Source: Oleiharenicola lentus
GTDB lineage: Bacteria; Verrucomicrobiota; Verrucomicrobiia; Opitutales; Opitutaceae
Assembly (NCBI RefSeq): GCF_004118375.1
Contig: NZ_SDHX01000002.1
Coordinates: 609,001-673,000, forward strand
Reading direction: 5' to 3'
Length of the DNA: 64,000 nt
Each line of letters begins with the position of its first letter. The first letter of the stretch is position 1. The notes below the pieces were generated by a model. That model saw only the letters and a program-made list of their open reading frames with translations, was not told where the DNA came from and ran no database searches. Positions 1-64,000 of the stretch are shown here, in pieces. The position numbers were made by a program, and so were the translations under genes.

Positions 1-2
1 GT

Positions 3-149
3 CTCACATACTCGATCGACCGCTTCGATCACACGCTGGTTTCACTGTTGAGGACAGGCAAAGGCTGCGGCATTCAGTTTCGTGCGAAGCTCGATGATGG
101 CGACCGCATCACGGATATCAAGGTGCAGGAATTACTCACTGGTCTATGA
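3..149 (+). CDS. C-terminal end of an unidentified protein (partial)
   Basis: An open frame runs in from the left edge and stops with TGA at 147-149, giving 48 residues that end in VQELLTGL. The segment is a plausible folded tail with mixed charged and hydrophobic residues. There is too little of it to name a family. It could also be a chance frame, because no start is visible. Confidence 0.45.
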   Translation, partial: LTYSIDRFDHTLVSLLRTGKGCGIQFRAKLDDGDRITDIKVQELLTGL

Positions 150-285
150 TTCAGTAAGATGGAGGCCAAACTCTGAGGGCCTGCTGTGCCGGAGCGCGCA
201 GCGGGTCCCCGGTTGAACAAGCCCTGTGTCGAGTAAGAGCCCCAAAGGAGGCAATACTTTACCTTTTGCCTCAGTAGCCGAGGCA

Positions 286-424
286 GGCCTCGCGCAAAGT
301 CCGCTGAGGGCGCAAAGTCAGAGCGGAAACCCTGTCGGGCTTGGCCTCCTTGGCGCGAGGCCTTCCGGAGTGCGACAGCGATCAGAGGTGTCAGCCCTTG
401 GTGCCTTCGTCTCTTTGTGGTGAA
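286..424. repeat. Imperfect inverted element rich in CTTTG-type words
   Basis: The 380-base gap between the first two genes holds no convincing gene. One arm at about 290-322 carries GCGCAAAGT twice. The opposite arm at about 397-424 reads CCTTGGTGCC, TTCGTCTC and TTTGTGGTG and is roughly complementary to it. The short open frame across this region (226-423) is low-complexity and is probably not translated. The layout is like the other dyad elements in the window, but the repeat period here is not clean. Confidence 0.4.
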
Positions 425-436
425 TACGGCCTGAGT

Positions 437-511
437 CCGGGGTTAGCGACCCCGGCTACAGCGGGGCAAAGCGCGAGCGTCGGTCTGGTCGTCGCAAGCG
501 ACGACCCTACA
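437..511. repeat. Two REP-like palindromes ending in CTACA
   Basis: The first palindrome (437-455) has 7-bp arms CCGGGGT and ACCCCGG and is followed directly by CTACA. The second (487-506) has 9-bp arms GGTCGTCGC and GCGACGACC around AA and is also followed by CTACA. The second stem recurs exactly at 2454-2473 in the opposite orientation. A palindrome plus a constant tail resembles REP sequences mobilised by RAYT transposases. No such transposase is present in this window. Confidence 0.6.
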
Positions 512-529
512 AGATTCATTGAGCCGGGA

Positions 530-1546
530 TTACTTCGTCGCGCCTTCCTCGGGCTGCTTCTCCGCCTCGGGCTGGGTCGTCCAGCCGGCGATGCCGAGGA
601 AGCGCAGGTCCTCGAGGTTCACCTTGTATTGCGGGTAGAGCTTCTGTTCGAGGCCGTCGGTGTTCTGCCCGAAGCGGGAGGAGGAATAGGCGATGAGGGA
701 CGCGGCCTTCTCGGCAAAACTGTTGCCCGGCGCCCGCATGCTCATGCGTGTGACCCAGCGGAGCTTGCTGGGCTTGCTGGCGCGGACGGTATGCTTGAAG
801 TCGTAGGCCGAGAGAATGATGTAGTAGCGCGCTTCTTCAATGTCGGCAATGAGGTCGTTGAAGCGGTCGCCGCCGCCGGCGTAGCGCTGCGGTCCGTCGG
901 CCTCGTTGATCTCATCCATGTAGCCGAGCAGGTGCGCGGTGCGGGCGTTGGACTGGTTGCGGGAGCGGTTGAGCATGTCCTGGATGATCATGTTGTTTTC
1001 CAGGTAGCTCTCGGCGGCCTGGGCCTCCATGTCCTCGACGGAGCCGGTGAGGTTGGCGTTGCCGGTGGGCGTGGCGCTGGCCGCGTTGGTGCGGGCCTGC
1101 TCGGCGAGCTGGCCCTTGGTGGACATGGTGTTCATCGAGCCGATCACGTTGTCGAGGCTGTCGCGGTAGGTGGGATCGCCGAAGGGCATCGTGCGGCCCC
1201 AGTTCACGACGAGCAGGAAATCCACCTTCTCGGGATCGGTCGCGGGGTAATAGCCCTGCCGCGCGAGGTGTTGGGCGAGGACGGTGGCGATGGCGACGAA
1301 CTTGATCTTCTCCTGCGAGTTGTCGCGGATGGTGCCGTCGGTGGGGCCGCCGTTGGTCATGGCATAGTATTCGCGCACCCAGCGGCCCTTCTCGTCCTTC
1401 ACGCGCCGGTAATCCTTGGCGGTGCGGGCAAACACGGAGGTGAGCACGGAGTTCTCGTCGTCCTCGGCGGCAGGACCGGAACCGGTGAGGAGAAACAGGC
1501 TGGCGAACAGGCTCGCCGCCAGGGGGCGCAGGGACGTGGGGTGCAT
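530..1546 (-). CDS. Secreted protein of unknown function
   Basis: The product is 338 residues. The first 25 or so form a signal peptide: a positive start, a leucine-rich core around LFASLFLLTGSG, then AA before an acidic mature N-terminus. I chose the ATG at 1546 because it begins this signal peptide; the open frame continues upstream through the surE promoter side without secretion features. No enzyme motif is visible. The mature part holds DFLLVVNWGRTMPFGDPTYR and a later stretch reading EEARYYIILSAYDF, so an alpha/beta fold is likely. It is divergent from surE across a 115-base spacer. The family is not recognised; export is inferred, function unknown. Confidence 0.75.
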   Translation of the reverse strand: MHPTSLRPLAASLFASLFLLTGSGPAAEDDENSVLTSVFARTAKDYRRVKDEKGRWVREYYAMTNGGPTDGTIRDNSQEKIKFVAIATVLAQHLARQGYYPATDPEKVDFLLVVNWGRTMPFGDPTYRDSLDNVIGSMNTMSTKGQLAEQARTNAASATPTGNANLTGSVEDMEAQAAESYLENNMIIQDMLNRSRNQSNARTAHLLGYMDEINEADGPQRYAGGGDRFNDLIADIEEARYYIILSAYDFKHTVRASKPSKLRWVTRMSMRAPGNSFAEKAASLIAYSSSRFGQNTDGLEQKLYPQYKVNLEDLRFLGIAGWTTQPEAEKQPEEGATK

Positions 1547-1661
1547 GAGACGGCATCTTGTTGAAATTTCATCCCCGGGCAAGCGGGCGGGCGTTCGCCC
1601 AATAGAGCGCGGTTTCCCGCTTTCATTCCGGGCGAATCGGGGTTTTCGTGTCCGGAAAGCC

Positions 1662-2435
1662 ATGAAGCTCCTGGTCACCAACGACGACGGCATCAACTCA
1701 GTCTTCCTGCACGAGCTGGTCTTCGCGCTCAAAGCCGCGGGGCACGAACTGTTTGTGGTGGCGCCGCTCACCGAGCAGAGCTGGACCGGGGCGTCCAAGA
1801 CCCGCAACCGCCCCGTGCAATCCGTGCGCGCCGAGCAGGGCTTCGGTTGCCCGACCTGGACGGTGGACGGCACGCCCTCGGACTGCGTGAACATCGCGAT
1901 CGCCCACCTGCTCCCGGGCAAGGTTGATGCCGTGGTCAGCGGCATGAACGTGGGTTTCAACTGCACGCTGGGCTTCGTGATCGCCAGCGGCACCGTCGCC
2001 GGCGCCTGGGAAGGCGCGCTGCACGGCCTGCCCGCGATGGCCGTCTCCCAGGACGTGTCGGAGTCCACCTACTATTACCTGAAGGAACACGGCGGCCAGC
2101 CCGACGCCGAGCTGAGCGCCACGCTCAAGTCCTCCGCCGCGCACGCCGCCCGTCTCGCCGGCGAGCTGTTGCCCGCCACCGCGCCCCGCAGCTTCACGGT
2201 GCACAACCTGAACATGCCTTTCCCCTGCCGGCCCGACGCCGCGGTGAAGCGCACCGTGCTTTCGCAGTTCTTCGTGCCCGGCCTCTTCTCCCCCCCCGAC
2301 GCCGACGGCCGCCACAAGCTGATCTGGACGCAGGGCGAGGACGTGTCCCCGCCCGAGCCGCTCACCGACCTGAAGTGCCTCGAGTCCGGCAGCATCAGCC
2401 ACACGGTGCTGGATTACCGGAAGCTCGGGCGGTGA
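1662..2435 (+). CDS. surE: 5'/3'-nucleotidase SurE
   Basis: A 257-residue protein of the SurE family, metal-dependent phosphatases that remove phosphate from nucleoside 5'- or 3'-monophosphates. The metal-site residues are all present: N7-D8-D9-G10 at the end of the first strand, S40 in the loop after VVAPLTEQS, and N96 in SGMNVGFN. The family motif GTPSDC lies at 70-75. The length is normal for the family. The ATG at 1662 starts directly at the first beta strand, and no longer conserved N-terminus is expected. It is monocistronic, divergent from the secreted unknown, and convergent with the adenosine deaminase gene across a REP cluster. Confidence 0.93.
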   Translation: MKLLVTNDDGINSVFLHELVFALKAAGHELFVVAPLTEQSWTGASKTRNRPVQSVRAEQGFGCPTWTVDGTPSDCVNIAIAHLLPGKVDAVVSGMNVGFNCTLGFVIASGTVAGAWEGALHGLPAMAVSQDVSESTYYYLKEHGGQPDAELSATLKSSAAHAARLAGELLPATAPRSFTVHNLNMPFPCRPDAAVKRTVLSQFFVPGLFSPPDADGRHKLIWTQGEDVSPPEPLTDLKCLESGSISHTVLDYRKLGR

Positions 2436-2448
2436 ACCGGCGGTGCCA

Positions 2449-2537
2449 TGTAGGGTCGTCGCTTGCGACGACCTCGTCCCCGACAATCCAAGGTCGGCCC
2501 AAGGGCCGACCCAACAGGAACAGGGAGCGCTCCTACA
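2449..2537. repeat. Cluster of three REP-like palindromes
   Basis: TGTAG at 2449 precedes the stem GGTCGTCGC/GCGACGACC (2454-2473), the same stem as at 487-506. A second palindrome has arms GGTCGGCCC and GGGCCGACC (2492-2511). A third, GGAGCGCTCC (2524-2533), is followed by TACA, giving the CTACA tail. The outer ends TGTAG and CTACA face each other, as in paired REPs (REPINs). The last copy supplies the TAG stop codon of the adenosine deaminase gene on the minus strand. Confidence 0.65.
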
Positions 2538-3525
2538 TTTCCCGCGCCGCCAGCTGCGTGCGCTCGTGGCGCGTGAGAAACGCGATCTCCAGCGCATGCC
2601 GCTGCGCCAGCGCGATCTCGTCCGGCGTGAGGCCGGCGGCGGGCGCGGCGACGGTGAACTCGTGGCGCAGGTCGATGCCGCTGATGACCGGGTCGTCGGT
2701 GTTGATCGTCGCGAGCAGGCCGTGGCCGAGGAAGCGTTTCATCGGGTGATCCGCGAAACCGGGCACGGTGTTGGTCTGGACGTTGCTCGTGAGGTTGACC
2801 TCGAGGCCGATGCGCCGCTCGCGCAGGTGGTCGAGCAGGCGCGGGTCGTCGATGGCCCGGATGCCATGGCCGATGCGTGTCGCGCCGAGTTTTTCCAGCG
2901 CCGCCCACACGCTCGGCGCGCCACCGGCCTCGCCGGCGTGGACCGTGATCGCCCAGCCGGCATCGCGCCCGCGCTTGAAATGCTCCACGAAGAGCTCCGC
3001 CGGCCAGTTCTTCTCGTCGCCGGCGAGGTCGAGCGCCACCAGATGCGCCCGCTGTGAGAGCAAAGCCTCCAGCTCGATGCGGCAGGCCTCGGGACCGAAG
3101 GTGCGGCTGAGGATGCCGATGAGTTTCACCGGCAGCCCGGTGCGGGCGCGGCCTTCCTCAACGCCGGCCACGACGGCCTCGACCACGCGCACGGGATCGA
3201 GCTTGTTCGGGCCGGCCATGAAATACGGGCTGAAGCGCAGCTCGACGTAATCGAGCCCCTCGGCGTGGGCGTCCTCGACGTTCTCGCGCGCTATCCGGCG
3301 GCAGGCGTCGTAGTCGCCGAGCACGGCGATCATCCAGTTGAGCTTGGCCAGCCAGGTGACGAGATCGGGCATGACCTCCGTGACCTGCACGTGTGGGCGC
3401 AACGTCTCAAGCGTGTCGCCGGGCAGGCGGATGTTGTGCTGGCGTCCGAGGTCGAGGATGGTCTGCAGGCGGACGTTGCCGTCCAGGTGCCGGTGCAGGT
3501 CGATGAAGGGCAGGCGAGGGTCCAT
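2533..3525 (-). CDS. add: Adenosine deaminase
   Basis: A 330-residue member of the metal-dependent adenosine/AMP deaminase family, which converts adenosine (or deoxyadenosine) to inosine in the cytoplasm. The zinc and catalytic residues are all visible: H11-R12-H13 (HxH), H206-A-G-E209 with the catalytic glutamate, H230 in IGHGI, and the D287-D288 pair in INTDDP. Length and motif spacing match the family. The start lies two bases beyond the stop of the upstream permease, so the two genes are almost certainly one transcript, consistent with nucleoside or base uptake followed by deamination. An adenine or aminofutalosine deaminase role cannot be excluded from motifs alone. The stop codon is embedded in a REP-like palindrome. 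Confidence 0.88.
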   Translation of the reverse strand: MDPRLPFIDLHRHLDGNVRLQTILDLGRQHNIRLPGDTLETLRPHVQVTEVMPDLVTWLAKLNWMIAVLGDYDACRRIARENVEDAHAEGLDYVELRFSPYFMAGPNKLDPVRVVEAVVAGVEEGRARTGLPVKLIGILSRTFGPEACRIELEALLSQRAHLVALDLAGDEKNWPAELFVEHFKRGRDAGWAITVHAGEAGGAPSVWAALEKLGATRIGHGIRAIDDPRLLDHLRERRIGLEVNLTSNVQTNTVPGFADHPMKRFLGHGLLATINTDDPVISGIDLRHEFTVAAPAAGLTPDEIALAQRHALEIAFLTRHERTQLAAREM

Positions 3526-3527
3526 GG

Positions 3528-5135
3528 TCAGGCGACTTCGTCTTCAGCCCGGGGCACCGTGATGAACTTGGCCAGCAGAAAAACCAGCGCGGCCAGTGCG
3601 TAGCCCAGCGCGGCGCCGCCGGCGGGCAGGAGGTTACGCCCGGGCGTGAGCGTGCCGGTCGCCCAGGCGAGCAACGGCAGGTCAATCACGGTGTCGCGTC
3701 CGGTCAGCGCGTAAGCATGCATCAGGCCCGTGAGCGCAAGCAGCGCGCCCAAGGCACACCAGCCCGCCGCGCGCAGCCAGGCGCGGTCAATGATACAGAC
3801 AATGGTCGCCGACCAGATCATGGCCGAATAGAGAAACCCCTGCTCCAGCGCGAAGCCGCCGCCGAGGTAGGCGCCGGCCGCGTGGGCGGCCGACAGGAGA
3901 CTGGCGTCGAGCGACGCCCCACCCGCCCCCACGGCCGTCTTCACCACAAGCATCACCCACGCCGCCAGCGCGGGGAACAGGCCGACGATGACGGCCGGAT
4001 AGTATTTCTTTTCCGTCACTTCAAAGGCCTGCGCCGCGATGATGGAGCCGATCCACAGGATGATCGCGATGCCCGCTTCAGCCGGGATGAGCCAGGTGAG
4101 CGCCGCCATCGTGCCCGTCACGCAGACGAGGGTGATGAACACGCCGTTCAGGGCGGAGTAGCCGGCGCGCGCGCCGAGTTTCTTCCACGCCGGGTGCCCG
4201 ATGTAGATCGAGGTCGGGAACGGCGAGCCGAACGCCGCCGCCGCGAGTGTGCCGAGTCCGCTGACCACGAGGCTCGGCGTCGCCGGGTAACGGTCGCCGG
4301 CCGCCGCGGCCGACTCAATGTTCTGCAACGAAGCGAGCACGCCGAGCAGGCCGATGGGGATCACCACCGACAGATAGGCGAGGATGTGCCCGCCGGAAAA
4401 GGCCGCCCACAACTCGCCCACCACCGGCCACGGAAAATAGAACCTCACGTGCTCGAGCGGCTGCACCGCCGGCCCGCCGACCGGCGCGAGTCCCGTCGCC
4501 CACGCGATGGCCGTGCCCACGGCCAGCAGCACCAACGTCGCGGGCAGCCCGCCGCGAAATTTCACGCGCCCGAAGAACACGACGAACACGAGCACGAGCA
4601 TCACGATGCCGATGACCGGTTGCGCGTAGGCCTGGAAGAAGAACGCCAGCCCGAGAAACCCAAGCCCCACGCCGCCGAGCGTCGCAAGCATCGCCGCGAC
4701 CGGCGTGTGGCGCCGGACTTTTTCCGCCACGAACGAGCCGCCGAATTCCAGCAGTCCGCCGAGGAAGCAGGCCACGAGCCCCGCATGCCACGCGAAGCGC
4801 TCCGGATCGGACAGGCCCTGCGCAATCGCCAGTTGTTTCGCAGGGAGCATCACCAGGAAGACATGTGCAAACAGTCCCGGTGTGCTGATGCCGTAGGGCA
4901 GCGCGGTCACGTCGGTGCGACCCTCGCGTTTTGCCAGCAGCCTCGCCTGCCAGGCATAGAACAGGTTGCCCACGAGAAACGAAATCGCGACGCCCGGCAG
5001 AATGCGCCCGTAGATCAGTCCCGGCGAAAACCCCAACACCCCCGTGCAAAGCGGCGCAAGGATGAGCAGCTGCACCAGGTTGTTCACGAACGCCACCACG
5101 AACCCCTCCCCGTCGCCACGCGAAAACCACTTCAT
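3528..5135 (-). CDS. NCS2-family purine/xanthine permease-like membrane protein
   Basis: A roughly 535-residue polytopic membrane protein with about 12-14 hydrophobic segments. The N-terminal FVNNLVQLLILAPL, the RTDVTALPYGISTPG stretch and the following LQNIESAAAAGDRYP motif are like the xanthine/uracil/vitamin C permease superfamily (NCS2, AzgA-like branch), which imports nucleobases by proton symport. Start choice: the ATG at 5135 has GGGAGG about 10 bases upstream; an alternative in-frame start at 5165 has a poorer site. It lies immediately before the adenosine deaminase gene and downstream of the nucleosidase gene on the same strand, which supports purine salvage. The substrate is inferred from neighbours, not from specific residues. 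Confidence 0.85.
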   Translation of the reverse strand: MKWFSRGDGEGFVVAFVNNLVQLLILAPLCTGVLGFSPGLIYGRILPGVAISFLVGNLFYAWQARLLAKREGRTDVTALPYGISTPGLFAHVFLVMLPAKQLAIAQGLSDPERFAWHAGLVACFLGGLLEFGGSFVAEKVRRHTPVAAMLATLGGVGLGFLGLAFFFQAYAQPVIGIVMLVLVFVVFFGRVKFRGGLPATLVLLAVGTAIAWATGLAPVGGPAVQPLEHVRFYFPWPVVGELWAAFSGGHILAYLSVVIPIGLLGVLASLQNIESAAAAGDRYPATPSLVVSGLGTLAAAAFGSPFPTSIYIGHPAWKKLGARAGYSALNGVFITLVCVTGTMAALTWLIPAEAGIAIILWIGSIIAAQAFEVTEKKYYPAVIVGLFPALAAWVMLVVKTAVGAGGASLDASLLSAAHAAGAYLGGGFALEQGFLYSAMIWSATIVCIIDRAWLRAAGWCALGALLALTGLMHAYALTGRDTVIDLPLLAWATGTLTPGRNLLPAGGAALGYALAALVFLLAKFITVPRAEDEVA

Positions 5136-5177
5136 GGCCCATCCCTCCCAATTGCCACCACCCACCCGACCGCCGGA

Positions 5178-5279
5178 CCAATGTTCGTAATACGAACATT
5201 GGCCGCGAGGGCGCCCGCCTGCTCCCGAGGTGATTCGCCGGAGGGGCGAAAGCCCAATGTTCGTATTACGAACATTGGG
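5178..5279. promoter_or_regulatory. Pair of long palindromes upstream of the permease-add unit
   Basis: Two near-identical odd palindromes share a core. At 5178-5202 the arms are CCAATGTTCGTA and TACGAACATTGG around a single A. At 5253-5279 the arms are CCCAATGTTCGTA and TACGAACATTGGG around a single T. They are 75 bases apart centre to centre and lie between the nucleosidase stop (5310) and the permease start (5135). Perfect 12-13 bp arms with a one-base centre look like a dimeric regulator operator, but a mobile palindromic repeat is equally possible. AT-rich arms in GC-rich DNA make chance very unlikely. Confidence 0.6.
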
Positions 5280-5309
5280 GGCAGAGGAGCGGGACGGGGA
5301 TATGGCGCA

Positions 5310-6074
5310 TCAGGCTTGGGCGAGGTGGCCGGTGAAGTGGATGGTCCAGCGGGCGGCGGCCCAGGCGGCTTTCTGGCCGAGGAGGCGGTAGTCGTTGCCG
5401 GGGTTGGCCTGGGTGCGGTTGCTGCCGGCGCGGAAGACGATGTGCGGCACGCCGAGCTGCGTGCAGACCTGCGCGATGGCGGCGCTTTCCATCTCCATGA
5501 TGTCGGGATTCAGCTTCGCGCGCAGGTCGGCGATCTTGGCATCGGAGACGCCGAACAGGTCGCTGGCCGTGACAACGCCGGTGAGCACGCGCGGCACGTA
5601 GGTTGCGCCGTTGGCGGTGACGGGCTCGGCCACGTAGCTGGCGACGGCGGCCTTCGCGAGCTTCAGCAGACGAAGATCGGGCCGGTAGAACCAGTGGGTC
5701 ATCTGCCCGGGCAGCGGGCCGCGGACCTTGCGATAGACCATGCCCTGGTCCGTCAGGCTGCCGGCGGCGTGATGGATGGTCTTGGTCGAAATGACGGTAT
5801 CGGCGGTGCGAACGCGCGGGTTGAAGCGCGAGCCCGTGCCTGAAACGAGCACCTCGGCCGGATGAAATTTCTCGATGAACAACGCGGTGACCATGGCGGC
5901 GTTGGTGACGCCCACGCCGGTGACGGTCGTCACGACCGGCCGCCCGCGCAGCAGGCCCGCGACGTAGGGGAAGCAGGCGAGCCGCCCGGACTTGGCCCGC
6001 TTGATCTCCGCCTGGATGAGACGGATCTCCGAGGGCATGGCGCTGAGGATTAGAGTCGGACCGGTCTTGGGCAT
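5310..6074 (-). CDS. Phosphorylase/nucleosidase of the MTA/SAH nucleosidase superfamily
   Basis: A 254-residue protein of the PNP/UDP phosphorylase superfamily, which splits the N-glycosidic bond of purine nucleosides. The family fold is seen in TGVGVTNAAM (residues 52-61), SGTGSRF (78-84), and the ribose-binding MEMESAA at 193-199. Odd point: the general-acid aspartate expected after this motif (RAxSD in MtnN) reads RAGSN, so N219 replaces Asp. Asparagine there is typical of 6-oxopurine nucleoside phosphorylases. The start is the ATG at 6074; a GTG at 6176 would add 34 non-conserved residues. It lies upstream of the permease and deaminase on the same strand, which fits purine salvage. The exact substrate is uncertain. 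Confidence 0.82.
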   Translation of the reverse strand: MPKTGPTLILSAMPSEIRLIQAEIKRAKSGRLACFPYVAGLLRGRPVVTTVTGVGVTNAAMVTALFIEKFHPAEVLVSGTGSRFNPRVRTADTVISTKTIHHAAGSLTDQGMVYRKVRGPLPGQMTHWFYRPDLRLLKLAKAAVASYVAEPVTANGATYVPRVLTGVVTASDLFGVSDAKIADLRAKLNPDIMEMESAAIAQVCTQLGVPHIVFRAGSNRTQANPGNDYRLLGQKAAWAAARWTIHFTGHLAQA

Positions 6075-6221
6075 GCCCGGACCAAGCAAGAGCCTTACCA
6101 AACGGGTGGATTTCGCTGCGCCGGAGGCGGCGTCAAACAGCCCCGGAACGAATCCCGCGTCCAAGCGGAGTGGCACACCGAGTCGGCGATTTTCCGTCGA
6201 GTCCGTGAACCTGGAGGCGGC

Positions 6222-9200
6222 TCAATCGCGCCTGGTCGTCTCCACCGCGCGCATCAGGTCGGGGATGTCGTAGGGCTTTGGCAGGCTGGCGCGGAAACCG
6301 TAGGCTCGGGGATTGGCCATGATGGGATCGCTGGAGTAACCGCTGGAGGCGACCGCCCGCACTCCGGGATCGATGCGGAGCAGCTCCTGCAAGGCATCCC
6401 GCCCGCCCATGCCGCCGGGCACCGTGAGATCGAAGATCACGAGGTCAAAGGGCCGGCCGGATTGCCGGGCGGCAACATAGGCGCGCACAGCCTCAGCCCC
6501 ATCCACCGCAAACACCGTTTCGTGACCGGCCAGCGCCAGCATGCGACCGACGACCCGGCGGATGACGTCCTCGTCATCCATCACAAGGATGCGGGCGGGC
6601 AAATGCGCCGAGGAATCCGGGCCCGACTCCAGTGTCGGCGCCGACCCGGCCCGGGCCGCCGGCAGCCAGAGGCGGAAGGTCGTGCCCTGTCCGACCTTCG
6701 ACTCCACCGCGATGTGACCGTTGTGTTTGCGGACAATGGAACGGACGGTGGCGAGCCCGAGACCGCTGCTGCCGGTCCCGCTTTTGGTGGAGAAGTAGGG
6801 ATCGAAAATGCGGGGCAAAACCTCGGGCGGAATCCCCTTGCCCGAGTCGGCCACCGTGAGCCGCAGGTAGGAGCCCGCCGGCAGGGCGTCCACTTCGCCC
6901 GCCGGCAGCTCCGCGGCGGCCAAGCCTAGTTTAACCACGCCGCCGCCCGGCATGGCCTGCACGGCGTTGATGACAAGATTGTGGACGACGCGGGAAATTT
7001 GTCCTGCGTCCACGTCGCCCGGAGGCAGGTTGGGCGGAAGGTCGAACTCGAACCGCACGTTGGAGCCGTGGCGCGCGAAGTTGGCGGCCTCGGTCACGAT
7101 GTCGGGCAGCGCCACCGCGGTGCGCACCGGATCACCGCCCTTGGCGAAGGTGAGCAACTGCTGCGTGATGTCCCGGGCGCGGCGTGCGCCGCGCTCGGCC
7201 TCGGCGAGGCAGTCGCCGGCGGCCTCCATCACGCGTTTGTCCATGGAGGCCAGACCGAGATTGCCGAGGATGGCCGTAAGCAGGTTGTTGAAATCGTGGG
7301 CGATGCCGCCGGCCAGCACGCCGAGCGACTCGAGGCGGGACGAACGCTCCAATTCGGTTTGCAGGCTCGCCTCCTTCTCCAGCTGGAGGCGGATCTGCTC
7401 GGTCTGTTCCCGCACCCGCCGTCGCAACGCGACGACCCAGGCCGCCGCCAGCAGCGTCATCACCACCAGTGCGGCGGCGGCGTAGGCGATCCGGCGGATG
7501 GTCCACCAGGAGGGTGATTCGCGCAAAACGAGATCCGCCGGCGAACGCAGCTCCAGGCGGAACGAGCGGGGGCGGCGGTATTCATCGAACTCCAACACAT
7601 AAACCCCGGTGGCCTCCAGCCGGCTCCCCGGCTCCGGCAAAGGCCGGCTGTCCGTGGTGTGCAGCGTGCCGTCGAAGATGACCCCAGCGCCCTGAAACAG
7701 CAGACGGGCCGTGTGGCCCTCGGTGATCACCTGGCGCAACATGGCCTCCAGCCGGACCAAACGGGCATCCGCCTCCGGCTGCATCCGTTTGATGTCCGTG
7801 AGCACGAGCGGCACCACCTCCGGCTGTCCAGCCACAGTGCGCCAGCGGGCCTCGCGCAACACCGGTCGTCCGCCGAGCCGGCCGATCAAACCGACCACCT
7901 CGACGGTAGTGCCGGGCGCAAGACGACCGCTCTCCCGCGAAAGCACGAAGAGTCCGCCGGTGGCATCCTGCAGGTAAAGATAGCGCCCCGGCTCGTGCAT
8001 CAGCACCGTGCCCTGCAACTTCATGCGCCGGGCGGAGACCTGGGCGGCATGCAGTTGCCGGACCGCGGCGATGTTTTCCAGCGCGAGGCCGAACGGATCG
8101 GCCGGACTCGGTTCATCAACCAGCACGCCGCTTTGATCCTGAACCCAGACCCGGATTTCGGCGCCATCCTGGCCGGGATTGGACTGGGCTTCGCAGACGC
8201 CCTGCACCCGGACCATGGCGCCGGGTAATTTTTGCAGCCCCTCGGCGGGCGGAACGAAGGCGGAAAACTCGCCCGTCGCCGCCGTGAGCTCCAACCGGAT
8301 CCAGGGTCCGGAGGGCACCACCTGGCGAACGAATCCGCGCAACTCCACCCAACGCGCCTCCTCCGCCCCGCTCAGTGCCTGTTCGAGACTGATGCGCCGC
8401 GGCGGCGGCAGCGTCTGGGCGCCAAGCTGCTCGAGTGAACGGGCCTCGACCTCAGGCAGATGGCGGCCGCGCGTAGTCACGCCGATCACGGACACGGAAG
8501 TGCCGAACTCCGGGGCCGGTCCGGCGAGCCGGCGAACCGCCACGCCCCCGCTGATATCCTGCAGATAAAACCGGTCGGAGTGTTCGCTGGACCACGTGAC
8601 AACACCGCGGAGGGCGACCGGATGGCGGTGGTCGGCTTCTGTCGGCTCAAGTTGGAGGACCTGTTCCGCCAACCGCAGCCGCACCGGCAGGGCGCGGCCG
8701 GCAGAGCGGGCCGCCGCGGAATCGTCAGCGGAGACAAACGGACGGAGCAGCGGCTCGCGAAGCGTCCAGCCGAGATCGGCCGCAGCCGCCCGGCCGACCA
8801 CCTCGACCGTCGTGCCGGGTTGCGGCGCGCCGGGTTGCACCGCCGCCAGTTCGACCTGACCGGTGTCATCCCGCACGGTGAAGCCCGAGCCGTTTTCGGC
8901 CCGGCGCAATTCGCCCACGATGCGCACCCACGGCTGGGCCGCGGCGGACTCCAATCTTTCGATGGGAGTGCGGGCGAGCCGGAAGCGCTCGTCGTCAACC
9001 AGCCAGTCGAGAACTTCCACCTGCTGGCGGTCCGAGCTCCACAGCTGGATGTTTTGGATTCCCCCGGTGGAATCGGTCGCGACATCGTAAACGCCGCGCA
9101 CCCGCACGCGGGCCCCGACGAGCTGGGGCACGGGTTCGGTGCCGGTGATCTGCACGGTCAGGTTGATCAGGCGCCCTTCGGACCACAACCGGGCCTCGAT

Positions 9201-9713
9201 GTGCATGGGGTCGGGTTCGTTCTGACCGAGCACATAGCCCTCGAGCGAAACCAGATGCCCGTTGAGCACGCCCAGTTCGCTCAGCCGCCCCGCCGCGGGC
9301 ACCGGCGCCGGCAGCTGCTCATCGGCGAGGAAGGTCGTCACCACCCGGCTGCCATCAATGCCATAGGCCGGAACCACGGTGCCCTCAATTCGCACGCGCT
9401 GGCCGGCCTTGAGCGGCAGCGCCTTGCCGCTGACGGGCAGGTAGGAAGACAACGCGCCGGTCTGGCCGTAAAGCAGCTTCCAGGCGGGGTCGTAGTAATA
9501 GACGACGATTTCCATCTGCAAGCGGTGTGGCCGTTGCCGATCCGCCTCGGGCACGGTCCAGAAATCGCCGGCCGTGGTGATCACCTTCTCCGGCTCGATC
9601 GGTTCCTGCGCAGATATCCTGCCGCCCGTCAGTCCCATCAAGACCAGCGACAGCACCGCAAAAAAACGGCGCAACCGCACAAGGTTGGCCGGAAATTCTG
9701 GGATGGATGCCAC
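6222..9713 (-). CDS. Hybrid sensor histidine kinase with OB-fold-like periplasmic array (copy 1)
   Basis: A 1163-residue hybrid kinase. Order: signal/anchor segment (about 15-35), a roughly 690-residue extracytoplasmic region, a membrane span at about 741-765, coiled linker, HisKA with H806 in the HDFNNLL box, HATPase_c (N-box NLVINA, DSGKGIP, SGLGLATV), then a C-terminal receiver with phospho-acceptor D1095 in IFDLTVPGG. The extracytoplasmic part is a string of about six similar modules, each with a pattern like 'L.G.V...., Y.LQD..GG, G..V.V.G', resembling tandem OB folds. Its neighbour downstream in transcription is the nucleosidase gene; upstream is a close paralogue. The stimulus is unknown. 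The HDFNN-type box is typical of complex hybrid kinases of environmental bacteria. Confidence 0.9.
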   Translation of the reverse strand: MASIPEFPANLVRLRRFFAVLSLVLMGLTGGRISAQEPIEPEKVITTAGDFWTVPEADRQRPHRLQMEIVVYYYDPAWKLLYGQTGALSSYLPVSGKALPLKAGQRVRIEGTVVPAYGIDGSRVVTTFLADEQLPAPVPAAGRLSELGVLNGHLVSLEGYVLGQNEPDPMHIEARLWSEGRLINLTVQITGTEPVPQLVGARVRVRGVYDVATDSTGGIQNIQLWSSDRQQVEVLDWLVDDERFRLARTPIERLESAAAQPWVRIVGELRRAENGSGFTVRDDTGQVELAAVQPGAPQPGTTVEVVGRAAAADLGWTLREPLLRPFVSADDSAAARSAGRALPVRLRLAEQVLQLEPTEADHRHPVALRGVVTWSSEHSDRFYLQDISGGVAVRRLAGPAPEFGTSVSVIGVTTRGRHLPEVEARSLEQLGAQTLPPPRRISLEQALSGAEEARWVELRGFVRQVVPSGPWIRLELTAATGEFSAFVPPAEGLQKLPGAMVRVQGVCEAQSNPGQDGAEIRVWVQDQSGVLVDEPSPADPFGLALENIAAVRQLHAAQVSARRMKLQGTVLMHEPGRYLYLQDATGGLFVLSRESGRLAPGTTVEVVGLIGRLGGRPVLREARWRTVAGQPEVVPLVLTDIKRMQPEADARLVRLEAMLRQVITEGHTARLLFQGAGVIFDGTLHTTDSRPLPEPGSRLEATGVYVLEFDEYRRPRSFRLELRSPADLVLRESPSWWTIRRIAYAAAALVVMTLLAAAWVVALRRRVREQTEQIRLQLEKEASLQTELERSSRLESLGVLAGGIAHDFNNLLTAILGNLGLASMDKRVMEAAGDCLAEAERGARRARDITQQLLTFAKGGDPVRTAVALPDIVTEAANFARHGSNVRFEFDLPPNLPPGDVDAGQISRVVHNLVINAVQAMPGGGVVKLGLAAAELPAGEVDALPAGSYLRLTVADSGKGIPPEVLPRIFDPYFSTKSGTGSSGLGLATVRSIVRKHNGHIAVESKVGQGTTFRLWLPAARAGSAPTLESGPDSSAHLPARILVMDDEDVIRRVVGRMLALAGHETVFAVDGAEAVRAYVAARQSGRPFDLVIFDLTVPGGMGGRDALQELLRIDPGVRAVASSGYSSDPIMANPRAYGFRASLPKPYDIPDLMRAVETTRRD

Positions 9714-9752
9714 GGCAATGGAGGAAGATCGCAGGATGATGCGTCACCCTAG

Positions 9753-9773
9753 GACCGTTCTCCCCTAACGGTC
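9753..9773. other. Hairpin between the paralogous kinase genes
   Basis: Arms GACCGTT and AACGGTC enclose CTCCCCT, directly next to CCCTAGG. It lies between the stop of kinase copy 2 and the start of copy 1. There is no T tract on the minus strand, so it may be a regulatory site for copy 1 rather than a terminator. Confidence 0.35.
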
Positions 9774-9817
9774 AGCTGAAATTTTCCCGAGGACCAACCT
9801 CACTGCCCGCCGCCGGC

Positions 9818-12800
9818 TCAGTCGCGGCGCACTTCCTCCACCGCCCGCAGGAGATCGGGAATATCATAGGGCTTGGGCAGGCTGATGCGGAAGCCAAAGG
9901 CGCGCGGATTGCCCATGACCGGGTCGCTCGAATAACCGCTGGAAGCGATGGCCCGGACATCGGGATCGAGGGCGATGATTTCCTGCAGAGCATCTTTGCC
10001 TCCCATGCCGCCCGGCACGGTAAGGTCGAAGATCACCAAATCAAAGCCCCGGCCGGTTTCCTGCGCGGTCCGGTAAGCGCGGACCGCTTCCGCCCCGTCG
10101 GCGGCAAACGTGGCTTCGTGGCCGGCCAGCGAGAGCATGCGGCCGGCGACGCGGCGGATGACATCCTCGTCATCCATGACCAGAACGCGGGCCGGCTGGT
10201 TGGTGGCCGAGCGGCTGACGGGACTGCCCCGGGGCACGGGCGCCTTCTGGGCCGCGGCGGGCAGCCAGATGCGGAACGTGGTGCCTTGGCCGACTTGCGA
10301 CTCCACCTCGATATGGCCGTTATGCTTCCGGATGATCGAGCGCACGGTCGCGAGCCCGAGCCCGCTGTTGCCCGCCTTGGACTTGGTCGAGAAATAGGGA
10401 TCGAAGATGCGGGGCAAAACCTCGGGCGGAATCCCCTTGCCCGAGTCGGTCACCGTCAGTCGCAGGTAGGAGCCCGCCGGCAGCGCGTCCACCTCATCCG
10501 CGCGCAACGTCGCAGCCGCCAGGGCGAGCCGCACCACGCCGCCGCCCGGCATGGCCTGCACGGCGTTGATCACGAGATTGTGGACGACGCGGGAAATCTG
10601 CCCCGCGTCCACATCGCCGGGCGGCAGGTTGGGCGGAAAATCGAACTCGAACCGCACGTTGGAGCCATGGCGCGCGAAGTTGGCGGCCTCGGTCACGATG
10701 TCGGGCAGCGCCACCGCGGTGCGCACGGGATCGCCGCCCTTGGCAAAGGTGAGCAGCTGCTGCGTAATGTCGCGGGCCCGGCGCGCCCCGCGCTCGGCTT
10801 CGCCAATGCATTCGCCGGCAGCCTCCATGACGCGCTTGTCCATCGCGGCGAGCCCGAGGTTGCCCAGGATGGCGGTGAGCAGGTTGTTGAAATCATGCGC
10901 GATGCCGCCGGCCAGCACGCCGAGCGACTCGAGGCGGGACGAACGTTCCAGTTCGGTCTGCAGGCGCGCCTCCTTTTCCAGCTGATGGCGGATCTGCTCG
11001 GTCTGTTCGTGCACACGGCGACGCAACACGCCCACCCAGATGACCACGGTCAGGATCACCAGCAGCAGCACACCAATGATCGCGAGCGTGCGGCCCGGCG
11101 TCCACCACGGCGGAGTGGACAAAACCTTCACGTCCGCCGGGGCCCGCAGTTCCAGCCGAAAACCGTGCGGGCGCCGGTATTCATCGTATTCGAGCACATA
11201 GACGCCGGTCACTTCCACGCGACTGCCGACATCCGGCAGCTCCCAGGTTGGGGCATTTTGCAGCGTCGCCTCGACGATGCTGTCACCAGACTGGAGGACC
11301 AGGTTCACATTCTGGCCTTCCGGAGCGGCCTGACGCAGCACGCCCTGGATGCGCACCAGCCGGGCGTCCGCCTCGGGCGACGGGCGCGCGGGATTCCCCA
11401 AGACAAGTGGCACCACGGCCGGACCGGCCGGGCCCGGCCTCCAGCTCCCCTCGCGCAGGACCAGACGGTTGCCCACCCGACCGGGGAAGCCCACGGCCTC
11501 GATCCGGTCGCCAACCGTCAGTCTACCGGTGGCCCGCGAGAGGATGAACAGGCCGCTGTCGCCTTCCTGCAGGTAAAGGTAGCGACCGGGCACATGCTGT
11601 AGCACGGTGCCGGTCACCTTCAGGCGGTGGTTGACCAGTTGGGAGACATTGAGCTCGCGCAAGCCGGCGATCGTCTCGCTCGCGACATCAAAGGGGTCGG
11701 CGGGACTGGCCTCGTCCACCAGCACACTGTCGCGATCCTGCACCCACAGGCGAATGTCGGTGATCTCGCGATTGGCATTGGTGACGGCAGAACACACCCC
11801 GCGCACCCGCACCAGGGCTCCGCGCAAAACCAGCAGGGAATCGTCGGGCGGCAGATAAGCTGAAAATTCACCCGTGAAGGTGGTCAGGTCCAGGCGCGTC
11901 CAGCCGTTTTCCCGGGTGACCTGACGGATAAAACCGCGCATCTCCACCCGCTGCCCATCCTCGGCGCCGGACAAAGCTTGTTCCAATGTGACGCCGCGCA
12001 CCGGCGGGATCGCCTGCGTGCCGAGGTAGACCACCTCCAGCGTCTCCACCTCGGGCAGGTAGTCTCCGCGGGTCGTCACCCCGATCAGGCTCAGCTGGGT
12101 CCCGGGGCCAATGCCGCCCACCCGGCGGGGAGGATGACGGACACGCACACCGCCGCTCGCATCCTGCAGATAGAAGAAATCCGCCCGGTCATCCAGCCAG
12201 GTGACCACACCACGGAGCGCGACCGGATAGCGTTTCTCCGCGAGGTCCGGGGGCAACTCAAGCACCTGCTCGGCAAGGCGCAACCGCAGGGGGACCTGCC
12301 CCGGACCCTGGAGCGCGAGCAACGGACGCGCCAGAGAACCGGTGCGACGGAAAAGCGGATCCTGCAGGGTCCAACCGAAATCCGCCGGCGCCGCGCGGCC
12401 AATCACCTCCACGGCCGAACCTTGCTCCAGCATCTGGGGTTGCGCCGTCGCGATCACCACCTGGCCGCTCTCATCGCGCACCGTGATGGATTTGCCCGGC
12501 TCCTGCGCCCGCAACTCACCCGCAATCCGCACCCACGGCTGTTTGGTCACCTGATCCAGCCGGTCGATCGTCGTGCGGGGCAGGCTGAACCGCTCGTCAT
12601 CCGCCAGCCAGCTCACGATCTTGATGTCGTCCTGGCGGGAGGTCCACCCGGCAATATCCTGCAAATTGCCGGAGGGATCGCGGGTGGAGACATAGACGCA
12701 CCGGAACCGGATGCGTGCACCGACGAGCTGGGGCACGGGATCGGTGCCGTTGTTTTGCAGCCGGAGGTTCACGAGGTGATTTTCGCAAAGCACCAGGAAA

Positions 12801-13378
12801 AGCACGTGCGTGAAGTCGGCATCATTTTGGGCAAACACATGGCCCTCCATCTCCACCCACTGGGCATCAAGGGCCGCATAATCGCCGACCCGGCCGGCCG
12901 TCGGCAAGGGCTCGGGCATGGCGTTGGCCTCCAGCACCGTTGCTTTGAGTCTGCTGCCGTCCAACCCCTCGGCCGGGATTATTTGTCCTTCGAGACGAAC
13001 GCGCTGCCCGCTGCGAATCGGGAGCGTTTCGCCCCGCATGGGCAGATAGGCCGTCCCCCCGGCACCCTGCCCCCAGATGAGTTTCCAGGCGGGATCATAG
13101 TAATAGACCGTCAGCTCCATGTCCAAGGCGTGGAGCCGGTCCCGCTCCGCGGCGGGCACGCTCCAAAATTCTCCGGCAGTCCGGATAACCGGTTCTGGCT
13201 GCGCGAACAGCGGCCCGGCGAGCAGCAAGCCGAGCAAGCAGAAACGCGCAGGCAGAAGCCGCGGCATCCGTAAGGAGAGAGCCGGAATCTGAACTAAAAG
13301 GGGCAAGAGGTGATGTCGGACGGTGTCCTGACTCCAACTAATCGACTGGCCGGGAGTGACACTTAAATCTACAGCCAT
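9818..13378 (-). CDS. Hybrid sensor histidine kinase with OB-fold-like periplasmic array (copy 2)
   Basis: A paralogue of the adjacent copy with the same architecture: signal sequence, long extracytoplasmic array of OB-like modules, membrane span before RRRVHEQTEQ, HisKA with H828 in HDFNN, HATPase_c and a C-terminal receiver with D1118 (numbering from the ATG at 13378). That ATG has GAGGA just upstream; a later ATG at 13267 begins right at the signal peptide (LLPARFCLLGLLLAGPLFA) but has no ribosome site. By eye the kinase and ATPase parts are nearly identical to copy 1 over about 230 residues, whereas the sensor parts have diverged strongly. Tandem duplication is clear. Shared output with a different stimulus is inferred. 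Confidence 0.88.
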   Translation of the reverse strand: MAVDLSVTPGQSISWSQDTVRHHLLPLLVQIPALSLRMPRLLPARFCLLGLLLAGPLFAQPEPVIRTAGEFWSVPAAERDRLHALDMELTVYYYDPAWKLIWGQGAGGTAYLPMRGETLPIRSGQRVRLEGQIIPAEGLDGSRLKATVLEANAMPEPLPTAGRVGDYAALDAQWVEMEGHVFAQNDADFTHVLFLVLCENHLVNLRLQNNGTDPVPQLVGARIRFRCVYVSTRDPSGNLQDIAGWTSRQDDIKIVSWLADDERFSLPRTTIDRLDQVTKQPWVRIAGELRAQEPGKSITVRDESGQVVIATAQPQMLEQGSAVEVIGRAAPADFGWTLQDPLFRRTGSLARPLLALQGPGQVPLRLRLAEQVLELPPDLAEKRYPVALRGVVTWLDDRADFFYLQDASGGVRVRHPPRRVGGIGPGTQLSLIGVTTRGDYLPEVETLEVVYLGTQAIPPVRGVTLEQALSGAEDGQRVEMRGFIRQVTRENGWTRLDLTTFTGEFSAYLPPDDSLLVLRGALVRVRGVCSAVTNANREITDIRLWVQDRDSVLVDEASPADPFDVASETIAGLRELNVSQLVNHRLKVTGTVLQHVPGRYLYLQEGDSGLFILSRATGRLTVGDRIEAVGFPGRVGNRLVLREGSWRPGPAGPAVVPLVLGNPARPSPEADARLVRIQGVLRQAAPEGQNVNLVLQSGDSIVEATLQNAPTWELPDVGSRVEVTGVYVLEYDEYRRPHGFRLELRAPADVKVLSTPPWWTPGRTLAIIGVLLLVILTVVIWVGVLRRRVHEQTEQIRHQLEKEARLQTELERSSRLESLGVLAGGIAHDFNNLLTAILGNLGLAAMDKRVMEAAGECIGEAERGARRARDITQQLLTFAKGGDPVRTAVALPDIVTEAANFARHGSNVRFEFDFPPNLPPGDVDAGQISRVVHNLVINAVQAMPGGGVVRLALAAATLRADEVDALPAGSYLRLTVTDSGKGIPPEVLPRIFDPYFSTKSKAGNSGLGLATVRSIIRKHNGHIEVESQVGQGTTFRIWLPAAAQKAPVPRGSPVSRSATNQPARVLVMDDEDVIRRVAGRMLSLAGHEATFAADGAEAVRAYRTAQETGRGFDLVIFDLTVPGGMGGKDALQEIIALDPDVRAIASSGYSSDPVMGNPRAFGFRISLPKPYDIPDLLRAVEEVRRD

Positions 13379-13421
13379 GAAATCCTCTTCCACGCAAAAT
13401 TCAACGGAACAGCACCGGCCA

Positions 13422-13445
13422 TTCTAGGGAATTGCGGCCCTAGAA
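13422..13445. promoter_or_regulatory. TTCTAGGG inverted repeat upstream of kinase copy 2
   Basis: Perfect 8-bp arms TTCTAGGG and CCCTAGAA are separated by eight bases. They lie 44 bases upstream of the copy 2 start, inside the 232-base divergent spacer shared with the ABC ATPase gene. A CCCTAGG motif also lies upstream of copy 1, so a common regulator site is possible. Nothing else stands out in this spacer. Confidence 0.35.
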
Positions 13446-13610
13446 CGGACCTAAAAATGCCCTCGCCGGCGGGTGTGCGGGAAGCGGTCTTCCGGGGTTG
13501 AAACCGATAATCCAGCCGAACTTGCCCCGCACACGGACCCGGGACCGTGAATCTGCCGGGGCAGACCACGATTGCCATAACCCGCAAAGCATGCTCAGTC
13601 GGCGACCTCC

Positions 13611-14597
13611 ATGATCGAAGTCGAGAACCTCACGCGCGTCTTCCGCACCTACAAGAAACAGCCGGGCTTCTGGGGCGGCGTGAAGGGCCTGTTCAAGCGG
13701 GAATTTGAGGAAACCCGCGCCGCCGACGGTGTCAGCTTCTCGATCAAGGAGGGCGAGTTTGTCGGCTTCCTCGGCCCCAACGGCGCGGGCAAGACCACCA
13801 CGCTGAAAATGCTTTCCGGGCTGATTTACCCGACCAGCGGCACGGCGCGTGTGGCGGGCTTCGACCCCTCCAGGCGCGAGAACGCCTACCGCCGGCTCTT
13901 CGCGCTCGTGCTCGGCCAGAAGAACCAGCTGTGGTGGGACCTCCCCGCGCAGGAATCGTTCACCCTGCTTCGCGCGATCTACGGCCTGCCGCCCGACCAG
14001 TTCAAGGCCACGCTCGACGAGCTCGTCACCCTGCTCAATGTCGGCCACAAGCTCAACGTGCAGGTCCGCGAGCTGTCGCTCGGCGAGCGCATGAAGATGG
14101 AGCTCATCGCCGCCCTGCTCCACCGCCCGCGCGTGCTCTTCCTCGACGAGCCCACCATCGGCCTCGACGTCGTGTCGCAGAAGGCCGTGCGCGAGTTCCT
14201 GCGCGACTACAACCGCAAGCACCGCACGACCATCCTGCTCACGAGCCACTACATGGCCGACATCTCCTCGCTGTGCGAGCGCGTGATCGTGATCGACCAC
14301 GGCAAGAAGATCTACGACGGCGACCTCGACCGCATCGCCGGCGCCGGCAGCGGCAAACGCATCGTGAAGTTCAAGCCCCGCGACGGCGCCTTCCCCGCCG
14401 ACTGGAAACCCCTCCACGGCGAGGCCAAGGTCTGCGAGGACGGCGAGATCCTGCTCCACGTGCCCAGCGACAAGGTCACCGCCGTGTGCTCGCAGATCCT
14501 CGGCGGCGGCGCCGTGGACGACATCACCATCCAGGACGTGCCGCTCGAGGACATCATCAGCGAGCTGTTTACCCGGCAGCAGGGCGCCGCCCGCTGA
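13611..14597 (+). CDS. ABC-2 type transporter ATP-binding protein
   Basis: A 328-residue nucleotide-binding subunit of the NatA/DrrA-like ABC-2 export family. Walker A is GPNGAGKTT (55-63), the signature is LSLGER (155-160), Walker B is VLFLDEP (175-181) and the switch histidine lies in TSHYM. The N-terminal insertion containing FWGGVKGLFKREFEE is typical of a subgroup whose genes are normally followed by two six-span permeases. Here the next gene is a receiver-kinase protein, and no permease is seen on either side, so it is an orphan ATPase in this window. The C-terminal 90 residues form the usual regulatory tail. Start ATG follows a 232-base divergent spacer. Confidence 0.9.
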   Translation: MIEVENLTRVFRTYKKQPGFWGGVKGLFKREFEETRAADGVSFSIKEGEFVGFLGPNGAGKTTTLKMLSGLIYPTSGTARVAGFDPSRRENAYRRLFALVLGQKNQLWWDLPAQESFTLLRAIYGLPPDQFKATLDELVTLLNVGHKLNVQVRELSLGERMKMELIAALLHRPRVLFLDEPTIGLDVVSQKAVREFLRDYNRKHRTTILLTSHYMADISSLCERVIVIDHGKKIYDGDLDRIAGAGSGKRIVKFKPRDGAFPADWKPLHGEAKVCEDGEILLHVPSDKVTAVCSQILGGGAVDDITIQDVPLEDIISELFTRQQGAAR

Positions 14598-14685
14598 ACG
14601 CGGCGGCCAAATCCGGGCCGAATCCGGCACAGACCAAGCTTCGGATTGCCAAACGCGCGGGCACTGTCCAGCCTGCGTGACGCCC

Positions 14686-15837
14686 ATGTCCGACACCGCT
14701 TCGCCTGTCCTGCCCGCCCCTGCCAAGGTTCGCCCCAAGGTGCTGGTCGTCGATGACGAGCTCGGCCCGCGCGAGAGCATCAGTTACCTCCTCCAGGAGG
14801 AGTTCGAGGTCGTGGCCGTGGACCGCGTGGACCACGGCCTGGAGCAGATCAAGCAGGGCAACTTCGCCTGTGTGATCATGGACATCCGCATGCCGCAGAA
14901 AAACGGCATCCAGGGCCTCGAGGCCATGCGCAAGATCGATCCCGAGGTCTCGATCATCATGATGACCGGTTACGGCGCCCTCGCGACGGCGCAAGCCGCC
15001 ATCAGCCTCGGCGCAAACGAGTATCTCAAGAAACCCTTCGACGTGGACGTGCTGCAACAGGCGGTGCGCCGGCATGTCGCCGAGGGCATCGAGCGCAAGA
15101 AGCGCACCGGCATGCTCAGCCAGCTCGAGAGCATGTATGAGTCGGTGATGACCGAGCAGAAAAAGCAGCAGCTTTCCTCCGGTTTCAGCCAGGCCGCCGC
15201 CGCCATGGTGCACGACATCTGCAACCCGCTCGTCGTATCCATCGGCTACACCAACATGCTCCTCGACGAGGTGCGCCAGCTGCCGCCCGCCGGCCGCGCC
15301 GGCGAACGCATTCTGCAATACGCCGAGACCCTCGAGAAGTGCGCCTCGTTCTGCCTGCACCTGGCCGAGTCCTGGCGCCAGACCACCCGCCACGCCAACG
15401 AAGTGGACACGGTGGACCTTTACGAAACGGCGGTTGAAACCAAGGGCGTGCTGTTTTTCGGCACCAACCGCATCGAGGTCACCGGCAGCCGCGGCGGCAT
15501 CATCAACGGCATCCGCTTCGAACTGGTCCGCCTGCTCCAAAACCTGATCAAGAACGCGCTGGAAGCCGGCGCGTCGCAGGTCACCGTCTCCGTCGAGCGC
15601 CGCGACCGCTCGGTCATACTCGCCATCGCCGACAATGGCAGCGGCCTACCTCCGGCGGTGATGGAGAGCATCCTCAAGAAGCCGATCGAGTCGACCAAGG
15701 CCCATGGCACCGGCCTGGGCATGACGATTTGCCGCCATATCGTGTCCGTGCACCGCGGCGAAATGAAGGTTGGTCCGCGTCCCGGCGGCGGCACGGTCTT
15801 CACCGTGACCTTCCCCGAGGCGACGACGACCGCCTAG
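14686..15837 (+). CDS. Soluble response regulator-histidine kinase protein
   Basis: A 383-residue cytoplasmic signalling protein with receiver first and kinase second. The receiver has the acidic pair D23-D24, phospho-acceptor D66 in IMDIRMP, and K113 in YLKKPF. A helical linker leads to the H-box, with H174 in MVHDICNPL, and then an ATPase domain with NLIKNALEA, DNGSGLPP and GTGLGMTI. No membrane segment is present. This receiver-first layout is used by intermediates that pass a signal from another kinase. It follows the ABC ATPase gene after 88 bases. The ATG at 14686 is preferred to a GTG at 14677. Its stop codon overlaps the end of the convergent pseudogene. Confidence 0.9.
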   Translation: MSDTASPVLPAPAKVRPKVLVVDDELGPRESISYLLQEEFEVVAVDRVDHGLEQIKQGNFACVIMDIRMPQKNGIQGLEAMRKIDPEVSIIMMTGYGALATAQAAISLGANEYLKKPFDVDVLQQAVRRHVAEGIERKKRTGMLSQLESMYESVMTEQKKQQLSSGFSQAAAAMVHDICNPLVVSIGYTNMLLDEVRQLPPAGRAGERILQYAETLEKCASFCLHLAESWRQTTRHANEVDTVDLYETAVETKGVLFFGTNRIEVTGSRGGIINGIRFELVRLLQNLIKNALEAGASQVTVSVERRDRSVILAIADNGSGLPPAVMESILKKPIESTKAHGTGLGMTICRHIVSVHRGEMKVGPRPGGGTVFTVTFPEATTTA

Positions 15838-16079
15838 GCCGCCAGCGGCGCCAGTCCGGCGCGCAACCACGCGGCGATCGCCGCGTGATCCGGCACCGCA
15901 AAGCCGCGGGTCCGGGCCACCGCCGGTGCGACCTCCTCGAAAAGATCCAGCTCGGCGAGCAGCGCGCGGGCCAGAGCCCGCCGGTCCGGCGCCACGGCGA
16001 AGTGCGTTTGGGCCAGGCGCCGCGGCTCCAGCCACTGTTCCGCCTTGCGCGCCTCCGGCCGGGCCTTCTTGAGCGCCAG
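15834..16079 (-). pseudogene. 3' fragment of an aminoglycoside 6-adenylyltransferase-like gene
   Basis: Read on the minus strand, 81 codons remain open from an in-frame TGA at 16080-16082 to TAG at 15834-15836. The encoded residues ARPEARKAEQWL, RALARALLAELDL and DHAAIAAWLRA match the C-terminus of the intact gene at 17881-18801 nearly word for word. No start codon or nucleotidyltransferase core is left, so this is a 5'-truncated copy. It lies on the far side of the two dehydrogenase genes from the intact copy, suggesting duplication followed by deletion or insertion. Confidence 0.8.
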
Positions 16080-16211
16080 TCATACTGGCCTCTTCCAGCT
16101 GCACCTGCTTGAGCAAGCACGTCACGCCTGATACAGAGCTTGCTTCCGCTTTCGCCGGTGAAAGCGCACAATCTGCCACCTACCTTCCGCCGGAACGCAT
16201 TGAACTCACGT

Positions 16212-17045
16212 CTACTTTTCAGACCGATTGAAAAATTTGTGCGCGAGGGCGTCCAGCAGACTTGTGGGCAACCAACGCTTCAAGGTAAGCTGCACCCGCG
16301 CACTGGAGCCCACCACGTAACGTGATTTCGCGTGCGGATCGGCGATGGCCGAGTGGATGGCTCGCACGACCTGGGCGGGATCCACCCCGTTTTGCGCCGC
16401 TTTCTCGGTGATAAGTTGCGCGCTTCCCCAGGCTTTTTGGTAATTTTCAGGAGCGTTGGTGATCTGAGAGATCTGGGCCGCGGCTTTTTGCCAGATGGGC
16501 GTTTTCACGGCTCCGGGCACAATCAGGCTCACCTGCACACCGCTGCCTCGAAGCTCCATGCGAAGTGCATCACTCAGACCTTCGAGCGCAAACTTACTGG
16601 CCGCATACGCCGATGCAAAGGGCAGGGCGATGTGCGCCGACGTGGAGCTCACGTTCACGATGCGCCCCCGTGTTTTGCGGAGCTGGGGCAGAAATTTTTG
16701 AATGAGCGCGACCGGGGCCAGATAATTGACCTCCATCGAGCCGCGGAAAGCCTCCAGCTCACTGGTTTCCACGGGACCAATTTTGAGCATGGCGGCATTG
16801 TTCACGAGGGCAAAAAGCCCCTCCGGCTCCGCCGCGTTGATGCGTTCAAAGGCCGCGTGGATCTGTTCTGGCCGGGTAACATCCAGGGCCAATGTCGTCA
16901 GGGAACCTCTGGCCTCCCTGCGCAGGGCTTCACCGTCGGAAGGCTTTCTCACGCCCGCGTAAACGCGAAAGCCCTTTTCACTGAGGGCAAGGGCGCAGGC
17001 TTTGCCGATGCCGGTGGAAGCACCGGTGACGAGAACCGCCTTCAA
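16212..17045 (-). CDS. Short-chain dehydrogenase/reductase (SDR 1)
   Basis: A 277-residue classical SDR, an NAD(P)-dependent oxidoreductase. The Rossmann motif is TGASTGIG (7-14), the NNAA motif is at 82-85, and the catalytic residues are Y147 and K151 in YAASK with the serine in NVSSTS. The C-terminal tail (about 200-277) with LTKRWLP-like residues resembles the retinol/steroid dehydrogenase-like group that often acts on lipophilic substrates. Its ATG overlaps the stop of the upstream SDR gene by four bases (ATGA), so the two are translationally coupled. Base composition looks less GC-rich than its neighbours, consistent with acquisition. The substrate is unknown. Confidence 0.88.
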   Translation of the reverse strand: MKAVLVTGASTGIGKACALALSEKGFRVYAGVRKPSDGEALRREARGSLTTLALDVTRPEQIHAAFERINAAEPEGLFALVNNAAMLKIGPVETSELEAFRGSMEVNYLAPVALIQKFLPQLRKTRGRIVNVSSTSAHIALPFASAYAASKFALEGLSDALRMELRGSGVQVSLIVPGAVKTPIWQKAAAQISQITNAPENYQKAWGSAQLITEKAAQNGVDPAQVVRAIHSAIADPHAKSRYVVGSSARVQLTLKRWLPTSLLDALAHKFFNRSEK

Positions 17046-17815
17046 GGGCTGACCCCCATCCGGTTTTGGCGCGGGCGGAGCAGCCTTTCCCGAACGCGCC
17101 TGGGCAACCTTGCCAAAATAAACGTGAGATACCGGATACCCCGGGGAATCACCACGAGTTCCTTTTTGTCCTCAATGGCCTGAAAGGCCAAACGCGCAGC
17201 TTCGACGGGAGCAAGGAGGAAGGGAATACCATCAAGGCCCGGCTGGGTGGCGCGCGCCAGCGGCGTGTCGATGTAACCTGGCGCGATACAGCTCACCGTG
17301 ATGCCGTCTTTTTTAAGATCCATAGCAAGGGACTCGCAGTAGCGCACGAGTGCCATCTTCGAGGCGCTGTATGCTCCCACTTTCGACAATGGTAAGTAAG
17401 CCGCGGCCGAGGCGATCGCCACGATCTGCCCTTTCTTCTCCGGAAGCATCACATCCAGCGCCGCTTCTGCGGTGTGAAGAAAGCCTTTGAGGTTCACATC
17501 GAAAATGAGATGCTCGCGATCAAAGTCGACCGAAGCAATTTGCTCTCTGGGACGCCCGTTGTTCACGCCTGCGGAGGCGATGACACAGTCCAGCGTTTGC
17601 CCTGCCGAAAAAGCCTTGAGCACCCGCCGGGTGGCGTCCCGGTCCCGCACGTCGAGCTCATAAAACTCAGGCTTCGGCGCGGTCGCCCGCGGGAAAGCTG
17701 CCTCGAAATTTTCCAACGTTCCACCGCACACGCCCACCCGTGCACCCTTGGAAAGATAGAGCTCGGCAAGGGCTGCGCCCAAACCGCTAGTGCCCCCGGT
17801 GATAAAAATGTTCAT
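17042..17815 (-). CDS. Short-chain dehydrogenase/reductase (SDR 2)
   Basis: A 257-residue classical SDR with TGGTSGLG (6-13), the serine in AIASAAA (S136), Y149 and K153 in YSASK. The substrate loop contains PGYIDTPL, as is common in the family. I chose the ATG at 17815 because GGGAGGG lies about 10 bases upstream and the protein starts exactly at the first Rossmann strand; the longer upstream frame overlaps the nucleotidyltransferase gene. It is the first gene of a two-gene unit with SDR 1. Consecutive reduction steps on a lipid-like substrate are plausible but only inferred. Confidence 0.88.
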   Translation of the reverse strand: MNIFITGGTSGLGAALAELYLSKGARVGVCGGTLENFEAAFPRATAPKPEFYELDVRDRDATRRVLKAFSAGQTLDCVIASAGVNNGRPREQIASVDFDREHLIFDVNLKGFLHTAEAALDVMLPEKKGQIVAIASAAAYLPLSKVGAYSASKMALVRYCESLAMDLKKDGITVSCIAPGYIDTPLARATQPGLDGIPFLLAPVEAARLAFQAIEDKKELVVIPRGIRYLTFILARLPRRVRERLLRPRQNRMGVSP

Positions 17816-17880
17816 GTGTTGCCCTCCCGAAAGAGGATTGGAATGGCGGAATCTTCGGCTCCATACCCGGCTTTGTCCGC

Positions 17881-18801
17881 TTAGGGCCTGGCCAGGATTT
17901 TGTCCAGCTCGGCCCGCAACCAGGCCGCGACCGCAGAGTGATCGGTCTGGGCGAACCCGCCCGACTGCGCAACGCTGCAACTCACTTCCTCGCACAGTTC
18001 GATTTCCGCCAGCAGCGCCCGCGCGAGGGCCTTTGCATCCAGACAGGTGGCGATATCCGTCTGTCGCAGCCGCCGGGCATCGAGCCATTGCTCGGCCTTG
18101 CGCGCCTCGGGCCGCGCCGGCCGACCGGCCAACCGCGCCTCTTCCGCCAGAAGGGCCAGCAGGTGATCCATGAGCTCCACGTGGTTCCATCGGGCCGCCG
18201 CGCGCAGTTCGCCGCGCGCAATTTTCTTCTGCACCCAGACAGAATGACGCCAGAAACCCCGGACATGAAACTCGAAATCCGCGGCGGAGAACGCCTCCTC
18301 CGGCCAAGGGTTCGCGGCCGCCGCCAGCCGCTTTTCCCAAGCGGCTCCGCCGAGCATCACCCGGTGGCCCGGACGAACCACGACCCGGGTATTCGCGATC
18401 GCACGCCGCAATGTGGCCGGGTAGAGTCCGCGCCACGCCGGCCGGGCCATGGCCCAATAAACCAATTTCATCAACCGGCTGGGCATCAAGACGAGATCCA
18501 CCTCACACCCACCGGCAAAAACCACGCTGAGCTTGTCTACGCCGCGCTCGGTCCTTTCGAGATGCGTGCTCCAACAGGGCGCGATGGCGGCCAGCCAGCC
18601 GGCATCGCGGTAGCGCGCGGGATTCGTGCTAAACAGCTGAAAATCCAAATCGGACCAGGCATCCACCTGCCCGCCGGGCTGGACCCGTGACCCGATCTGG
18701 ACGAGGGCCGAGACATCGGGCCGTCGCCGCGCCCACTCCACAATACGGTTCTCAATTTCCTCGGCGGTCATGCGGTCGGATATGGGCGACACGCGGCGCA
18801 T
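17881..18801 (-). CDS. Aminoglycoside 6-adenylyltransferase-like nucleotidyltransferase
   Basis: A 306-residue protein like the streptomycin/aminoglycoside 6-adenylyltransferase family (AadE/AadK, Adenyl_transf). These enzymes transfer AMP to an antibiotic hydroxyl. The nucleotidyltransferase signature is seen as IGSR (36-39) followed by WSDLDFQLF (49-57), giving the two metal-binding aspartates D51 and D53. The C-terminal helical part with EARKAEQWL and ALARALLAEIEL is also conserved in a truncated copy at 15834-16079. Start: ATG 18801; a second ATG at 18771 is possible. Many chromosomal members do not confer resistance, so antibiotic modification is a family inference only. Confidence 0.82.
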   Translation of the reverse strand: MRRVSPISDRMTAEEIENRIVEWARRRPDVSALVQIGSRVQPGGQVDAWSDLDFQLFSTNPARYRDAGWLAAIAPCWSTHLERTERGVDKLSVVFAGGCEVDLVLMPSRLMKLVYWAMARPAWRGLYPATLRRAIANTRVVVRPGHRVMLGGAAWEKRLAAAANPWPEEAFSAADFEFHVRGFWRHSVWVQKKIARGELRAAARWNHVELMDHLLALLAEEARLAGRPARPEARKAEQWLDARRLRQTDIATCLDAKALARALLAEIELCEEVSCSVAQSGGFAQTDHSAVAAWLRAELDKILARP

Positions 18802-18955
18802 GGCGCAAATCTCTTTTCATCGGCGGGCTTGCCGAATCCATCTTTGTCCGCCTACCTTGCCAGCGTGGTATGGCAACGCGATAGCCTGTCCCTGCTTCAG
18901 CTTAGCGCCAAACTCCTTCCCTTTGTGACTTCCAATCTTGTGACCGCCCCCAGCC

Positions 18956-20164
18956 ATGCGCCGACGCGTTAAGATCACCGGCATCGGCCCGGTCACGCCG
19001 GCGGGCATCGGGCGCGACGCTTTTTTCCGGGGCATCAACGAACCCGTCAGCCGCATCCGCGCGATCAAGCGCTTTGATCCCGGTGCGGGCCCCTTCGTCG
19101 GCGCCGAGGTGCACGACTTCGACCTCGGCGAGTTTGCGCCCGACGAGAATCCGCGCCGGCTCTCCCGGCACACGCAGTTCAGCCTGGTCGCCGCCATGCT
19201 CGCCATGCGCGACGCGGGCCTCGCTCCGGCCGACGTCCGCGGTCTCACCCCGCTGGTTGTCACGGGCACCTCGATCATGGATTTCGAGAAGATCGGTCGC
19301 GGGATGGAGACGGTGATGAAGAAGGGTGTTCGTTACGCCGCCAGCCAGGGCAGCATCATGTATGAGGCGTCGGTGGCGAATGTCGCCGGCAAGATCGCCC
19401 AGTGGCTCGACACGCCCGCACGGATGCTGACAATGCAGACCTCGTGCTGCTCGGGACTCGACGCCGTCGGCCAGGCCTTCGAGCAGATCGCGGCGGGACA
19501 AGCCGAGTTCGCCATCGCCGGCGGCAGCGAATGCCCTCTCTCCTATTACCCCTTGCTCGGCTTCAATGCCGCCGAACTCAGCCCCGCCACGGACGAGAAC
19601 CCGGAGCGGCTCTGCCGGCCCTTCGACCTCTGGCGCACCACCGGCGTGCTCGGTGAGGGCGCGGCCATGTTCGTGCTGGAGCCCGCGAGCAGCCCCCGGC
19701 CCGCGCTCGCGTGGATCACCGGTTACGGTTTCGCCAACGACCCCGACAGCCAGACGGCGCTCGGCCTGACGGATGCGCTGCGCATCGCCCTGGCCAACGC
19801 GCAGCGACGCATCGAGGAAGTGCAGTTCATCAACGCCTGGGGCACCGGCCACCGCTTCATCGACGCGAACGAGACTTATGCGCTCACGCGCCTCTTCGGG
19901 GCCCGCCTCAACGAAATCCCCGTGAGTTCGATCAAGGGAGCCATCGGCACCGCCCTCGGCGCGTCGGGTCCGATCCAGGCCGCAAGCACCGCACTGAGCC
20001 TGCACCACGGGATCCTGCCGCCGACGGTGAACTGGGAAACCCCTGACCCGGGCTGCCCGCTCAACCTTTCGCCCCAGCCCCGTCGGATCCAGGCGGAGAT
20101 CGCCGTGATCAACGCCCACGGCCTGTCGGGCAGCAACTCGGCCCTGGTGTTGGAACGAGCATGA
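18956..20164 (+). CDS. Ketoacyl-synthase homologue lacking both catalytic histidines
   Basis: A 402-residue thiolase-fold protein aligning along its whole length with beta-ketoacyl-ACP synthases (KAS II type). The nucleophile region reads QTSCCSG, keeping a cysteine (C164). The two histidines needed for decarboxylation are replaced: the NAHGT motif reads INAWGTG (W295), and the GH after SSxK reads SSIKGAIGT (T332), while K327 is kept. The C-terminal glycine loop reads AHGLSGSNSA. It is therefore unlikely to be a normal elongating synthase; a chain-length-factor-like, acyl-transfer or ligand-binding role is possible. Its stop overlaps the start of a membrane histidine kinase (ATGA), an unusual partnership. 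No acyl carrier protein or reductase gene is adjacent. Confidence 0.85.
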   Translation: MRRRVKITGIGPVTPAGIGRDAFFRGINEPVSRIRAIKRFDPGAGPFVGAEVHDFDLGEFAPDENPRRLSRHTQFSLVAAMLAMRDAGLAPADVRGLTPLVVTGTSIMDFEKIGRGMETVMKKGVRYAASQGSIMYEASVANVAGKIAQWLDTPARMLTMQTSCCSGLDAVGQAFEQIAAGQAEFAIAGGSECPLSYYPLLGFNAAELSPATDENPERLCRPFDLWRTTGVLGEGAAMFVLEPASSPRPALAWITGYGFANDPDSQTALGLTDALRIALANAQRRIEEVQFINAWGTGHRFIDANETYALTRLFGARLNEIPVSSIKGAIGTALGASGPIQAASTALSLHHGILPPTVNWETPDPGCPLNLSPQPRRIQAEIAVINAHGLSGSNSALVLERA

Positions 20165-22191
20165 CCCCGCTCCTGTTTGCCGTTGCCGTGCTCACCCTGG
20201 CCACCGGCGCAGGGATCCTGTGGAACAATCCGGTCCGTTTCACCAACCGGATGTTCGCCCTCGCCTCCGCGGCCGCGGCCGCGTGGCTCTTCTTTGTCTT
20301 CCAGTCCTTCCGCATCGGCGCACTGTATCCCGAAGTCCCGGACGCAAACCCCGTGCCGTGGCTGCAGGGCGCCGGCGCGGTCGCCGCTTTTTTCCCCTGG
20401 ATCATCTGGTTACTGCTGAATTCAGTCACGACGGCGGAAGGGCAGGTCCTGCAGACCCTCCGGCGCTCCTGGCCCTGGTTCGTGATTGGACTCGCCCTGG
20501 TTGGGCTGAGCTACTCCAACCTGTTCATCCCGCCCGACTCGACACCCGACGAGCCCAAGCGCGGCGTGGGCTACCTGATCTACGGAGTCGTGTGCGTCGG
20601 CCTGTATTCTTTCCTGCTGGTCAGAACCTACCGGCAGATCAAGCAGACAACCGGTGTCCGCAAGATTGAGCTCCAGTTCATCACGTTCAACAGCTCCTTG
20701 GCGTGCCTGCTAGCCATCGGCCTCAACCTGGTGGGCGGCTATCTCGACATCCGCTGGATTTCCCGCCTCAGCCCGCTGGTGGTGCTCGGATTCTACGTGC
20801 TGACTGTCTGGGCCGTGACCATTCATCGTGTGTTCGACTCGCGGCAGGTCTTCCTCAACGTCGCCCAGCGACTGCTCACGATCAGCACACTCGCCGGTGG
20901 CATTCTTTTCGGAACCCAGCTGCTGGGCTTGGTGCTCACCCCGCCGACGGACCTGATTTGCGCAGTCACCCTTTTCAGCACGTTGGCATTCTGGATCGAT
21001 CGCCGGTCGCGCGGGTGGTTCAATCTCAACACGTGGCAAAACACGATCGTCATCCGCCAGGCCGTGCACGATCTCACGCGGCGCGAGCCCGATCCCAACA
21101 AGCTCGTCGCCGAGTTGGAAGCGCTGCTCCGCTCCTGGTGCCAGACGAACTATGCCGCCCTGCTCTTCGACAGCGGCGAGGTCTATGTGTCGGGCAACAT
21201 CGAGCTGGCCAAAGATCGCTCCGGCTTCCGCGCGCTGTGCAAGCAGGGTTGGAGCACACCCGAAAGCTTGCAGCGCCTGCGGCCCGAGCCCGGGCTGGTC
21301 GATCTCCGGCAGTTCCTTACCGAGTTCAACCTCGGCGTCATTGTCACCGCACCCCGCGGCAGCTCCACGCCGTCCTCGATGCTGGCGCTCGGGGTGAAGA
21401 CCAACGCCCGACCGTTCACCTACCCCGAGGTCCAGCAGTTGCAGGAGCTGGCGGAGTTCATGGACAATATCCTCGCGCGCTCGCGGCTTTCCCAACAGGC
21501 GCGCCAGTCCGAACAACTCGCCACCATCGGCCTCATCGGGGCCAGCCTGGCGCACGAGATCCGCAACCCGCTGGTCTCGATCAAGACGTTCTCGCATCTG
21601 CTCTCGACGCGGTTTGATGACCCCGAATTCCGCCGCCGTTTCAGCATGCTCATCCCGGCCGAAGTCGAGCGCATCGACAGCCTCACCCAGCAGCTGCTCG
21701 ATCTTTCCAATCCCCGTCGCCACCAGATGGAACGGATCTCGCTGCACACGATCATGCAGGAAACCACCGACCTCATGCTCGCCCGGGCCCAGGAGGCCAA
21801 GGTGTCCCTCACCATGCAACTGGGCGCGGAAAAGGACACCATCCACGCCGATGGCAGCGCGATCCGGCAGGTTCTCATCAATCTCATCATTAATGCCTTC
21901 CAAGCCCTCGAAGCCCAGGAAACCGAACGCAGGGTCCAACTTCGCTCGCGTAACTCGCCGAATGGCAGCGTGATAATCGAGGTTTCCGACAATGGCCCGG
22001 GCATCGCCCCCGAACAACGCGCCCGACTTTTCCATCCCTTCGTATCCACAAAGACTAAGGGCATGGGCCTGGGCTTGGCCGTTTGCGCAGATATCTTGCA
22101 TGAACACCGGGCAACCATCATTGTGCCCGACATCGGGAGACCCGGAGCCACCTTCCGCATTACCTTTCCATGCCCGCAACCCTCATCCTGA
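20161..22191 (+). CDS. Membrane histidine kinase with multi-span N-terminal sensor
   Basis: A 676-residue kinase. The first 280 residues hold about seven to nine hydrophobic segments, like 7TM-type kinase sensors. A cytoplasmic GAF-like stretch (about 300-430) follows, with APRGSS and LALGVKTNARPFTYPEVQ. Then comes HisKA with H465 in AHEIRNPLVSIK and a complete ATPase domain: NLIINAFQA, DNGPGIAP and KGMGLGLAV. There is no receiver domain. It is translationally coupled to the ketoacyl-synthase-like gene upstream (four-base overlap), and its end overlaps the next gene by 22 bases. Membrane lipid, redox or acyl sensing is plausible; the partner regulator is not identified. Confidence 0.9.
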   Translation: MTPLLFAVAVLTLATGAGILWNNPVRFTNRMFALASAAAAAWLFFVFQSFRIGALYPEVPDANPVPWLQGAGAVAAFFPWIIWLLLNSVTTAEGQVLQTLRRSWPWFVIGLALVGLSYSNLFIPPDSTPDEPKRGVGYLIYGVVCVGLYSFLLVRTYRQIKQTTGVRKIELQFITFNSSLACLLAIGLNLVGGYLDIRWISRLSPLVVLGFYVLTVWAVTIHRVFDSRQVFLNVAQRLLTISTLAGGILFGTQLLGLVLTPPTDLICAVTLFSTLAFWIDRRSRGWFNLNTWQNTIVIRQAVHDLTRREPDPNKLVAELEALLRSWCQTNYAALLFDSGEVYVSGNIELAKDRSGFRALCKQGWSTPESLQRLRPEPGLVDLRQFLTEFNLGVIVTAPRGSSTPSSMLALGVKTNARPFTYPEVQQLQELAEFMDNILARSRLSQQARQSEQLATIGLIGASLAHEIRNPLVSIKTFSHLLSTRFDDPEFRRRFSMLIPAEVERIDSLTQQLLDLSNPRRHQMERISLHTIMQETTDLMLARAQEAKVSLTMQLGAEKDTIHADGSAIRQVLINLIINAFQALEAQETERRVQLRSRNSPNGSVIIEVSDNGPGIAPEQRARLFHPFVSTKTKGMGLGLAVCADILHEHRATIIVPDIGRPGATFRITFPCPQPSS

Positions 22192-24023
22192 CGACCCCCG
22201 ATCCCGGCTTGGAGGCTGCATGGAAGAAGCTGCTCCTACCCCGCGAACCCGCTTTCTTTGCGCGCCCGAACGATTTGCAACGCGAGCTCCTGCGTCCCGG
22301 GGCGCGTGTGTGGATCTCGGATGTGAATGATCCGCGCGCCCGTCTTTCCGCCAGTGCCGGCACGATGATCATCATCGTCGGTGAGCCGCACAGCCATCCG
22401 TTCGAAAACGCCCGGCAGAACCGTTCCGGCCGGCTCTACCTGAGCTATGAGGAAAGCCGCGTGCGGCTCGGGGAATGCGTGAACCTCCTCGAGGAGATCG
22501 CCGAGAAAAACTCCCAGCTGCAGTCGGCGCTCGAGCGCACCCGTCGCAGTGAGGCGCCTTTCCCGCGTGAGACCACCTCGCCGTTTCCCGCCCCCGCACC
22601 GGAGGCCGCCGAATCGTGGGATTTCCTGGAGAGCGCGCTCGCCCATCTGGACGACCAACCGCGGCTGCTCGACGAGTTCCGGCGCGCCGCGCGCTACATC
22701 CTGAAGTCGGGGCGCGTGCATTATTTTTTCCGGCAGGGCGACGCCTTCGTTTCCAACGAGGGCGACCACCGCTGCGACTCGAGCCACCCGCTCGTGCTTT
22801 GGCTGGAGGAACATCCCGCCGCACTGGATCTCAACCAATGGGGCGGCATCGACGACCCCTCCCTCGACGCCCCGATCCGCCAGCAGCTCGTGAGCTGGGG
22901 CGCGCGTCTGCTGATACCCTTGCACGCCAACGGCCAGCTCTTCGGCTGGATGGCCCTGGGGCCGCGGGCCGATGGTTCGCCCTACCGCGAGTCCGACAAG
23001 TTCCGTGCCGTGATGCAGGGCCGTCTGCTCGAGCGCTGCCTGGAGCGGTCGGCCATGCTGCGCGACTACCAGCAGCTGCAGGCGCAGTCCGCGCTGCGGG
23101 CCAAATATCTCTCCGGCTCCCGCCTGCTCACGCGGGCGGAGCTTGCCACCGCCGAGCTGCCGGTCGAGGTGCGCGCCGTCGCGAGCGAGGCGCTGCACAC
23201 CCAGAAGACCGTCACGCAGCCCGCCCGCGTCCCCTACCGTTTCCGCGTGCAGGCCGGCCCGGTCCCGGAAATCGACGGCGTGTGGACCGTGTGGGAGGAG
23301 TCGGCCCCCGAGATCGAGCGCATCACCGCCCTGCTCGAGCAGCACCGCCGCGAACTTTTCCGCAACCTCGGCCTCACGCTCAGCCACGAGCTCTCGAACC
23401 CGCTGGTGTCGCTCGTGACTTTTGCCCAGCTGCTCGCACGCAGCAGCACACCCCCGATCGGCGGGGTGCCGGCCGAGGGAAGCAACCCGCCCATCAGCGG
23501 CGTGGCGCTCGCCCGCGAGGTCGCCCTCACCAACGAGGTCGCCAAGCTCAAGCTGCTCAACGAGCACGCCACGCTCCTGGGCGACATCGCCCAGCCGGCC
23601 GCCAAGAGCGTCAATCTCAACCAGCTGCTGGCCGAACTCACCACCGAGCGCGGCATCACCACCCGCCTGGTTGAGGAACCGGTCGTGCTCCAGCTCGACC
23701 CGAATCTGGTGAAGTTCGCCTTTGGGGCCCTGCTCGAGGCGATCGCCGCCAACCGGCCCGATGAAGGCCTGCAGCATCTCATCCTGACCATGCGTGCCGT
23801 TGGCGCCGGGCCGACCCGCACCGCGGTCATCACCATCGAGGGCAAGCGCCTCGAGCTCGACGGCACGCTCCCGCCCCCCGGCGGCGACGCCACGCCCAAC
23901 CAGGGCCGCCTCTCCGTTTTCCTCGCCCGCGAGATCCTCCGCCTCCACGGCGGCACCCTCCAGGCCGGCCCCGGTCTCAAGGGCACCGACATCCAGATCT
24001 CCCTCGGCTCGCTCCGCGCCTGA
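22170..24023 (+). CDS. Histidine-kinase-like protein with degenerate ATPase (pseudokinase)
   Basis: A 617-residue soluble protein. Residues 1-120 look like a receiver-type fold (ILTTPDPGLE, VWISDVNDP) with a coiled segment after it. About 145-330 are GAF-like (GARLLIPLHANGQLFGWMAL). An H-box follows, with H406 in LSHELSNPLVSL. The ATPase part is broken: where the N-box asparagine should be, the sequence reads GALLEAIAANRP, no DxGxG motif is found, and the G2 box is replaced by GRLSVFLARE. It probably cannot autophosphorylate but could be phosphorylated by, or scaffold, the kinase encoded just upstream, whose 3' end it overlaps. Proline-rich linkers and a GGVP/PPI repeat (430-455) are unusual insertions. 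Confidence 0.82.
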   Translation: MPATLILTTPDPGLEAAWKKLLLPREPAFFARPNDLQRELLRPGARVWISDVNDPRARLSASAGTMIIIVGEPHSHPFENARQNRSGRLYLSYEESRVRLGECVNLLEEIAEKNSQLQSALERTRRSEAPFPRETTSPFPAPAPEAAESWDFLESALAHLDDQPRLLDEFRRAARYILKSGRVHYFFRQGDAFVSNEGDHRCDSSHPLVLWLEEHPAALDLNQWGGIDDPSLDAPIRQQLVSWGARLLIPLHANGQLFGWMALGPRADGSPYRESDKFRAVMQGRLLERCLERSAMLRDYQQLQAQSALRAKYLSGSRLLTRAELATAELPVEVRAVASEALHTQKTVTQPARVPYRFRVQAGPVPEIDGVWTVWEESAPEIERITALLEQHRRELFRNLGLTLSHELSNPLVSLVTFAQLLARSSTPPIGGVPAEGSNPPISGVALAREVALTNEVAKLKLLNEHATLLGDIAQPAAKSVNLNQLLAELTTERGITTRLVEEPVVLQLDPNLVKFAFGALLEAIAANRPDEGLQHLILTMRAVGAGPTRTAVITIEGKRLELDGTLPPPGGDATPNQGRLSVFLAREILRLHGGTLQAGPGLKGTDIQISLGSLRA

Positions 24024-24083
24024 GCCACCCCCGCGGGACCAAGCTTGCTCGCGACTGATTCCGGGGCCTAGCCTCGTCGCCCG

Positions 24084-25331
24084 ATGGTCTTCCTCTATCT
24101 CCTCCTCGGCCTGGTGATCGGTGCCGCCCTTGGCTGGTTTATCGCCCGTTCGCAGTCCGCGATCCTGGCGGAACGCGCCCGCCTCGGGGGCGAACAGCTC
24201 GCGACGGCCCAGTCCGAACTCGCCACCCTGCGCGCGCAACTCGCCGCGCTTCAATCCGACAAATCCCGCCTCGACACGTTGCTCACGGCCGAACGCGAAG
24301 CCCTCGCCAGGACGCAGACGCAGTTCACCGACACCTTCAAGGCACTCGCGGCCGATGCCCTGCGCGAGAATCGCACCGAATTCATCAAGCACGCCGGTGA
24401 CTCGCTCGTGAAGCCGATCAAGGAATCGCTCGAGAAGGTGGACACCAAAATCCTCGCCCTGGAAAAAGCCCGTCAGGAAGCCTACGGCTCGCTCAGCGAA
24501 CAGCTGAAGGGCCTGGCCAACACCAGTGCCACGCTCCAATCCGAGACCACCAAGCTCTCCCGCTCGCTGCGCTCCACCTCGACCGCCGGCCGCTGGGGCG
24601 AAATCCAGCTCCAGCGCGTCGTCGAACTCGCGGGCATGGTCGAAAACGTGGACTTCATCCAGCAGGCCGCCGCCGGCGACATCCGGCCCGACATGATCAT
24701 CCGTCTGCCCGGCGGAAAATCCATCGCCGTGGATGCCAAGGCCCCGATGCAGGCCTACCTCGAGGCGCTCGAGGCCGCCGACGAAAATGTGCGCAAGGCG
24801 AAGTTCACCGAGCACGCCCGCGCGGTGCGCGGCCACATCGACGCCCTCGGCAACAAGGCCTACTGGCGCGCCATCCAGCCGGCCCCGGAATTCGTCGTGC
24901 TCTTCATCCCCGGCGAGGCTTTCTACAGCGCCGCCCTCCGTTATGAGCCCGATCTCTTCGAGCGCGGCACCAGCGTGAACGTCATCCTCGCCTCGCCCGC
25001 CACGCTCATCGCGCTGCTCAAGGCCGCCGCCTACGGCTGGAAGCAGGAAGCGCTCTCGAAAAATGCCGACGAAATCCGCCGCCTTGGCTTGGAATTGCAC
25101 GAGCGCGTCGCCTCGGTCGGGGACAATCTCGACACATTGGGCCAGCGCCTGACCCAGGCTGTCATGGCCTACAACAGCACGGTCTCCTCCGTCGAAGGCC
25201 GGGTGTTGGTCACGGGGCGCAAGCTCGAAAAACTCGGCGGCGGCTCCGACAAGAAAATCGTCGAACCGCGCCAGATCGAGGAAACACCGAAGGCGCTCAC
25301 CGCCCCTGAGTTCAAGGGCCCGTCCGTATGA
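24084..25331 (+). CDS. rmuC: RmuC-family DNA recombination protein
   Basis: A 415-residue RmuC-like protein. RmuC proteins limit inversions at short inverted repeats and contain a restriction-endonuclease-like fold. A membrane anchor (VFLYLLLGLVIGAALGWFI) occupies the first 20 residues. An alpha-helical coiled-coil with ARLGGEQLATAQSE follows to about 120. The nuclease-like core includes RWGEIQLQRVVE, DMIIRLPGGKSIAVDAK (the PD-(D/E)xK-like D and DAK) and EFVVLFIPGEAFYSAAL, all diagnostic of the family. The C-terminus is variable. It lies downstream of the kinase pair after 60 bases and overlaps the next gene by four bases. A protein that acts at inverted repeats is notable beside so many inverted elements, but this is only context. 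Confidence 0.9.
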   Translation: MVFLYLLLGLVIGAALGWFIARSQSAILAERARLGGEQLATAQSELATLRAQLAALQSDKSRLDTLLTAEREALARTQTQFTDTFKALAADALRENRTEFIKHAGDSLVKPIKESLEKVDTKILALEKARQEAYGSLSEQLKGLANTSATLQSETTKLSRSLRSTSTAGRWGEIQLQRVVELAGMVENVDFIQQAAAGDIRPDMIIRLPGGKSIAVDAKAPMQAYLEALEAADENVRKAKFTEHARAVRGHIDALGNKAYWRAIQPAPEFVVLFIPGEAFYSAALRYEPDLFERGTSVNVILASPATLIALLKAAAYGWKQEALSKNADEIRRLGLELHERVASVGDNLDTLGQRLTQAVMAYNSTVSSVEGRVLVTGRKLEKLGGGSDKKIVEPRQIEETPKALTAPEFKGPSV

Positions 25332-25675
25332 GCGCCGCCCTCCCCGGCCGTTGGGAGATGATCAAGGCCGAGCTCGCGGGCGAAAACGCCCCCGACATGC
25401 TCGCCCTGCGCGTCGTGTTGGAGCTGACATCCGTAACGTATGCCGTCAGCTTTGCCGGCCAGGTCGCCGACCGCGGTACCTACGTGCTCGCGGGCGAGAC
25501 GCTCACCCTCACCGGCACCGCGGGCCCGAACCAGGGCCGCACGATCCCGTGCATCCTGCAACACCGCGGCGATCTCCTCCGGGTTTGCTACGGCCTCGAC
25601 GGCACGGCGCCGACCGAATTCGCCACGAAACCCGGCACCCAGCACTACCTCGCCACCTACCGCCGGAAGTCTTAG
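25328..25675 (+). CDS. Small TIGR03067-type beta-rich protein
   Basis: A 115-residue protein whose start overlaps the rmuC stop (ATGA). The pattern of an initial GRWEMIKAELAGE, a middle GTYVLAGETLTLTGTAGPNQGRTIPCI, and a final TEFATKPGTQHYLATYRRK corresponds to the small lipocalin-like domain (TIGR03067) widespread in planctomycetes and verrucomicrobia. The 'PTEF' and 'LATYRR' ends are typical. It is cytoplasmic as written, with no signal peptide. The ligand and role are unknown. Confidence 0.75.
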   Translation: MSAALPGRWEMIKAELAGENAPDMLALRVVLELTSVTYAVSFAGQVADRGTYVLAGETLTLTGTAGPNQGRTIPCILQHRGDLLRVCYGLDGTAPTEFATKPGTQHYLATYRRKS

Positions 25676-25705
25676 GCCCATTTCGTTTAGGTTCGTTGTT
25701 TTCGG

Positions 25706-25740
25706 CCTCTGTACTCTGTCTTCTGTCCTCCGTCATCAGC
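25706..25740 (+). repeat. Heptamer array abutting the MOSC start codon
   Basis: Five consecutive 7-nt units: CCTCTGT, ACTCTGT, CTTCTGT, CCTCCGT, CATCAGC. Neighbouring units share five to six of seven bases for the first four. The array ends at the base before the ATG at 25741, so no Shine-Dalgarno sequence is present. A T-rich stretch (25681-25705) precedes it. Confidence 0.7.
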
Positions 25741-26562
25741 ATGCACGTCGCCGGCCTCTTCATCTACCCCGTGAAATCCCTGCGCGGCTGCGCGGTGTCT
25801 TCCGTTGAACTGGACGCCCTCGGCTTCGCCGGGGACCGCCGGTTCCTCGTCATCGGCGCAGATGGCCAGATGCTGACACAACGCGGCGTCACGCGCATGG
25901 CCCTGGTCGGCACCGCGCTGGCCGGGGGCACCCTCACGCTTACTGCCGACGGCGCCGGTCGCGTCTCGGTTCCCACCGTGTCCGATCCGACGGCTCCGCT
26001 GCACACTGTGGCGGTGTGGAAACACGCGGGCCTCCAAGCCGAGGACTGCGGCGACGCCGCAGCCGCCTGGCTCGGAGACGTTCTGGGCCTCACCTGCCGC
26101 CTCGTGCGCATCGGCGAAAAATTTCTTCGCCCGGTCACCAAGAAGGCAGGTCGCCCCGGCGATGTTTTCTCCTTCGCCGACGGCTCACCCGTGCTCGTCA
26201 CCAGCGAGGCCTCGCTCGCCGACCTCAACGACCGCATCCAGGAAAACCAGGGCGAGCCCGTGCCGATGGACCGCTTCCGCCCCAACCTCGTGCTCGCCGA
26301 CTGCGCCGCCTTCGCCGAGGACACGTTTCCTCATCTCCGGATCGGTGACGTGACGCTGCGCGCCGCCGGCAAGAGCGACCGGTGCATCATGACAACGACC
26401 GACCAGCGCACCGGCCTCCGCGGCAAGGAGCCGCTCCGCACCCTCGCCACTTTTCGCCGCGATCCGGCGCTCGATCCCACGGCCGTCTGGTTCGGCGCCA
26501 ACTTCATCAACGAGTCCAAGTCCGGCAAAATTCATGTCGGCGATCGCGTCAGCACGGCTTGA
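25741..26562 (+). CDS. MOSC domain protein (YcbX/mARC-like)
   Basis: A 273-residue protein with an N-terminal beta-barrel (VAGLFIYPVKSLRG at the start is typical) and a C-terminal MOSC domain. The conserved CDRCIMTTTD-type segment appears as SDRCIMTTTDQRTG, containing the cysteine that ligates molybdenum cofactor in mARC/YcbX proteins, followed by PLRTLATFRR. Such proteins carry sulfurated molybdopterin and reduce N-hydroxylated compounds, or sort sulfur for metal-sulfur clusters. The ATG at 25741 is chosen because homologues begin there; the frame is open far upstream through the repeat and the preceding gene. No ribosome-binding site is visible because a heptamer array fills that position. 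Confidence 0.88.
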   Translation: MHVAGLFIYPVKSLRGCAVSSVELDALGFAGDRRFLVIGADGQMLTQRGVTRMALVGTALAGGTLTLTADGAGRVSVPTVSDPTAPLHTVAVWKHAGLQAEDCGDAAAAWLGDVLGLTCRLVRIGEKFLRPVTKKAGRPGDVFSFADGSPVLVTSEASLADLNDRIQENQGEPVPMDRFRPNLVLADCAAFAEDTFPHLRIGDVTLRAAGKSDRCIMTTTDQRTGLRGKEPLRTLATFRRDPALDPTAVWFGANFINESKSGKIHVGDRVSTA

Positions 26563-26618
26563 GCGTTGCCGGTGGGTCAGCGCACTTGCGCCCGCCAGCC
26601 AATCCGACTCAGCCTGCC

Positions 26619-27029
26619 TCACTCGTCCCCGCTCACCCGACCGCGGGCGGCCTTGTGGCCGGCGCGGTGGCGTTTGGCGGCGATCATCCGCGCCTTCTGT
26701 CCGCGCGATTTTTGGCGTTTCTGCCGCTTCGCCAGCTCGCGCGCGGCCTGGGCGGCGTTGGCGGATTCCTGTTTCCGCCATTCCAGCTTGTTGGCCAGCT
26801 CCGTCCACGCCAGCAGGCGGTTGACCGACTGGTTGCGTTCTCGCTGGCATCGCGCCTCAACCCCGGTCGGCAGGTGGCGCAAGCGCACCGTGGAGGAAGT
26901 CTTGTTGATTTTCTGGCCGCCGGCCCCGGCACCGCGGATGAAAACCTCCTCCACGTCGTCCGCGGCCACGCCCAAGGAGACAAATCGCGCCCGCAGCGAC
27001 GCTTCCACGATGTCGGGAAAATCGGCCAT
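26619..27029 (-). CDS. RF-1 domain (GGQ) release-factor-like protein
   Basis: A roughly 136-residue protein with the class I release-factor catalytic motif GGQ in RGAGAGGQKINKTSS, followed by VRLRHLPTG and CQRERNQSVNR, and a lysine/arginine-rich C-terminal tail. This is the pattern of ArfB/YaeJ- and PrfH-like proteins that hydrolyse peptidyl-tRNA on stalled ribosomes; the basic tail normally reaches into the mRNA channel. No stop-codon recognition domain is present. Start: ATG 27029; a GTG at 27053 with AAAGGA upstream would add eight residues. It is divergent from the moxR operon across a pyrimidine-rich spacer. Confidence 0.85.
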   Translation of the reverse strand: MADFPDIVEASLRARFVSLGVAADDVEEVFIRGAGAGGQKINKTSSTVRLRHLPTGVEARCQRERNQSVNRLLAWTELANKLEWRKQESANAAQAARELAKRQKRQKSRGQKARMIAAKRHRAGHKAARGRVSGDE

Positions 27030-27172
27030 TTGCTTGTGTCCGGACGAAACCACTGTCCTTTCACGGAGTCAAACGTCCGCCCACCCCGCCCTGTTGCCGG
27101 GACAGGATCAGCTCTTGTCTCCGGCCCACGCCCCCTTTCACTTTCCCTCTCAATTCTTTCCCTCCCCCGCCC

Positions 27173-28150
<978 letters not shown>

Positions 28151-28157
28151 CATTTTC

Positions 28158-28207
28158 TGTAGCGGCGCTCTATGAGCGCCGTCCGGCGGTCTCAGACCGC
28201 CGCTACC
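28158..28207. repeat. REPIN-like inverted pair of palindromes
   Basis: TGTAG is followed by CGGCGCTC-TAT-GAGCGCCG, two bases, then CGGCGGTCT-C-AGACCGCCG and CTACC. The outermost bases GTAGCGGCG and CGCCGCTAC are perfect inverted repeats, so the 50-base unit could fold as one long hairpin. It fills almost the whole moxR-DUF58 spacer and ends two bases before the DUF58 ATG, leaving no ribosome-binding site. Confidence 0.75.
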
Positions 28208-28209
28208 AA

Positions 28210-29133
28210 ATGGCCTCCGTCTCAGAGCACACCTCCCTCGTCACCTCCCAGCTTGCGCTGCTCAAGCAGCTCGAGTGGCGCGTGCGCCATGCGGTGGAGA
28301 ACGTGCTCAGCGGCGAATACCGCTCCGCCTTCCGCGGACGCGGCATGGAGTTCGACCAGGTCGTCAAATACACCTTCGGCGACGACATCCGCGACATCGA
28401 CTGGAACGTCACGGCCCGGCTCGGCGAGCCCTACCGCAAGAAGTTCATCGAGGAGCGCGAGGTCTCGCTGCTGCTCCTGTTCGAGGACAGCGTGAGCCTG
28501 CAGTTCGGCTCCGGTGCCCAGTCCAAGCGGGAAGCCCTGCTCGAGCTCGCCGGCCTCTTGATGATGCTCGGCGCCGTCAACCGCGACCGCGTCGGCTTCC
28601 TCCACGCCTCGCCCGCCGGCTACACGCTCAAGGAACCCGTCCGCGGCCGCGGCCAGATCATGCACGCCGCGGCCCAGCTCCTCGGGCAACCGGCGCCGGC
28701 AATGGATGATCGAGAATCAAAAATCGAAAATTCCTTCATCCCCTGGCGCCTCCTCGCCAAGGCCGCCCCGCGCCACAGCATCCTGATTTGGCTGGGCGAT
28801 TTTCCCCCGCGCCTCGAGCCCGAGGGCTGGAGCGTGCTCTCGCGCCGCTACCAGACCATGGGCTTTCGTGTCGAAGACCCGTGGGACCGCGAACTGCCCG
28901 CCGCCAGCCGGCTCACCACCTATGACCCCGTCGCGGGCCGGATTGTAAACCTCAACGGCACCTCGTCCGCCCAGCGTGCCGCCCACGCCGAGTGGGTCGC
29001 GCAGCGCGAGGCCGCCTTCCGCACGCTCTTCCCCGACCCGCTCGCGCGCCTCTCCGTCCGCACCGATCAGGAACGGCTGGAGGCCCTCGTCCGCTTCTTC
29101 CACGCCCGCATGTTCGCCGGTCACCGCCGGTGA
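28210..29133 (+). CDS. DUF58 protein of the Bat locus
   Basis: A 307-residue DUF58 protein, the usual partner between MoxR and the BatA vWA protein. The diagnostic core GRGMEFDQVVKYTFGDDIRD and DIDWNVTARLGEPYRKKF is at about residues 44-86. The DUF58 fold is related to vWA domains (VSLLLLFEDSVSLQFGSG keeps a D-x-S-x-S-like line). No membrane spans are present, unlike the DUF58 protein of the second locus. An in-frame heptamer array encodes residues 167-175 (DRESKIENS), a likely surface-loop insertion. The ATG at 28210 lacks a Shine-Dalgarno site, because a REPIN lies directly upstream. The 3' end is inside a 12-bp perfect hairpin. Confidence 0.9.
   Translation: MASVSEHTSLVTSQLALLKQLEWRVRHAVENVLSGEYRSAFRGRGMEFDQVVKYTFGDDIRDIDWNVTARLGEPYRKKFIEEREVSLLLLFEDSVSLQFGSGAQSKREALLELAGLLMMLGAVNRDRVGFLHASPAGYTLKEPVRGRGQIMHAAAQLLGQPAPAMDDRESKIENSFIPWRLLAKAAPRHSILIWLGDFPPRLEPEGWSVLSRRYQTMGFRVEDPWDRELPAASRLTTYDPVAGRIVNLNGTSSAQRAAHAEWVAQREAAFRTLFPDPLARLSVRTDQERLEALVRFFHARMFAGHRR
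28708..28735 (+). repeat. Heptamer array inside the DUF58 reading frame
   Basis: Units GATCGAG, AATCAAA, AATCGAA, AATTCCT. The same words occur as an arm of the dyad at 41692-41726. The AT-rich stretch stands out in a GC-rich gene and encodes a charged segment without disturbing the frame. Confidence 0.7.
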
Positions 29134-29140
29134 CCGGCGA
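29114..29140. terminator. 12-bp perfect hairpin over the DUF58 stop codon
   Basis: Arms TCGCCGGTCACC (29114-29125) and GGTGACCGGCGA (29129-29140) flank GCC. The TGA stop is part of the second arm. It is followed by AAAGTAAC, not a T tract, so it could attenuate or stabilise the mRNA rather than terminate. Confidence 0.45.
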
Positions 29141-29142
29141 AA

Positions 29143-29232
29143 AGTAACAAGTCACAAGGATCAAGTAACAAGACCCATGCTCATCGCTGCCTTCAGTTCC
29201 TGGCACTTGGCACCTGTTACTGGTTACTTCGC
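29143..29232. repeat. Heptamer dyad between DUF58 and batA
   Basis: The first arm is AGTAACA, AGTCACA, AGGATCA, AGTAACA, AGACCCA (29143-29177). The second arm, read on the minus strand, is GCGAAGT, AACCAGT, AACAGGT, GCCAAGT, GCCAGGA (29198-29232). The arms are roughly complementary, with a short spacer. The second arm ends six bases before the batA start. Confidence 0.7.
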
Positions 29233-29238
29233 CTCCTG

Positions 29239-30282
29239 ATGCCCCTCACCAATTACACGCTCCATTCCCCCTGGTGGCTGCTCGCCCTGCTGGCGCTGCC
29301 GTTGCTGGTGTGGGTACGCGGCCGGCGGGGGGCGCCGGTGTTGGTGGTGCCGTTCGCCGCGGCGTGGCATCGGCCGTCGATGATCCCTACTTCTCGCTGG
29401 CCGGCCTATTTCGCCACCGTCGGCCTCGTGCTCCTCATCGTCGCGCTGGCCCGTCCGCAGATCGTCGAGGACAAGCGCGAGGTGAAGCAGCAGGGCTACG
29501 ACCTCATGCTCGCGATCGACCTCTCCGGTTCGATGCTGGCAGAGGACTATGAACGCGGCGGCGAGCGCATCAACCGCCTGCAGGCCGTCAAGCCCATCAT
29601 CCAGGCCTTCATCAACCAGCGCACCTCCGACCGTATCGGCATGGTCGTTTTCTCCGGCCGCGCCTACACGCTCGCCCCGCTCACCTTCGATCACGAGTGG
29701 CTGGAACGCCAGGTGGAGCGACTCAAACTGGGCATGATCGAGGACGGCACCGCCATCGGCGACGGCCTCGGCGTCGCCCTCACCCGCCTTGAGCAGGCCA
29801 AGCGTGAGAGCAGCGGCCAGCGCAAGGGCGCCTTCGTCGTCCTCATGACCGACGGCGCCAACAACCGCGGCGTGCTCACTCCGGTCCAGGCCACCGACAT
29901 CGCCAAGGCCCGCGGCGTGCCCGTTTACACCATCGGTGCCGGCAAGGACGGTCTCGTGCCGATGCCCGTCTTCGACGACAACGGCAACAAGATCGGCTAC
30001 CGCCGCGCCATCTCCGACCTCGACGAAAGCCAGCTCCGCGCCATGGCTGACGCCACCGGCGGCAAGTTCTTCCGTGCCTTCGACCTCGACACGACCGAAA
30101 AGGCCTTCGCCGCCATCGACGCCGCCCAGAAGATCGAGTTCCAAGCCAAGTCCTACCTGCTCACGACCGAGCTGTTCCACTGGCTGGCCATCCCGGGCGC
30201 CGCGCTGCTGTTCCTCGGCGCGCTCGCCGCCTTGCCGCCACAGTTGCCTCTTCGTCGCAAACGCGCCGCGGTGACACCATGA
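29239..30282 (+). CDS. batA: BatA-like von Willebrand A membrane protein
   Basis: A 347-residue protein with an N-terminal DUF1550-like double span (WWLLALLALPLLVWVRGRRG and FATVGLVLLIVALARPQ), then a vWA domain with an intact MIDAS: D94-L-S-G-S in AIDLSGSML, T at the SDRIGMVVFSG/TAIG region, and D in VVLMTDGANNRG. A last hydrophobic helix lies at about 307-330. This is the standard BatA layout, anchored in the inner membrane with the vWA domain in the periplasm or cytoplasm depending on topology. Its stop overlaps the next gene by four bases. No ribosome site is visible; the start lies just after a heptamer arm. Confidence 0.92.
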   Translation: MPLTNYTLHSPWWLLALLALPLLVWVRGRRGAPVLVVPFAAAWHRPSMIPTSRWPAYFATVGLVLLIVALARPQIVEDKREVKQQGYDLMLAIDLSGSMLAEDYERGGERINRLQAVKPIIQAFINQRTSDRIGMVVFSGRAYTLAPLTFDHEWLERQVERLKLGMIEDGTAIGDGLGVALTRLEQAKRESSGQRKGAFVVLMTDGANNRGVLTPVQATDIAKARGVPVYTIGAGKDGLVPMPVFDDNGNKIGYRRAISDLDESQLRAMADATGGKFFRAFDLDTTEKAFAAIDAAQKIEFQAKSYLLTTELFHWLAIPGAALLFLGALAALPPQLPLRRKRAAVTP

Positions 30283-32108
30283 GCTTCCACTCCCCCCATC
30301 TTCTCTGGCTGCTTGTGCCGCTCGTGCTGCTGTTCTCGTGGGAACTGGCGCGGCACGCCACGCGCGCGGTCACGAACTGGCCCAAGATCGCCCGCGCGTG
30401 GGCCGGGGCCTTCGAGGTGTCGCTCGGGGCCAAGCACACGACCGCCGAGAACCGCCCGCGCCTCTGGCTCTGGTTCGGCCTCGCCTGTTGCCTGGTCGCG
30501 CTGGCGCGTCCGCAGTGGGGCGTCATCGAGGATCAGGTCTTTGATCAGTCGCGCGAGGTGATCATCGCGGTGGACCTTTCGCGTTCCATGCTCGCGCAGG
30601 ACGTAAAGCCGTCGCGCCTCGACCGCAGCAAGCTTCTCATCCAGTCGCTGCTCGACGACCTCAAGGGCGAGCGCGTGGGCCTTGTGCTCTTCGCCGGCAC
30701 CGCATTCCTCCAGAGCCCCCTCAGCTCCGACTATGAAGTCATGCGCGAATTCCTGCCCGCCCTCGATCCCGATTACCTCCCGGAGGGCGGTTCCAACTAC
30801 CAGGCCATGTTGGATACCTCCATGCAGGCCTTCGGCACCTCCACTGCCGACCGCTATCTCATCGTCCTGAGCGACGGCGAAAGCACGGTGGACGACTGGC
30901 GGAAGCACACCGAGGCCCTCAAGAACAAGGGCATCCGGGTCATCGGTCTGGGCGTGGGCACCACGCAGGGCTCGTTCATCCCCGATGCCGCCGGCGGCTT
31001 CGTGAAGGACGAACGCGGCGCGGTCGTCATGTCGCGCCTCAACAGCGCCACGCTGCAGGAACTCGCCCAGGTCACGGGCGGCGCCTACACTGACGCCAGC
31101 GCCTGGGTGGACCTGCCCGGCCTGCTCCGCACCACCGTCGAGGCCGGCAAGAAGGGCGAATTCTCCGAGAAGAACACCGCCCGCCTCATCGAGCGCTTCC
31201 AATGGTTCCTCGCCCCCGGCCTCGTGCTCCTGCTTATCAGCTTCTGGGCCGAGTTCCCCGTCCGCCCGCGGGAGCGGGCGCTGCCGCTGGCGGGCCGGAA
31301 AAGGGAGAACGGAGTAAGGAGAAGGGAAACCACGGCAATCGCAGTCATGATCGGATTGTTCCTGCTCCTTTCACCCTGCTCCATTCCTCCCGCCTCGGCT
31401 GCCGAGCAGCCGGGCGACACCCTCGCCAAGCCTCTCAGCACCCTCATCGGACGCCTCGCCGATAAACCCGCCCTTGAGGCCAAGGACTGCAGTGAGCTGG
31501 CCCAAGCCACCCTCACCTACGCCGAGCGCCTCAAGTCCGCCCAGCAGCAACCGCAGGAACCCGTCGTGCGCGACGCCCTGCAGGCCGTGGATCTCGGAGA
31601 GAAGCTCGACCCCAAGGCCGCCGACTGGCCCAAGCTGCGCGCGGATCTCGAAGCCCTGCTCAAGCGCGACGACCAGCAAAAACAGGACGAGCAGAAACAG
31701 GATCAGAAGAACGAGGACCAACAAAAGCAGGAGCAACAACCGCAGCAGAAGCAGGATCAGCAACAGCAGGACCAGGATCAGAAAAACAACGACCAGCAGA
31801 AGCAGGATGAAAAGCAGCAATCCGAGCAACAGAACCAACCGCAAAACCAGGACGCCTTCGGCGACATGAAGGACCAGCAGGAGCAGAAGGCCGAAGACCA
31901 GAAGCCCGCCCAGCCGCCTCCGCCGAAACCCGGCACGCAAAAGGTCGGCGGTCAGAAAGAGGAAAAGTCCCCCGAACGGGCCGACCCCGAGCTCGCCATG
32001 CCTCTCCAGAAACTTGAACAGGTCCGCAACCAGGACTCCCCCGCCAAGCTCCAGCAACTCATGCAAGGCCAGCAGCAGAAGCCCAAAGGCACGGGCAAGA
32101 ATTGGTGA
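30279..32108 (+). CDS. batB: BatB vWA protein fused to a BatC-like exported Q-rich protein
   Basis: The frame is 609 codons. Residues 1-330 are BatB: two N-terminal spans, a vWA domain with MIDAS D99-L-S-R-S, SDGEST, and a C-terminal span LAPGLVLLLISFWAEF. Residues about 340-351 are encoded by a heptamer array. From M357 the sequence restarts as a signal peptide (IGLFLLLSPCSIPPASA) and continues as a TPR-like helical region and then a long Q/K/D/E low-complexity tract, ending in DSPAKLQQLMQG, the usual end of BatC. In other genomes these are two genes. Here there is no stop between them, so either a real fusion or read-through plus internal initiation at the ATG at 31347 occurs. The product should be inner-membrane anchored. 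Confidence 0.85.
   Translation: MSFHSPHLLWLLVPLVLLFSWELARHATRAVTNWPKIARAWAGAFEVSLGAKHTTAENRPRLWLWFGLACCLVALARPQWGVIEDQVFDQSREVIIAVDLSRSMLAQDVKPSRLDRSKLLIQSLLDDLKGERVGLVLFAGTAFLQSPLSSDYEVMREFLPALDPDYLPEGGSNYQAMLDTSMQAFGTSTADRYLIVLSDGESTVDDWRKHTEALKNKGIRVIGLGVGTTQGSFIPDAAGGFVKDERGAVVMSRLNSATLQELAQVTGGAYTDASAWVDLPGLLRTTVEAGKKGEFSEKNTARLIERFQWFLAPGLVLLLISFWAEFPVRPRERALPLAGRKRENGVRRRETTAIAVMIGLFLLLSPCSIPPASAAEQPGDTLAKPLSTLIGRLADKPALEAKDCSELAQATLTYAERLKSAQQQPQEPVVRDALQAVDLGEKLDPKAADWPKLRADLEALLKRDDQQKQDEQKQDQKNEDQQKQEQQPQQKQDQQQQDQDQKNNDQQKQDEKQQSEQQNQPQNQDAFGDMKDQQEQKAEDQKPAQPPPPKPGTQKVGGQKEEKSPERADPELAMPLQKLEQVRNQDSPAKLQQLMQGQQQKPKGTGKNW
31296..31393. repeat. Heptamer dyad at the BatB-BatC junction
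   Basis: The first arm is CGGAAAA, GGGAGAA, CGGAGTA, AGGAGAA, GGGAAAC (31296-31330). The second arm, read on the minus strand, is GCGGGAG, GAATGGA, GCAGGGT, GAAAGGA, GCAGGAA (31359-31393). The second arm overlaps the codons of the BatC-like signal peptide. Both arms are open in the batB frame. Confidence 0.7.
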
Positions 32109-32113
32109 TTCTC

Positions 32114-34726
32114 ATGCGACGCAATCCGCCCACGTTCTCTTTCTTTGCAGGAGCCTGCTTGCAGGCGCTCATCCGGTTCATCGCCGGCAAGCCGGCTCCC
32201 GCCTGGGGGCTGGTCTTCTTCGCCACCGCCCTCCCTGCGCTCGCCCAATCCATCCGCTGGGACCCGCCCGGCGGCCAGCTCGGCTTCAACCAGGTGAGCC
32301 AGCTTTCATTGGTGTTCGAGGATTGCGAACCGGACAACGACCCCAAGCTGCCCACGGTGGACGGTCTCCAGTTCGGCACGCCCGGGCAGAGCAGCCAGAC
32401 CAGCATCATCAACTTCAAGATGACGCGGACCTTCGCCCTCGTGTTTCCGGTCCGCCCCACCAAGCGCGCCGCGATCATCATCCCGCCATTCGAAGTCCAG
32501 ACCGACAAGGGAACGCTGAAGGTGGCCGCCGCCCGCTACACCGTCGGAGACGCCCCGGTCGGCAACTCCGGCCTCACGATCAACGACGTCGCCTCGGCCT
32601 CTCTCGAGATCCCGAAAAAATCCGTCTGGGCCGGCGAGGTTTTCCCGGTCGCCTACAACCTCGACGTGATCCGCCGCTACTTCCATTCCCTTGGCAGCAG
32701 TGTGGCCTGGGAAAGCGCACCGGCCATTGCCGACGACTGGACCAAGCCCGAGCCGAGCGAGGCGCTCATCCGCGGGGAACGGCACGTCATCGCGGCGCAA
32801 ACCACGCGCGCCTCCATCAAGCAGCCGGGCATCTACACGCTGAAACCCGCCGGCCAGCTGATCAACCTGATGGTCGGAAGTTCCGGCTTCGGTTTGTTCA
32901 CCCAACCCAACGTCGAGCAGCGCCAGCTCGAATCCAATTCGCTCGAACTCACCGTCAAGGCCCTGCCGGCCGCGCCGCCGGAGTTCACGGGCGCGGTCGG
33001 GCAGTTCACTTTTGTTTCCAAAGTCGTTCCGCTCACCGCCGCCGTCGGCGAACCGGTCACCTGGACCCTCGAACTGGCCGGCACGGGCAACTGGCCCGAC
33101 CTCACCGGGCTGCCGCAGCGCGAGGTCTCCAACGACTTCCAGGTCGTGCAACCGAAGTCGAAGCGCACGATGAAGGACGGCACCCTCTTCGAGGGCACGC
33201 TCACCGAGGATGTCGTGCTCGTGCCCACCAAGCCAGGCACCTACCGCCTGCCGCCGGTGCGTTTCAGCTATTTCGATTCCGACAGCGGCACCTACAAGAC
33301 CGTCGCCAGCGAGCCCGCCACGGTGACCATCACCGCCGGCTCCGCTCCCGTTGTGCCGCCGGCATCCTCCGGTGCGCCGGTGCAATTCTCGCTCGCCCCG
33401 CCCACGCCCGCCCCCGCGACCCCGGCCCTGCCCACGGCCGTGGCCCCCGTTCCACCCGAAAACCTGCCGCGGGAACAGCTGGAGCAATCCGCCCGCGGCC
33501 ATGCGCCCGTGGAACTGTCCAAACTCGTCCGGCTCTGTCTCCTGTCCGCTGTCCTCGGGCCCCTGCTCCTCTGGCTGACCCTCGCCGCCCTGCGCTCCCG
33601 CGAACGCGATCCCCAGCGCACCCGCCGCGAAGCCCGCGCCGCCCTGCGCCTGGCACTGGCGGAGCTGCGCAACTCCGGCGCTCAGCCCTCCGCGTTCAGC
33701 GCTCCGCTCCGGCGGTGGCAGCAGCACACCGCCACGCTCTGGCAAATCCCCCACGCGGCCCCCGGCGCAAGGCTCGTCCACGCCAGCATCCAGCGCCACT
33801 CGCTGAATGCCACCGCCTGGACCAAACTCTGGGAAGAGGCCGACCGCGCCCTCCACGGTCGCGACGCCGCCCTGCCGCAGGACTGGCTCAATCGCGCCGA
33901 GGGCGCGCTCCAAGCCGTGAAAATCCCCGGCTGGAACCCGTTCTCACTCTTCGCTGGCCGCAACCTGCTGCCGTTCTTGTCCGGCCTATTCATCCTTTCC
34001 GCGCTGTTGGCCCCCTCGGAATCTCGCGCCGACACGGCCAGCGAGGCCTATCGGCGCGGAGACTTCGCCGCCGCCACCACCGCCTGGCAACAATCGGTCA
34101 AGACCACGCCCACCGACTGGGCCGCCCGCCACAACCTCGGCCTTGCCCTCGCCCAGCAGGACCGCTGGGCCGAGGCCGCCGCGCACTGGACCGGCGCCTT
34201 CCTGCTCAACGCCCGCGCCGATGTCACGCGCTACGATCTGAACCTGGGTATCCAGCGTTCGGGCCTCGCCAACCCGCAGCTCGTCGAGCTCTCCCGTGGC
34301 GAGGGACGCTACCAAATCGCCCGCCTCGCCTCACCCGGCGAATGGCAGCTCGCCTTGGTCCTCGCCGCCCTGCTGCTCGCCGCTGCCCTCGTGCTCCTGC
34401 TGTTGCAGGGTTACCGCCGGATCGGCGGCTGGGGCAAGCCCACCGCCCTCTCCGCCACGCTGCTCGCCATCATCCTCGCCGGCGCCGCCACCTTCAGCCT
34501 CCACGTCTACGGCCAACTCGCGCACCCCGACGCGGTTTTCGTTTGGCGCGCCACCACGCTTCGCAGCATTCCCACCGAGGCCGACACCACGCAAAAGACC
34601 TCGCCTTTGTCCGCCGGCTCCGTCGCCGTTGTCGAGAAGACCTTCCTCGGCTGGACCAAGCTGACTTTCCCCGGCGGCCAGTCCGGCTGGGTCCGCAACG
34701 AGGAGCTGATCGGATTGTATCGGTAA
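32114..34726 (+). CDS. batD: BatD-like protein with fused TPR and SH3-like tail (BatD-BatE)
   Basis: An 870-residue protein. A split signal peptide (1-45) ends in ALPALAQ. Residues 46-440 form the beta-sandwich oxygen-tolerance BatD region (IRWDPPGGQLGFNQVSQLSL, then three Ig-like repeats with FEGTLTEDVVLVP). A span at about 472-494 and a cytoplasmic stretch follow. A second hydrophobic segment (616-634) precedes a TPR pair (AYRRGDFAAATTAWQQ, RHNLGLALAQQDRW) as in BatE. Two more spans (742-766, 775-800) lead to an SH3-like end (GSVAVVEKTFLGWTKL, GQSGWVRNEELI). Start: ATG 32114; upstream TTG/GTG codons are possible. Several repeat elements lie inside the frame. It overlaps nothing upstream but follows batB/C by five bases. 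Confidence 0.87.
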   Translation: MRRNPPTFSFFAGACLQALIRFIAGKPAPAWGLVFFATALPALAQSIRWDPPGGQLGFNQVSQLSLVFEDCEPDNDPKLPTVDGLQFGTPGQSSQTSIINFKMTRTFALVFPVRPTKRAAIIIPPFEVQTDKGTLKVAAARYTVGDAPVGNSGLTINDVASASLEIPKKSVWAGEVFPVAYNLDVIRRYFHSLGSSVAWESAPAIADDWTKPEPSEALIRGERHVIAAQTTRASIKQPGIYTLKPAGQLINLMVGSSGFGLFTQPNVEQRQLESNSLELTVKALPAAPPEFTGAVGQFTFVSKVVPLTAAVGEPVTWTLELAGTGNWPDLTGLPQREVSNDFQVVQPKSKRTMKDGTLFEGTLTEDVVLVPTKPGTYRLPPVRFSYFDSDSGTYKTVASEPATVTITAGSAPVVPPASSGAPVQFSLAPPTPAPATPALPTAVAPVPPENLPREQLEQSARGHAPVELSKLVRLCLLSAVLGPLLLWLTLAALRSRERDPQRTRREARAALRLALAELRNSGAQPSAFSAPLRRWQQHTATLWQIPHAAPGARLVHASIQRHSLNATAWTKLWEEADRALHGRDAALPQDWLNRAEGALQAVKIPGWNPFSLFAGRNLLPFLSGLFILSALLAPSESRADTASEAYRRGDFAAATTAWQQSVKTTPTDWAARHNLGLALAQQDRWAEAAAHWTGAFLLNARADVTRYDLNLGIQRSGLANPQLVELSRGEGRYQIARLASPGEWQLALVLAALLLAAALVLLLLQGYRRIGGWGKPTALSATLLAIILAGAATFSLHVYGQLAHPDAVFVWRATTLRSIPTEADTTQKTSPLSAGSVAVVEKTFLGWTKLTFPGGQSGWVRNEELIGLYR
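32147..32202. repeat. REPIN-like element inside the BatD signal-peptide region
   Basis: GCAG is followed by GAGCCTGC-TT-GCAGGCGCTC and then GCCGGC-AA-GCCGGC with TCCCGC. The outer ends GCAGGAGCC and GGCTCCCGC match as inverted repeats in eight of nine bases. The form is strikingly like gamma-proteobacterial REPINs. In frame it encodes residues 12-30, between the basic start and the hydrophobic LVFFATALPALA core. Confidence 0.7.
33534..33561 (+). repeat. Heptamer array in the BatD transmembrane segment
   Basis: Units TCTGTCT, CCTGTCC, GCTGTCC, TCGGGCC, the same kind of word as in front of the MOSC gene. It encodes LCLLSAVLG of a membrane span, so the in-frame product is hydrophobic. Confidence 0.5.
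33678..33712 (+). repeat. Second heptamer array in batD
   Basis: Units GCGCTCA, GCCCTCC, GCGTTCA, GCGCTCC, GCTCCGG. It encodes SGAQPSAFSAPLR between two helical parts, probably a linker. Similarity between units falls to about four of seven, so it is weaker than the AT-rich arrays. Confidence 0.45.
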
Positions 34727-34733
34727 CCAATCC

Positions 34734-34838
34734 ACCACACCCCGGCGCTGCGCGCCCCCCTCGCCAGAGGGGATTTTCTGCCCGCAGGGTTTTTATCCAC
34801 CTGGAGAGGGGTGCCCGTCAGGGCGGGGTGTGGCGCTC
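34734..34838. repeat. GC-rich dyad between batD and the NUDIX gene
   Basis: An arm at 34734-34771 (CACACCCCGG, CGCTGCGCGC, CCCCCTC) is imperfectly complementary to an arm at 34805-34838 (GAGAGGGGTG, CCCGTCAGGG, CGGGGTGTGG). The convergent genes end here, and the right arm overlaps the last codons of the NUDIX gene. It could serve as a bidirectional terminator. Confidence 0.5.
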
Positions 34839-35372
34839 CGTCTTCCGCACCAGCCGCGCCAATGACTCCTCCGGATTCAACCGCGCCACATCCTCCAGCC
34901 GCACCCACGCGAGATCCTTGGACTCGCTGCTGATTTGCAGCGGCTCCGCCGGGTCGGCCTCGATCAGGAAGCGCACGTCAAAGTGCCAGTGCTCCGGCTC
35001 GGCCCCGCGCGCCGGGATCCGATGACGGTCCACATCAAACACCTCCGGCGATGCCAAGCGCAGCCGCGCAAGCCCGGACTCCTCCTGCGCCTCCCGCATC
35101 GCCGCCAATGCCAGGTCAGCCTCGCCGTCCACATGCCCGCCGAGCTGGAGCCAGCGGTCGAGTTTGCGGTGGTGCGTCAACAAAGTGCGGGTGCGCGCCG
35201 CGTCCACGATCCAGGCCGACGCCGTGAGATGCCCGTCGAGACAGGTGCGCCCCAGGCAGTCCGGGTGCGCTGCCATGAACGGAAAATATTCCGCCAGCAT
35301 CGCGGCCTCGTGTCCGGCCTCGGCGCGGATCTCGTACCGGCGCAGCAGCGCGATGGTGTCGGCCAACGTCAT
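34818..35372 (-). CDS. NUDIX hydrolase
   Basis: A 184-residue NUDIX-fold protein that probably hydrolyses a nucleoside diphosphate derivative. The box is present in slightly altered spacing: LGGHVDGE at 77-84 followed by REAQEESGL (93-101), keeping the REUxEExGU catalytic helix. The first 70 residues (ending LLTHHRKLDRWLQL) resemble the subgroup with a helical lead. The ATG at 35372 overlaps the stop of the upstream LOG-family gene (ATGA), so the pair is coupled. Its last codons lie in a GC-rich repeat arm, so the C-terminal TERHTPP is probably repeat-derived. The substrate is unknown. Confidence 0.87.
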   Translation of the reverse strand: MTLADTIALLRRYEIRAEAGHEAAMLAEYFPFMAAHPDCLGRTCLDGHLTASAWIVDAARTRTLLTHHRKLDRWLQLGGHVDGEADLALAAMREAQEESGLARLRLASPEVFDVDRHRIPARGAEPEHWHFDVRFLIEADPAEPLQISSESKDLAWVRLEDVARLNPEESLARLVRKTERHTPP

Positions 35373-35950
35373 TTCGTGTCGAACCACTTTGCCTCCGCCT
35401 TCGCCCCGCGCGCGAGTTCGATCTGCGAGAAGATGTCGGGAATGGAGTCCGCCACGCGGAAAAGGTCCATGTTCGATGGCTTGAAGAATTTCTCGGCCAG
35501 CATCCGGTCAAATAGCCGGATCAGGTCGTCGTAAAAACCCTCCTGATTGTAGAACACGCAGGGCTTCTTCACGACATCAAGCTGCCGCAGCGTGAGGATC
35601 TCCATGATCTCCTCGAGCGTGCCCCACCCGCCGGGCAGCGTCACGAAGGCGTCGGCCCGCGTCTCCATCAGCAGCTTGCGCTCGCGCATGGTGATGACGG
35701 TCACCAGTTCGTCGGCCTCGTCGAAGGCCAGCTCGCGAGCTTTCATGAACTCAGGAATCACGCCGACCACGCGGCCGCCCGCAGACTTGGTGCCGCGTGC
35801 CACCGCCCCCATCAGGCCGGTCTTGCCGCCGCCATAAACGAGCCCCCAGCCGCGCGCCACGAGCTCGCGGCCCAGCTCCTCGGCGGCCGCCGCATACTTC
35901 GGATCAATCCGGTCGCTGGAAGAGCAATAGACACAGAGCAGTTTCTGCAT
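35369..35950 (-). CDS. LOG-family nucleoside monophosphate phosphoribohydrolase-like protein
   Basis: A 193-residue TIGR00730/LOG family protein, long annotated as lysine decarboxylase but known in plants and bacteria to release cytokinin-type bases from their 5'-monophosphates. The family motifs are present: VYGGGKTGLMG (38-48) and PGGWGTLEE (106-114), with the RERK at 89-92 before them. Start ATG 35948-35950 begins directly at the first strand (QKLLCVYCSSS). It is first in a two-gene unit with the NUDIX gene and divergent from gluQ across an ATTAGTG dyad element. Confidence 0.88.
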   Translation of the reverse strand: MQKLLCVYCSSSDRIDPKYAAAAEELGRELVARGWGLVYGGGKTGLMGAVARGTKSAGGRVVGVIPEFMKARELAFDEADELVTVITMRERKLLMETRADAFVTLPGGWGTLEEIMEILTLRQLDVVKKPCVFYNQEGFYDDLIRLFDRMLAEKFFKPSNMDLFRVADSIPDIFSQIELARGAKAEAKWFDTK

Positions 35951-35963
35951 GACCGGAGTCTGA

Positions 35964-36051
35964 AACCACTCCTCCGCACTAATCAGCACAAATTTGCGGA
36001 CCGTGATTGTCTGCCCGGAATTAGTGACCCATTAGTGTGGATGAGTGGTTA
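35964..36051. repeat. ATTAGTG dyad overlapping the gluQ start
   Basis: On the plus strand ATTAGTG recurs at 36020 and 36031 and as ATGAGTG at 36041, a period of 10-11 bases, ending in GTGGTTA. A complementary arm (AACCACT, CCTCCGC, ACTAATC) lies at 35964-35984. The element resembles the heptamer dyads but has a longer period. The GTG start codon of gluQ is inside its right arm. Confidence 0.6.
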
Positions 36052-36887
36052 ACTCCTCTTACATCGGCCGGCTGGCTCCTTCACCCACGGGGTTGCTGCA
36101 CCTCGGTCACGCCCGAACTTTCTGGATCGCCCAGCAGCGCGCCCGGGCCGCCGAGGGCAGGCTCTTCCTGCGCAACGACGACCTCGACCGCGCCCGCTGC
36201 CGGCCGGAGTTTGTCACCGCCATGATCGAGGACCTGCGCTGGTTCGGCTTCGCTTGGGAAGAGCCCATGATCACCCAAAGCGAACGCATTCCGCTCTTCC
36301 GCGCCGCACTCGCCCGGCTGCACGCCGGCGGCTTCATCTATCCCTGCGCTTGCAGCCGCAAGGACGTCCAGCAGGCCATCGCCGCCCCGCATGAAGGGGC
36401 TTTCAACGACGAGCCGCTCTACCCCGGCACGTGTCGCCCGGAAAACCTGCCTCCCGACTCCCGTCTCCGGTCGCCTGCCGCACCCGCACCAGGCGATGGA
36501 TTCAACTGGCGCTTCCGCGTGCCCGACGGCGAAACGCTCACCTTCCAAGACGGCCACGGTGGCGAACAGCGCGCGACCGCCGGCCACGACTTCGGCGACT
36601 TCCTCGTTTGGCGCAAAGACGACGTGCCCAGTTACCAGCTGGCCAGCGTGGTGGACGACGCGGATCTCGGGATCACCGAGGTCGTGCGCGGTGCCGATCT
36701 CATCAAATCCACCTTCCGCCAGCTGCTGCTGTTCCGCGCGCTCGGGTTCGCGATCCCGGCCTTTTGCCACTGCCCGCTCGTCACCGACGAATTCGGTGTC
36801 CGCCTTGCCAAGCGTCACGACGCCCTCGCGCTCCGCACGCTGCGCGAACACGGGCGCAAACCGGCGGAAATTCGTTCGGCATGGTGA
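36045..36887 (+). CDS. gluQ: Glutamyl-Q tRNA(Asp) synthetase
   Basis: A 280-residue truncated class I glutamyl-tRNA synthetase paralogue (GluQ/YadB) that attaches glutamate to the queuosine of tRNA(Asp). The HIGH motif is H19-L-G-H22 after RLAPSPTG, the KMSKS counterpart is RLAKR (263-267), and the zinc site is C101-x-C103, Y126 and C130. The anticodon-binding domain is absent, as expected for this family. Start: GTG 36045, chosen because homologues begin a few residues before the GRLAPSPTG motif; it lies inside a repeat arm and lacks a ribosome site. A host with GluQ should make queuosine. Confidence 0.9.
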   Translation: MVNSSYIGRLAPSPTGLLHLGHARTFWIAQQRARAAEGRLFLRNDDLDRARCRPEFVTAMIEDLRWFGFAWEEPMITQSERIPLFRAALARLHAGGFIYPCACSRKDVQQAIAAPHEGAFNDEPLYPGTCRPENLPPDSRLRSPAAPAPGDGFNWRFRVPDGETLTFQDGHGGEQRATAGHDFGDFLVWRKDDVPSYQLASVVDDADLGITEVVRGADLIKSTFRQLLLFRALGFAIPAFCHCPLVTDEFGVRLAKRHDALALRTLREHGRKPAEIRSAW

Positions 36888-36902
36888 GGCGGAGCCCGAT
36901 AT

Positions 36903-36918
36903 CCGGTCAAAAGACCGG
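36903..36918. terminator. Small hairpin after gluQ
   Basis: Arms CCGGTC and GACCGG around AAAA, 16 bases after the gluQ stop. It has no T tract, so termination is only a possibility. Nothing else is evident in the 232-base spacer up to the MFS gene. Confidence 0.35.
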
Positions 36919-37119
36919 CGGGCCAGCTTTCCCGCGAGCCTCACCGGAAGCGCTTGCCCCTCACCCGACCGAAGTCAGATTGCGCGGGGTGTGCGCAAGC
37001 CGTGAAACCGCAAACCGGGTGAGGATCGCCTCCAGGCGGCATCTGTGCCGGCTTGGATCAGCGAGCTGACAAACGCCCTTCGCCCCACCTCTTAAACCCC
37101 TGACCAAACGCTTCCCGAA

Positions 37120-38445
37120 ATGCAGTTCCTGCCCCGATTCCCCCTCGTGTTGAGCGAAAGCAAAAAACTGCGCCTGATCAGCATGACGGCGTTTTATTTC
37201 GCGCAAGGCCTGCCGATCGGCCTCTATTTGACCGCGGTCGCGGCCTGGGTTTCCAAAAACGGGGCCTCGGCCTCCGATGTCGCCTTTCTGGTCACCACCA
37301 CCTATCTGCCGTGGAGTTTCAAGTTTTTCGGCGCGGCCTTGATGGACCGTTACACTTATCTCGCGATGGGACGCCGCCGGATCTGGCTGATCGCCTCCCA
37401 ATTCCTGATGTTCATCGGCCTGCTGGTGGCTGCGCTGGCCAGCCCGGGCCCCGGGGACATCTCCGTGCTGGCCTATGTGGGCTTTGCGATCTTTGTCGGC
37501 AGCGCGATGCAGGATGTCGCGGTGGACGGTCTGGCCGTGGATTTGCTGCCCGATGAAGAACAAGGCACCGCCAGCGCCTTCATGTTTGCCGGGCAGGCCT
37601 TCGGCATCGCGATTGGCGCGGCCTTGGGCGGCACCCTGCTGGCGAGATATGGCTCCACGGTCACGTTCCTGGGTTTTGTTCCGCTCGTCGGTCTCACCTG
37701 CCTGCTGGCGATAATCTTGCGCGAGCGGACGGGCGAAAAGATCCTGCCGTGGACCACGGGCCAAGCCTCCCCGGCCACGCGCATGGTTGGCTCGATCAAC
37801 TGGCTGGCGATCCTCAAGATCACCCTGGTTTCGATGGTCAAGCGCGACAGTCTGTTCTTCCTCGCCGCCACGACGGTGGTCCGCACGACGAGCGGCATTT
37901 TCGTGGCTTTTTGGCCGGCCTACGCGACCACCAAAGCGAACTGGTCAACCCAGGATTACTCGGCGATGGTCGCGGTTGTCGGCCTGGTCGTTGCCACCAG
38001 CGGGATGGGGTTGGGGACCTTGCTCAATGCCAAGCTCGGCCCCCGCCGGGCGTGCATTTTCTCTGCCGGGCTTTACATCGTCCTCGGAGGTCTGCTTATC
38101 GCCCTGCCGCAGTTGGGCCTGCTGTGGGCCGGATTGATCGCGCTGTATGCCTTTTCTGACTCGACCAGCCTGCTCTTTACGATTTCCGGCAATCCGCTCC
38201 GGATGCGGCTGTCCGACAAGCGGGTGGCGGCCACTCAATTCACGATTTATAATTCGCTCGGCAATTTGCCGGTTCCGGCTGGCGCCTACCTCCTGGCCTG
38301 GACGACAGCTCAAGGCGGACAGACCATGACCATGACCACGGTGATCGGCCTGGCGATCATCGGGATGATTTTGATGTCCCTGCTCAGGATTGGCAACGTG
38401 GTCGACAACGTCCCCGAGAGCGGCCGGCCCCCACGGATGGACTGA
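37120..38445 (+). CDS. AmpG-like MFS transporter
   Basis: A 441-residue major facilitator protein with 12 predicted spans. The first span region FYFAQGLPIGL, the PWSFKFFGAALMDRY loop and QDVAVDGLAVDLL are the hallmark of the PAT/AmpG group (muropeptide permeases and related carriers), where the aspartates in span 4 and in the loop after span 2 are conserved. AmpG imports anhydromuropeptides from wall turnover; distant members carry acetyl-CoA or other solutes, so the substrate is uncertain. It stands alone, with the peptidase gene convergent at its 3' end. Confidence 0.87.
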   Translation: MQFLPRFPLVLSESKKLRLISMTAFYFAQGLPIGLYLTAVAAWVSKNGASASDVAFLVTTTYLPWSFKFFGAALMDRYTYLAMGRRRIWLIASQFLMFIGLLVAALASPGPGDISVLAYVGFAIFVGSAMQDVAVDGLAVDLLPDEEQGTASAFMFAGQAFGIAIGAALGGTLLARYGSTVTFLGFVPLVGLTCLLAIILRERTGEKILPWTTGQASPATRMVGSINWLAILKITLVSMVKRDSLFFLAATTVVRTTSGIFVAFWPAYATTKANWSTQDYSAMVAVVGLVVATSGMGLGTLLNAKLGPRRACIFSAGLYIVLGGLLIALPQLGLLWAGLIALYAFSDSTSLLFTISGNPLRMRLSDKRVAATQFTIYNSLGNLPVPAGAYLLAWTTAQGGQTMTMTTVIGLAIIGMILMSLLRIGNVVDNVPESGRPPRMD

Positions 38446-38452
38446 ACCCGTC

Positions 38453-38476
38453 CGGCCGGAGCATACGCGCCGGCCG
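38453..38476. terminator. Hairpin between convergent MFS and M32 peptidase genes
   Basis: Arms CGGCCGG and CCGGCCG are separated by ten bases, in the 37-base convergent gap. There are no T tracts; it may act in both directions. Confidence 0.35.
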
Positions 38477-38482
38477 TCGGGA

Positions 38483-39958
38483 TCAGCCCAAGTAACGCTC
38501 CCGCAGATGAGCGATGTGCCACTTGGCGTCCGCCGGCCGGCCCGTCGCCAGCTGCATGATCCTTGCCGGGGTCAGCGCGGCACCGTGCGCATGCACATTT
38601 TTGCGCAACCACTGCAAAAGGGGCGCGTAATCGCACCGCTCCAGAGCGGCCGCGACCTGCTTCCGCCGCCGCGCGGCCGCAAATAGCTGCGCGGCGTTGA
38701 TGTTTCCCAGGGTGTAGGTCGCGAAATAGCCCAGCCCGCCCATGCTCCAATGAATATCCTGCAGGCAGCCGCGACGGTCATCCGGTGGCGTCAGTCCGAA
38801 GAGATCGTGATATTCCTCCTTCCACAGCCCCGGCACATCCTTCACCGCCAGTTCACCCCGCACCAGACGGCGCTCGAGACCAAAACGCAGCAGGATGTGC
38901 AGATCATACGTCGCCTCGTCGGCCTCCACCCGAATGAAGCTGAACTCCGAACGCAGGATCTCCCGCATGAATTCATCCAGCTTCACCTTCCTCAGGTGCG
39001 GGAACAATTCCTGCGCCCGCGGCAGCCACTTTGTCCAAAACAGACGACTGCGGCCCACATGGTTCTCCCACAGCCTGCTCTGCGACTCATGGAGACCCAG
39101 CGACGCCGCTGAGCCGCCCGGAAGACCGAATTCGTGGCCGGGCAACCCCTGCTCATACAACCCGTGGCCCGCCTCGTGCATCACCCCGAAGAGCGACGAC
39201 AGAAATCGAGTCTCGTCATACCGTGTCGTCAGCCGCACATCGGCGGGACCGAGTGTGGTGCAAAAGGGATGGGCCGTGGTGTCGATGCGGCCCGCCCCGA
39301 AATCAAAGCCCAGGCTCTCCGCAATCTCACGGTTCAGGATCTGCTGCTGTTTGCAGGGATAATGCCCCTTGAGCACGCCCGGCCTCTGTTGCTTGGATTT
39401 CGCCACCGCCGCCCGGGCTAGTTCGGCCAATTGCGGCCTCATTTCCGCAAACAGCGCGGCCACTTCACGTGTCGTCGTGTCGCGCTCATACAAGTCCAGC
39501 AACGCGTCATACGGCTCGTCCTTATAACCGAATAATTCCGCTTTGCGCCGCGCAAGGCCGAGGATTTTTTCCAGATGCGGCGCAAACATCGCGAAATCGG
39601 ACTGCCGCCGCGCCTCGACCCACACGGCCTTCGCCCGGGTTGTGACCTGCTTTTCTTCCTCCACAAACCGCCGCGGCAACTTTGTCGCCCGGTCGATGAT
39701 GCGCCGCAATCCCTGCACGTTCGCCGCCTGTCTCTCATCTTCCGGCTTCTCCGCCTCCGCCCGCTCCAGCAGCTTCCGCGTCTTGCTTGAGGTTAGCAGT
39801 TCATGCGCCTTCCCGGTGAGATAGGACAGCTGCCGCGCGCGGTGCCCCAGCGCCTTCTCCGGCATGTAGGTCTCCTGATCCCAGCCCAGGACAGACTCCG
39901 CGGAGGTCAGCAATGCGACTTCAGCAGCAACCTCGCAGAGGGATTGGTAGGTGCTCAT
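38483..39958 (-). CDS. M32-family (Taq) metallocarboxypeptidase
   Basis: A 491-residue cytosolic zinc carboxypeptidase of family M32. The zinc motif is H261-E-A-G-H265 (MHEAGHGLYEQGLP), the third ligand and family signature is HESQSRLWEN, and other conserved blocks are DQETYMP near residue 27 and YFATYTLGNINAAQL near the end. It cleaves C-terminal residues from peptides with broad specificity. The ATG at 39958 overlaps the stop of the small membrane protein gene upstream (ATGA), so they are coupled. Length is normal for the family. Confidence 0.93.
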   Translation of the reverse strand: MSTYQSLCEVAAEVALLTSAESVLGWDQETYMPEKALGHRARQLSYLTGKAHELLTSSKTRKLLERAEAEKPEDERQAANVQGLRRIIDRATKLPRRFVEEEKQVTTRAKAVWVEARRQSDFAMFAPHLEKILGLARRKAELFGYKDEPYDALLDLYERDTTTREVAALFAEMRPQLAELARAAVAKSKQQRPGVLKGHYPCKQQQILNREIAESLGFDFGAGRIDTTAHPFCTTLGPADVRLTTRYDETRFLSSLFGVMHEAGHGLYEQGLPGHEFGLPGGSAASLGLHESQSRLWENHVGRSRLFWTKWLPRAQELFPHLRKVKLDEFMREILRSEFSFIRVEADEATYDLHILLRFGLERRLVRGELAVKDVPGLWKEEYHDLFGLTPPDDRRGCLQDIHWSMGGLGYFATYTLGNINAAQLFAAARRRKQVAAALERCDYAPLLQWLRKNVHAHGAALTPARIMQLATGRPADAKWHIAHLRERYLG

Positions 39959-40317
39959 GGTAGTGTTCCGTTGCTCCACGCCGCCGGCAAAATCGCCTCC
40001 GTGCCGTGGATGTAATTACGATAGTAGAGCCAAAATATCAGTCCGCCGAGGCCAAACAGGAACATGATTTCGCCCAGGCTGCCGGCCGTGGAACGGCTCG
40101 TGCGCCGCAGCGACTGCACGGTCCAGATGAGGCCCGGGGCGACGGCAAAGGCCACGAGCGAAGCGCCGAAGAGCACCATGCCCATGATGAAGAGCGTGCG
40201 CAGGAAATCGTCGCCGATGAGCTTCGCCTTGTAGGCGATAACCTCGTTGCAGAGGTTGAGCAGCAGCAGGCAGCACGGGAGCACGTAATGGCGTTCGAGG
40301 GCGGCGCGGACTTTCAT
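39955..40317 (-). CDS. Small three-span membrane protein of unknown function
   Basis: A 120-residue protein with hydrophobic segments at about 11-30, 43-67 and 83-99 (MFLFGLGGLIFWLYY). It begins MKVRAALERHYVLP. No family motif is recognised. It is translationally coupled to the M32 peptidase gene by a four-base overlap, and divergent from the tautomerase gene. The hydrophobicity pattern and coupling support a real gene. Confidence 0.72.
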   Translation of the reverse strand: MKVRAALERHYVLPCCLLLLNLCNEVIAYKAKLIGDDFLRTLFIMGMVLFGASLVAFAVAPGLIWTVQSLRRTSRSTAGSLGEIMFLFGLGGLIFWLYYRNYIHGTEAILPAAWSNGTLP

Positions 40318-40380
40318 CGGAATCGGTTAGTGACAGTCCCCGGGGGTGCTGGCAAACTCGACCTCGAAAAGGAGGCCGTC

Positions 40381-40725
40381 ATGCCCTACCTGAAAATCCA
40401 GACCAACCTGCCCCTGTCCAAGAAAGCTGAGCGCACCGTGCTGCGCACCGCCTCGACCCTCGTGGCCGAGGAACTCGACAAGCCCGAGGACTACGTGATG
40501 GTGGCCCTCCAGGCCAACACCCCCATGCTGTTCGCCGGCAGTGACGAACCGGTGGCTTTTCTCGAGCTCAAGGCCATCGGCCTGCCCGCCCGCAAAACCA
40601 AACGCCTCAGCGAGGCACTCTGCACCCTGATCGAGAGCCATCTCGGCATCTCGCCCAGCCGCGTCTATGTGAAGTTCATCACCGTGCCCCGCGGCATGTG
40701 GGGTTGGAAGGGCGACACGTTCTAG
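40381..40725 (+). CDS. MIF/tautomerase superfamily protein
   Basis: A 114-residue protein like the macrophage migration inhibitory factor family. The N-terminal proline (P2 after removal of Met), the catalytic base of tautomerases, is present in MPYLKIQTNLP. The length, the KPEDYVMVALQ strand and SPSRVYVKFITVPRGMWGW at the end all match bacterial MIF homologues. They catalyse keto-enol tautomerisation of phenylpyruvate-like compounds; the physiological role is unclear. A strong ribosome site AAGGAGG lies about 6 bases before the ATG, unlike most genes here. Its stop codon runs directly into a heptamer dyad. Confidence 0.88.
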   Translation: MPYLKIQTNLPLSKKAERTVLRTASTLVAEELDKPEDYVMVALQANTPMLFAGSDEPVAFLELKAIGLPARKTKRLSEALCTLIESHLGISPSRVYVKFITVPRGMWGWKGDTF

Positions 40726-40829
40726 ATTTTTGATTTTTGATTCTCGATTTTGGATTGGCCGCGCGTTCGGCCAGTGACGCCTCGTCGCTTGCCTAAATCT
40801 AAAATCGAGATTCTAAAATCGAAAATTCC
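40726..40829. repeat. Heptamer dyad between tautomerase and FmdB-like genes
   Basis: The left arm is ATTTTTG, ATTTTTG, ATTCTCG, ATTTTGG (40726-40753). The right arm is AAATCTA, AAATCGA, GATTCTA, AAATCGA, AAATTCC (40795-40829). The arms are complementary in large part around a GC-rich 41-base centre. The element begins at the base after the upstream stop and ends at the base before the next ATG. Confidence 0.8.
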
Positions 40830-41084
40830 ATGGCCACCTACCTCTACGAAACCGTCCCGCAGCGCCCGGATGCGCAGCCACGTCGCTTCGAGGTCGTCCA
40901 GAGCATGAAGGATGCCCCGCTGACCAAGCACCCCGACACCGGCGAACCCGTGCGGCGGGTGATCAGCGGCGGCTTCGGCTACATGGAGAAGGCCGGCCCG
41001 AAGGCCTCGCCCGCGCTCTCGGCTTCCGCGCCCTGCATGCCGGGTTGCGCCTGTCACAGCGGTCCGCGCCTGCCCGCGCCCTGA
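40830..41084 (+). CDS. FmdB-like protein with lost zinc ribbon
   Basis: An 84-residue protein matching the FmdB regulatory-protein family: MATYLYETV at the start, FEVVQSMKDAPL in the middle, and GEPVRRVISGGFG. In typical members the first two pairs of cysteines (YRC..CG and CP.CG) bind zinc. Here they are replaced (PQRPDAQPR and KHPDTG), so no zinc ribbon can form there. A new cysteine group CMPGCACHSG lies near the C-terminus. No ribosome site is seen, because a heptamer arm abuts the ATG. It is 13 bases upstream of the DUF5069 gene. Confidence 0.78.
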   Translation: MATYLYETVPQRPDAQPRRFEVVQSMKDAPLTKHPDTGEPVRRVISGGFGYMEKAGPKASPALSASAPCMPGCACHSGPRLPAP

Positions 41085-41097
41085 ATCCTGCCGCCCC

Positions 41098-41550
41098 ATG
41101 GTCAACTACCACACCCCGAACCTCACGCAGCACCCGCCGCGCAGCCCGCGCGTGCGCCTCGGCGGCTTTGCCCACCTGCCGCGCCTGATCGACAAGGCCC
41201 GCGCCACCATCGCCGGCACCCAGGGAGAATACATCTATGACTGCGCGATGGACGCCCGCTTCTGGGCATTCACCGGCCTCAAGGCCGACGCCTTTCTCGC
41301 CGAGGTGAAAACCGGCAAGTGCGATTACGACCTGCTGAACCATGTGCTCGCCGCCATGCAGCCCAAGCGCACGCCCAGTGAGATTGCCGCCTGGTCGGCG
41401 TGGCTGGAACAGCTGCCGCCCACCCTGCCTGCCGGCCGCGAATTCTTCAACCAGACCCACACCGCCATCGGCCCGCGTCGCGAGGACATTGCCTCCTGGT
41501 GCGACCTGCTCGACCTGGAGGATTTCGTGTCCTTCGGCGGGAAGTCGTGA
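41098..41550 (+). CDS. DUF5069 family protein
   Basis: A 150-residue cytoplasmic protein. Residues 15-75 (SPRVRLGGFAHLPRLIDKAR and GEYIYDCAMD) and the second half with WLEQLPPT match the DUF5069 family found in verrucomicrobia and planctomycetes. The function is unknown. It probably forms a transcription unit with the FmdB-like gene just upstream and ends at a heptamer dyad. Confidence 0.8.
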   Translation: MVNYHTPNLTQHPPRSPRVRLGGFAHLPRLIDKARATIAGTQGEYIYDCAMDARFWAFTGLKADAFLAEVKTGKCDYDLLNHVLAAMQPKRTPSEIAAWSAWLEQLPPTLPAGREFFNQTHTAIGPRREDIASWCDLLDLEDFVSFGGKS

Positions 41551-41552
41551 GG

Positions 41553-41726
41553 ATATTTTCGAGTTTCGATTCTGGATTTTCGATTGCCCCGGCCCGTTTG
41601 CAGAAGCCGTTGCCCCTGGGCTTGATCCCGCCGTCATTCAGCACGCTACCGGGAGTCCGGTTCGATCCGTGGGCACGGGGATCGAACCAGCCAATCGAAA
41701 ATCGAGAATCAAAAATCGAAAATCCT
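41553..41726. repeat. Heptamer dyad between convergent genes
   Basis: The left arm is ATATTTT, CGAGTTT, CGATTCT, GGATTTT, CGATTGC (41553-41587). The right arm is CAATCGA, AAATCGA, GAATCAA, AAATCGA, AAATCCT (41692-41726). The centre is GC-rich and includes a further hairpin with GGTTCGATCC and GGATCGAACC. The right arm overlaps the first two bases of the MazG-like stop codon on the minus strand. As a transcript it could form a long stem, possibly a terminator for both genes. Confidence 0.8.
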
Positions 41727-42099
41727 ACAGCTCGGTATATTTCTTCGCGCTGCCGCGCGCCTTCTCGACCGGATACTTGGCCGCGTTCTTGGCCAGCTTG
41801 GCCTCGATGGCCTTCGCGAGGTCGATACCCCCGATGTTCGCAAACTCCAGCGCGTAGATCACCACGTCGGCGATCTCGTCCTCGATCTGCTCGCGCTTCT
41901 TCGCGTCCGCCAGCGGCGCGGCCGAGTCCTTCGCCTCGGTCCACAGGAAATGCTCCATCAATTCGCCGGCCTCGGCGGCGAGCGCCATGCTGAGGTTTTT
42001 CGGCGAGTGAAACTGCTCCCAGTCGCGCTCCCGGGCAAAGGCCAGCACCCGCGCCCGGATCTCCCCCACCGTGGTCTGTGCATCGCTCATTGGCTTCAT
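41725..42099 (-). CDS. MazG-like nucleotide pyrophosphohydrolase
   Basis: A roughly 124-residue all-alpha NTP pyrophosphatase of the MazG/RS21-C6 (dCTPase-like) type. The metal motif is seen as AAEAGELMEHFLW (ExxE) and EDEIADVVIYAL (ExxD), in the normal spacing, and the SPKNLSMAL segment before it is also conserved. These enzymes hydrolyse non-canonical or dCTP-like nucleotides to monophosphates. Start: ATG 42099, with AGGG about eight bases upstream; ATG 42090 is the alternative. Confidence 0.88.
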   Translation of the reverse strand: MKPMSDAQTTVGEIRARVLAFARERDWEQFHSPKNLSMALAAEAGELMEHFLWTEAKDSAAPLADAKKREQIEDEIADVVIYALEFANIGGIDLAKAIEAKLAKNAAKYPVEKARGSAKKYTEL

Positions 42100-42492
42100 G
42101 GTTCGACCCTGCCGCCGAAACTGTTCCGGTGCAAGATTCGCCGCGATGACACGGTTGGCATGCTTCCGGCTTAAGATGTCACTTGAGGAACCGATGCTCC
42201 TGTGCATCCTCTTCATCACTCAACCCATGGCACCCGCCACTCCAGTCAAAGCCAACGCCGGCGCTTCGTTCACGAAGGCCGCCATGGGCTTTGACCTGCG
42301 CCGACAGGCGCAGCAGCAGTGTGCCCACGTGTCCATTTGGGTTAATAAACACACCGCTGCGGGCTGCCTGGCCTGACGCGATACCCCACCAAGGTAATCG
42401 CCCCCATCCAGGAGACCCGCCGGTGAAAACCGACGAGCCCGCCCGCGCGCGCCCATCCCTTTCCCCTCCCCTACCACCCGATTTTCCGTCCC
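42100..42492. other. Spacer upstream of hsp20 without a convincing gene
   Basis: A 393-base stretch between the MazG-like gene and the Hsp20 gene. A 60-codon frame at 42193-42376 starts MLLCILFITQP and ends WVNKHTAAGCLA, but shows no ribosome site or family pattern. It probably holds the promoters of the two divergent genes. No clear heat-shock inverted repeat (CIRCE-like) was found. Confidence 0.35.
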
Positions 42493-42888
42493 ATGCATAC
42501 GATCATCCACCGCAACCAGCACCTGAGTTTTCCCGGCACCAAGCCTGTGGCCGAGTTCCGCTCGCCGCACTACGAGTGCCTGGATCTGCCGCAGTCCCTC
42601 AAGCTCGCCATCTACGTCCCCGGCGTGGACGCGCACGGCGTCGAGGTGACCACGCAGGGCTCGGACCTGATCATCACCGCCCGCAAGGCGCAGCACGTGC
42701 GCGCCAACTGGCAGGCCTTGCACCTCGAGAGCGTGCAGCGCGACTACCAGCTCAAGCTGCGCCTGGGCGCGGGTTACGACTTTGATTCGCTGCGTGCCTT
42801 TATCGCCAAGGGCGTGCTCACCATCGCGCTGCCGAAGCGCCGGCCGGCTCTGGCCAGCCTTCCCGCCCGGCAGCGCCAGGTGGCATAG
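42493..42888 (+). CDS. Hsp20-family small heat shock protein
   Basis: A 131-residue protein with an alpha-crystallin domain. Characteristic strands are YECLDLPQSLKLAIYVPGVD (start of the domain), DLIITARKA, YQLKLRLG and the end FIAKGVLTIALPK, which is the GVL(T/K)I(x)LPK-type motif. The N-terminal arm is very short (about 25 residues) and the usual I-x-I tail is absent, so the oligomer may be small. It is likely a holdase for unfolded proteins. A strong hairpin follows the gene. Confidence 0.85.
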   Translation: MHTIIHRNQHLSFPGTKPVAEFRSPHYECLDLPQSLKLAIYVPGVDAHGVEVTTQGSDLIITARKAQHVRANWQALHLESVQRDYQLKLRLGAGYDFDSLRAFIAKGVLTIALPKRRPALASLPARQRQVA

Positions 42889-42904
42889 TCCCGAGCGACT
42901 CCCG

Positions 42905-42939
42905 CCCGTGCGCCGCGCTCCGGCGCACGGGCTTATTTT
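42905..42939 (+). terminator. Rho-independent terminator after hsp20
   Basis: Arms CCCGTGCGCCG and CGGCGCACGGG (11 bp, perfect) enclose CGCTC and are followed by CTTATTTT. This is the most canonical terminator in the window, 16 bases after the hsp20 stop. Confidence 0.85.
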
Positions 42940-42972
42940 CCCCGAAGTTTCCGGAACTATTTCCGCGCTTCC

Positions 42973-42993
42973 GGGTTCTTAAGTTAAGAACCC
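42973..42993. promoter_or_regulatory. Palindrome upstream of a small gene
   Basis: Arms GGGTTCTTAA and TTAAGAACCC around one G, 29 bases before the ATG at 43023. The odd-centred perfect 10-bp arms fit a dimeric regulator site; a short terminator is less likely without a T tract. Confidence 0.4.
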
Positions 42994-43022
42994 CGGCCCT
43001 GACCCGGCCGCCCCAAGAAACC

Positions 43023-43226
43023 ATGAACTACTTCCCGCACCCCTCCCCCAAGCGTCCCGCCGCCACGGCCGGCCTGCTTGCGTCCGTGCGGCAGACGCTC
43101 ACCCGCGACATCAGTTGGGACCGCCCCGTCTTCAAGGCGCCGGCCCTGCCGAATCCGCGCGTCGTGTTCGATCCCCTGCCGTTCACGGCCACCCGGCCCG
43201 CCCCGATCCGCGTGCACCGCGGCTGA
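43023..43226 (+). CDS. Small proline-rich protein of unknown function
   Basis: A 67-residue frame starting MNYFPHPSPKRP, with AAGAAACC just before the ATG. It is basic and proline-rich, without membrane segments or cysteines. It has its own upstream palindrome and follows a strong terminator, which supports an independent gene. No family is recognised. It is convergent with rlmJ, 24 bases away. Confidence 0.45.
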   Translation: MNYFPHPSPKRPAATAGLLASVRQTLTRDISWDRPVFKAPALPNPRVVFDPLPFTATRPAPIRVHRG

Positions 43227-43250
43227 ACCCCGGCGCGGCCCGACCCGCGT

Positions 43251-44120
43251 TCACTTCTCCGGCACCAGCCACGCGCAGGTCGCGACCGCCCCCGCATCCA
43301 CGCGCAGGCGTTCGAGCAATGCCGGCAGCACGCTGCGGAACTCCTGTTCGATCTGCCACGGCGGATTGAGCACGAGCAGCCCGCTGCCTTTCATCCGCAG
43401 CTGCGAGCCGTCGCCCGCGATGTTGAGTTCCGCAAAGAGCGCCGGCACGGCCAGCGATTTGAGTGCTCCCTGAAAAGCATCCGTCCTGGCCCGCTCGGTA
43501 ATCGGATACCAGATCGCAATGACCGCGCCCGGCAGGCGGCGCACCGCCTCGGCCACGCCGCGCTCGATGTCGCTGAACTCCCCTTTGCTTTCGAACGGCG
43601 GGTCGATGAGCACCAGCGCGCGCTTCTCCGGTGGCGGCAGCTGGGCCTTGAGCCCCGTGTAGCCGTCGAGCGCCAGCACCTTCACGCCCTTCTCCCGGGC
43701 AAACTCGAAGTCCAGGGCCTCGGCCTCCTCCGCGCGCAGCTCGCACAGGACCATGCGATCCTGCGGGCGCATCAGCAGGCGCGCCAGCCACGGCGATCCC
43801 GGATAAAACTGCAGCGCGTCTGCCGGCCCGCCTTTGCGCTCATTGAACCGATTCACCAGAGCAAGGTAGTCGTTGACCGCCGCCGGCAGTCCGGACGCCC
43901 CCCACAGCCGCCCGATGCCGGCCGGATGCTCGGGTTCGCGCTCGCGTCCATCGGGCAGCACCGAGGGCAGCATCAGGTCGTAGCCGCCCCGCCCCGCGTG
44001 GGTGTCGAGGTAGAGAAATCCCTTCTCCTTGCGCTGCATCGCCCGGATCAGCTGGAGCAGGAGCACGTGCTTGAACACGTCGGCGTAGTTGCCGGCGTGA
44101 TAGTGGTGGCGGTAGTTCAT
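43251..44120 (-). CDS. rlmJ: 23S rRNA (adenine-N6)-methyltransferase RlmJ
   Basis: A 289-residue methyltransferase of the RlmJ/ComJ family, which makes m6A2030 in 23S rRNA using S-adenosylmethionine. The start MNYRHHYHAGNYADVFKH is diagnostic. The cofactor loop is DTHAG (39-43), and the catalytic N6-methyltransferase motif is D173-P-P-F (IDPPFESKG). Length is close to the E. coli protein. The upstream YhcH-like gene ends inside its start (ATGA overlap), so the two are co-translated. Confidence 0.92.
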   Translation of the reverse strand: MNYRHHYHAGNYADVFKHVLLLQLIRAMQRKEKGFLYLDTHAGRGGYDLMLPSVLPDGREREPEHPAGIGRLWGASGLPAAVNDYLALVNRFNERKGGPADALQFYPGSPWLARLLMRPQDRMVLCELRAEEAEALDFEFAREKGVKVLALDGYTGLKAQLPPPEKRALVLIDPPFESKGEFSDIERGVAEAVRRLPGAVIAIWYPITERARTDAFQGALKSLAVPALFAELNIAGDGSQLRMKGSGLLVLNPPWQIEQEFRSVLPALLERLRVDAGAVATCAWLVPEK

Positions 44121-44611
44121 CCGACCGGCACCTTCACGACCGTTTTGCGCACGAGTCCGGCCTCGCGCCAGCGCAGTGACGGCATGTGCCCGTCTTCCGG
44201 GAAAAACACGGCGAGATCGCCCGCGCGCATCCGCAGCACCGATGCCACGGCGGTATCCGCGTATTTGACCAGATCGCGCTCCGCCTGAAAAGGCTGGCTC
44301 ACGACCAGGCGGGAAACGTCCTCAACCTCCATCAATTCCTCGCCCGCCACGATCACCTGCACGTCGGCGTATTTGCGGTGCGACTCGAAGAATCCGTCGG
44401 GCCGCAATCGGGGCTCGTACACCTGTTCCAAGGCAAAGGCGCCGCCGCTCAATTCCACGCGCTCGGTCACCCCCGCCGCGATCCGGCCGATCCGCGCGTG
44501 CGCCTCCGAGCCCGCCTGCAAGACATCCGCCACATAGGTCAGCGCCGCCGCAAAGCGCGCATCGCCCGCCAGTTGGTTTTGCACCGCCGCCAAGGGTCCG
44601 AAGATAGCCAT
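44117..44611 (-). CDS. YhcH/YjgK/YiaL family protein
   Basis: A 164-residue DUF386-type cupin-like protein. ERVELSGGAFALEQVYEP is followed by FFESHRKYADVQVIVAGEE (the E-x-H-x7-D-[VI]Q motif) and then FFPEDGHMPSL with a conserved PxDxHxP pattern, which together make the metal-binding cupin site. Family members act in sugar-acid or sialic-acid metabolism as likely isomerases or anomerases; no such genes are nearby. The ATG at 44611 is chosen because the family starts with a short MIxGxL-like strand. It is first of a two-gene unit with rlmJ. Confidence 0.87.
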   Translation of the reverse strand: MAIFGPLAAVQNQLAGDARFAAALTYVADVLQAGSEAHARIGRIAAGVTERVELSGGAFALEQVYEPRLRPDGFFESHRKYADVQVIVAGEELMEVEDVSRLVVSQPFQAERDLVKYADTAVASVLRMRAGDLAVFFPEDGHMPSLRWREAGLVRKTVVKVPVG

Positions 44612-44869
44612 GGGGCCTAGCAGATTGCTCCCGCCCGGGGCTGGCAAGTCTTCACCCCGGGCCACCCGCCGGGCGGCACCCGCCCCGAATCCTGTCTTCG
44701 TGGGCATACGCTTGCCGGTGTGACGATGGTCGGATTTGGCTGGCGTCGGCGCGCCTCCCGACGCGACGCGCAAGCACTGAGCCGGCGGCAGGGCCGAAAG
44801 ACCCGGTCCGGCCCTGCGCACGCCGCCTCCAGAGCGGAATGCGCCTTGCTCAGGCAAGTGGGACCAATT

Positions 44870-47800
44870 ATGCTCTATATCGCCATGAGACCACGCCTCC
44901 TGCGTATTCTGCTCGTCGCAGGGCTTTGCCTTGCTGTTGGTGATCTGCTGCAAGGCCAGACGATCGTCTGGTCCGGCGCCGGCAACCGCTTTGTCACGGG
45001 CTCCAACTGGGTTGGCGGCGTCGCCCCGGGCTCCACCAACACGGCGCAATTCGGCAACCACGCCGGTGCGACCACCATCATGGTCAACTCTGCCACGATC
45101 AATCATCTCGAGTTCACCGCCACCCGCCCGGCCACCCACAATTTCTCCTACGACGATGGCACCGCTATCCTTACGCTGAACGGCAATTTCACGGCCCAGG
45201 GCACGGGCTCGGCTTCCGCCATTAATTTCTACCTCAACAGCTTCAACCAAGTGGATCTCGCCCTGCCGAATGGCGAACACCTATTCGACATCGGAGCGCT
45301 GACAACCGTGACGATCGCCAGCGTCGTCAGCGGCACCGGCCACCTGTCCAAGGTCGGAGCGGGCACTCTCGTGCTCACCGGTACAAACACGCTCAATTAC
45401 AACGGCGTGGGCGGCTTCAATAACGGTGTGGCCGTGGACGGTGGCACCCTCGAACTCAACGGCGGCTCGATCACCCAGTCCAGCCAGGACATCATCGTGG
45501 GTTCCGTGCCCGGTGGCACTGGCACCCTGCTCGTCTCCAACGGTGGCGATGTCACGGCCAATTATGGCGTGGCCGGCAACGACAGCAGCACCAACGGCAC
45601 CATCACCGTCACCGGCGCCGGCAGCACGTGGACCAACTCCCAGGGCATGGCGCTCGGTTATCTCGGTTCCGGTACCTTGAACGTCCTCGCTGGCGGCACG
45701 GTCAACACCACCGGCTCCGGCTCCGACCACAGCTACCTCGGCCTGCAGTCCGGCACCACGGGCACGGCCACCGTGTCCGGCACCGGCAGCGCTTGGACCA
45801 CGCCGAATGATCAGCTGATCATCGGTGGCGGCGGCACCGGCAACCTGACCGTCAGCGCCGGCGGCCTCGTCACCAACACGTCCGGCTCCGTTGGTTTGAA
45901 TGCCGGTGGCAACGGTACCGTCACCGTGAACAACGGAACCTGGACCAACTCCGCCGAGCTGCTTGTCGGCAATTCCGGCACCGGCTCGCTGGCCATTTCC
46001 AATGGCGGCGACGTCACCAACACTTACAGCTACATCGCCACGCAATCCGGCAGCAACGGCTCCGTCACCGTGGACGGCGCCGGCAGCACCTGGGTCAACT
46101 CCGGCCTGCTCGCCGTGGGCCAGGGCGGCACGGGCGGCCTTTCCATCACCAACGGCGGCGTGGTGAGCAACACCTTTGGCGAGATCGGTTACAGCACCGG
46201 CAGCACCGGCACGGTCCTCGTGTCCGGCACGGGCAGCATCTGGACCAACTCGAACACGGTGAACGTGGGCAACGCCGGGACCGGCACCCTAACCTTGGCC
46301 AGTGGTGGCGTCATCAACGTCAATGCCGGCGCCGGTAACATCAATCTCGGCGCCTCCGGCGGCTCAGGAACGCTTAACCTCGGTGCGCCCGCCGCGAGCG
46401 CCGCCGCCGCGGGCGGCATCGCCAATGCGGCCTCCATCACCGGTGGCACCGCCGGCACCCTGCAGTTCAAGACCACCGCCACGAGCGGGACTCCTTACTA
46501 CCTGACCAAGGACGGGACTTCCGGTGGCACGGCAGTCACCGTTGCAGGTTCAACTTCCGTCGTGAACACCGCCGGCTACACGGTCCTCGGCAGCGCCAAC
46601 ACCTACACCGGAGCCACGACCGTCAATGGCGGCACCCTCGTGGTCACTGCGCTGGCCAACGGCGGCAGCTCGAGCAGCATCGGCTCCTCCTCCAGCGCCG
46701 CGGCCAACCTTGTCCTCAACGGCGGCACCCTGCGCTACACCGGCGGCAACGGCAGCACCGACCGCCTGTTCACGCTTGGCGTGAATGGCGGCACGCTGGA
46801 CATCTCCAACGCCACTGCGGCCGGCGGCTTCACCTTCGGCAATACCGGCAGCGTCGCCCTCACCGGCACCAACACGGCCCGCACCCTCAGCCTCGCCGGC
46901 ACCCCGGGCTACAGCTCCACAGTCTATTTCAATTCCCAGCTCGGCGACAACGGCACGGGCGCCACCTCGGTTGTCGCCCTCGACGGTTCCTTCTGGCGGT
47001 TCTCCGCCGCCAACACCTACTCGGGCGGCACCACCGTCAATAGCGGCGGCTTCCTGATCGCAATCAACACCGCCGGCTCGGCCACCGGCTCGGGGAACAT
47101 CACGGTCAACAGCGGCGGCCGCCTCGGCCTCGGCTCCAACAGCCCCGATGGCGCCATCAGCGGCAACATCGCGGTTACGGGCACCGGCACGGTCGAATTC
47201 AACCGCTCCACCGCCTACACCTATGCCGGGGTCATCTCCGGCACCGGCTCGGTCCTCCACACCGGCACCGCCGGCAACATCACGCTCACCGGCGCCAACA
47301 CCTACACCGGCGGCACCACCATCAACGGCACCATGCGGATCGGCTCCGGTGGCACCACCGGGTCCATCGTGGGCAATGTCACCAACAACGGCACCCTGAT
47401 CTTTGACCGCAGCGACGCCAGCGCCTTTAGCGGCAACATTTCCGGCACGGGCAGCCTGTTCAAGCAGAGCGCGGGAGCCATCACTCTCTCCGGCACCCAC
47501 ACCTATGCCGGCGGCACGACAATCACCAACGGCTCCATGAATCTGACCGGTTCAATCAGTCACGGAACCACAGATTTTCTGATCAATGGCAACGGCACCG
47601 CTCCCGCTCTAAACATCTCGGGCGGTGGCGATCTGACGGCCGACCGCCTGCGGCTCGGCATCACCAGCAGCAGCTTCACCGGCCTGGCCACGGTGGACGG
47701 CGCCGGCAGCACCTTGACCGCCAACACCTACCTCTACGTCGGCGAAGCCGGGCAGGGTTCGCTCTATGCCATCAACGGTGGCAGCATTGGCAGCGCCAAC

Positions 47801-49384
47801 ACCTCCATCGGCAACAACACCGGCGGCGATGGTGGAGTTTTCGTCAGCGGCGCAGGCAGCACCCTCAGCAATACCAGCACCCTCTACGTCGGCAGCGCTG
47901 GCACGGGTTTTGTCGAAATCTCGGGCGGCGGCCTCGTCAGCAACAACTCCGCCTCCATCGGCAACAACCCCGGCGGCGACGGTTCGGTTTACATGGACAC
48001 CGGCGGCACCTGGACGACCATCGGCAACATTGTCATTGGCAATGCCGGGACCGGCGACCTGTCGATTTACGGCGGAGCTTCTGCCTCCGCCGCCACCGCC
48101 ACGATCGCTTCCTTGAACGGTGTGGTCGGCATCCTCAGCGTCAACGATGCTGGCTCCACTTTTACCACCAGCGGCAATCTGGTCGTCGGCGGTTCCGGTG
48201 ACGGCATCCTCGAGATCGCCAACGGGGCCGATGTCGTCACCGGCGGCAGCAATGCGGTGCTCGCCAACACCACCGGCAGCACCGGCACGCTGGATCTCCG
48301 CGGCGCCGGCAGCACCTGGTCCATCGCCGGCAGCAGCCTCTACCTCGGCAACAATGCGGTCGGCGAGGCCTACCTCACCGCCTCGGGCCTTCTGTCCGTG
48401 GGCGCCGGCAGCGGCACCGTTTACCTGGCCAACAACCCCGGGAGCAGCGGCTCGCTTTACTTCGGCATCTACAGCGGTGAGGGCGGTGATCTCGCGGGCA
48501 TCCTCAACGCCGCCGCCATCACGACGCCCGGCGGCACCGGCAAGGTGTATTTCCAATCCTACGGCTCGACCAGCAGCGCTCCCTTTTATCTGACCAAGGA
48601 CGGTACCGTCGCCGGCGCGGCGGTCACCATCGGCGGTTCCACCTCGGTCGAGCATGACATCGGCTATACGGTGCTCAGCGGCGCCAATACCTACACCGGC
48701 GGCACCACGATCTCCGGCGGCACCCTTGTGATGGGCAGCAATTCCGCCCTCGGCACCGGCAGCGTTACGCTGAATGGCGGCACCCTCAGCGTGGCCTCCG
48801 GCATCACCTTCGGCAACGCGCTGAACATTGGTGTGAGCGGCGGCCGGATCGGCGGCACGGGCACCTTCTCCAGCCCGCTCACCCTGGGCAACGGCGTGAA
48901 GATCGCCCCCGGCAACTCGCCCGGCACCATCAACTTTACCTCCGGCCTCACGCTCAACGACGGCGGCATCCTCGAGATCGAGATCCGCGCCCCCTCCGGC
49001 ACGCCGGGCACCGACTGGGATTTCGTCAACGTCACCGGCACGCTCAACCTCTCCGGGCTCACCACCGGCGGCTACACCCTCAAGGCGATCTCCCTCGATC
49101 TTCTGGACAACCAGGGTCAGCCCGTCAGCGGGCTGGTCGGCCCGACCTCCTGGACGATTGCCACCGCCTCAACCGGCATCACCGGCTTCGAGGCCGCCGA
49201 CTTTGTGTTCGATCTTTCCCAGTTTCATGGCGGCGGTTTCTTCAACCTCTCCCAGTCCGGCAACAACCTGCTGCTGAACTTCACGCCCGTGCCCGAACCC
49301 TCGACCTACGCGCTGATGCTCGGCGGCCTCGCCCTCGCCGGCCTCCAATGGCGCCGCCGGCGCGCGGCCGGGCGGGATCGCTGA
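44870..49384 (+). CDS. Large repeat protein with PEP-CTERM anchor and autotransporter-type beta repeats
   Basis: About 1504 residues, beginning with a signal peptide (LLRILLVAGLCLAVGDLLQGQ). The body is glycine/threonine/serine-rich beta-helix sequence of two kinds. One is autotransporter-associated beta-strand repeats, e.g. GANTYTGGTTINGTM and GTLVLTGTNTL. The other is two blocks of roughly 42-residue units of the form 'GxGTLxVSNGGxVT...GxxGTVTVxGAGSTWTNS...LxVG'. The C-terminus is PVPEPSTYALMLGGLALAG plus RRRR, a PEP-CTERM sorting signal for exosortase. There is no outer-membrane barrel. It is probably an exposed adhesin or matrix protein. Two ATGs at 44870 and 44885 are possible. The 258 bases upstream hold no recognised gene. 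Confidence 0.9.
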   Translation: MLYIAMRPRLLRILLVAGLCLAVGDLLQGQTIVWSGAGNRFVTGSNWVGGVAPGSTNTAQFGNHAGATTIMVNSATINHLEFTATRPATHNFSYDDGTAILTLNGNFTAQGTGSASAINFYLNSFNQVDLALPNGEHLFDIGALTTVTIASVVSGTGHLSKVGAGTLVLTGTNTLNYNGVGGFNNGVAVDGGTLELNGGSITQSSQDIIVGSVPGGTGTLLVSNGGDVTANYGVAGNDSSTNGTITVTGAGSTWTNSQGMALGYLGSGTLNVLAGGTVNTTGSGSDHSYLGLQSGTTGTATVSGTGSAWTTPNDQLIIGGGGTGNLTVSAGGLVTNTSGSVGLNAGGNGTVTVNNGTWTNSAELLVGNSGTGSLAISNGGDVTNTYSYIATQSGSNGSVTVDGAGSTWVNSGLLAVGQGGTGGLSITNGGVVSNTFGEIGYSTGSTGTVLVSGTGSIWTNSNTVNVGNAGTGTLTLASGGVINVNAGAGNINLGASGGSGTLNLGAPAASAAAAGGIANAASITGGTAGTLQFKTTATSGTPYYLTKDGTSGGTAVTVAGSTSVVNTAGYTVLGSANTYTGATTVNGGTLVVTALANGGSSSSIGSSSSAAANLVLNGGTLRYTGGNGSTDRLFTLGVNGGTLDISNATAAGGFTFGNTGSVALTGTNTARTLSLAGTPGYSSTVYFNSQLGDNGTGATSVVALDGSFWRFSAANTYSGGTTVNSGGFLIAINTAGSATGSGNITVNSGGRLGLGSNSPDGAISGNIAVTGTGTVEFNRSTAYTYAGVISGTGSVLHTGTAGNITLTGANTYTGGTTINGTMRIGSGGTTGSIVGNVTNNGTLIFDRSDASAFSGNISGTGSLFKQSAGAITLSGTHTYAGGTTITNGSMNLTGSISHGTTDFLINGNGTAPALNISGGGDLTADRLRLGITSSSFTGLATVDGAGSTLTANTYLYVGEAGQGSLYAINGGSIGSANTSIGNNTGGDGGVFVSGAGSTLSNTSTLYVGSAGTGFVEISGGGLVSNNSASIGNNPGGDGSVYMDTGGTWTTIGNIVIGNAGTGDLSIYGGASASAATATIASLNGVVGILSVNDAGSTFTTSGNLVVGGSGDGILEIANGADVVTGGSNAVLANTTGSTGTLDLRGAGSTWSIAGSSLYLGNNAVGEAYLTASGLLSVGAGSGTVYLANNPGSSGSLYFGIYSGEGGDLAGILNAAAITTPGGTGKVYFQSYGSTSSAPFYLTKDGTVAGAAVTIGGSTSVEHDIGYTVLSGANTYTGGTTISGGTLVMGSNSALGTGSVTLNGGTLSVASGITFGNALNIGVSGGRIGGTGTFSSPLTLGNGVKIAPGNSPGTINFTSGLTLNDGGILEIEIRAPSGTPGTDWDFVNVTGTLNLSGLTTGGYTLKAISLDLLDNQGQPVSGLVGPTSWTIATASTGITGFEAADFVFDLSQFHGGGFFNLSQSGNNLLLNFTPVPEPSTYALMLGGLALAGLQWRRRRAAGRDR

Positions 49385-49398
49385 TCCCGCCCTCCACG

Positions 49399-51525
49399 TC
49401 ACTCCAAGGCCTGCGCCTTGCCCACGAGGCCGAGGAACTCGCTCCGGTATCCGCCGGCATCGCCGCCCAGTCCTTCGCGGCCCCAGGCCGAGACCTCCGC
49501 CAGCGTGAGCGTGCCCTTGTGCGGCGAATCGCGCAGGGCCATGCCGAAGGCCGCGACCGCGGCGGCGAACTTGAAGTCCTGGCTCGCGTCCGCAAAGCGC
49601 GTGCCGGCGTCGCGCAGCGGAAACTCCAGCTTGCTGCTCGTGTCGCCGGCGGGCTCCTTGTAGCGCACCTTCACCGTCAGCAGCTCGCCGCTGACCGCCG
49701 TCTTCCGCCCGCTGTCCTCTGTCTTCTGATACTTTAGCTCGTCCACCGCGGGGGTCGCTCCTGCGCCCGGCAGCTCCGCGCCGGCCGGGACCACCTCGTA
49801 GAGGGCCGTCACCGTGTGCCCGGCGCCAATCTCGCCTGCATCCACCTGGTCGTTGTTGAAATCCTCCTTGGCCAGCAGGCGGTTCTCGTAGCCGATGAGC
49901 CGGTAGGCGGCCACCTGCGCCGGGTTGAACTCCACCTGGATCTTCACGTCCTTGGCGATGGTCACCAGCGTGCCGCCGGCCTGCTCGACCAGCGTCTTCT
50001 TCGCCTCGGCCAGCGAATCGATGTAGGCGTAGTTTCCGTTCCCCTTGTCCGCGATCTGCTCGAGCGTGCCGTCCTTCAGGTTGCCCATGCCGAAACCGAG
50101 CACGCTCAGGAACACGCCGCTCTTCGCCTTTTCGCCGATGAGCCGCACCAGCTCACCCTCGCTGGTCGTGCCGACGTTGAAGTCGCCGTCCGTGGCGAGG
50201 ATCACCCGGTTGACGCCGCCGGCGATGAAGTTGGCCTTCGCGATGTCGTAGGCGAGATGAATGCCCAGCGCGCCGTTGGTTGACCCACCGGCGTCGAGCC
50301 GGTCGATGGCCTCCAGGATGTCGGCCTTGCGGCTGACCGGTGTGGACGGCAGCACGAGGCCGGAAGAACCGGCATAGACTGCGATGGCCACGCGGTCATC
50401 GGCGCGCAGTTTCTCCACCAGCAGCCGCAGGGACTGCTTCACGAGCGGCAGCCTGTTGGGCGACTGCATCGAGCCCGACACATCGAGCAGGAAAACGAGA
50501 TTCGCCGGCGGGCGTGCCGCATCGCTGACTTCGCGCCCCTTGAGGCCGACGCGCACCAGCCGGTGCTCGGGCGCCCACGGCGCCGAGGCGACCTCCAAAC
50601 TCGCGGCAAAGGGCACGTTGCCGATCGGCTGCGGATAGTGGTAGGGGAAATAGTTCACCAGCTCCTCGATGCGCACGGCATCCGCCGGCGGACGCTGTCC
50701 CTGCGTGAGAAAGCGCCGCACGTTCGCGTAGGACGCCGTGTCCACGTCGATGGAGAAGGTGGAAAGCGGGTGATCCGCCACCCGCTGGTAGTCGTTGTCC
50801 TTGCGGTAGCCGTAGGCCTCGGTGCCGAAGTTTTCCAGCGCCGGCGCCGAAGCCGGCATCGCCGCCCAGACCGTATTCCGCGCGGCCCCGACAACGGCAA
50901 TGTTGCCCCGATTGACCCCAAGGGTGACTCCGTCCGGGCCCGCCTCGCGCTTTTTGTCGGAGAAGGTCATCAACTCCATCCGGCTCTCCTCTTGGCCAAT
51001 CCTCTCGCGGGGCACATCGTTGGGCGCTTCACTTTGCACCATGGCGGAATGTCGCTGCAAGGTGCCCGATCCCGGGGCCGGCGCCGTTACCCCGGCCTCA
51101 TCCGCCCCTCTCAGCTTGGTCAGGTCAAACTCCTGGTATTGCCGCTTCTCCACCACCGGCTGCGTGCGCTGCCAATAGACAAAGAAGACCGCAAAACACG
51201 CCGCGGCCATGCCGCTGACCAGGTAATAGAACTGCGGAAAGCGGATGATCTTCGACTGCCTGAGGCCGCCGCCATCGAGCTTCCGCAGGTCGCCGCCAGG
51301 AAGAATCGCGGCGGGCCGCACGGCGGCAACCTCCACGGGAGCCGGCTCGCCCTCCAAGGCGCCGGTCACCAGAGCACTGGTCGCGCGGATCTCCTCCACG
51401 GCCTGCCGGGCGGCGGCGTCCTGCTGCAACAGCTTCTCAAATTCTGCGCTCTCCGCCGGCTCCATCTCGTTCAGGGCATAGGCGGTCAATCGCGGGTCAT
51501 CGGGTGAAATCGGGTTTGGATGCAT
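49399..51525 (-). CDS. YfbK-type von Willebrand A protein with anti-sigma-like N-terminus
   Basis: A 708-residue protein. Residues 1-60 (DPRLTAYALNEMEPAE) resemble the cytoplasmic anti-sigma head that accompanies ECF sigma factors. A single span follows at about 99-118. Residues 235-310 are the YfbK N-terminal domain (DVDTASYANVRRFL, RIEELVNYFPYHYP). The vWA domain has MIDAS D348-V-S-G-S and ATDGDFNVG. A C-terminal YfbK domain (DUF3520-like) ends in SEFLGLVGKA. Residues about 597-613 (KTEDSGRKTAVSG) come from a heptamer array in frame. It lies just downstream of the ECF sigma gene, so membrane control of that factor is likely. Start ATG 51525 with GAGGA upstream. Confidence 0.88.
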   Translation of the reverse strand: MHPNPISPDDPRLTAYALNEMEPAESAEFEKLLQQDAAARQAVEEIRATSALVTGALEGEPAPVEVAAVRPAAILPGGDLRKLDGGGLRQSKIIRFPQFYYLVSGMAAACFAVFFVYWQRTQPVVEKRQYQEFDLTKLRGADEAGVTAPAPGSGTLQRHSAMVQSEAPNDVPRERIGQEESRMELMTFSDKKREAGPDGVTLGVNRGNIAVVGAARNTVWAAMPASAPALENFGTEAYGYRKDNDYQRVADHPLSTFSIDVDTASYANVRRFLTQGQRPPADAVRIEELVNYFPYHYPQPIGNVPFAASLEVASAPWAPEHRLVRVGLKGREVSDAARPPANLVFLLDVSGSMQSPNRLPLVKQSLRLLVEKLRADDRVAIAVYAGSSGLVLPSTPVSRKADILEAIDRLDAGGSTNGALGIHLAYDIAKANFIAGGVNRVILATDGDFNVGTTSEGELVRLIGEKAKSGVFLSVLGFGMGNLKDGTLEQIADKGNGNYAYIDSLAEAKKTLVEQAGGTLVTIAKDVKIQVEFNPAQVAAYRLIGYENRLLAKEDFNNDQVDAGEIGAGHTVTALYEVVPAGAELPGAGATPAVDELKYQKTEDSGRKTAVSGELLTVKVRYKEPAGDTSSKLEFPLRDAGTRFADASQDFKFAAAVAAFGMALRDSPHKGTLTLAEVSAWGREGLGGDAGGYRSEFLGLVGKAQALE
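49688..49736 (-). repeat. Heptamer array inside the vWA reading frame
   Basis: On the plus strand the units are CCGCTGA, CCGCCGT, CTTCCGC, CCGCTGT, CCTCTGT, CTTCTGA, TACTTTA; the middle units share five to six of seven bases. It lies between two strands of the C-terminal YfbK domain and encodes a charged loop. Confidence 0.55.
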
Positions 51526-51540
51526 TCTGGATTCCTCTGG

Positions 51541-51575
51541 GTCGGTTGTCTGTGGTCCGTGGTCGGCGGTCTTTT
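51541..51575. repeat. Heptamer array between sigma and vWA genes
   Basis: Units GTCGGTT, GTCTGTG, GTCCGTG, GTCGGCG, GTCTTTT, preceded by CCTCTGG. They fill the 48-base space between the sigma-factor stop and the vWA start. Confidence 0.65.
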
Positions 51576-52113
51576 ACTCCGGCTGCGCGCTCATCTGGTG
51601 GCGCAGGCTCTTGATGGCGGTGTGGAGGATGAAGCCGACATTCGTCACCGACAGCGACGTGATGCGGCTGATCTCCTGGTAGCTGAAGCCGTTCTGGAAT
51701 TTCAACCGGACGACTTCCTGCTGGTTGGGCGGCAGCTTTTCGATCAGCTGCAGCACGGCGGCGTGTTGCTCGGCCCGTTCCATTTTGGATCCGGGCCGGG
51801 GCTCCGCGGCGGTCAGGCGTTCGGCCTGGCCTTCGGCGAAAAGGCTCATGCGTCCCTCCTTCCGCAGCACGTCGGTGACGCGATTGCGGCAAACAGTGAA
51901 CAGCCATTCCGCCACATGCCCGTCCACCTGTTCGGGTGGCTGGGCCATGAGGCGGACAAACGTGTCCTGCACCACGTCCTGCGCCCGGTCGGCATCGCCG
52001 TGGAGCAGGCGGGTGGCGTAGCGGAGCAGCGGCGCCTGATGGCGCGCGACGGCGTCGGATACGAAGGAGCTGGCAGCGGCACTGGCATGGGACTGGCGGG
52101 GTTCGTTGTTCAC
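51574..52113 (-). CDS. ECF-type RNA polymerase sigma factor
   Basis: A 179-residue sigma-70 family factor with regions 2 and 4 only. Region 2 reads RHQAPLLRYATRLL, DRAQDVVQDTFVRL and AEWLFTVCRNRVTDVLRKE. Region 4 reads LPPNQQEVVRLKFQNGFSY and QEISRITSLSVTNVGFILH, with the helix-turn-helix. I chose the GTG at 52113, preceded by GGAAGGAG at about ten bases; the frame extends to a TTG at 52167. It is followed by the vWA protein with an anti-sigma-like head, and preceded by the RDD protein gene of the large minus-strand cluster. Confidence 0.9.
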   Translation of the reverse strand: MNNEPRQSHASAAASSFVSDAVARHQAPLLRYATRLLHGDADRAQDVVQDTFVRLMAQPPEQVDGHVAEWLFTVCRNRVTDVLRKEGRMSLFAEGQAERLTAAEPRPGSKMERAEQHAAVLQLIEKLPPNQQEVVRLKFQNGFSYQEISRITSLSVTNVGFILHTAIKSLRHQMSAQPE

Positions 52114-52172
52114 GCGACCTGTGCTCCTTCCACGGATGGTTGCCGGGTTTATTAGGCCCGTCGGCAAAAATA

Positions 52173-52991
52173 TTACGCGGCGGGGGCCGCCGGTTCACCG
52201 CCCCGGCCTGTGACCTTCGTCTGCGATGGAGCGGACACAAACAGGACCTCCACCACGTTGCGCACAAATTGCTCGTCGGAAATACCTTCCTCCAGCTCCG
52301 GAGGGAGATGCGCGACGCGCCGGAAGTGTCCGGCCAGATCCCGGAAGAGCGCCAATCTGGCCTCGGGCTCGAATTCCTCCCGTCGGAGCAGCGCCTGCCT
52401 GGCCGCGTTGGCCAAGGCCGGCGGGGTGACCGTTCGCAACCTCGCGGCCACATGCTGCTGCCCCCGCAGGGAATTGTATTTCGAAACCTCCAGCCCGGCG
52501 AGTCCGGCCGTCTGCACCGGCGCCTCATGCACCACGATCGTGGCGGCGGCCACATCGCCCAGCCGCTGGGACTTCCGGCCGAGCAGAGCGGCCACGCCTC
52601 CAACCAGATAGGCCACCGGCAGTGCGTCCACGGCGCGCAGGCAGTTGCGGACCACCACCTGCGAAAAACGCAGCGGCAAACCGCGTTCATCCATCACCCG
52701 CAGGTGCATGACCCGCTTGCCGAGCGTTTGTCCCTCCCATCTCCATTCCAACGCGATGCCGTAGCCGGTCGAGACCACAAAGAAGCCCACCAACATGATG
52801 CCACGGGCCAGATCCTCGCTGAAAATGCCCAGCAGCGCGATAAGCGACGACACCACCGACCACGCCGCCATGACCGTCGCCTTGTCGATCGCCCAGGCGG
52901 CCAGGCGGGTGACCGGCGTGGCCAGATGAAACGAGAAACTCACCCCCTCCGGAGTGCGCACCCACAGCGTATCCCGGGAGCCGCTCCTCAT
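52173..52991 (-). CDS. RDD family membrane protein
   Basis: A 272-residue protein. The RDD domain lies at about 20-165, with three spans and the motifs RLAAWAIDK (first arginine-aspartate), EWRWEGQTLGKRVMHLRV and VRNCLRAVDALP. A charged helical tail of about 110 residues follows (FEPEARLALFRDLAGHF, PELEEGISDEQFVRNV). The ATG at 52991 overlaps the stop of the SpoIIM-like gene (ATGA). RDD proteins beside MoxR, DUF58 and SpoIIM-like genes are a known recurring neighbourhood; a transport or membrane-homeostasis role is inferred. Confidence 0.85.
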   Translation of the reverse strand: MRSGSRDTLWVRTPEGVSFSFHLATPVTRLAAWAIDKATVMAAWSVVSSLIALLGIFSEDLARGIMLVGFFVVSTGYGIALEWRWEGQTLGKRVMHLRVMDERGLPLRFSQVVVRNCLRAVDALPVAYLVGGVAALLGRKSQRLGDVAAATIVVHEAPVQTAGLAGLEVSKYNSLRGQQHVAARLRTVTPPALANAARQALLRREEFEPEARLALFRDLAGHFRRVAHLPPELEEGISDEQFVRNVVEVLFVSAPSQTKVTGRGGEPAAPAA

Positions 52992-54001
52992 ATCCGTCCT
53001 CCCGACGCCGTCCGCTTGCGTCCGGCCAGACCGAGGTAGCACACCAGCAGCGCACCCTCGAGGCAGCCGAACAGGATTTTCGCCCAATACGGAATGGCCG
53101 GCTCATGGTATTGGGAAAGGTAGGATTCGACGAAGCCCGCCCACACCAGCATGAGTGCCGCGGCGCCGGCCAGGGTCGCCACATCGTCCACCACCGCCCG
53201 CAGGCGCACGCCCAGCGCGCGGCCGTCCGCCCGGCTCACCACCGCGCGCGCCAGCACCAGTCCGGCCTGCGCGCCGACAAAAATGGCCGGAATCTCGATC
53301 ACGCCGTGCGGCAGCAGCCACCCGAAGAGAAAGGTCGTTTCGCCGGCCAGCATGTAATCCACCGCCACCGCGCCGAGGATCACGCCGTTGTAGAAGAGCA
53401 GGATGATCGTGCCCACGCCCCAGGTCATGCCCAGCGCGAGCGCAAACAGCGTGACCTTCGTGTTGTGCGTCATGAGTTGTCCGGCAAAACCCGCCTTGTG
53501 CCCCTGCAAACGGTCGCTCATCGCGGCCTCCTCCTCCGCCACCCGCTCGCTCGGGTCGCCGAGCAGGTGCGGGAACGGCATGATGGCGTGCTTCGCCTCG
53601 GGGTCCACCGCCACGGCGAAGCCGCCGAAGATCATGCCCAGGATGGTCACGATCACCGTCAGCGCCGCCGCCCGCCACTGCCGGCGGAAAGTCTGTGGCA
53701 GCACGGTGGTCAGCCAATGCCAGGGATGGAACCGCACCGTGCCCGCGCCGCGCGTGCCGTGAATCTCCGCATAGGCCCGGGCCACGAGCCGTTCCAGCCG
53801 CTGCCGCAGCTCCGGCTCGGCCGCGCTGGCGGTCACCCGCGCCAGGTCGGCCGCCACGCGCCGGTAGAGATAGTCGAGCTCCCGGGCCTGCTCCAGCGTG
53901 AGCACCGCCCAGGGGTCCCGCTGACGCTTCTGCAGAATCTCCTCCATGCGTCGCCAGTGCGGTTCCTCGGCGGCGGCAAATTTCTCCAGGTTGATGATCA
54001 C
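52988..54001 (-). CDS. SpoIIM-like (DUF95) stage II sporulation protein M homologue
   Basis: A 337-residue membrane protein. A cytoplasmic helical head of about 100 residues (RDPWAVLTLEQARELDYLYRR) precedes five or six spans with the family motifs MTHNTKVTLFALALGMTWG and GVIEIPAIFVGAQAGL (the H-x-x-x-E-I/x-A pattern: LLPHGVIEIPA). In Bacillus SpoIIM acts with SpoIID/P in engulfment, but in non-sporulating phyla the family travels with MoxR/DUF58 genes, as here. GTG start at 54001 overlaps the DUF58 stop (GTGA). Confidence 0.88.
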   Translation of the reverse strand: MIINLEKFAAAEEPHWRRMEEILQKRQRDPWAVLTLEQARELDYLYRRVAADLARVTASAAEPELRQRLERLVARAYAEIHGTRGAGTVRFHPWHWLTTVLPQTFRRQWRAAALTVIVTILGMIFGGFAVAVDPEAKHAIMPFPHLLGDPSERVAEEEAAMSDRLQGHKAGFAGQLMTHNTKVTLFALALGMTWGVGTIILLFYNGVILGAVAVDYMLAGETTFLFGWLLPHGVIEIPAIFVGAQAGLVLARAVVSRADGRALGVRLRAVVDDVATLAGAAALMLVWAGFVESYLSQYHEPAIPYWAKILFGCLEGALLVCYLGLAGRKRTASGGRI

Positions 54002-55326
54002 AGCAGCTGCCTCCCTTTCACCTGCAGATACTGGCCGACGACTTCCGCCGCCAGCCGCTCGCTCGCCGACATCGCGGCCGCCACGCCCAGCGGGCGCAAC
54101 CGGTCGGCCACGTCGTGGGCGTCGCGCCATTGGAAATGCCCTGCGAGGCGGGCATGGATCTCCTCCTCGGCAGCCACCTCGTGGCCGAAGAGCGGTTCCA
54201 CGCCCGGCGTGCGCACCTGGTTCACCAGCACCAGGTGATGGCGCGAGATCACGCGCACGTTGCGCACGAAGTCTTCCGCCAGCACCGGGTCGCCAAGGTC
54301 GGTCAGAAACACCAGCAGCGCGCGCCGCGGGAGCCGGGAGCGGAGCTGCGCGAAGAGCTCGCCGAAATCCGGCGAATCCTCGCCGGGCTCCAGCGCATGC
54401 ACCGCCTCGCGGCAGGCTCCGTAGTGCATCGTGCCGCTGCGCGCCCGCAGGAACGTGCGCAGCCGGGAATCATGCGTGACGAGCCCGAAACGGTCACCCT
54501 GCCGGCCCGCCGCCAGCAACAGCACCAGCGCCGCCGTGATGTGCCGTTCCAGCGTGGTGACCGTGCGCCCGTCGTGCGTCACCGGCCGCGCGCTCAACCG
54601 CGAGGAGTCGATGATCACATAGATCTCCTGCGTGCGCTCGACCTGGAAAACCTTGGTGATCGGCCGGCCGCGCTTGGCCGTGCCCTTCCAGTGCATCTCA
54701 TCAAAGCTGTCGCCGGGCTGGTATTCCCGCAACCGCTCGAAATCACGGCCGCGCCCCACCATCCGCCGCTGCTGCACGCCCGCCGCCCCGCGGTTCAGGA
54801 AGAGCGCGGCCAGCTGCTTGCGCTCGGTGAAAAGGTTGGGATAAACCCGCAGTTCCGTCGCCAGCGGCTGCCGGCTGCGCAGTGTCCAGAAACCCCAGTG
54901 CGAGGCGGATTCGAGACAGGCCTGGATGGCGGCGAATCGTCCGCGCCGCCGGGCCGTGCAACGCCACTTCAGCGGCACGCGCCCGGCCTCCGCCGGGAGT
55001 GCCGGCCGCAGGTCCGGCTGGTCGGAAACGAAGGGCTCGGGCAGCGCGAGCGCCAGCCTGACCGCCCGCGGACCGTCCTTGGCGCCCACGAGCACAAGCG
55101 CCAGGTCGGCCGGCCGGTCCTTGGTCAGTCGGTTGATCGCCGGCACCTCGACCCGCGGATGCCGGCCGGTGCGCAGCGTGAGCAGCAGATCCAGTGCGGC
55201 CAACACGGCCACGGCCGCCCCCAGCAGCACCAGCGGGCCCTGCGCCGACAACGGCGCCGCCACCACCGCGAGCGGGATGAGCGCGGCGACGCACCAGAGC
55301 AGACGCGGGGCGGGGACGGGAGCCAT
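53998..55326 (-). CDS. DUF58 membrane protein (locus 2)
   Basis: A 442-residue DUF58 protein with two N-terminal spans (LLWCVAALIPLAVVAAP, PLVLLGAAVAVLAALDLLL), a periplasmic beta domain, and the cytoplasmic vWA-like DUF58 core: GRDFERLREYQPGDSFDEMHW and KGTAKRGRPITKVFQVERTQE, then YVIIDSSRLSA with a D-x-S-x-x MIDAS-like line. Unlike the soluble DUF58 of the first locus, this one is membrane-bound. It lies between the MoxR gene (four-base gap) and the SpoIIM-like gene (four-base overlap), so it is tightly coupled. Confidence 0.92.
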   Translation of the reverse strand: MAPVPAPRLLWCVAALIPLAVVAAPLSAQGPLVLLGAAVAVLAALDLLLTLRTGRHPRVEVPAINRLTKDRPADLALVLVGAKDGPRAVRLALALPEPFVSDQPDLRPALPAEAGRVPLKWRCTARRRGRFAAIQACLESASHWGFWTLRSRQPLATELRVYPNLFTERKQLAALFLNRGAAGVQQRRMVGRGRDFERLREYQPGDSFDEMHWKGTAKRGRPITKVFQVERTQEIYVIIDSSRLSARPVTHDGRTVTTLERHITAALVLLLAAGRQGDRFGLVTHDSRLRTFLRARSGTMHYGACREAVHALEPGEDSPDFGELFAQLRSRLPRRALLVFLTDLGDPVLAEDFVRNVRVISRHHLVLVNQVRTPGVEPLFGHEVAAEEEIHARLAGHFQWRDAHDVADRLRPLGVAAAMSASERLAAEVVGQYLQVKGRQLL

Positions 55327-55330
55327 GGCC

Positions 55331-56296
55331 TCAGCGCGGCACCGCGACCTGCTCGAGCAATCGGTTCAGGACCTCGGCGATCGAGAGGCCCTCAATTTCG
55401 AACTCGGGCCGCAGCATGATGCGGTGCGCCAGCACCGGAACCGCCAGCCGCCGGATGTCGTCGGGCGTCACGTAGTCGCGGCCGTCGAGCGCCGCCCGCA
55501 CGCGGCCACCGGCCAGCAGCGCCTGCGTCGCACGCGGCCCGGCACCGGTGAACACACTCTCGTCCGTGCGCGTGGCCCGCACCAGGTCCACGATGTAGGC
55601 CGTGAGTTCTTCGCGGACCAGCACGGTGTCGAGCGCGGCCCGCAACTCCGCCAACCGGCCCCTGGTCAGGACCGGCTGCACGGCGCCGCGCGCGAGCGCC
55701 GCCTCCGGCGCGTCCCCCCCGAGCAGGCGCCGCGCGAGGGTGATCTCGTGGTCACGCTCCGGACAGGTCATCTGGATGCGGAACATGAAGCGGTCCTTCT
55801 GCGCTTCGGGCAGCGGGTAGGTGCCTTCCGACTCGGCAGGATTCTGCGTGGCGAACACCGTGAAATCCGGATCCAGCGGATGCGTCTCGCGGTCGATGGT
55901 CACCAGGCGCTCCTGCATCGCCTGGAGCAGGGCCGCCTGCGTCTTGGCCGGGGCGCGGTTGATTTCGTCGGCCAGGAGGAAGGTGGTGAAGACCGGGCCG
56001 CGCACGAGCGTGAACTGGTTGCTCTGGAGGTTGAAGATGTTCGTGCCCGTGATGTCGGCGGGCATGAGGTCGGGCGTGAACTGGATGCGGCCCGTGTCGG
56101 CGCCGAGCACGTGCGCGAGCGTGCGCACCAGCAGGGTCTTCGCCACGCCGGGCACGCCCTCGATCAGGGCATGCTGGCGGGCCAGGATGGTGATGAGGGC
56201 GAGTTCGACGGCCTGATCCTGGCCGATGATGACCTTGGCGACCTCGGCGCGGGCCGCGGCCAGCACGTCGAGGGTGGTTTTGAGGCTTTCGTTCAT
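55331..56296 (-). CDS. MoxR-family AAA+ ATPase (locus 2)
   Basis: A 321-residue MoxR ATPase. Walker A is GVPGVAKT (47-54), Walker B is LLADEINRAP, sensor region FATQNPAESEGTYPLPEAQ, and the lid ends in EFEIEGLSIAEVLNRLLEQV. It has the same design as the locus 1 enzyme, but the two differ enough that they are separate subfamilies rather than a recent duplicate. Its substrate is expected to be the neighbouring vWA/DUF58 proteins. It follows the DUF4350-like gene after six bases. Confidence 0.93.
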   Translation of the reverse strand: MNESLKTTLDVLAAARAEVAKVIIGQDQAVELALITILARQHALIEGVPGVAKTLLVRTLAHVLGADTGRIQFTPDLMPADITGTNIFNLQSNQFTLVRGPVFTTFLLADEINRAPAKTQAALLQAMQERLVTIDRETHPLDPDFTVFATQNPAESEGTYPLPEAQKDRFMFRIQMTCPERDHEITLARRLLGGDAPEAALARGAVQPVLTRGRLAELRAALDTVLVREELTAYIVDLVRATRTDESVFTGAGPRATQALLAGGRVRAALDGRDYVTPDDIRRLAVPVLAHRIMLRPEFEIEGLSIAEVLNRLLEQVAVPR

Positions 56297-56302
56297 AAAG
56301 GG

Positions 56303-57526
56303 TCAGCGCGGTTTGAGCGCCCGCACGAGCGCGTTGTAGGTGGTGGCAAGGGGCTCCCGGGGATCGCGTTGCTTCCAGACGGCCTCCAGCCGGGCGGCCG
56401 CGGCGGGCGTGATGCCGACGCGCCGGCCGCGGCGCCACTCGGCCACGCAGGCGGCGAGCAGCGCGGCACGATCCACGGAACGCCGCAACAAGGCCGTGAA
56501 ACCCGCGGTCGGTTCGTAGGCCAGGGCAACTTCACCGCCCCGCTCGAGGATTTCCACCGGCGGAATGAAGGCCACCGCCTGTCGCCAGGCGTAAAGCAGG
56601 CCGAGCAACACGCAGAGCGCAAGGGCCCCGTGCAGTCCGTAACGCCTGGCCAAGTGCCCCACCCCGGTTTCCTCCAACACCCCCAGCGGCCCCTCCAGGA
56701 AAACCACCTGCCGCTGGTTCCCGACCAACCAGGCGAGCAGATCGGTGGCACGGCTCAGATGCACGCCCTCGTTGCTCAGGCAGAAAGCATCGCTCAGGAG
56801 CACCAGGCTGCCCCGCCCCACCGCCTTTTCCATGAGCACGGGTTCGCCGGCGCGGCGGTAAAGCACCCGCCACCCGGCGGCGTCGGCCGGGGTAAAATAC
56901 AGGTCGCTCTTCCACGCCACCTCGGCCGGCAGGGTCGTCTCCGCTTCCGGGGTCCGCTGCGCGCCGGGCTGGCGGCTCAGCAGCCAGCGCTGCTGCATCG
57001 TCACGCCCCAGGCCTCGGCGAGGGTGGTTCGCTGCCGCGGTTTGACGCCCGGGCGCCGGCGCTGCGCGCGCGCCTCGTCCCGTTTCTCCTGCTTGCGGCG
57101 CTCGGCGCGCTCCTCCTCGGTTTCGTCGGGGTCCACCATCCGGCCGCGGTCATCGCGATCTTCCCTCAGCAAGTCGGCGCGAAACGCCAGCACCACGCGC
57201 GCGCCGGAAGCCGCCGCGGCGTTCAGCGCGGCCAGCTCCCCGGCGGGAAGCTGCCGCCACGTCTGCCACTCGAGCCCCGCCAGCACCACCAGCCGCGGCC
57301 GCGCGGCCAGCCGCTCCAACGGCCGGTGATCGCGCGCGACCTGCAGACCGGGCATCTGCTCCAGCGCCTCGTAGAGCGCCCGGGTGCCGAGCGCGTCGGC
57401 CCGCATGGAGGAATACGGCGGATACAGATCCCCTCCCCCCAGCCGAAGACGGAACAGCCAGCCGCAGGCCGCCACCACCAGACCGGCGGCGAGCAACAGC
57501 GGGAACCAGCGGCGCAGGAGGTTCAC
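56303..57526 (-). CDS. DUF4350-like membrane protein
   Basis: A 407-residue protein. An N-terminal span (WFPLLLAAGLVVAACGWLF) precedes a periplasmic Rossmann-like part with the family pattern YPPYSSMRADALGTRALYEALEQ (start of DUF4350), RLVVLAGLEW, then VGRGSLVLLSDAFCLSNEG and DLLAWLV. A charged insertion (DETEEERAERRKQEKRDEA, about 145-163) is unusual. A second span (GALALCVLLGLLYAWRQ) leads to a helical tail. GTG start at 57526 overlaps the upstream stop (GTGA). DUF4350 genes typically neighbour DUF4129, MoxR and DUF58, as here. Confidence 0.82.
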   Translation of the reverse strand: MNLLRRWFPLLLAAGLVVAACGWLFRLRLGGGDLYPPYSSMRADALGTRALYEALEQMPGLQVARDHRPLERLAARPRLVVLAGLEWQTWRQLPAGELAALNAAAASGARVVLAFRADLLREDRDDRGRMVDPDETEEERAERRKQEKRDEARAQRRRPGVKPRQRTTLAEAWGVTMQQRWLLSRQPGAQRTPEAETTLPAEVAWKSDLYFTPADAAGWRVLYRRAGEPVLMEKAVGRGSLVLLSDAFCLSNEGVHLSRATDLLAWLVGNQRQVVFLEGPLGVLEETGVGHLARRYGLHGALALCVLLGLLYAWRQAVAFIPPVEILERGGEVALAYEPTAGFTALLRRSVDRAALLAACVAEWRRGRRVGITPAAAARLEAVWKQRDPREPLATTYNALVRALKPR

Positions 57527-59208
57527 GGGCGGCCCTCCAGCGTCCGCAGCCATTCGCCCACCGCCGTATCGCTCGCCGCGCCCGAGCCATACCAGACTTC
57601 CTCAAACTGCCGGCGACGACGGCCGAAGTCCTCGACCACGGCCTGACGGCTGCGCGCCCGGCGCCGCAGCTCGCTTTCATAGTCCAGGTTGGTCTTGAAC
57701 TTGGCCAGCGAGAGCAATCCCTCCTGCGCATGCCGGGCCAGCGTGGCGAGAAACAGGGCGCGCAGGGCCAGCCGCCACTCACCGGCCGCCGCCTGCTGGC
57801 GGGCCAGATCCAACCAGCCCTCGGCGGGCAGCCGCGAGGCTTCCACGGTTTCATCACGCAGGTCGGGCGCGGCGGGCGCGGCCGGCACCGGTGCGCTCCG
57901 CAACGGCGCCGTGCGGTTGTGCGAAATCACCTTCCAAATCGTGAAGAGCAGCAGGCCGGCCACGCCGACGATCAGCACATAGGCCGTCCACTGCAGGACG
58001 CTCATCCAGTTCGTGGTGGAGCGCACACGCTCCCCCGGCGCCGCGGCATCACCGCCGTCGCCCTCACCCGGCAACAAGCCGCTCACCCAGCGGTGCAACG
58101 CCTCGAACCACCGGATCACCGTCTTCACCATCTGGACAATGACATCGAACGTGGAGCGCACGAAACCCTTGATGATGCCCTCTTTCTCGCGATCGGGCGG
58201 GATGGGCGCCGGGCGCAGCCGCCAGCGAAACGCCGGCTGTTCCAACACGCGGTCCAGCGCCGGATTCAACAGGCGCGCGGGCGCGGTCTGGGTCGGAACC
58301 GGCGCAACCGGGGTCGCCCCGGTTTCGTTGGCCGGCAGCCGGGGTGCGGCCAGGAACACCGCGCCCATGAGAATCAAGGCAGCCAGCGGCGCCACCACCC
58401 GCCCTCGCGTGCCCTCCTGCCGGAGCACCAGGCGCAGGTCGTCCCCCGTCTGCCGGGACCGGCCGTAATAAACCCGCAGCACGAAATACGTCTTGATGAG
58501 CGGATCGACCAGCAGGTGCGTCAGCACCGCCACCAGCGCGAGAAAGGTCGAGTTGAGCGTGTTCCAGCCCGACAGCGCGAAACCGGTGCGCAGGCCCAGC
58601 CAGTTCGTGACCAGCGACGGCACCAGGTAGAAGGCCACGGCCAGATTGAGAAAGACCATAAGCCACAGCCCCGAGAGAATGAGCAGCGCCCAGTGGTTCG
58701 GCACCGGCCAGAGCTGGGCCAGCGCCCACGCCTGCTTGGAGCGGGAGGCGCCGGCCTCCTCGTCGCCCCGCGGCAACACGGTCGCGGTCTGGTAGTGGCC
58801 GTAGATCCACGCGAAGGGCACGCCGAACAGCGCCGCCAGCGGAACCAGCACGATCCCCGGGGCCTGCGTGCGCAGTTGCGCGGCCGTCTCGGCCAACCAG
58901 TCGCGGGTACGCCAAGCCGGCGCCTCCTCGCCCGAGCGCAAAGCCAGCAGGCGTCCCGCAAAACGGTTCTGCCCGGCTTTGCTGAACCCGAACAGCAGCG
59001 CGAGCAGCAGGGCCCCCGCCGCCACCTCGCCGTCGGGCGGCGCGAACCACGTCACATAGGCCCAGAAATACACCAGCCCGACCGCGAAGGGTCCGCTGCT
59101 GGCATAGTAGCCGGCCAGGCGTTCGGGATGCCGGCGCAACAGGTGGACCGACTCCTCGATCAGATCGACGGCCCGCGGGGCGAGGTCCTTGGAACGCACG
59201 GTGGCCAT
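57523..59208 (-). CDS. DUF4129-like multi-span membrane protein
   Basis: A 561-residue protein with about seven spans. Spans lie near residues 43-62, 75-90, 118-136 and 155-245 (LWLMVFLNLAVAFYLV, LALVAVLTHLLVDPLIKTYF); a periplasmic loop with APARLLNPALD follows, then a span at about 425-445 (YVLIVGVAGLLLFTIWKV). The C-terminal cytoplasmic part, WLDLARQQAAAGEWRLALRALFL and LARHAQEGLLSLAKFKTN, with RRRRQFEEVWYG, is the DUF4129 signature. ATG at 59208. It ends where the DUF4350 gene begins. In actinobacteria the same C-terminal domain is fused to a transglutaminase; no such domain is present here. Confidence 0.82.
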   Translation of the reverse strand: MATVRSKDLAPRAVDLIEESVHLLRRHPERLAGYYASSGPFAVGLVYFWAYVTWFAPPDGEVAAGALLLALLFGFSKAGQNRFAGRLLALRSGEEAPAWRTRDWLAETAAQLRTQAPGIVLVPLAALFGVPFAWIYGHYQTATVLPRGDEEAGASRSKQAWALAQLWPVPNHWALLILSGLWLMVFLNLAVAFYLVPSLVTNWLGLRTGFALSGWNTLNSTFLALVAVLTHLLVDPLIKTYFVLRVYYGRSRQTGDDLRLVLRQEGTRGRVVAPLAALILMGAVFLAAPRLPANETGATPVAPVPTQTAPARLLNPALDRVLEQPAFRWRLRPAPIPPDREKEGIIKGFVRSTFDVIVQMVKTVIRWFEALHRWVSGLLPGEGDGGDAAAPGERVRSTTNWMSVLQWTAYVLIVGVAGLLLFTIWKVISHNRTAPLRSAPVPAAPAAPDLRDETVEASRLPAEGWLDLARQQAAAGEWRLALRALFLATLARHAQEGLLSLAKFKTNLDYESELRRRARSRQAVVEDFGRRRRQFEEVWYGSGAASDTAVGEWLRTLEGRP

Positions 59209-59213
59209 GGGGT

Positions 59214-59531
59214 TCAGTCGCCCAGCCGCCACACCGTGCCCTCGTGCACCTTGGACGGGATGGTTTTTAAAAACTGCCCGAAGCCATAGAAAACCACCCA
59301 AAGCCACACCACCGCCGCCACCAGCCGGGCCGCGCGGCCGGCGCGCCGCCACCGGGCGCGGTCGGCGTTTTTCGGCGTCGCGGTCTGCTTCGCCAGACAG
59401 GCCGCGCACAGCAGCTGGCCGGCATGCTCCACCACGCATTCCCGACAGAAATGGCCGTCACAGGAAGGGCAGCGTGCGACCGCCTCGCGCGACGGATGCC
59501 GTTCGCATTTTCTCGCGGCCAGCACGCTCAT
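59214..59531 (-). CDS. B-box-type zinc-finger protein with one membrane span
   Basis: A 105-residue protein. The first 50 residues hold a B-box-like zinc finger: CERHPSREAVARCPSC, then HFCRECVVEH and LLCAACL. A basic stretch precedes one span (LVAAVVWLWVVFYGFGQFL). The ATG overlaps the stop of the upstream gene (ATGA). A similar zinc-finger plus membrane layout recurs two genes upstream. It is probably a small membrane adaptor; the function is unknown. Confidence 0.75.
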   Translation of the reverse strand: MSVLAARKCERHPSREAVARCPSCDGHFCRECVVEHAGQLLCAACLAKQTATPKNADRARWRRAGRAARLVAAVVWLWVVFYGFGQFLKTIPSKVHEGTVWRLGD

Positions 59532-60091
59532 GACGTCGGCAGGGGCGGAGGCAACGGGGGCGGGATCGAAGGAGTCGTGCCCGTGTCCGCAGCCGGTGCA
59601 GCCCCCGCCGCAGGCGAATCCACGGCGAGATCCGCTTGCGCGGCCTCGATCAGGGTGCGGACCTCGCCCAGCACCCGGCGGGTCTTGGGCAGGCGGCAAA
59701 GCGAAGCGACGTTTTCCTGCTGCACCGCCGTGACCACCACCACCCGGCACCCCGGCCCGAGCAGGTGGTTCCACAGGAAGAGGGGCGCGAAGATGGCGGC
59801 AAGGATGCCAAACCCGACCACCCCGGCGCCCATCTGGCTCATGAAGGCCACGATGATCAGCGCAATCGCCGCCAGCGTGATCGCCAGGTAGGTGCGCCGC
59901 CCGGTGTGCACCACCAGCATGCACTGGATGTCGCGCAGATAAAAACGGCGGTAGGATTCCGTGTAACCCGTGGACTGCACATGGAGCAGGTGGTCCGAAC
60001 CGAGCCAGAGCTGCGACATCGCGCCCAGCGTGCGGTGCATGCGGGTGAGCTTGCGATAGGCCGGGGCGGGAGCTGCTACGGGTGCGGCCAT
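59528..60091 (-). CDS. Two-span membrane protein of unknown function
   Basis: A 187-residue protein. The N-terminal half (LGSDHLLHVQSTGYTESYRRFYLRD) is a beta-rich PH-like stretch; two spans follow (YLAITLAAIALIIVAFM, GFGILAAIFAPLFLW), then a charged domain and a low-complexity tail ending PPPLPPPLPTS. No family is recognised with confidence. It is coupled to the zinc-finger genes on both sides: two bases after one and overlapping the other. Confidence 0.72.
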   Translation of the reverse strand: MAAPVAAPAPAYRKLTRMHRTLGAMSQLWLGSDHLLHVQSTGYTESYRRFYLRDIQCMLVVHTGRRTYLAITLAAIALIIVAFMSQMGAGVVGFGILAAIFAPLFLWNHLLGPGCRVVVVTAVQQENVASLCRLPKTRRVLGEVRTLIEAAQADLAVDSPAAGAAPAADTGTTPSIPPPLPPPLPTS

Positions 60092-60093
60092 GG

Positions 60094-60663
60094 TCAGAAG
60101 CGCAGGAACATGCGGGTGAAGATCAGGAGCCAGCCCACGATCTGGGCCGTGGCCAGCAGGCCCGCCAGGATGAACCGCCAGCGCCGCCGCTTGCCCACCA
60201 GGCTGCCGGGCTTGTTCCAGCCCCAGAAGCAAACCCCCAGCGCCGCCGGCGCCGTGATCAGCGTGAAGGGCCACAGGAGCAACGGCAGGAACGCGAGCAG
60301 CAGCGCAATATGCTCGTAAAGCACGCGGTGGTTTTCCGGGAGCTTGCGCCGGTCGGTGCGGGCCTCGAGGCAGGACGGACAGAAATGCTGGCCGGACACC
60401 GGCACGCGACAGACCGCGCAGACATAGCGGCCGCAGCCGTCACAGGCCGCCTCCGCCCGGTTTTGCGCATGGAAATAGCAGTTGGCCTCGCCCGATCCGG
60501 TGGCCGCGGCGCGATCCACGCGGCGCGCCGCCCCGAGCGCCGGAAACCGGAGCTGTTCAAACTCGCTGGAGCAGGTCGGACAACGAACCACATCCACTCC
60601 CTGCCAGAAAACCTCCGGCACGGTGCGGCGGCACTTGGGGCAGGCGAGCTTGGCGGCGGTCAT
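60094..60663 (-). CDS. Zinc-ribbon/B-box membrane protein
   Basis: A 189-residue protein. The start holds a zinc ribbon (LACPKCRRTVPE and VVRCPTCSSEFEQL). The middle has a B-box-like finger (CYFHAQNRAEAACDGCGRYVC, AVCRVPVSGQHFCPSCL). The C-terminal third has two spans (IALLLAFLPLLLWPFTLITA, ILAGLLATAQIVGWLLIF). It shares its design with the 105-residue protein two genes downstream. The start overlaps the upstream RDD gene stop (ATGA). It may recruit partners at the membrane; unknown function. Confidence 0.78.
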   Translation of the reverse strand: MTAAKLACPKCRRTVPEVFWQGVDVVRCPTCSSEFEQLRFPALGAARRVDRAAATGSGEANCYFHAQNRAEAACDGCGRYVCAVCRVPVSGQHFCPSCLEARTDRRKLPENHRVLYEHIALLLAFLPLLLWPFTLITAPAALGVCFWGWNKPGSLVGKRRRWRFILAGLLATAQIVGWLLIFTRMFLRF

Positions 60664-61400
60664 CGAATCTTGATCACCCGCGTGTCGCAGATGCGGTCAT
60701 GCAGGGTGCGCCGCTCCTCGTCGAAGCCGGCCATGATGTAGCCGATGAGCAGGATCAGGCCGCTGAGCATCTCCGCGAAATGCCGCCCGATGATGCGGCC
60801 GTTCGTCAGCGCGGAACCGTCGCTGCGCACGACCCTGAGCCCGAAGGCCAGCTTGCCCGGGGTGGCGGCATATTTTTTCAGAAAATACCAGGTGTAGGCC
60901 AGGCCGATCGCCGTGCCCACCAGCAGGGATGCGCCTTGGTAGGCGAGAAAACTGGCGGCGATTTCCGGCGTGTTGGGCTTCGGCCGGAAAATGAAATCCC
61001 CGAAGAACAGCGCCGACAACCCGAGGTCCGCGCCCAGGCCCACCAGACCCGTGATCAATCCATCCACGATCTTCGCGATCAGGCGCCGGCCAAAGTTTCC
61101 ATAGACCATCTGGTTGGGCAGTTGCACCCCTTCGCGCAGGCGCTGGAAATACTGCTCCTTGTGCTCGGCGCTGATGAACTTGCCCTCAAACGGCACCATG
61201 TCCTTCTGCCAGTGCCGGCCTCCCGAGGCGGCGCATACGGCGGTCTCGGCGGCCACCTGCGCGTAGGGCCGCCACTCGGCCATGCTCTTGCTCCACACCA
61301 GCGTCTCTCCCGTTATCGTGCCGCCATTGATCAAAGCCTCGAAGGCCTCTGGGTTCACCGGTCCGACGCGATTCCCGCCATTTGCGTAAAACCATTCCAT
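60660..61400 (-). CDS. GYF-RDD membrane protein
   Basis: A 246-residue protein. Residues 1-50 form a GYF_2 domain (MEWFYANGGNRVGPV, GGTITGETLVWSKSMAEWRP), a proline-rich peptide binder common in planctomycetes and verrucomicrobia. Residues 100-245 form an RDD domain with three spans (RRLIAKIVDGLITGL, TPGKLAFGLRVVRSDG, GRHFAEMLSG). The polyproline tail of the protein encoded two genes downstream (PPPLPPPLP) is a plausible ligand for the GYF domain, which is only a suggestion. It begins 60 bases after the sigma-vWA gene stop. Confidence 0.87.
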   Translation of the reverse strand: MEWFYANGGNRVGPVNPEAFEALINGGTITGETLVWSKSMAEWRPYAQVAAETAVCAASGGRHWQKDMVPFEGKFISAEHKEQYFQRLREGVQLPNQMVYGNFGRRLIAKIVDGLITGLVGLGADLGLSALFFGDFIFRPKPNTPEIAASFLAYQGASLLVGTAIGLAYTWYFLKKYAATPGKLAFGLRVVRSDGSALTNGRIIGRHFAEMLSGLILLIGYIMAGFDEERRTLHDRICDTRVIKIR

Positions 61401-61460
61401 CCCACTTAGTTGCCGGTCTGACTTTCGCGTCGCAACCGAAAACCGGGTGATAAGACCTTT

Positions 61461-63998
61461 TTATTCAGGTGATTTTCGCGCTTGATCTGATCCGCGCGCG
61501 GCCGCTTCCCGCGCGATGCGCAAGGTCTCCTGCAGCTCCCGGCGATACCCGCCCGCGTCGTCGGGCAGGTGCGCGACGACCCAGCGTTCCAACTGATCCA
61601 ACGCGGGCGGCGCCTGGGCCGGCTCCGCCTGCAGAATGCGCCCAAGCTCGACCATGGCCACGGCAAAACGGAAACCCGGTGAAGCCTGCGCCCAGTCGCG
61701 CGACGGCGCGGCCAGTGTTTGCTGCATCAGCGCCGGACGCCTCTCACCCGCCGGGAGAAAATCCACGCGCACCCTGCCCAGGGTCGCGACGGCCGCTTCG
61801 GCCTCCGCCCGCAGGTTCAGTTCGTAAACCGCGGCGAGCCTGCGGCCGGGCAGCAGCTCGCTCGCGACTTCTCCGTCCTGTCCGCCCAGCCGTTGCGCCT
61901 CGGCGACCCGCTCCGGGTTGAAACTCACCCGCCAGTCCACCTCGCGCGCCACCGGTTCAAGCAGGCCCGCGACCTGCCCCGCCAGCAACCGCTCGGCCTC
62001 CTCCTCGGTGTTCACATAGCAGCTCTGGCCGCCGCCTGCCCGTGCGAGCAGCTCCAGGCGCAGGTCGTTGCGGTCACTGCGCCCAAAACCAAACACGCTG
62101 AGCTTGATGCCCTCGGCGGCGAACCGGTTGGCCAGCGCGGCCAGGGCCTGCTCGTCGGTCTCACCGAGGTTGAAATTGCCGTCGGTGCAGAGAATCACGG
62201 CGTTGATGCCGGATGCACGGCGCGCCGCGCGCGCCGTGTCGTAAGCCAGCATCAGCCCCTCGTAACCGTTCGTGCGCCCCCCGGCCGACAAACCGGCCAG
62301 CGCGGCGCGCAACTCGCGGCCGCCCACCCCGATGGGTTCGCTGCCGCGCACCTCTTGCGCCGCAGCCGCGTAGGTCACCACCGCCACCCGGTCATCCGGC
62401 CGCAACCGCTCCGCCAGCAGCCGCACTCCGGCCTGCACCAACGGCAACCGGTTCGGCGCGTTCATCGAGTCGGAAACGTCGATGGCGAACACGATGTTGG
62501 CCGGCGGACGCACCGGCGGCGCCGCCGGCTTCGCCTGCACCACCACGCGCATCACCTGCCGCCCCGGCGTGAACGGCGAAGGCGCCATCTCCATCTGCAC
62601 CGCCAACGGCACCGGTTGCGCGCCGGGCGCCGGCCACTCCGGCGGCACCTGCCGAAGCAGCGCGGCCGGGCTCACCCGCTGCGCAGCCGACCACTCGCCC
62701 CGGGCCAGGGCGTGCTGCAGGTCCTTCAAACCCGGTTCCGGCGGACGCGCCGTTCCCTTCGAGGTCGGCAAGTTTACGGACGCCGGCTTCCCGGAAAATA
62801 CCACGCGTGACTCCGCGTTCGGCGTGCCGGTCGCAGCGCCGGACCCCGCCGCCGGTGCCTTGTCGGGCAAGGCCCCCGAGACCGCGCCCGCCCCACCCGC
62901 TCCGCCCGGCAACAACACGGCCGCCGGCTCTTCGCGATCCCGCGCTCCCCGCTCCGGCTCGGGCTCGCCGGGCGAATCGATGCTCGCTTGAGACCCCGTT
63001 CCCCCGCCGCTGCTTTCGCGCGGACTCGAATCACCCGCAGACTCCGCCGCTCCGCCTCCGCCGCCCGCGAGCCCTGCGGCCTGTCCGGAGCCGCGTCCAA
63101 AGGCCTTGCGCTCCCACTCGGCCTCGCCCGGACGCAGCTCCCGCTTCCGTGTCCGCAGGCTGCCAGCCACGCCGTCGGCCTCCGGCGCGTGCTCCTCCTG
63201 CGCTTCACCACCTTCTTGCGCAGCGACGGACGGTGCCGGCTTTGAGTCTTGGACAGGTTCACCGCGTCCCTTCGCCCACCACCAGACGGCACCGGCCACC
63301 GCGAGCAGCGCGGCCACGCCGAGGATCACCCGGGTGACCGGGACTCCACCGCTCCGCTTCCGCCGCGGCGGCGGTGCGCCGTTTTGCAAAATCTCGGTGA
63401 GCGTGCGCACGGCGCGCCGGATCGTGTCGGCCGTTTCCAGCAGGTCCTTTCCGCCGGAGGCGGCTTCGACAAAAGCTTTCTTCTCCGCCGCGCCCATCTC
63501 GTCCAGCGCGTAGCCGATGATCCGCGGGTCCGTGATTCGCACGGCCGCCTTGCCTTGCGTCGCAGGCATCGCCTGCACAATCCGGCTGAGCGCATGCTCC
63601 ATCAGGCCTTCCGCGCCGCCCAGCGACAAGCCGGTGATCCGCGCCATTTCCTCCGGGTTGAAGCCAAACTGAAACCGCAGGCGTACCGCCTCCTGCTGCT
63701 TGGCAGTGAGGCGCGCAAAGGCCCGGTGCACCGCCACGCGGGCATCCTGCCCTTCGTTGCTTTCCTCCTCGTCTGCCGCCCCGGCCGCTTCGCCCAGCAG
63801 CACGTCGCCGCGCTGACCTGCCCCGAGCATCTGCCGGCGCACGTGCGCGAACAGCCACACCGCCGGATCGTCATCCAGCTCACCCGCTTTTTCCAATTCG
63901 CGCGGCAAGGCCAGCAGCACGGCCTCCGCACGCGCCGCTTCCGCCCCGGGCAGCGTGCCCAGATAGGTGCGCAGCGCCGCGCCGTGCCGCTCCAGCAT
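61461..63998 (-). CDS. Sigma factor-anti-sigma-vWA fusion protein (possibly partial at the window edge)
   Basis: At least 845 residues in one frame. Residues 1-68 are sigma region 2 (RHGAALRTYLGTL, PAVWLFAHVRRQML), and 92-143 are region 4 (LTAKQQEAVRLRFQFGF, EEMARITGLSLGGAEGLME). Residues 155-205 match an anti-sigma head (TDPRIIGYALDEMGAAEKKA). One span lies at 221-241, then a long low-complexity linker, a vWA domain with MIDAS D507-V-S-D-S and CTDGNFNLGE, and a YfbK-like C-terminal domain. Each part aligns with the separate sigma factor (51574-52113) and vWA protein (49399-51525). The ATG at 63998 may be internal, because the separate factor has about 20 more residues in front; the true start may lie outside. 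Confidence 0.87.
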   Translation of the reverse strand: MLERHGAALRTYLGTLPGAEAARAEAVLLALPRELEKAGELDDDPAVWLFAHVRRQMLGAGQRGDVLLGEAAGAADEEESNEGQDARVAVHRAFARLTAKQQEAVRLRFQFGFNPEEMARITGLSLGGAEGLMEHALSRIVQAMPATQGKAAVRITDPRIIGYALDEMGAAEKKAFVEAASGGKDLLETADTIRRAVRTLTEILQNGAPPPRRKRSGGVPVTRVILGVAALLAVAGAVWWWAKGRGEPVQDSKPAPSVAAQEGGEAQEEHAPEADGVAGSLRTRKRELRPGEAEWERKAFGRGSGQAAGLAGGGGGAAESAGDSSPRESSGGGTGSQASIDSPGEPEPERGARDREEPAAVLLPGGAGGAGAVSGALPDKAPAAGSGAATGTPNAESRVVFSGKPASVNLPTSKGTARPPEPGLKDLQHALARGEWSAAQRVSPAALLRQVPPEWPAPGAQPVPLAVQMEMAPSPFTPGRQVMRVVVQAKPAAPPVRPPANIVFAIDVSDSMNAPNRLPLVQAGVRLLAERLRPDDRVAVVTYAAAAQEVRGSEPIGVGGRELRAALAGLSAGGRTNGYEGLMLAYDTARAARRASGINAVILCTDGNFNLGETDEQALAALANRFAAEGIKLSVFGFGRSDRNDLRLELLARAGGGQSCYVNTEEEAERLLAGQVAGLLEPVAREVDWRVSFNPERVAEAQRLGGQDGEVASELLPGRRLAAVYELNLRAEAEAAVATLGRVRVDFLPAGERRPALMQQTLAAPSRDWAQASPGFRFAVAMVELGRILQAEPAQAPPALDQLERWVVAHLPDDAGGYRRELQETLRIAREAAARGSDQARKSPE

Positions 63999-64000
63999 GG

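Follow-up and report, generated by a model that had tools for sequence, protein, structure and literature searches.

A FabF-like ketosynthase homologue with relocated histidines in a conserved five-gene operon of Opitutaceae, alongside a membrane sensor kinase and a putative phosphotransferase

RpfF-RpfC, CqsA-CqsS, agr and comQXP are pairs of a signal synthase and its receptor, in which an enzyme gene adjoins that of a polytopic sensor kinase whose sensor is variable. Chain length factors (CLFs, KS-beta) of type II polyketide synthases are homologues of ketoacyl synthases (KAS) in which the active-site Cys is replaced, and the receptor of the PpyS signal is a LuxR-type protein. According to PMC4578411, PpyS-type ketosynthases make quorum-sensing signals, and PhyT, as described in PMC5898713, provides a precedent for a kinase-derived phosphotransferase that kept its His box while its ATPase domain degenerated. 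We analyzed a stretch of 64,000 nucleotides from Oleiharenicola lentus (the window; contig NZ_SDHX01000002.1, positions 609,001 to 673,000), in which a KAS gene adjoins a polytopic sensor kinase gene as in the synthase and receptor pairs. The operon differs from those pairs in its KAS-fold enzyme, its putative relay protein (PK) and its NTase, and in that enzyme and sensor were not seen to be exchanged as one block. It shares with PpyS a ketosynthase as possible signal maker, while PpyS has the triad C129-H281-N310. No description of the five-gene system appeared among the matches listed in our literature searches; its features in the window are as follows.

14677..15837, forward strand: RR-HK, a fusion of a receiver (D69) with a histidine kinase that is intact (H179), from Pfam matches and position
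15840..16082, reverse strand: remnant, the C-terminal part of another NTase, with 60% amino acid identity to the present NTase and one stop
17881..18801, reverse strand: NTase, streptomycin-adenylyltransferase family (Pfam PF04439, 3.3e-11), with catalytic-type D51/D53/D102
18956..20164, forward strand: KAS homologue, FabF-like with relocated histidines, 402 aa, from Pfam/NCBIfam, PDB and fold matches and a 67-orthologue table
19445-19447, forward strand: KAS C164 codon
19838-19840, forward strand: KAS W295 codon
19850-19852, forward strand: KAS H299 codon
19934-19936, forward strand: KAS K327 codon
19949-19951, forward strand: KAS T332 codon
20117-20119, forward strand: KAS H388 codon
20161..22191, forward strand: HK, a membrane sensor histidine kinase, 676 aa, with a polytopic N-terminal part (aa 1-290), a GAF-like region, DHp (H465) and an intact CA domain, from domain matches and 64 orthologues
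20161..21030, forward strand: sensor (membrane) part of HK, its most variable part, which co-varies with KAS over the family
22170..24023, forward strand: PK, an HK paralogue, 617 aa, with a receiver-like domain (1-92, D51), a coiled coil, GAF (about 145-300), a PAS-sized domain, DHp (H406) and a CA-like domain without ATP boxes
23385-23387, forward strand: PK H406 codon

By their coordinates in the window the KAS and HK reading frames overlap by 4 nt and those of HK and PK by 22 nt. The three overlapping, coupled genes of the initial annotation were borne out, but the conserved unit comprises five genes: RR-HK, NTase, KAS, HK and PK. The order from KAS to PK is not peculiar to the window and was kept in 60 of the 66 KAS loci fetched from Opitutaceae; four of the other six run into a contig edge and two are decayed. 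All four markers were observed in 60 of the 80 genomes having any of them (200 genomes searched). In most relatives outside the genus RR-HK adjoins KAS on the upstream side, and the NTase lies immediately 3' of PK in relatives outside the genus and is divergent from KAS in Lacunisphaera-type loci. Two cassettes contained RR-HK, HK and PK with no KAS, and these were missing the NTase too. Two further cassettes (L150, L153) are decayed, with Trp295 also gone in both, and some genomes (L158, L159) hold fragments only.

The system appears confined to the family in our searches. Strong PK matches were observed in 11 of 188 genomes of the class, all Opitutaceae, with 10 further matches being weak (best 6.2e-9), and the plasmid search gave no PK match. 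A nucleotide pattern coding for W-[GA]-P-G-H, which is not exhaustive since it misses W-G-T-G-H members including that of the window, matched 15 of 387 genomes of the phylum, 14 in Opitutaceae and one elsewhere that was not a KAS. The counts exclude seven named loci (L026, L027, L030-L034) as duplicates of G genomes already counted. The 67-orthologue KAS set was taken without L150 and L153 (decayed) and L035 (partial), with L135 (in-frame stop) retained; the weak PK matches G164 and G223 were excluded from the 73, the NTase of G190 (HMM match) was added to the 70, and the RR-HK alignment excludes L094, L095, L158 and L159. A sequencing or annotation accident is ruled out by the 67 orthologues, and since the replacements described below hold in all of these and the order in 60 of 66 loci, the altered residues and gene order are beyond chance. 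As for a defence system, only RR-HK matched, with two weak matches (0.0011, 0.0037).

KAS matched the Pfam ketoacyl-synt N and C domains (1.3e-32 and 2.8e-21), and its best sequence match among solved structures was FabF (1j3n). It resembles FabF/KAS II in fold (TM 0.91-0.93 for the FabF entries among the matches listed) and in the nucleophile Cys, Lys335 and the D265 and N404 gate skeleton, and departs from it in both catalytic histidines, in T307 and F398 (each now His), in loss of the Phe400 gate and in a shorter loop 2. Alignment to E. coli FabF placed C163 at C164, K335 at K327, H303 at W295 and H340 at T332, in agreement with the initial annotation, which had the Cys and Lys kept with Trp and Thr at the catalytic-histidine sites. 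Over the 67 orthologues (mean pairwise identity 53%), C164 and K327 are each invariant (67/67) and no member has His at either old catalytic site (0/67), so that relatives with intact histidines, which would have told against that annotation, were not observed. Conservation of the two replacements was divided: the H303 site holds Trp in 66 and Cys in one, while T332 itself is not conserved, the H340 site being Asn in 48, Thr in 12, Ser in 6 and Ala in one. The Phe400 position is Leu in 49, Val in 11, Ile in 5 and Met in 2.

The pocket is, however, not "histidine-less" as first described, because H299 and H388 are invariant (67/67) and replace T307 and F398, both of which appear in the FabF pocket residue list given in PMC13414712. 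The invariance of Cys164, Lys327, H299 and H388 argues for retained covalent chemistry, and the Trp at the H303 site could block the pocket. The F398 site (H388 here) lined up without gaps against the second catalytic Cys of thiolase, a match read by eye only, since forced global alignments to thiolase and FabH left the C-terminal loop unaligned; in the hhalign alignment T332 fell on the His of the thiolase GHP motif. Unlike a chain length factor, which it resembles as a KAS homologue with changed catalytic residues, this protein kept its Cys in 67/67, and the window showed no second KAS gene next to it. Its NCBIfam fabF score of 246.2 is below the curated cut-off of 493.75 bits. Nor is it the housekeeping enzyme: the three other KAS matches in the genome, one of them a separate FabF, all keep both histidines. 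Of the basic patch for AcpP docking set out for FabF in PMC7138838 (K65, R68, K69; R127, K128, R206), R68 is basic in 59/67, K69 is R/K in 45/67, R206 is basic in 5/67 and K128 is mostly gone.

HK carries HisKA and HATPase domains by Pfam, and its hydrophobic segments span about residues 1-276. H465, N574, N578, D610xGxG and G634xGLG are invariant in 64 orthologues, with the H, N, G1 and G2 boxes all in place. PK matched nothing in Pfam at 0.01 or in NCBIfam at 0.001; its profile could nevertheless be aligned to the HK profile across GAF, DHp and CA, the ATP boxes being unmatched. The DxGxG string is absent from 64/65 PK copies (the exception being L154) and present in 64/64 HK, and HATPase_c gave no match at 0.01 in 49 PK members. 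A GxGL string occurs in 26/65 PK, mostly as GPGL; in the window PK it sits in the C-terminal strand rather than where the profile alignment has the G2 site. The ATP boxes had thus been rightly called destroyed, but H406 and E407 are each kept in 65/65, and PK is better read as a putative phospho-acceptor or phosphotransfer protein than as a plain pseudokinase. Like PhyT, Spo0B and ChpT it has a phospho-acceptor His box and lost ATP-binding boxes; unlike them it carries receiver-like and GAF domains of its own, and it adjoins an intact paralogue, HK.

The motif residues of RR-HK were kept in 66-68 of 68 members. Its receiver is N-terminal to the kinase as in LvrB, the Leptospira hybrid response regulator, which belongs to another operon with other partners, and it scored 60.3 of 500 bits against the NCBIfam LvrB model, below the cut-off. 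NTase residues were likewise conserved (G37 61/61, S38 59/61, D51/D53/D102 61/61); a distant member matched the family weakly, only touching Polbeta at 0.023, and no relative was found among solved structures. None of the operon's genes was seen to encode a DNA-binding output protein.

The strongest co-variation of KAS was with the HK sensor (partial Mantel r 0.49, 51 loci, a set excluding L099, L150, L153, L035, L145 and loci missing a part). In the 43 loci with KAS directly flanked on both sides, which additionally exclude Lacunisphaera-type loci, L094, L095, L113, L114, L116 and L143, the value was 0.56-0.59 for the sensor and 0.20-0.28 for the RR-HK kinase, a control that compares regions differing in length and variability. 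Lower values were obtained for the cytoplasmic receiver-like domain of PK (0.30 given sensor), the HK kinase (0.21), the NTase (0.14 given HK kinase) and the HK GAF region (0.12 given HK kinase). The sensors of both KAS-free cassettes diverged more than their kinases predict. Sensor domains generally diverge fast.

Seventeen of 32 well-supported KAS splits conflict with the sensor tree. The window, G283 (L093) and L029 resemble one another in RR-HK, in the kinase part of HK and in PK, but the window and L029 are 79% alike in KAS and only 51% in sensor, while L093 and L029 have closer sensors (62%) than the window has to either, yet KASs 62% alike. KAS and sensor are thus discordant among these three, and joint exchange between close relatives was not observed. 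With L029 as third member, a single swapped block of NTase, KAS and sensor between the window and G283 is ruled out; NTase replacement alone stands, with the 15840..16082 remnant as its scar.

Our preferred reading, held tentatively and short of an even chance, is that KAS makes or presents a ligand read by the HK sensor and relayed through PK in a five-component signalling operon. KAS, a FabF-type protein, would have lost decarboxylating elongation with its catalytic histidines and Phe400 gate, would still form an acyl-enzyme on Cys164 with H299 and H388 as predicted pocket histidines, and would make, modify or present an acyl- or thioester-derived ligand, perhaps with the NTase. The variable membrane part of HK would read this product or acyl state; HK would phosphorylate its own DHp and pass phosphate to or through H406 of PK as phosphotransferase, and also to the receiver of RR-HK. 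Gene order, the invariant KAS residues, KAS-sensor co-variation, H406/E407 of PK and sensor divergence in the KAS-free cassettes speak for this model. Against it are the partly lost ACP-docking patch, the discordance among the window, L093 and L029, the tree conflicts, the two genomes with RR-HK, HK and PK but no KAS, and co-variation of KAS with the PK receiver-like domain and HK kinase but hardly with the NTase.

The switch proposed by the initial annotation, in which a non-turnover KAS binds acyl- or malonyl-thioesters and conveys its bound state to HK or PK through contact between the proteins, is doubtful but the nearest competitor. Loss of both histidines and the gate, coupling of the KAS genes to kinases, and co-variation with HK and, given sensor, with the PK receiver-like domain (r 0.30), a possible docking site for a soluble KAS, would suit it. 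The top co-variation, however, lies with the HK membrane part and the GAF region reaches only 0.12, the two newly placed, invariant histidines of the pocket point to chemistry, and no malonyl-specific feature was found. The part of that proposal that is supported is a regulatory unit in place of a normal elongating KAS, whereas a histidine-free, dead site is not supported; the sequence does not decide between a thioester-sensing and a signal-making KAS. It is unlikely that KAS is instead the output, a lipid- or polyketide-tailoring enzyme regulated by the adjacent sensor system: its active-site invariants and a second enzyme (NTase) in the operon are consistent with this, but it leaves the tie to the sensor part without reason, the neighbours annotated in the window were seen to include neither a carrier protein nor a dehydratase, and the SDR pair beside the locus did not turn up in the other Lacunisphaera-type loci listed (flanks searched with window proteins only). 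Non-functional remnant genes, suggested by the decayed cassettes L150 and L153 and the fragments in L158 and L159, are scarcely credible given invariant residues in 67 orthologues at such divergence and short conserved overlaps.

An extension of our preferred ligand model, to which we give little credence, is a polymorphic signalling locus in which the catalytic histidines of KAS have shifted inside the pocket (one of them to where thiolase has its CxG-loop cysteine), with a lineage-specific acyl-type signal, a co-evolving kinase membrane part and a kinase-derived phosphotransferase relay. If the ligand model is true, a KAS-fold signalling enzyme would connect directly with a two-component phosphorelay, and histidines elsewhere in the same pocket would have replaced the textbook Cys-His-His arrangement. 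The thiolase superfamily would gain a new, testable chemistry, and Opitutaceae a candidate signalling system. On a weaker reading the locus is still a conserved five-gene system, and the operon of this family of environmental bacteria is possibly a system of chemical signalling.

The window holds three genes that the initial annotation had described as coupled, and this was upheld: a ketoacyl synthase homologue (KAS), a membrane sensor histidine kinase (HK) and a kinase-like protein (PK) were observed as open, co-directional frames overlapping by 4 nt (KAS/HK) and 22 nt (HK/PK), in a host genome of 4.7 Mb. A receiver-histidine kinase fusion (RR-HK) and a nucleotidyltransferase (NTase) were also located in the window.

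14677-15837, RR-HK
17881-18801, NTase
18956-20164, strand shared with HK and PK, KAS, open frame
20161-22191, strand shared with KAS and PK, HK, open frame
22170-24023, strand shared with KAS and HK, PK, open frame

A KAS orthologue was observed in 67 of 200 family genomes and PK in 73 of 200 (two weak matches excluded); the ten KAS-similar loci in named genomes were titled Lacunisphaera, Opitutaceae, Opitutia or Verrucomicrobia bacterium. The gene order held in relatives, with PK downstream of KAS, on the same strand and within 3.5 kb, in 60 of the 66 KAS loci fetched with flanks; four of the remaining six stop at a contig edge and two are decayed. HK sits between KAS and PK in the relatives' loci (L-numbers below; their genomes are G-numbers), and at L099 a proximal HK was seen (L044, L070). 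L099 (G354) also contains a second HK-like gene about 4.8 kb 3' of the KAS stop, which scored higher than the proximal one in single alignments to the window HK. For 42 loci the PK start could be aligned, and all but two of them show an HK/PK overlap of 22, 16 or 13 nt. Outside the family, a class sample of 188 genomes gave no PK match of comparable strength, and in a phylum sample of 387 genomes the WGPGH pattern gave one chance match there, not a KAS.

Family-profile and solved-structure matches assigned KAS to the FabF type, and its predicted model (mean pLDDT 88; residues 221-228 below 50) matched FabF entries at TM 0.91-0.93. Alignment to E. coli FabF agreed with the earlier reading that the catalytic Cys and Lys are retained, with Trp295 and Thr332 at the two catalytic-histidine sites; both histidines are present in the genome's three other KAS matches. 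C164 and K327 were invariant in the set of 67 orthologues, from which one partial copy and the two decayed ones had been excluded. Trp was conserved at the H303 site (E. coli FabF numbering; W 66, C 1), and Thr at the H340 site was not (N 48, T 12, S 6, A 1). The claim of a histidine-less active site did not stand, as T307 and F398 are each replaced by His (H299 and H388) in 67/67 orthologues; judged from sequence, the site is rebuilt, not histidine-free. An in-silico docking paper places T307 and F398 among the FabF pocket residues around Cys163 (PMC13414712), and F400 is described as the gate residue, with gating loops coupled by D265 and N404 (PMC7138838). The F400 site is L, V, I or M in the orthologues, with D265 and N404 kept in 67/67. 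Alignment by eye placed a Cys of the thiolase AtoB, which we take to be the second Cys of the thiolase triad, opposite F398 in the C-terminal strand without gaps. A Cys-His-Cys triad is described for thiolases (PMC7337054). Compared with FabF, the ACP-docking patch is about half retained. Ser replaces Trp295 in only two copies, L150 and L153, both in decayed cassettes that contain stops and lack partner genes, so selection appears to keep Trp295 where the cassette is intact, with L139 (Cys) as an exception. The KAS family formed one clade on a long stem against four other KASs (support 0.82), a weak test because outgroups were few. The initial proposal that KAS is a non-turnover acyl sensor is a possible but somewhat doubtful reading.

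The predicted PK model (mean pLDDT 88) comprises receiver-like, coiled-coil, GAF, small PAS-sized, two-helix DHp and CA-like domains, whose placement is uncertain because pTM was 0.51. Its best Foldseek matches were histidine kinases and phytochromes, and Pfam at 0.01 detected GAF in 32 of 49 PK members, HisKA in 5 and HATPase_c in none. Profile comparison makes PK a paralogue of HK, the two profiles aligning across GAF-DHp-CA (98%, 4e-14); distances of the HK and PK kinase regions correlate at 0.96. H406 and E407 were retained in 65/65 PK copies and N410 in 63/65. The DxGxG string is missing from the CA region in 64/65 PK and present in 64/64 HK, and GxGL occurs in 26/65 PK copies, mostly as GPGL, which in the window is located in the C-terminal strand. 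The sole PK with both strings in the CA region is that of L154, a cassette without KAS. PhyT is a published precedent for such a kinase-derived phosphotransferase (PMC5898713), and a role for PK as phosphotransfer partner of HK would fit these features. That KAS is a tailoring enzyme under the control of this signalling system we consider unlikely.

The conserved unit comprises five genes: outside the genus, most relatives carry RR-HK directly upstream of KAS and NTase directly after PK. L113, L116 and L143 have RR-HK at a distance greater by 1.5 kb, and none was found upstream in L094 and L095; in Lacunisphaera-type loci NTase is on the opposite strand, between RR-HK and KAS. All four of RR-HK, KAS, PK and NTase were observed in 60 of the 80 genomes having at least one, some of the others being interrupted by contig ends. 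L154 (G081) and L155 (G141) have RR-HK, HK and PK and lack KAS and NTase; KAS and NTase are not strictly tied, because NTase is present and KAS absent at L159, a broken locus. The RR-HK receiver Asp/Thr/Lys, H179 and the N and G boxes were retained in 66-68 of 68 copies, NTase D51, D53 and D102 in 61/61 and the HK boxes in 64/64; that the cassette genes are degenerate remnants is highly improbable. Decayed and remnant loci were observed: L150 (G315) and L153 (G343) carry a KAS with in-frame stops and Trp295 changed to Ser, HK broken or gone and PK absent, L158 (G345) a short PK fragment adjoining RR-HK, and L159 (G346) the RR-HK region in truncated form together with a PK-like frame and a nucleotidyltransferase. 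RmuC and an ABC ATPase gene flank the cassette in many genomes, Lacunisphaera-type loci being arranged differently.

The window locus, L093 (G283) and L029 are similar in RR-HK, HK kinase (86-89%) and PK. KAS identity was 79% between the window and L029, and 64% and 62% between L093 and these two; in the sensor (the N-terminal membrane part of HK), L093 and L029 share 62% identity, the window sharing 37% with L093 and 51% with L029; NTase identity was 48-57% throughout. NTase, KAS and sensor are thus the variable parts of an otherwise similar locus and were not exchanged as one block here, and joint travel of KAS and sensor was not seen in this closest trio. The discordant KAS and sensor histories are a case of mosaic evolution within the operon. 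A leftover C-terminal tail of a different NTase was observed at 15840-16082 (minus strand), within a stretch of 80% identity to G283; identity was 68% over 17900-20137 (present NTase and KAS) and 79% again from 20965; on these comparisons a replacement at NTase stands. Next to the tail lies a pair of SDR genes (minus strand; 16212-17045 and about 17045-17830), not found in other Lacunisphaera-type loci among the matches listed; in L154 a weak SDR match was seen at a greater distance downstream. Two neighbouring large proteins at 6222-9713 and 9818-13393 (minus strand; 63% mutual identity by tblastn) weakly matched the region of the HK gene in relatives and are probably duplicated large sensor kinases.

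Co-variation was measured as distance correlations with partial Mantel tests over 51 complete loci (1000 permutations, minimum p 0.001). KAS distances correlated best with the sensor, with a partial r of 0.49 given HK kinase (p 0.001, the permutation floor) and also 0.49 given HK kinase, PK GAF and both RR-HK parts; given HK kinase, values were 0.12 for the HK GAF region and 0.14 for NTase. The sensor shared the most splits with the KAS tree (15/48), followed by RR-HK kinase (13); 17 of 32 well-supported KAS splits conflict with the sensor tree. Linkage alone would yield some of this correlation; in 43 loci with RR-HK directly before and HK directly after KAS, which served as a control, KAS-sensor values were 0.56-0.59 versus 0.20-0.28 for KAS and RR-HK kinase. 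Given the sensor, KAS still co-varied with the PK receiver-like part (0.30), HK kinase (0.21), RR-HK kinase (0.14) and PK kinase (0.13). In the two KAS-less cassettes the sensor was more diverged than expected from its kinase (0.287 against 0.363; 0.261 against 0.346; residual sd 0.054), a result that is only suggestive. We infer a ligand, acylation of C164 and each phosphotransfer step; the reading that we tentatively place first, at less than even odds, is that KAS synthesises or presents HK's ligand.
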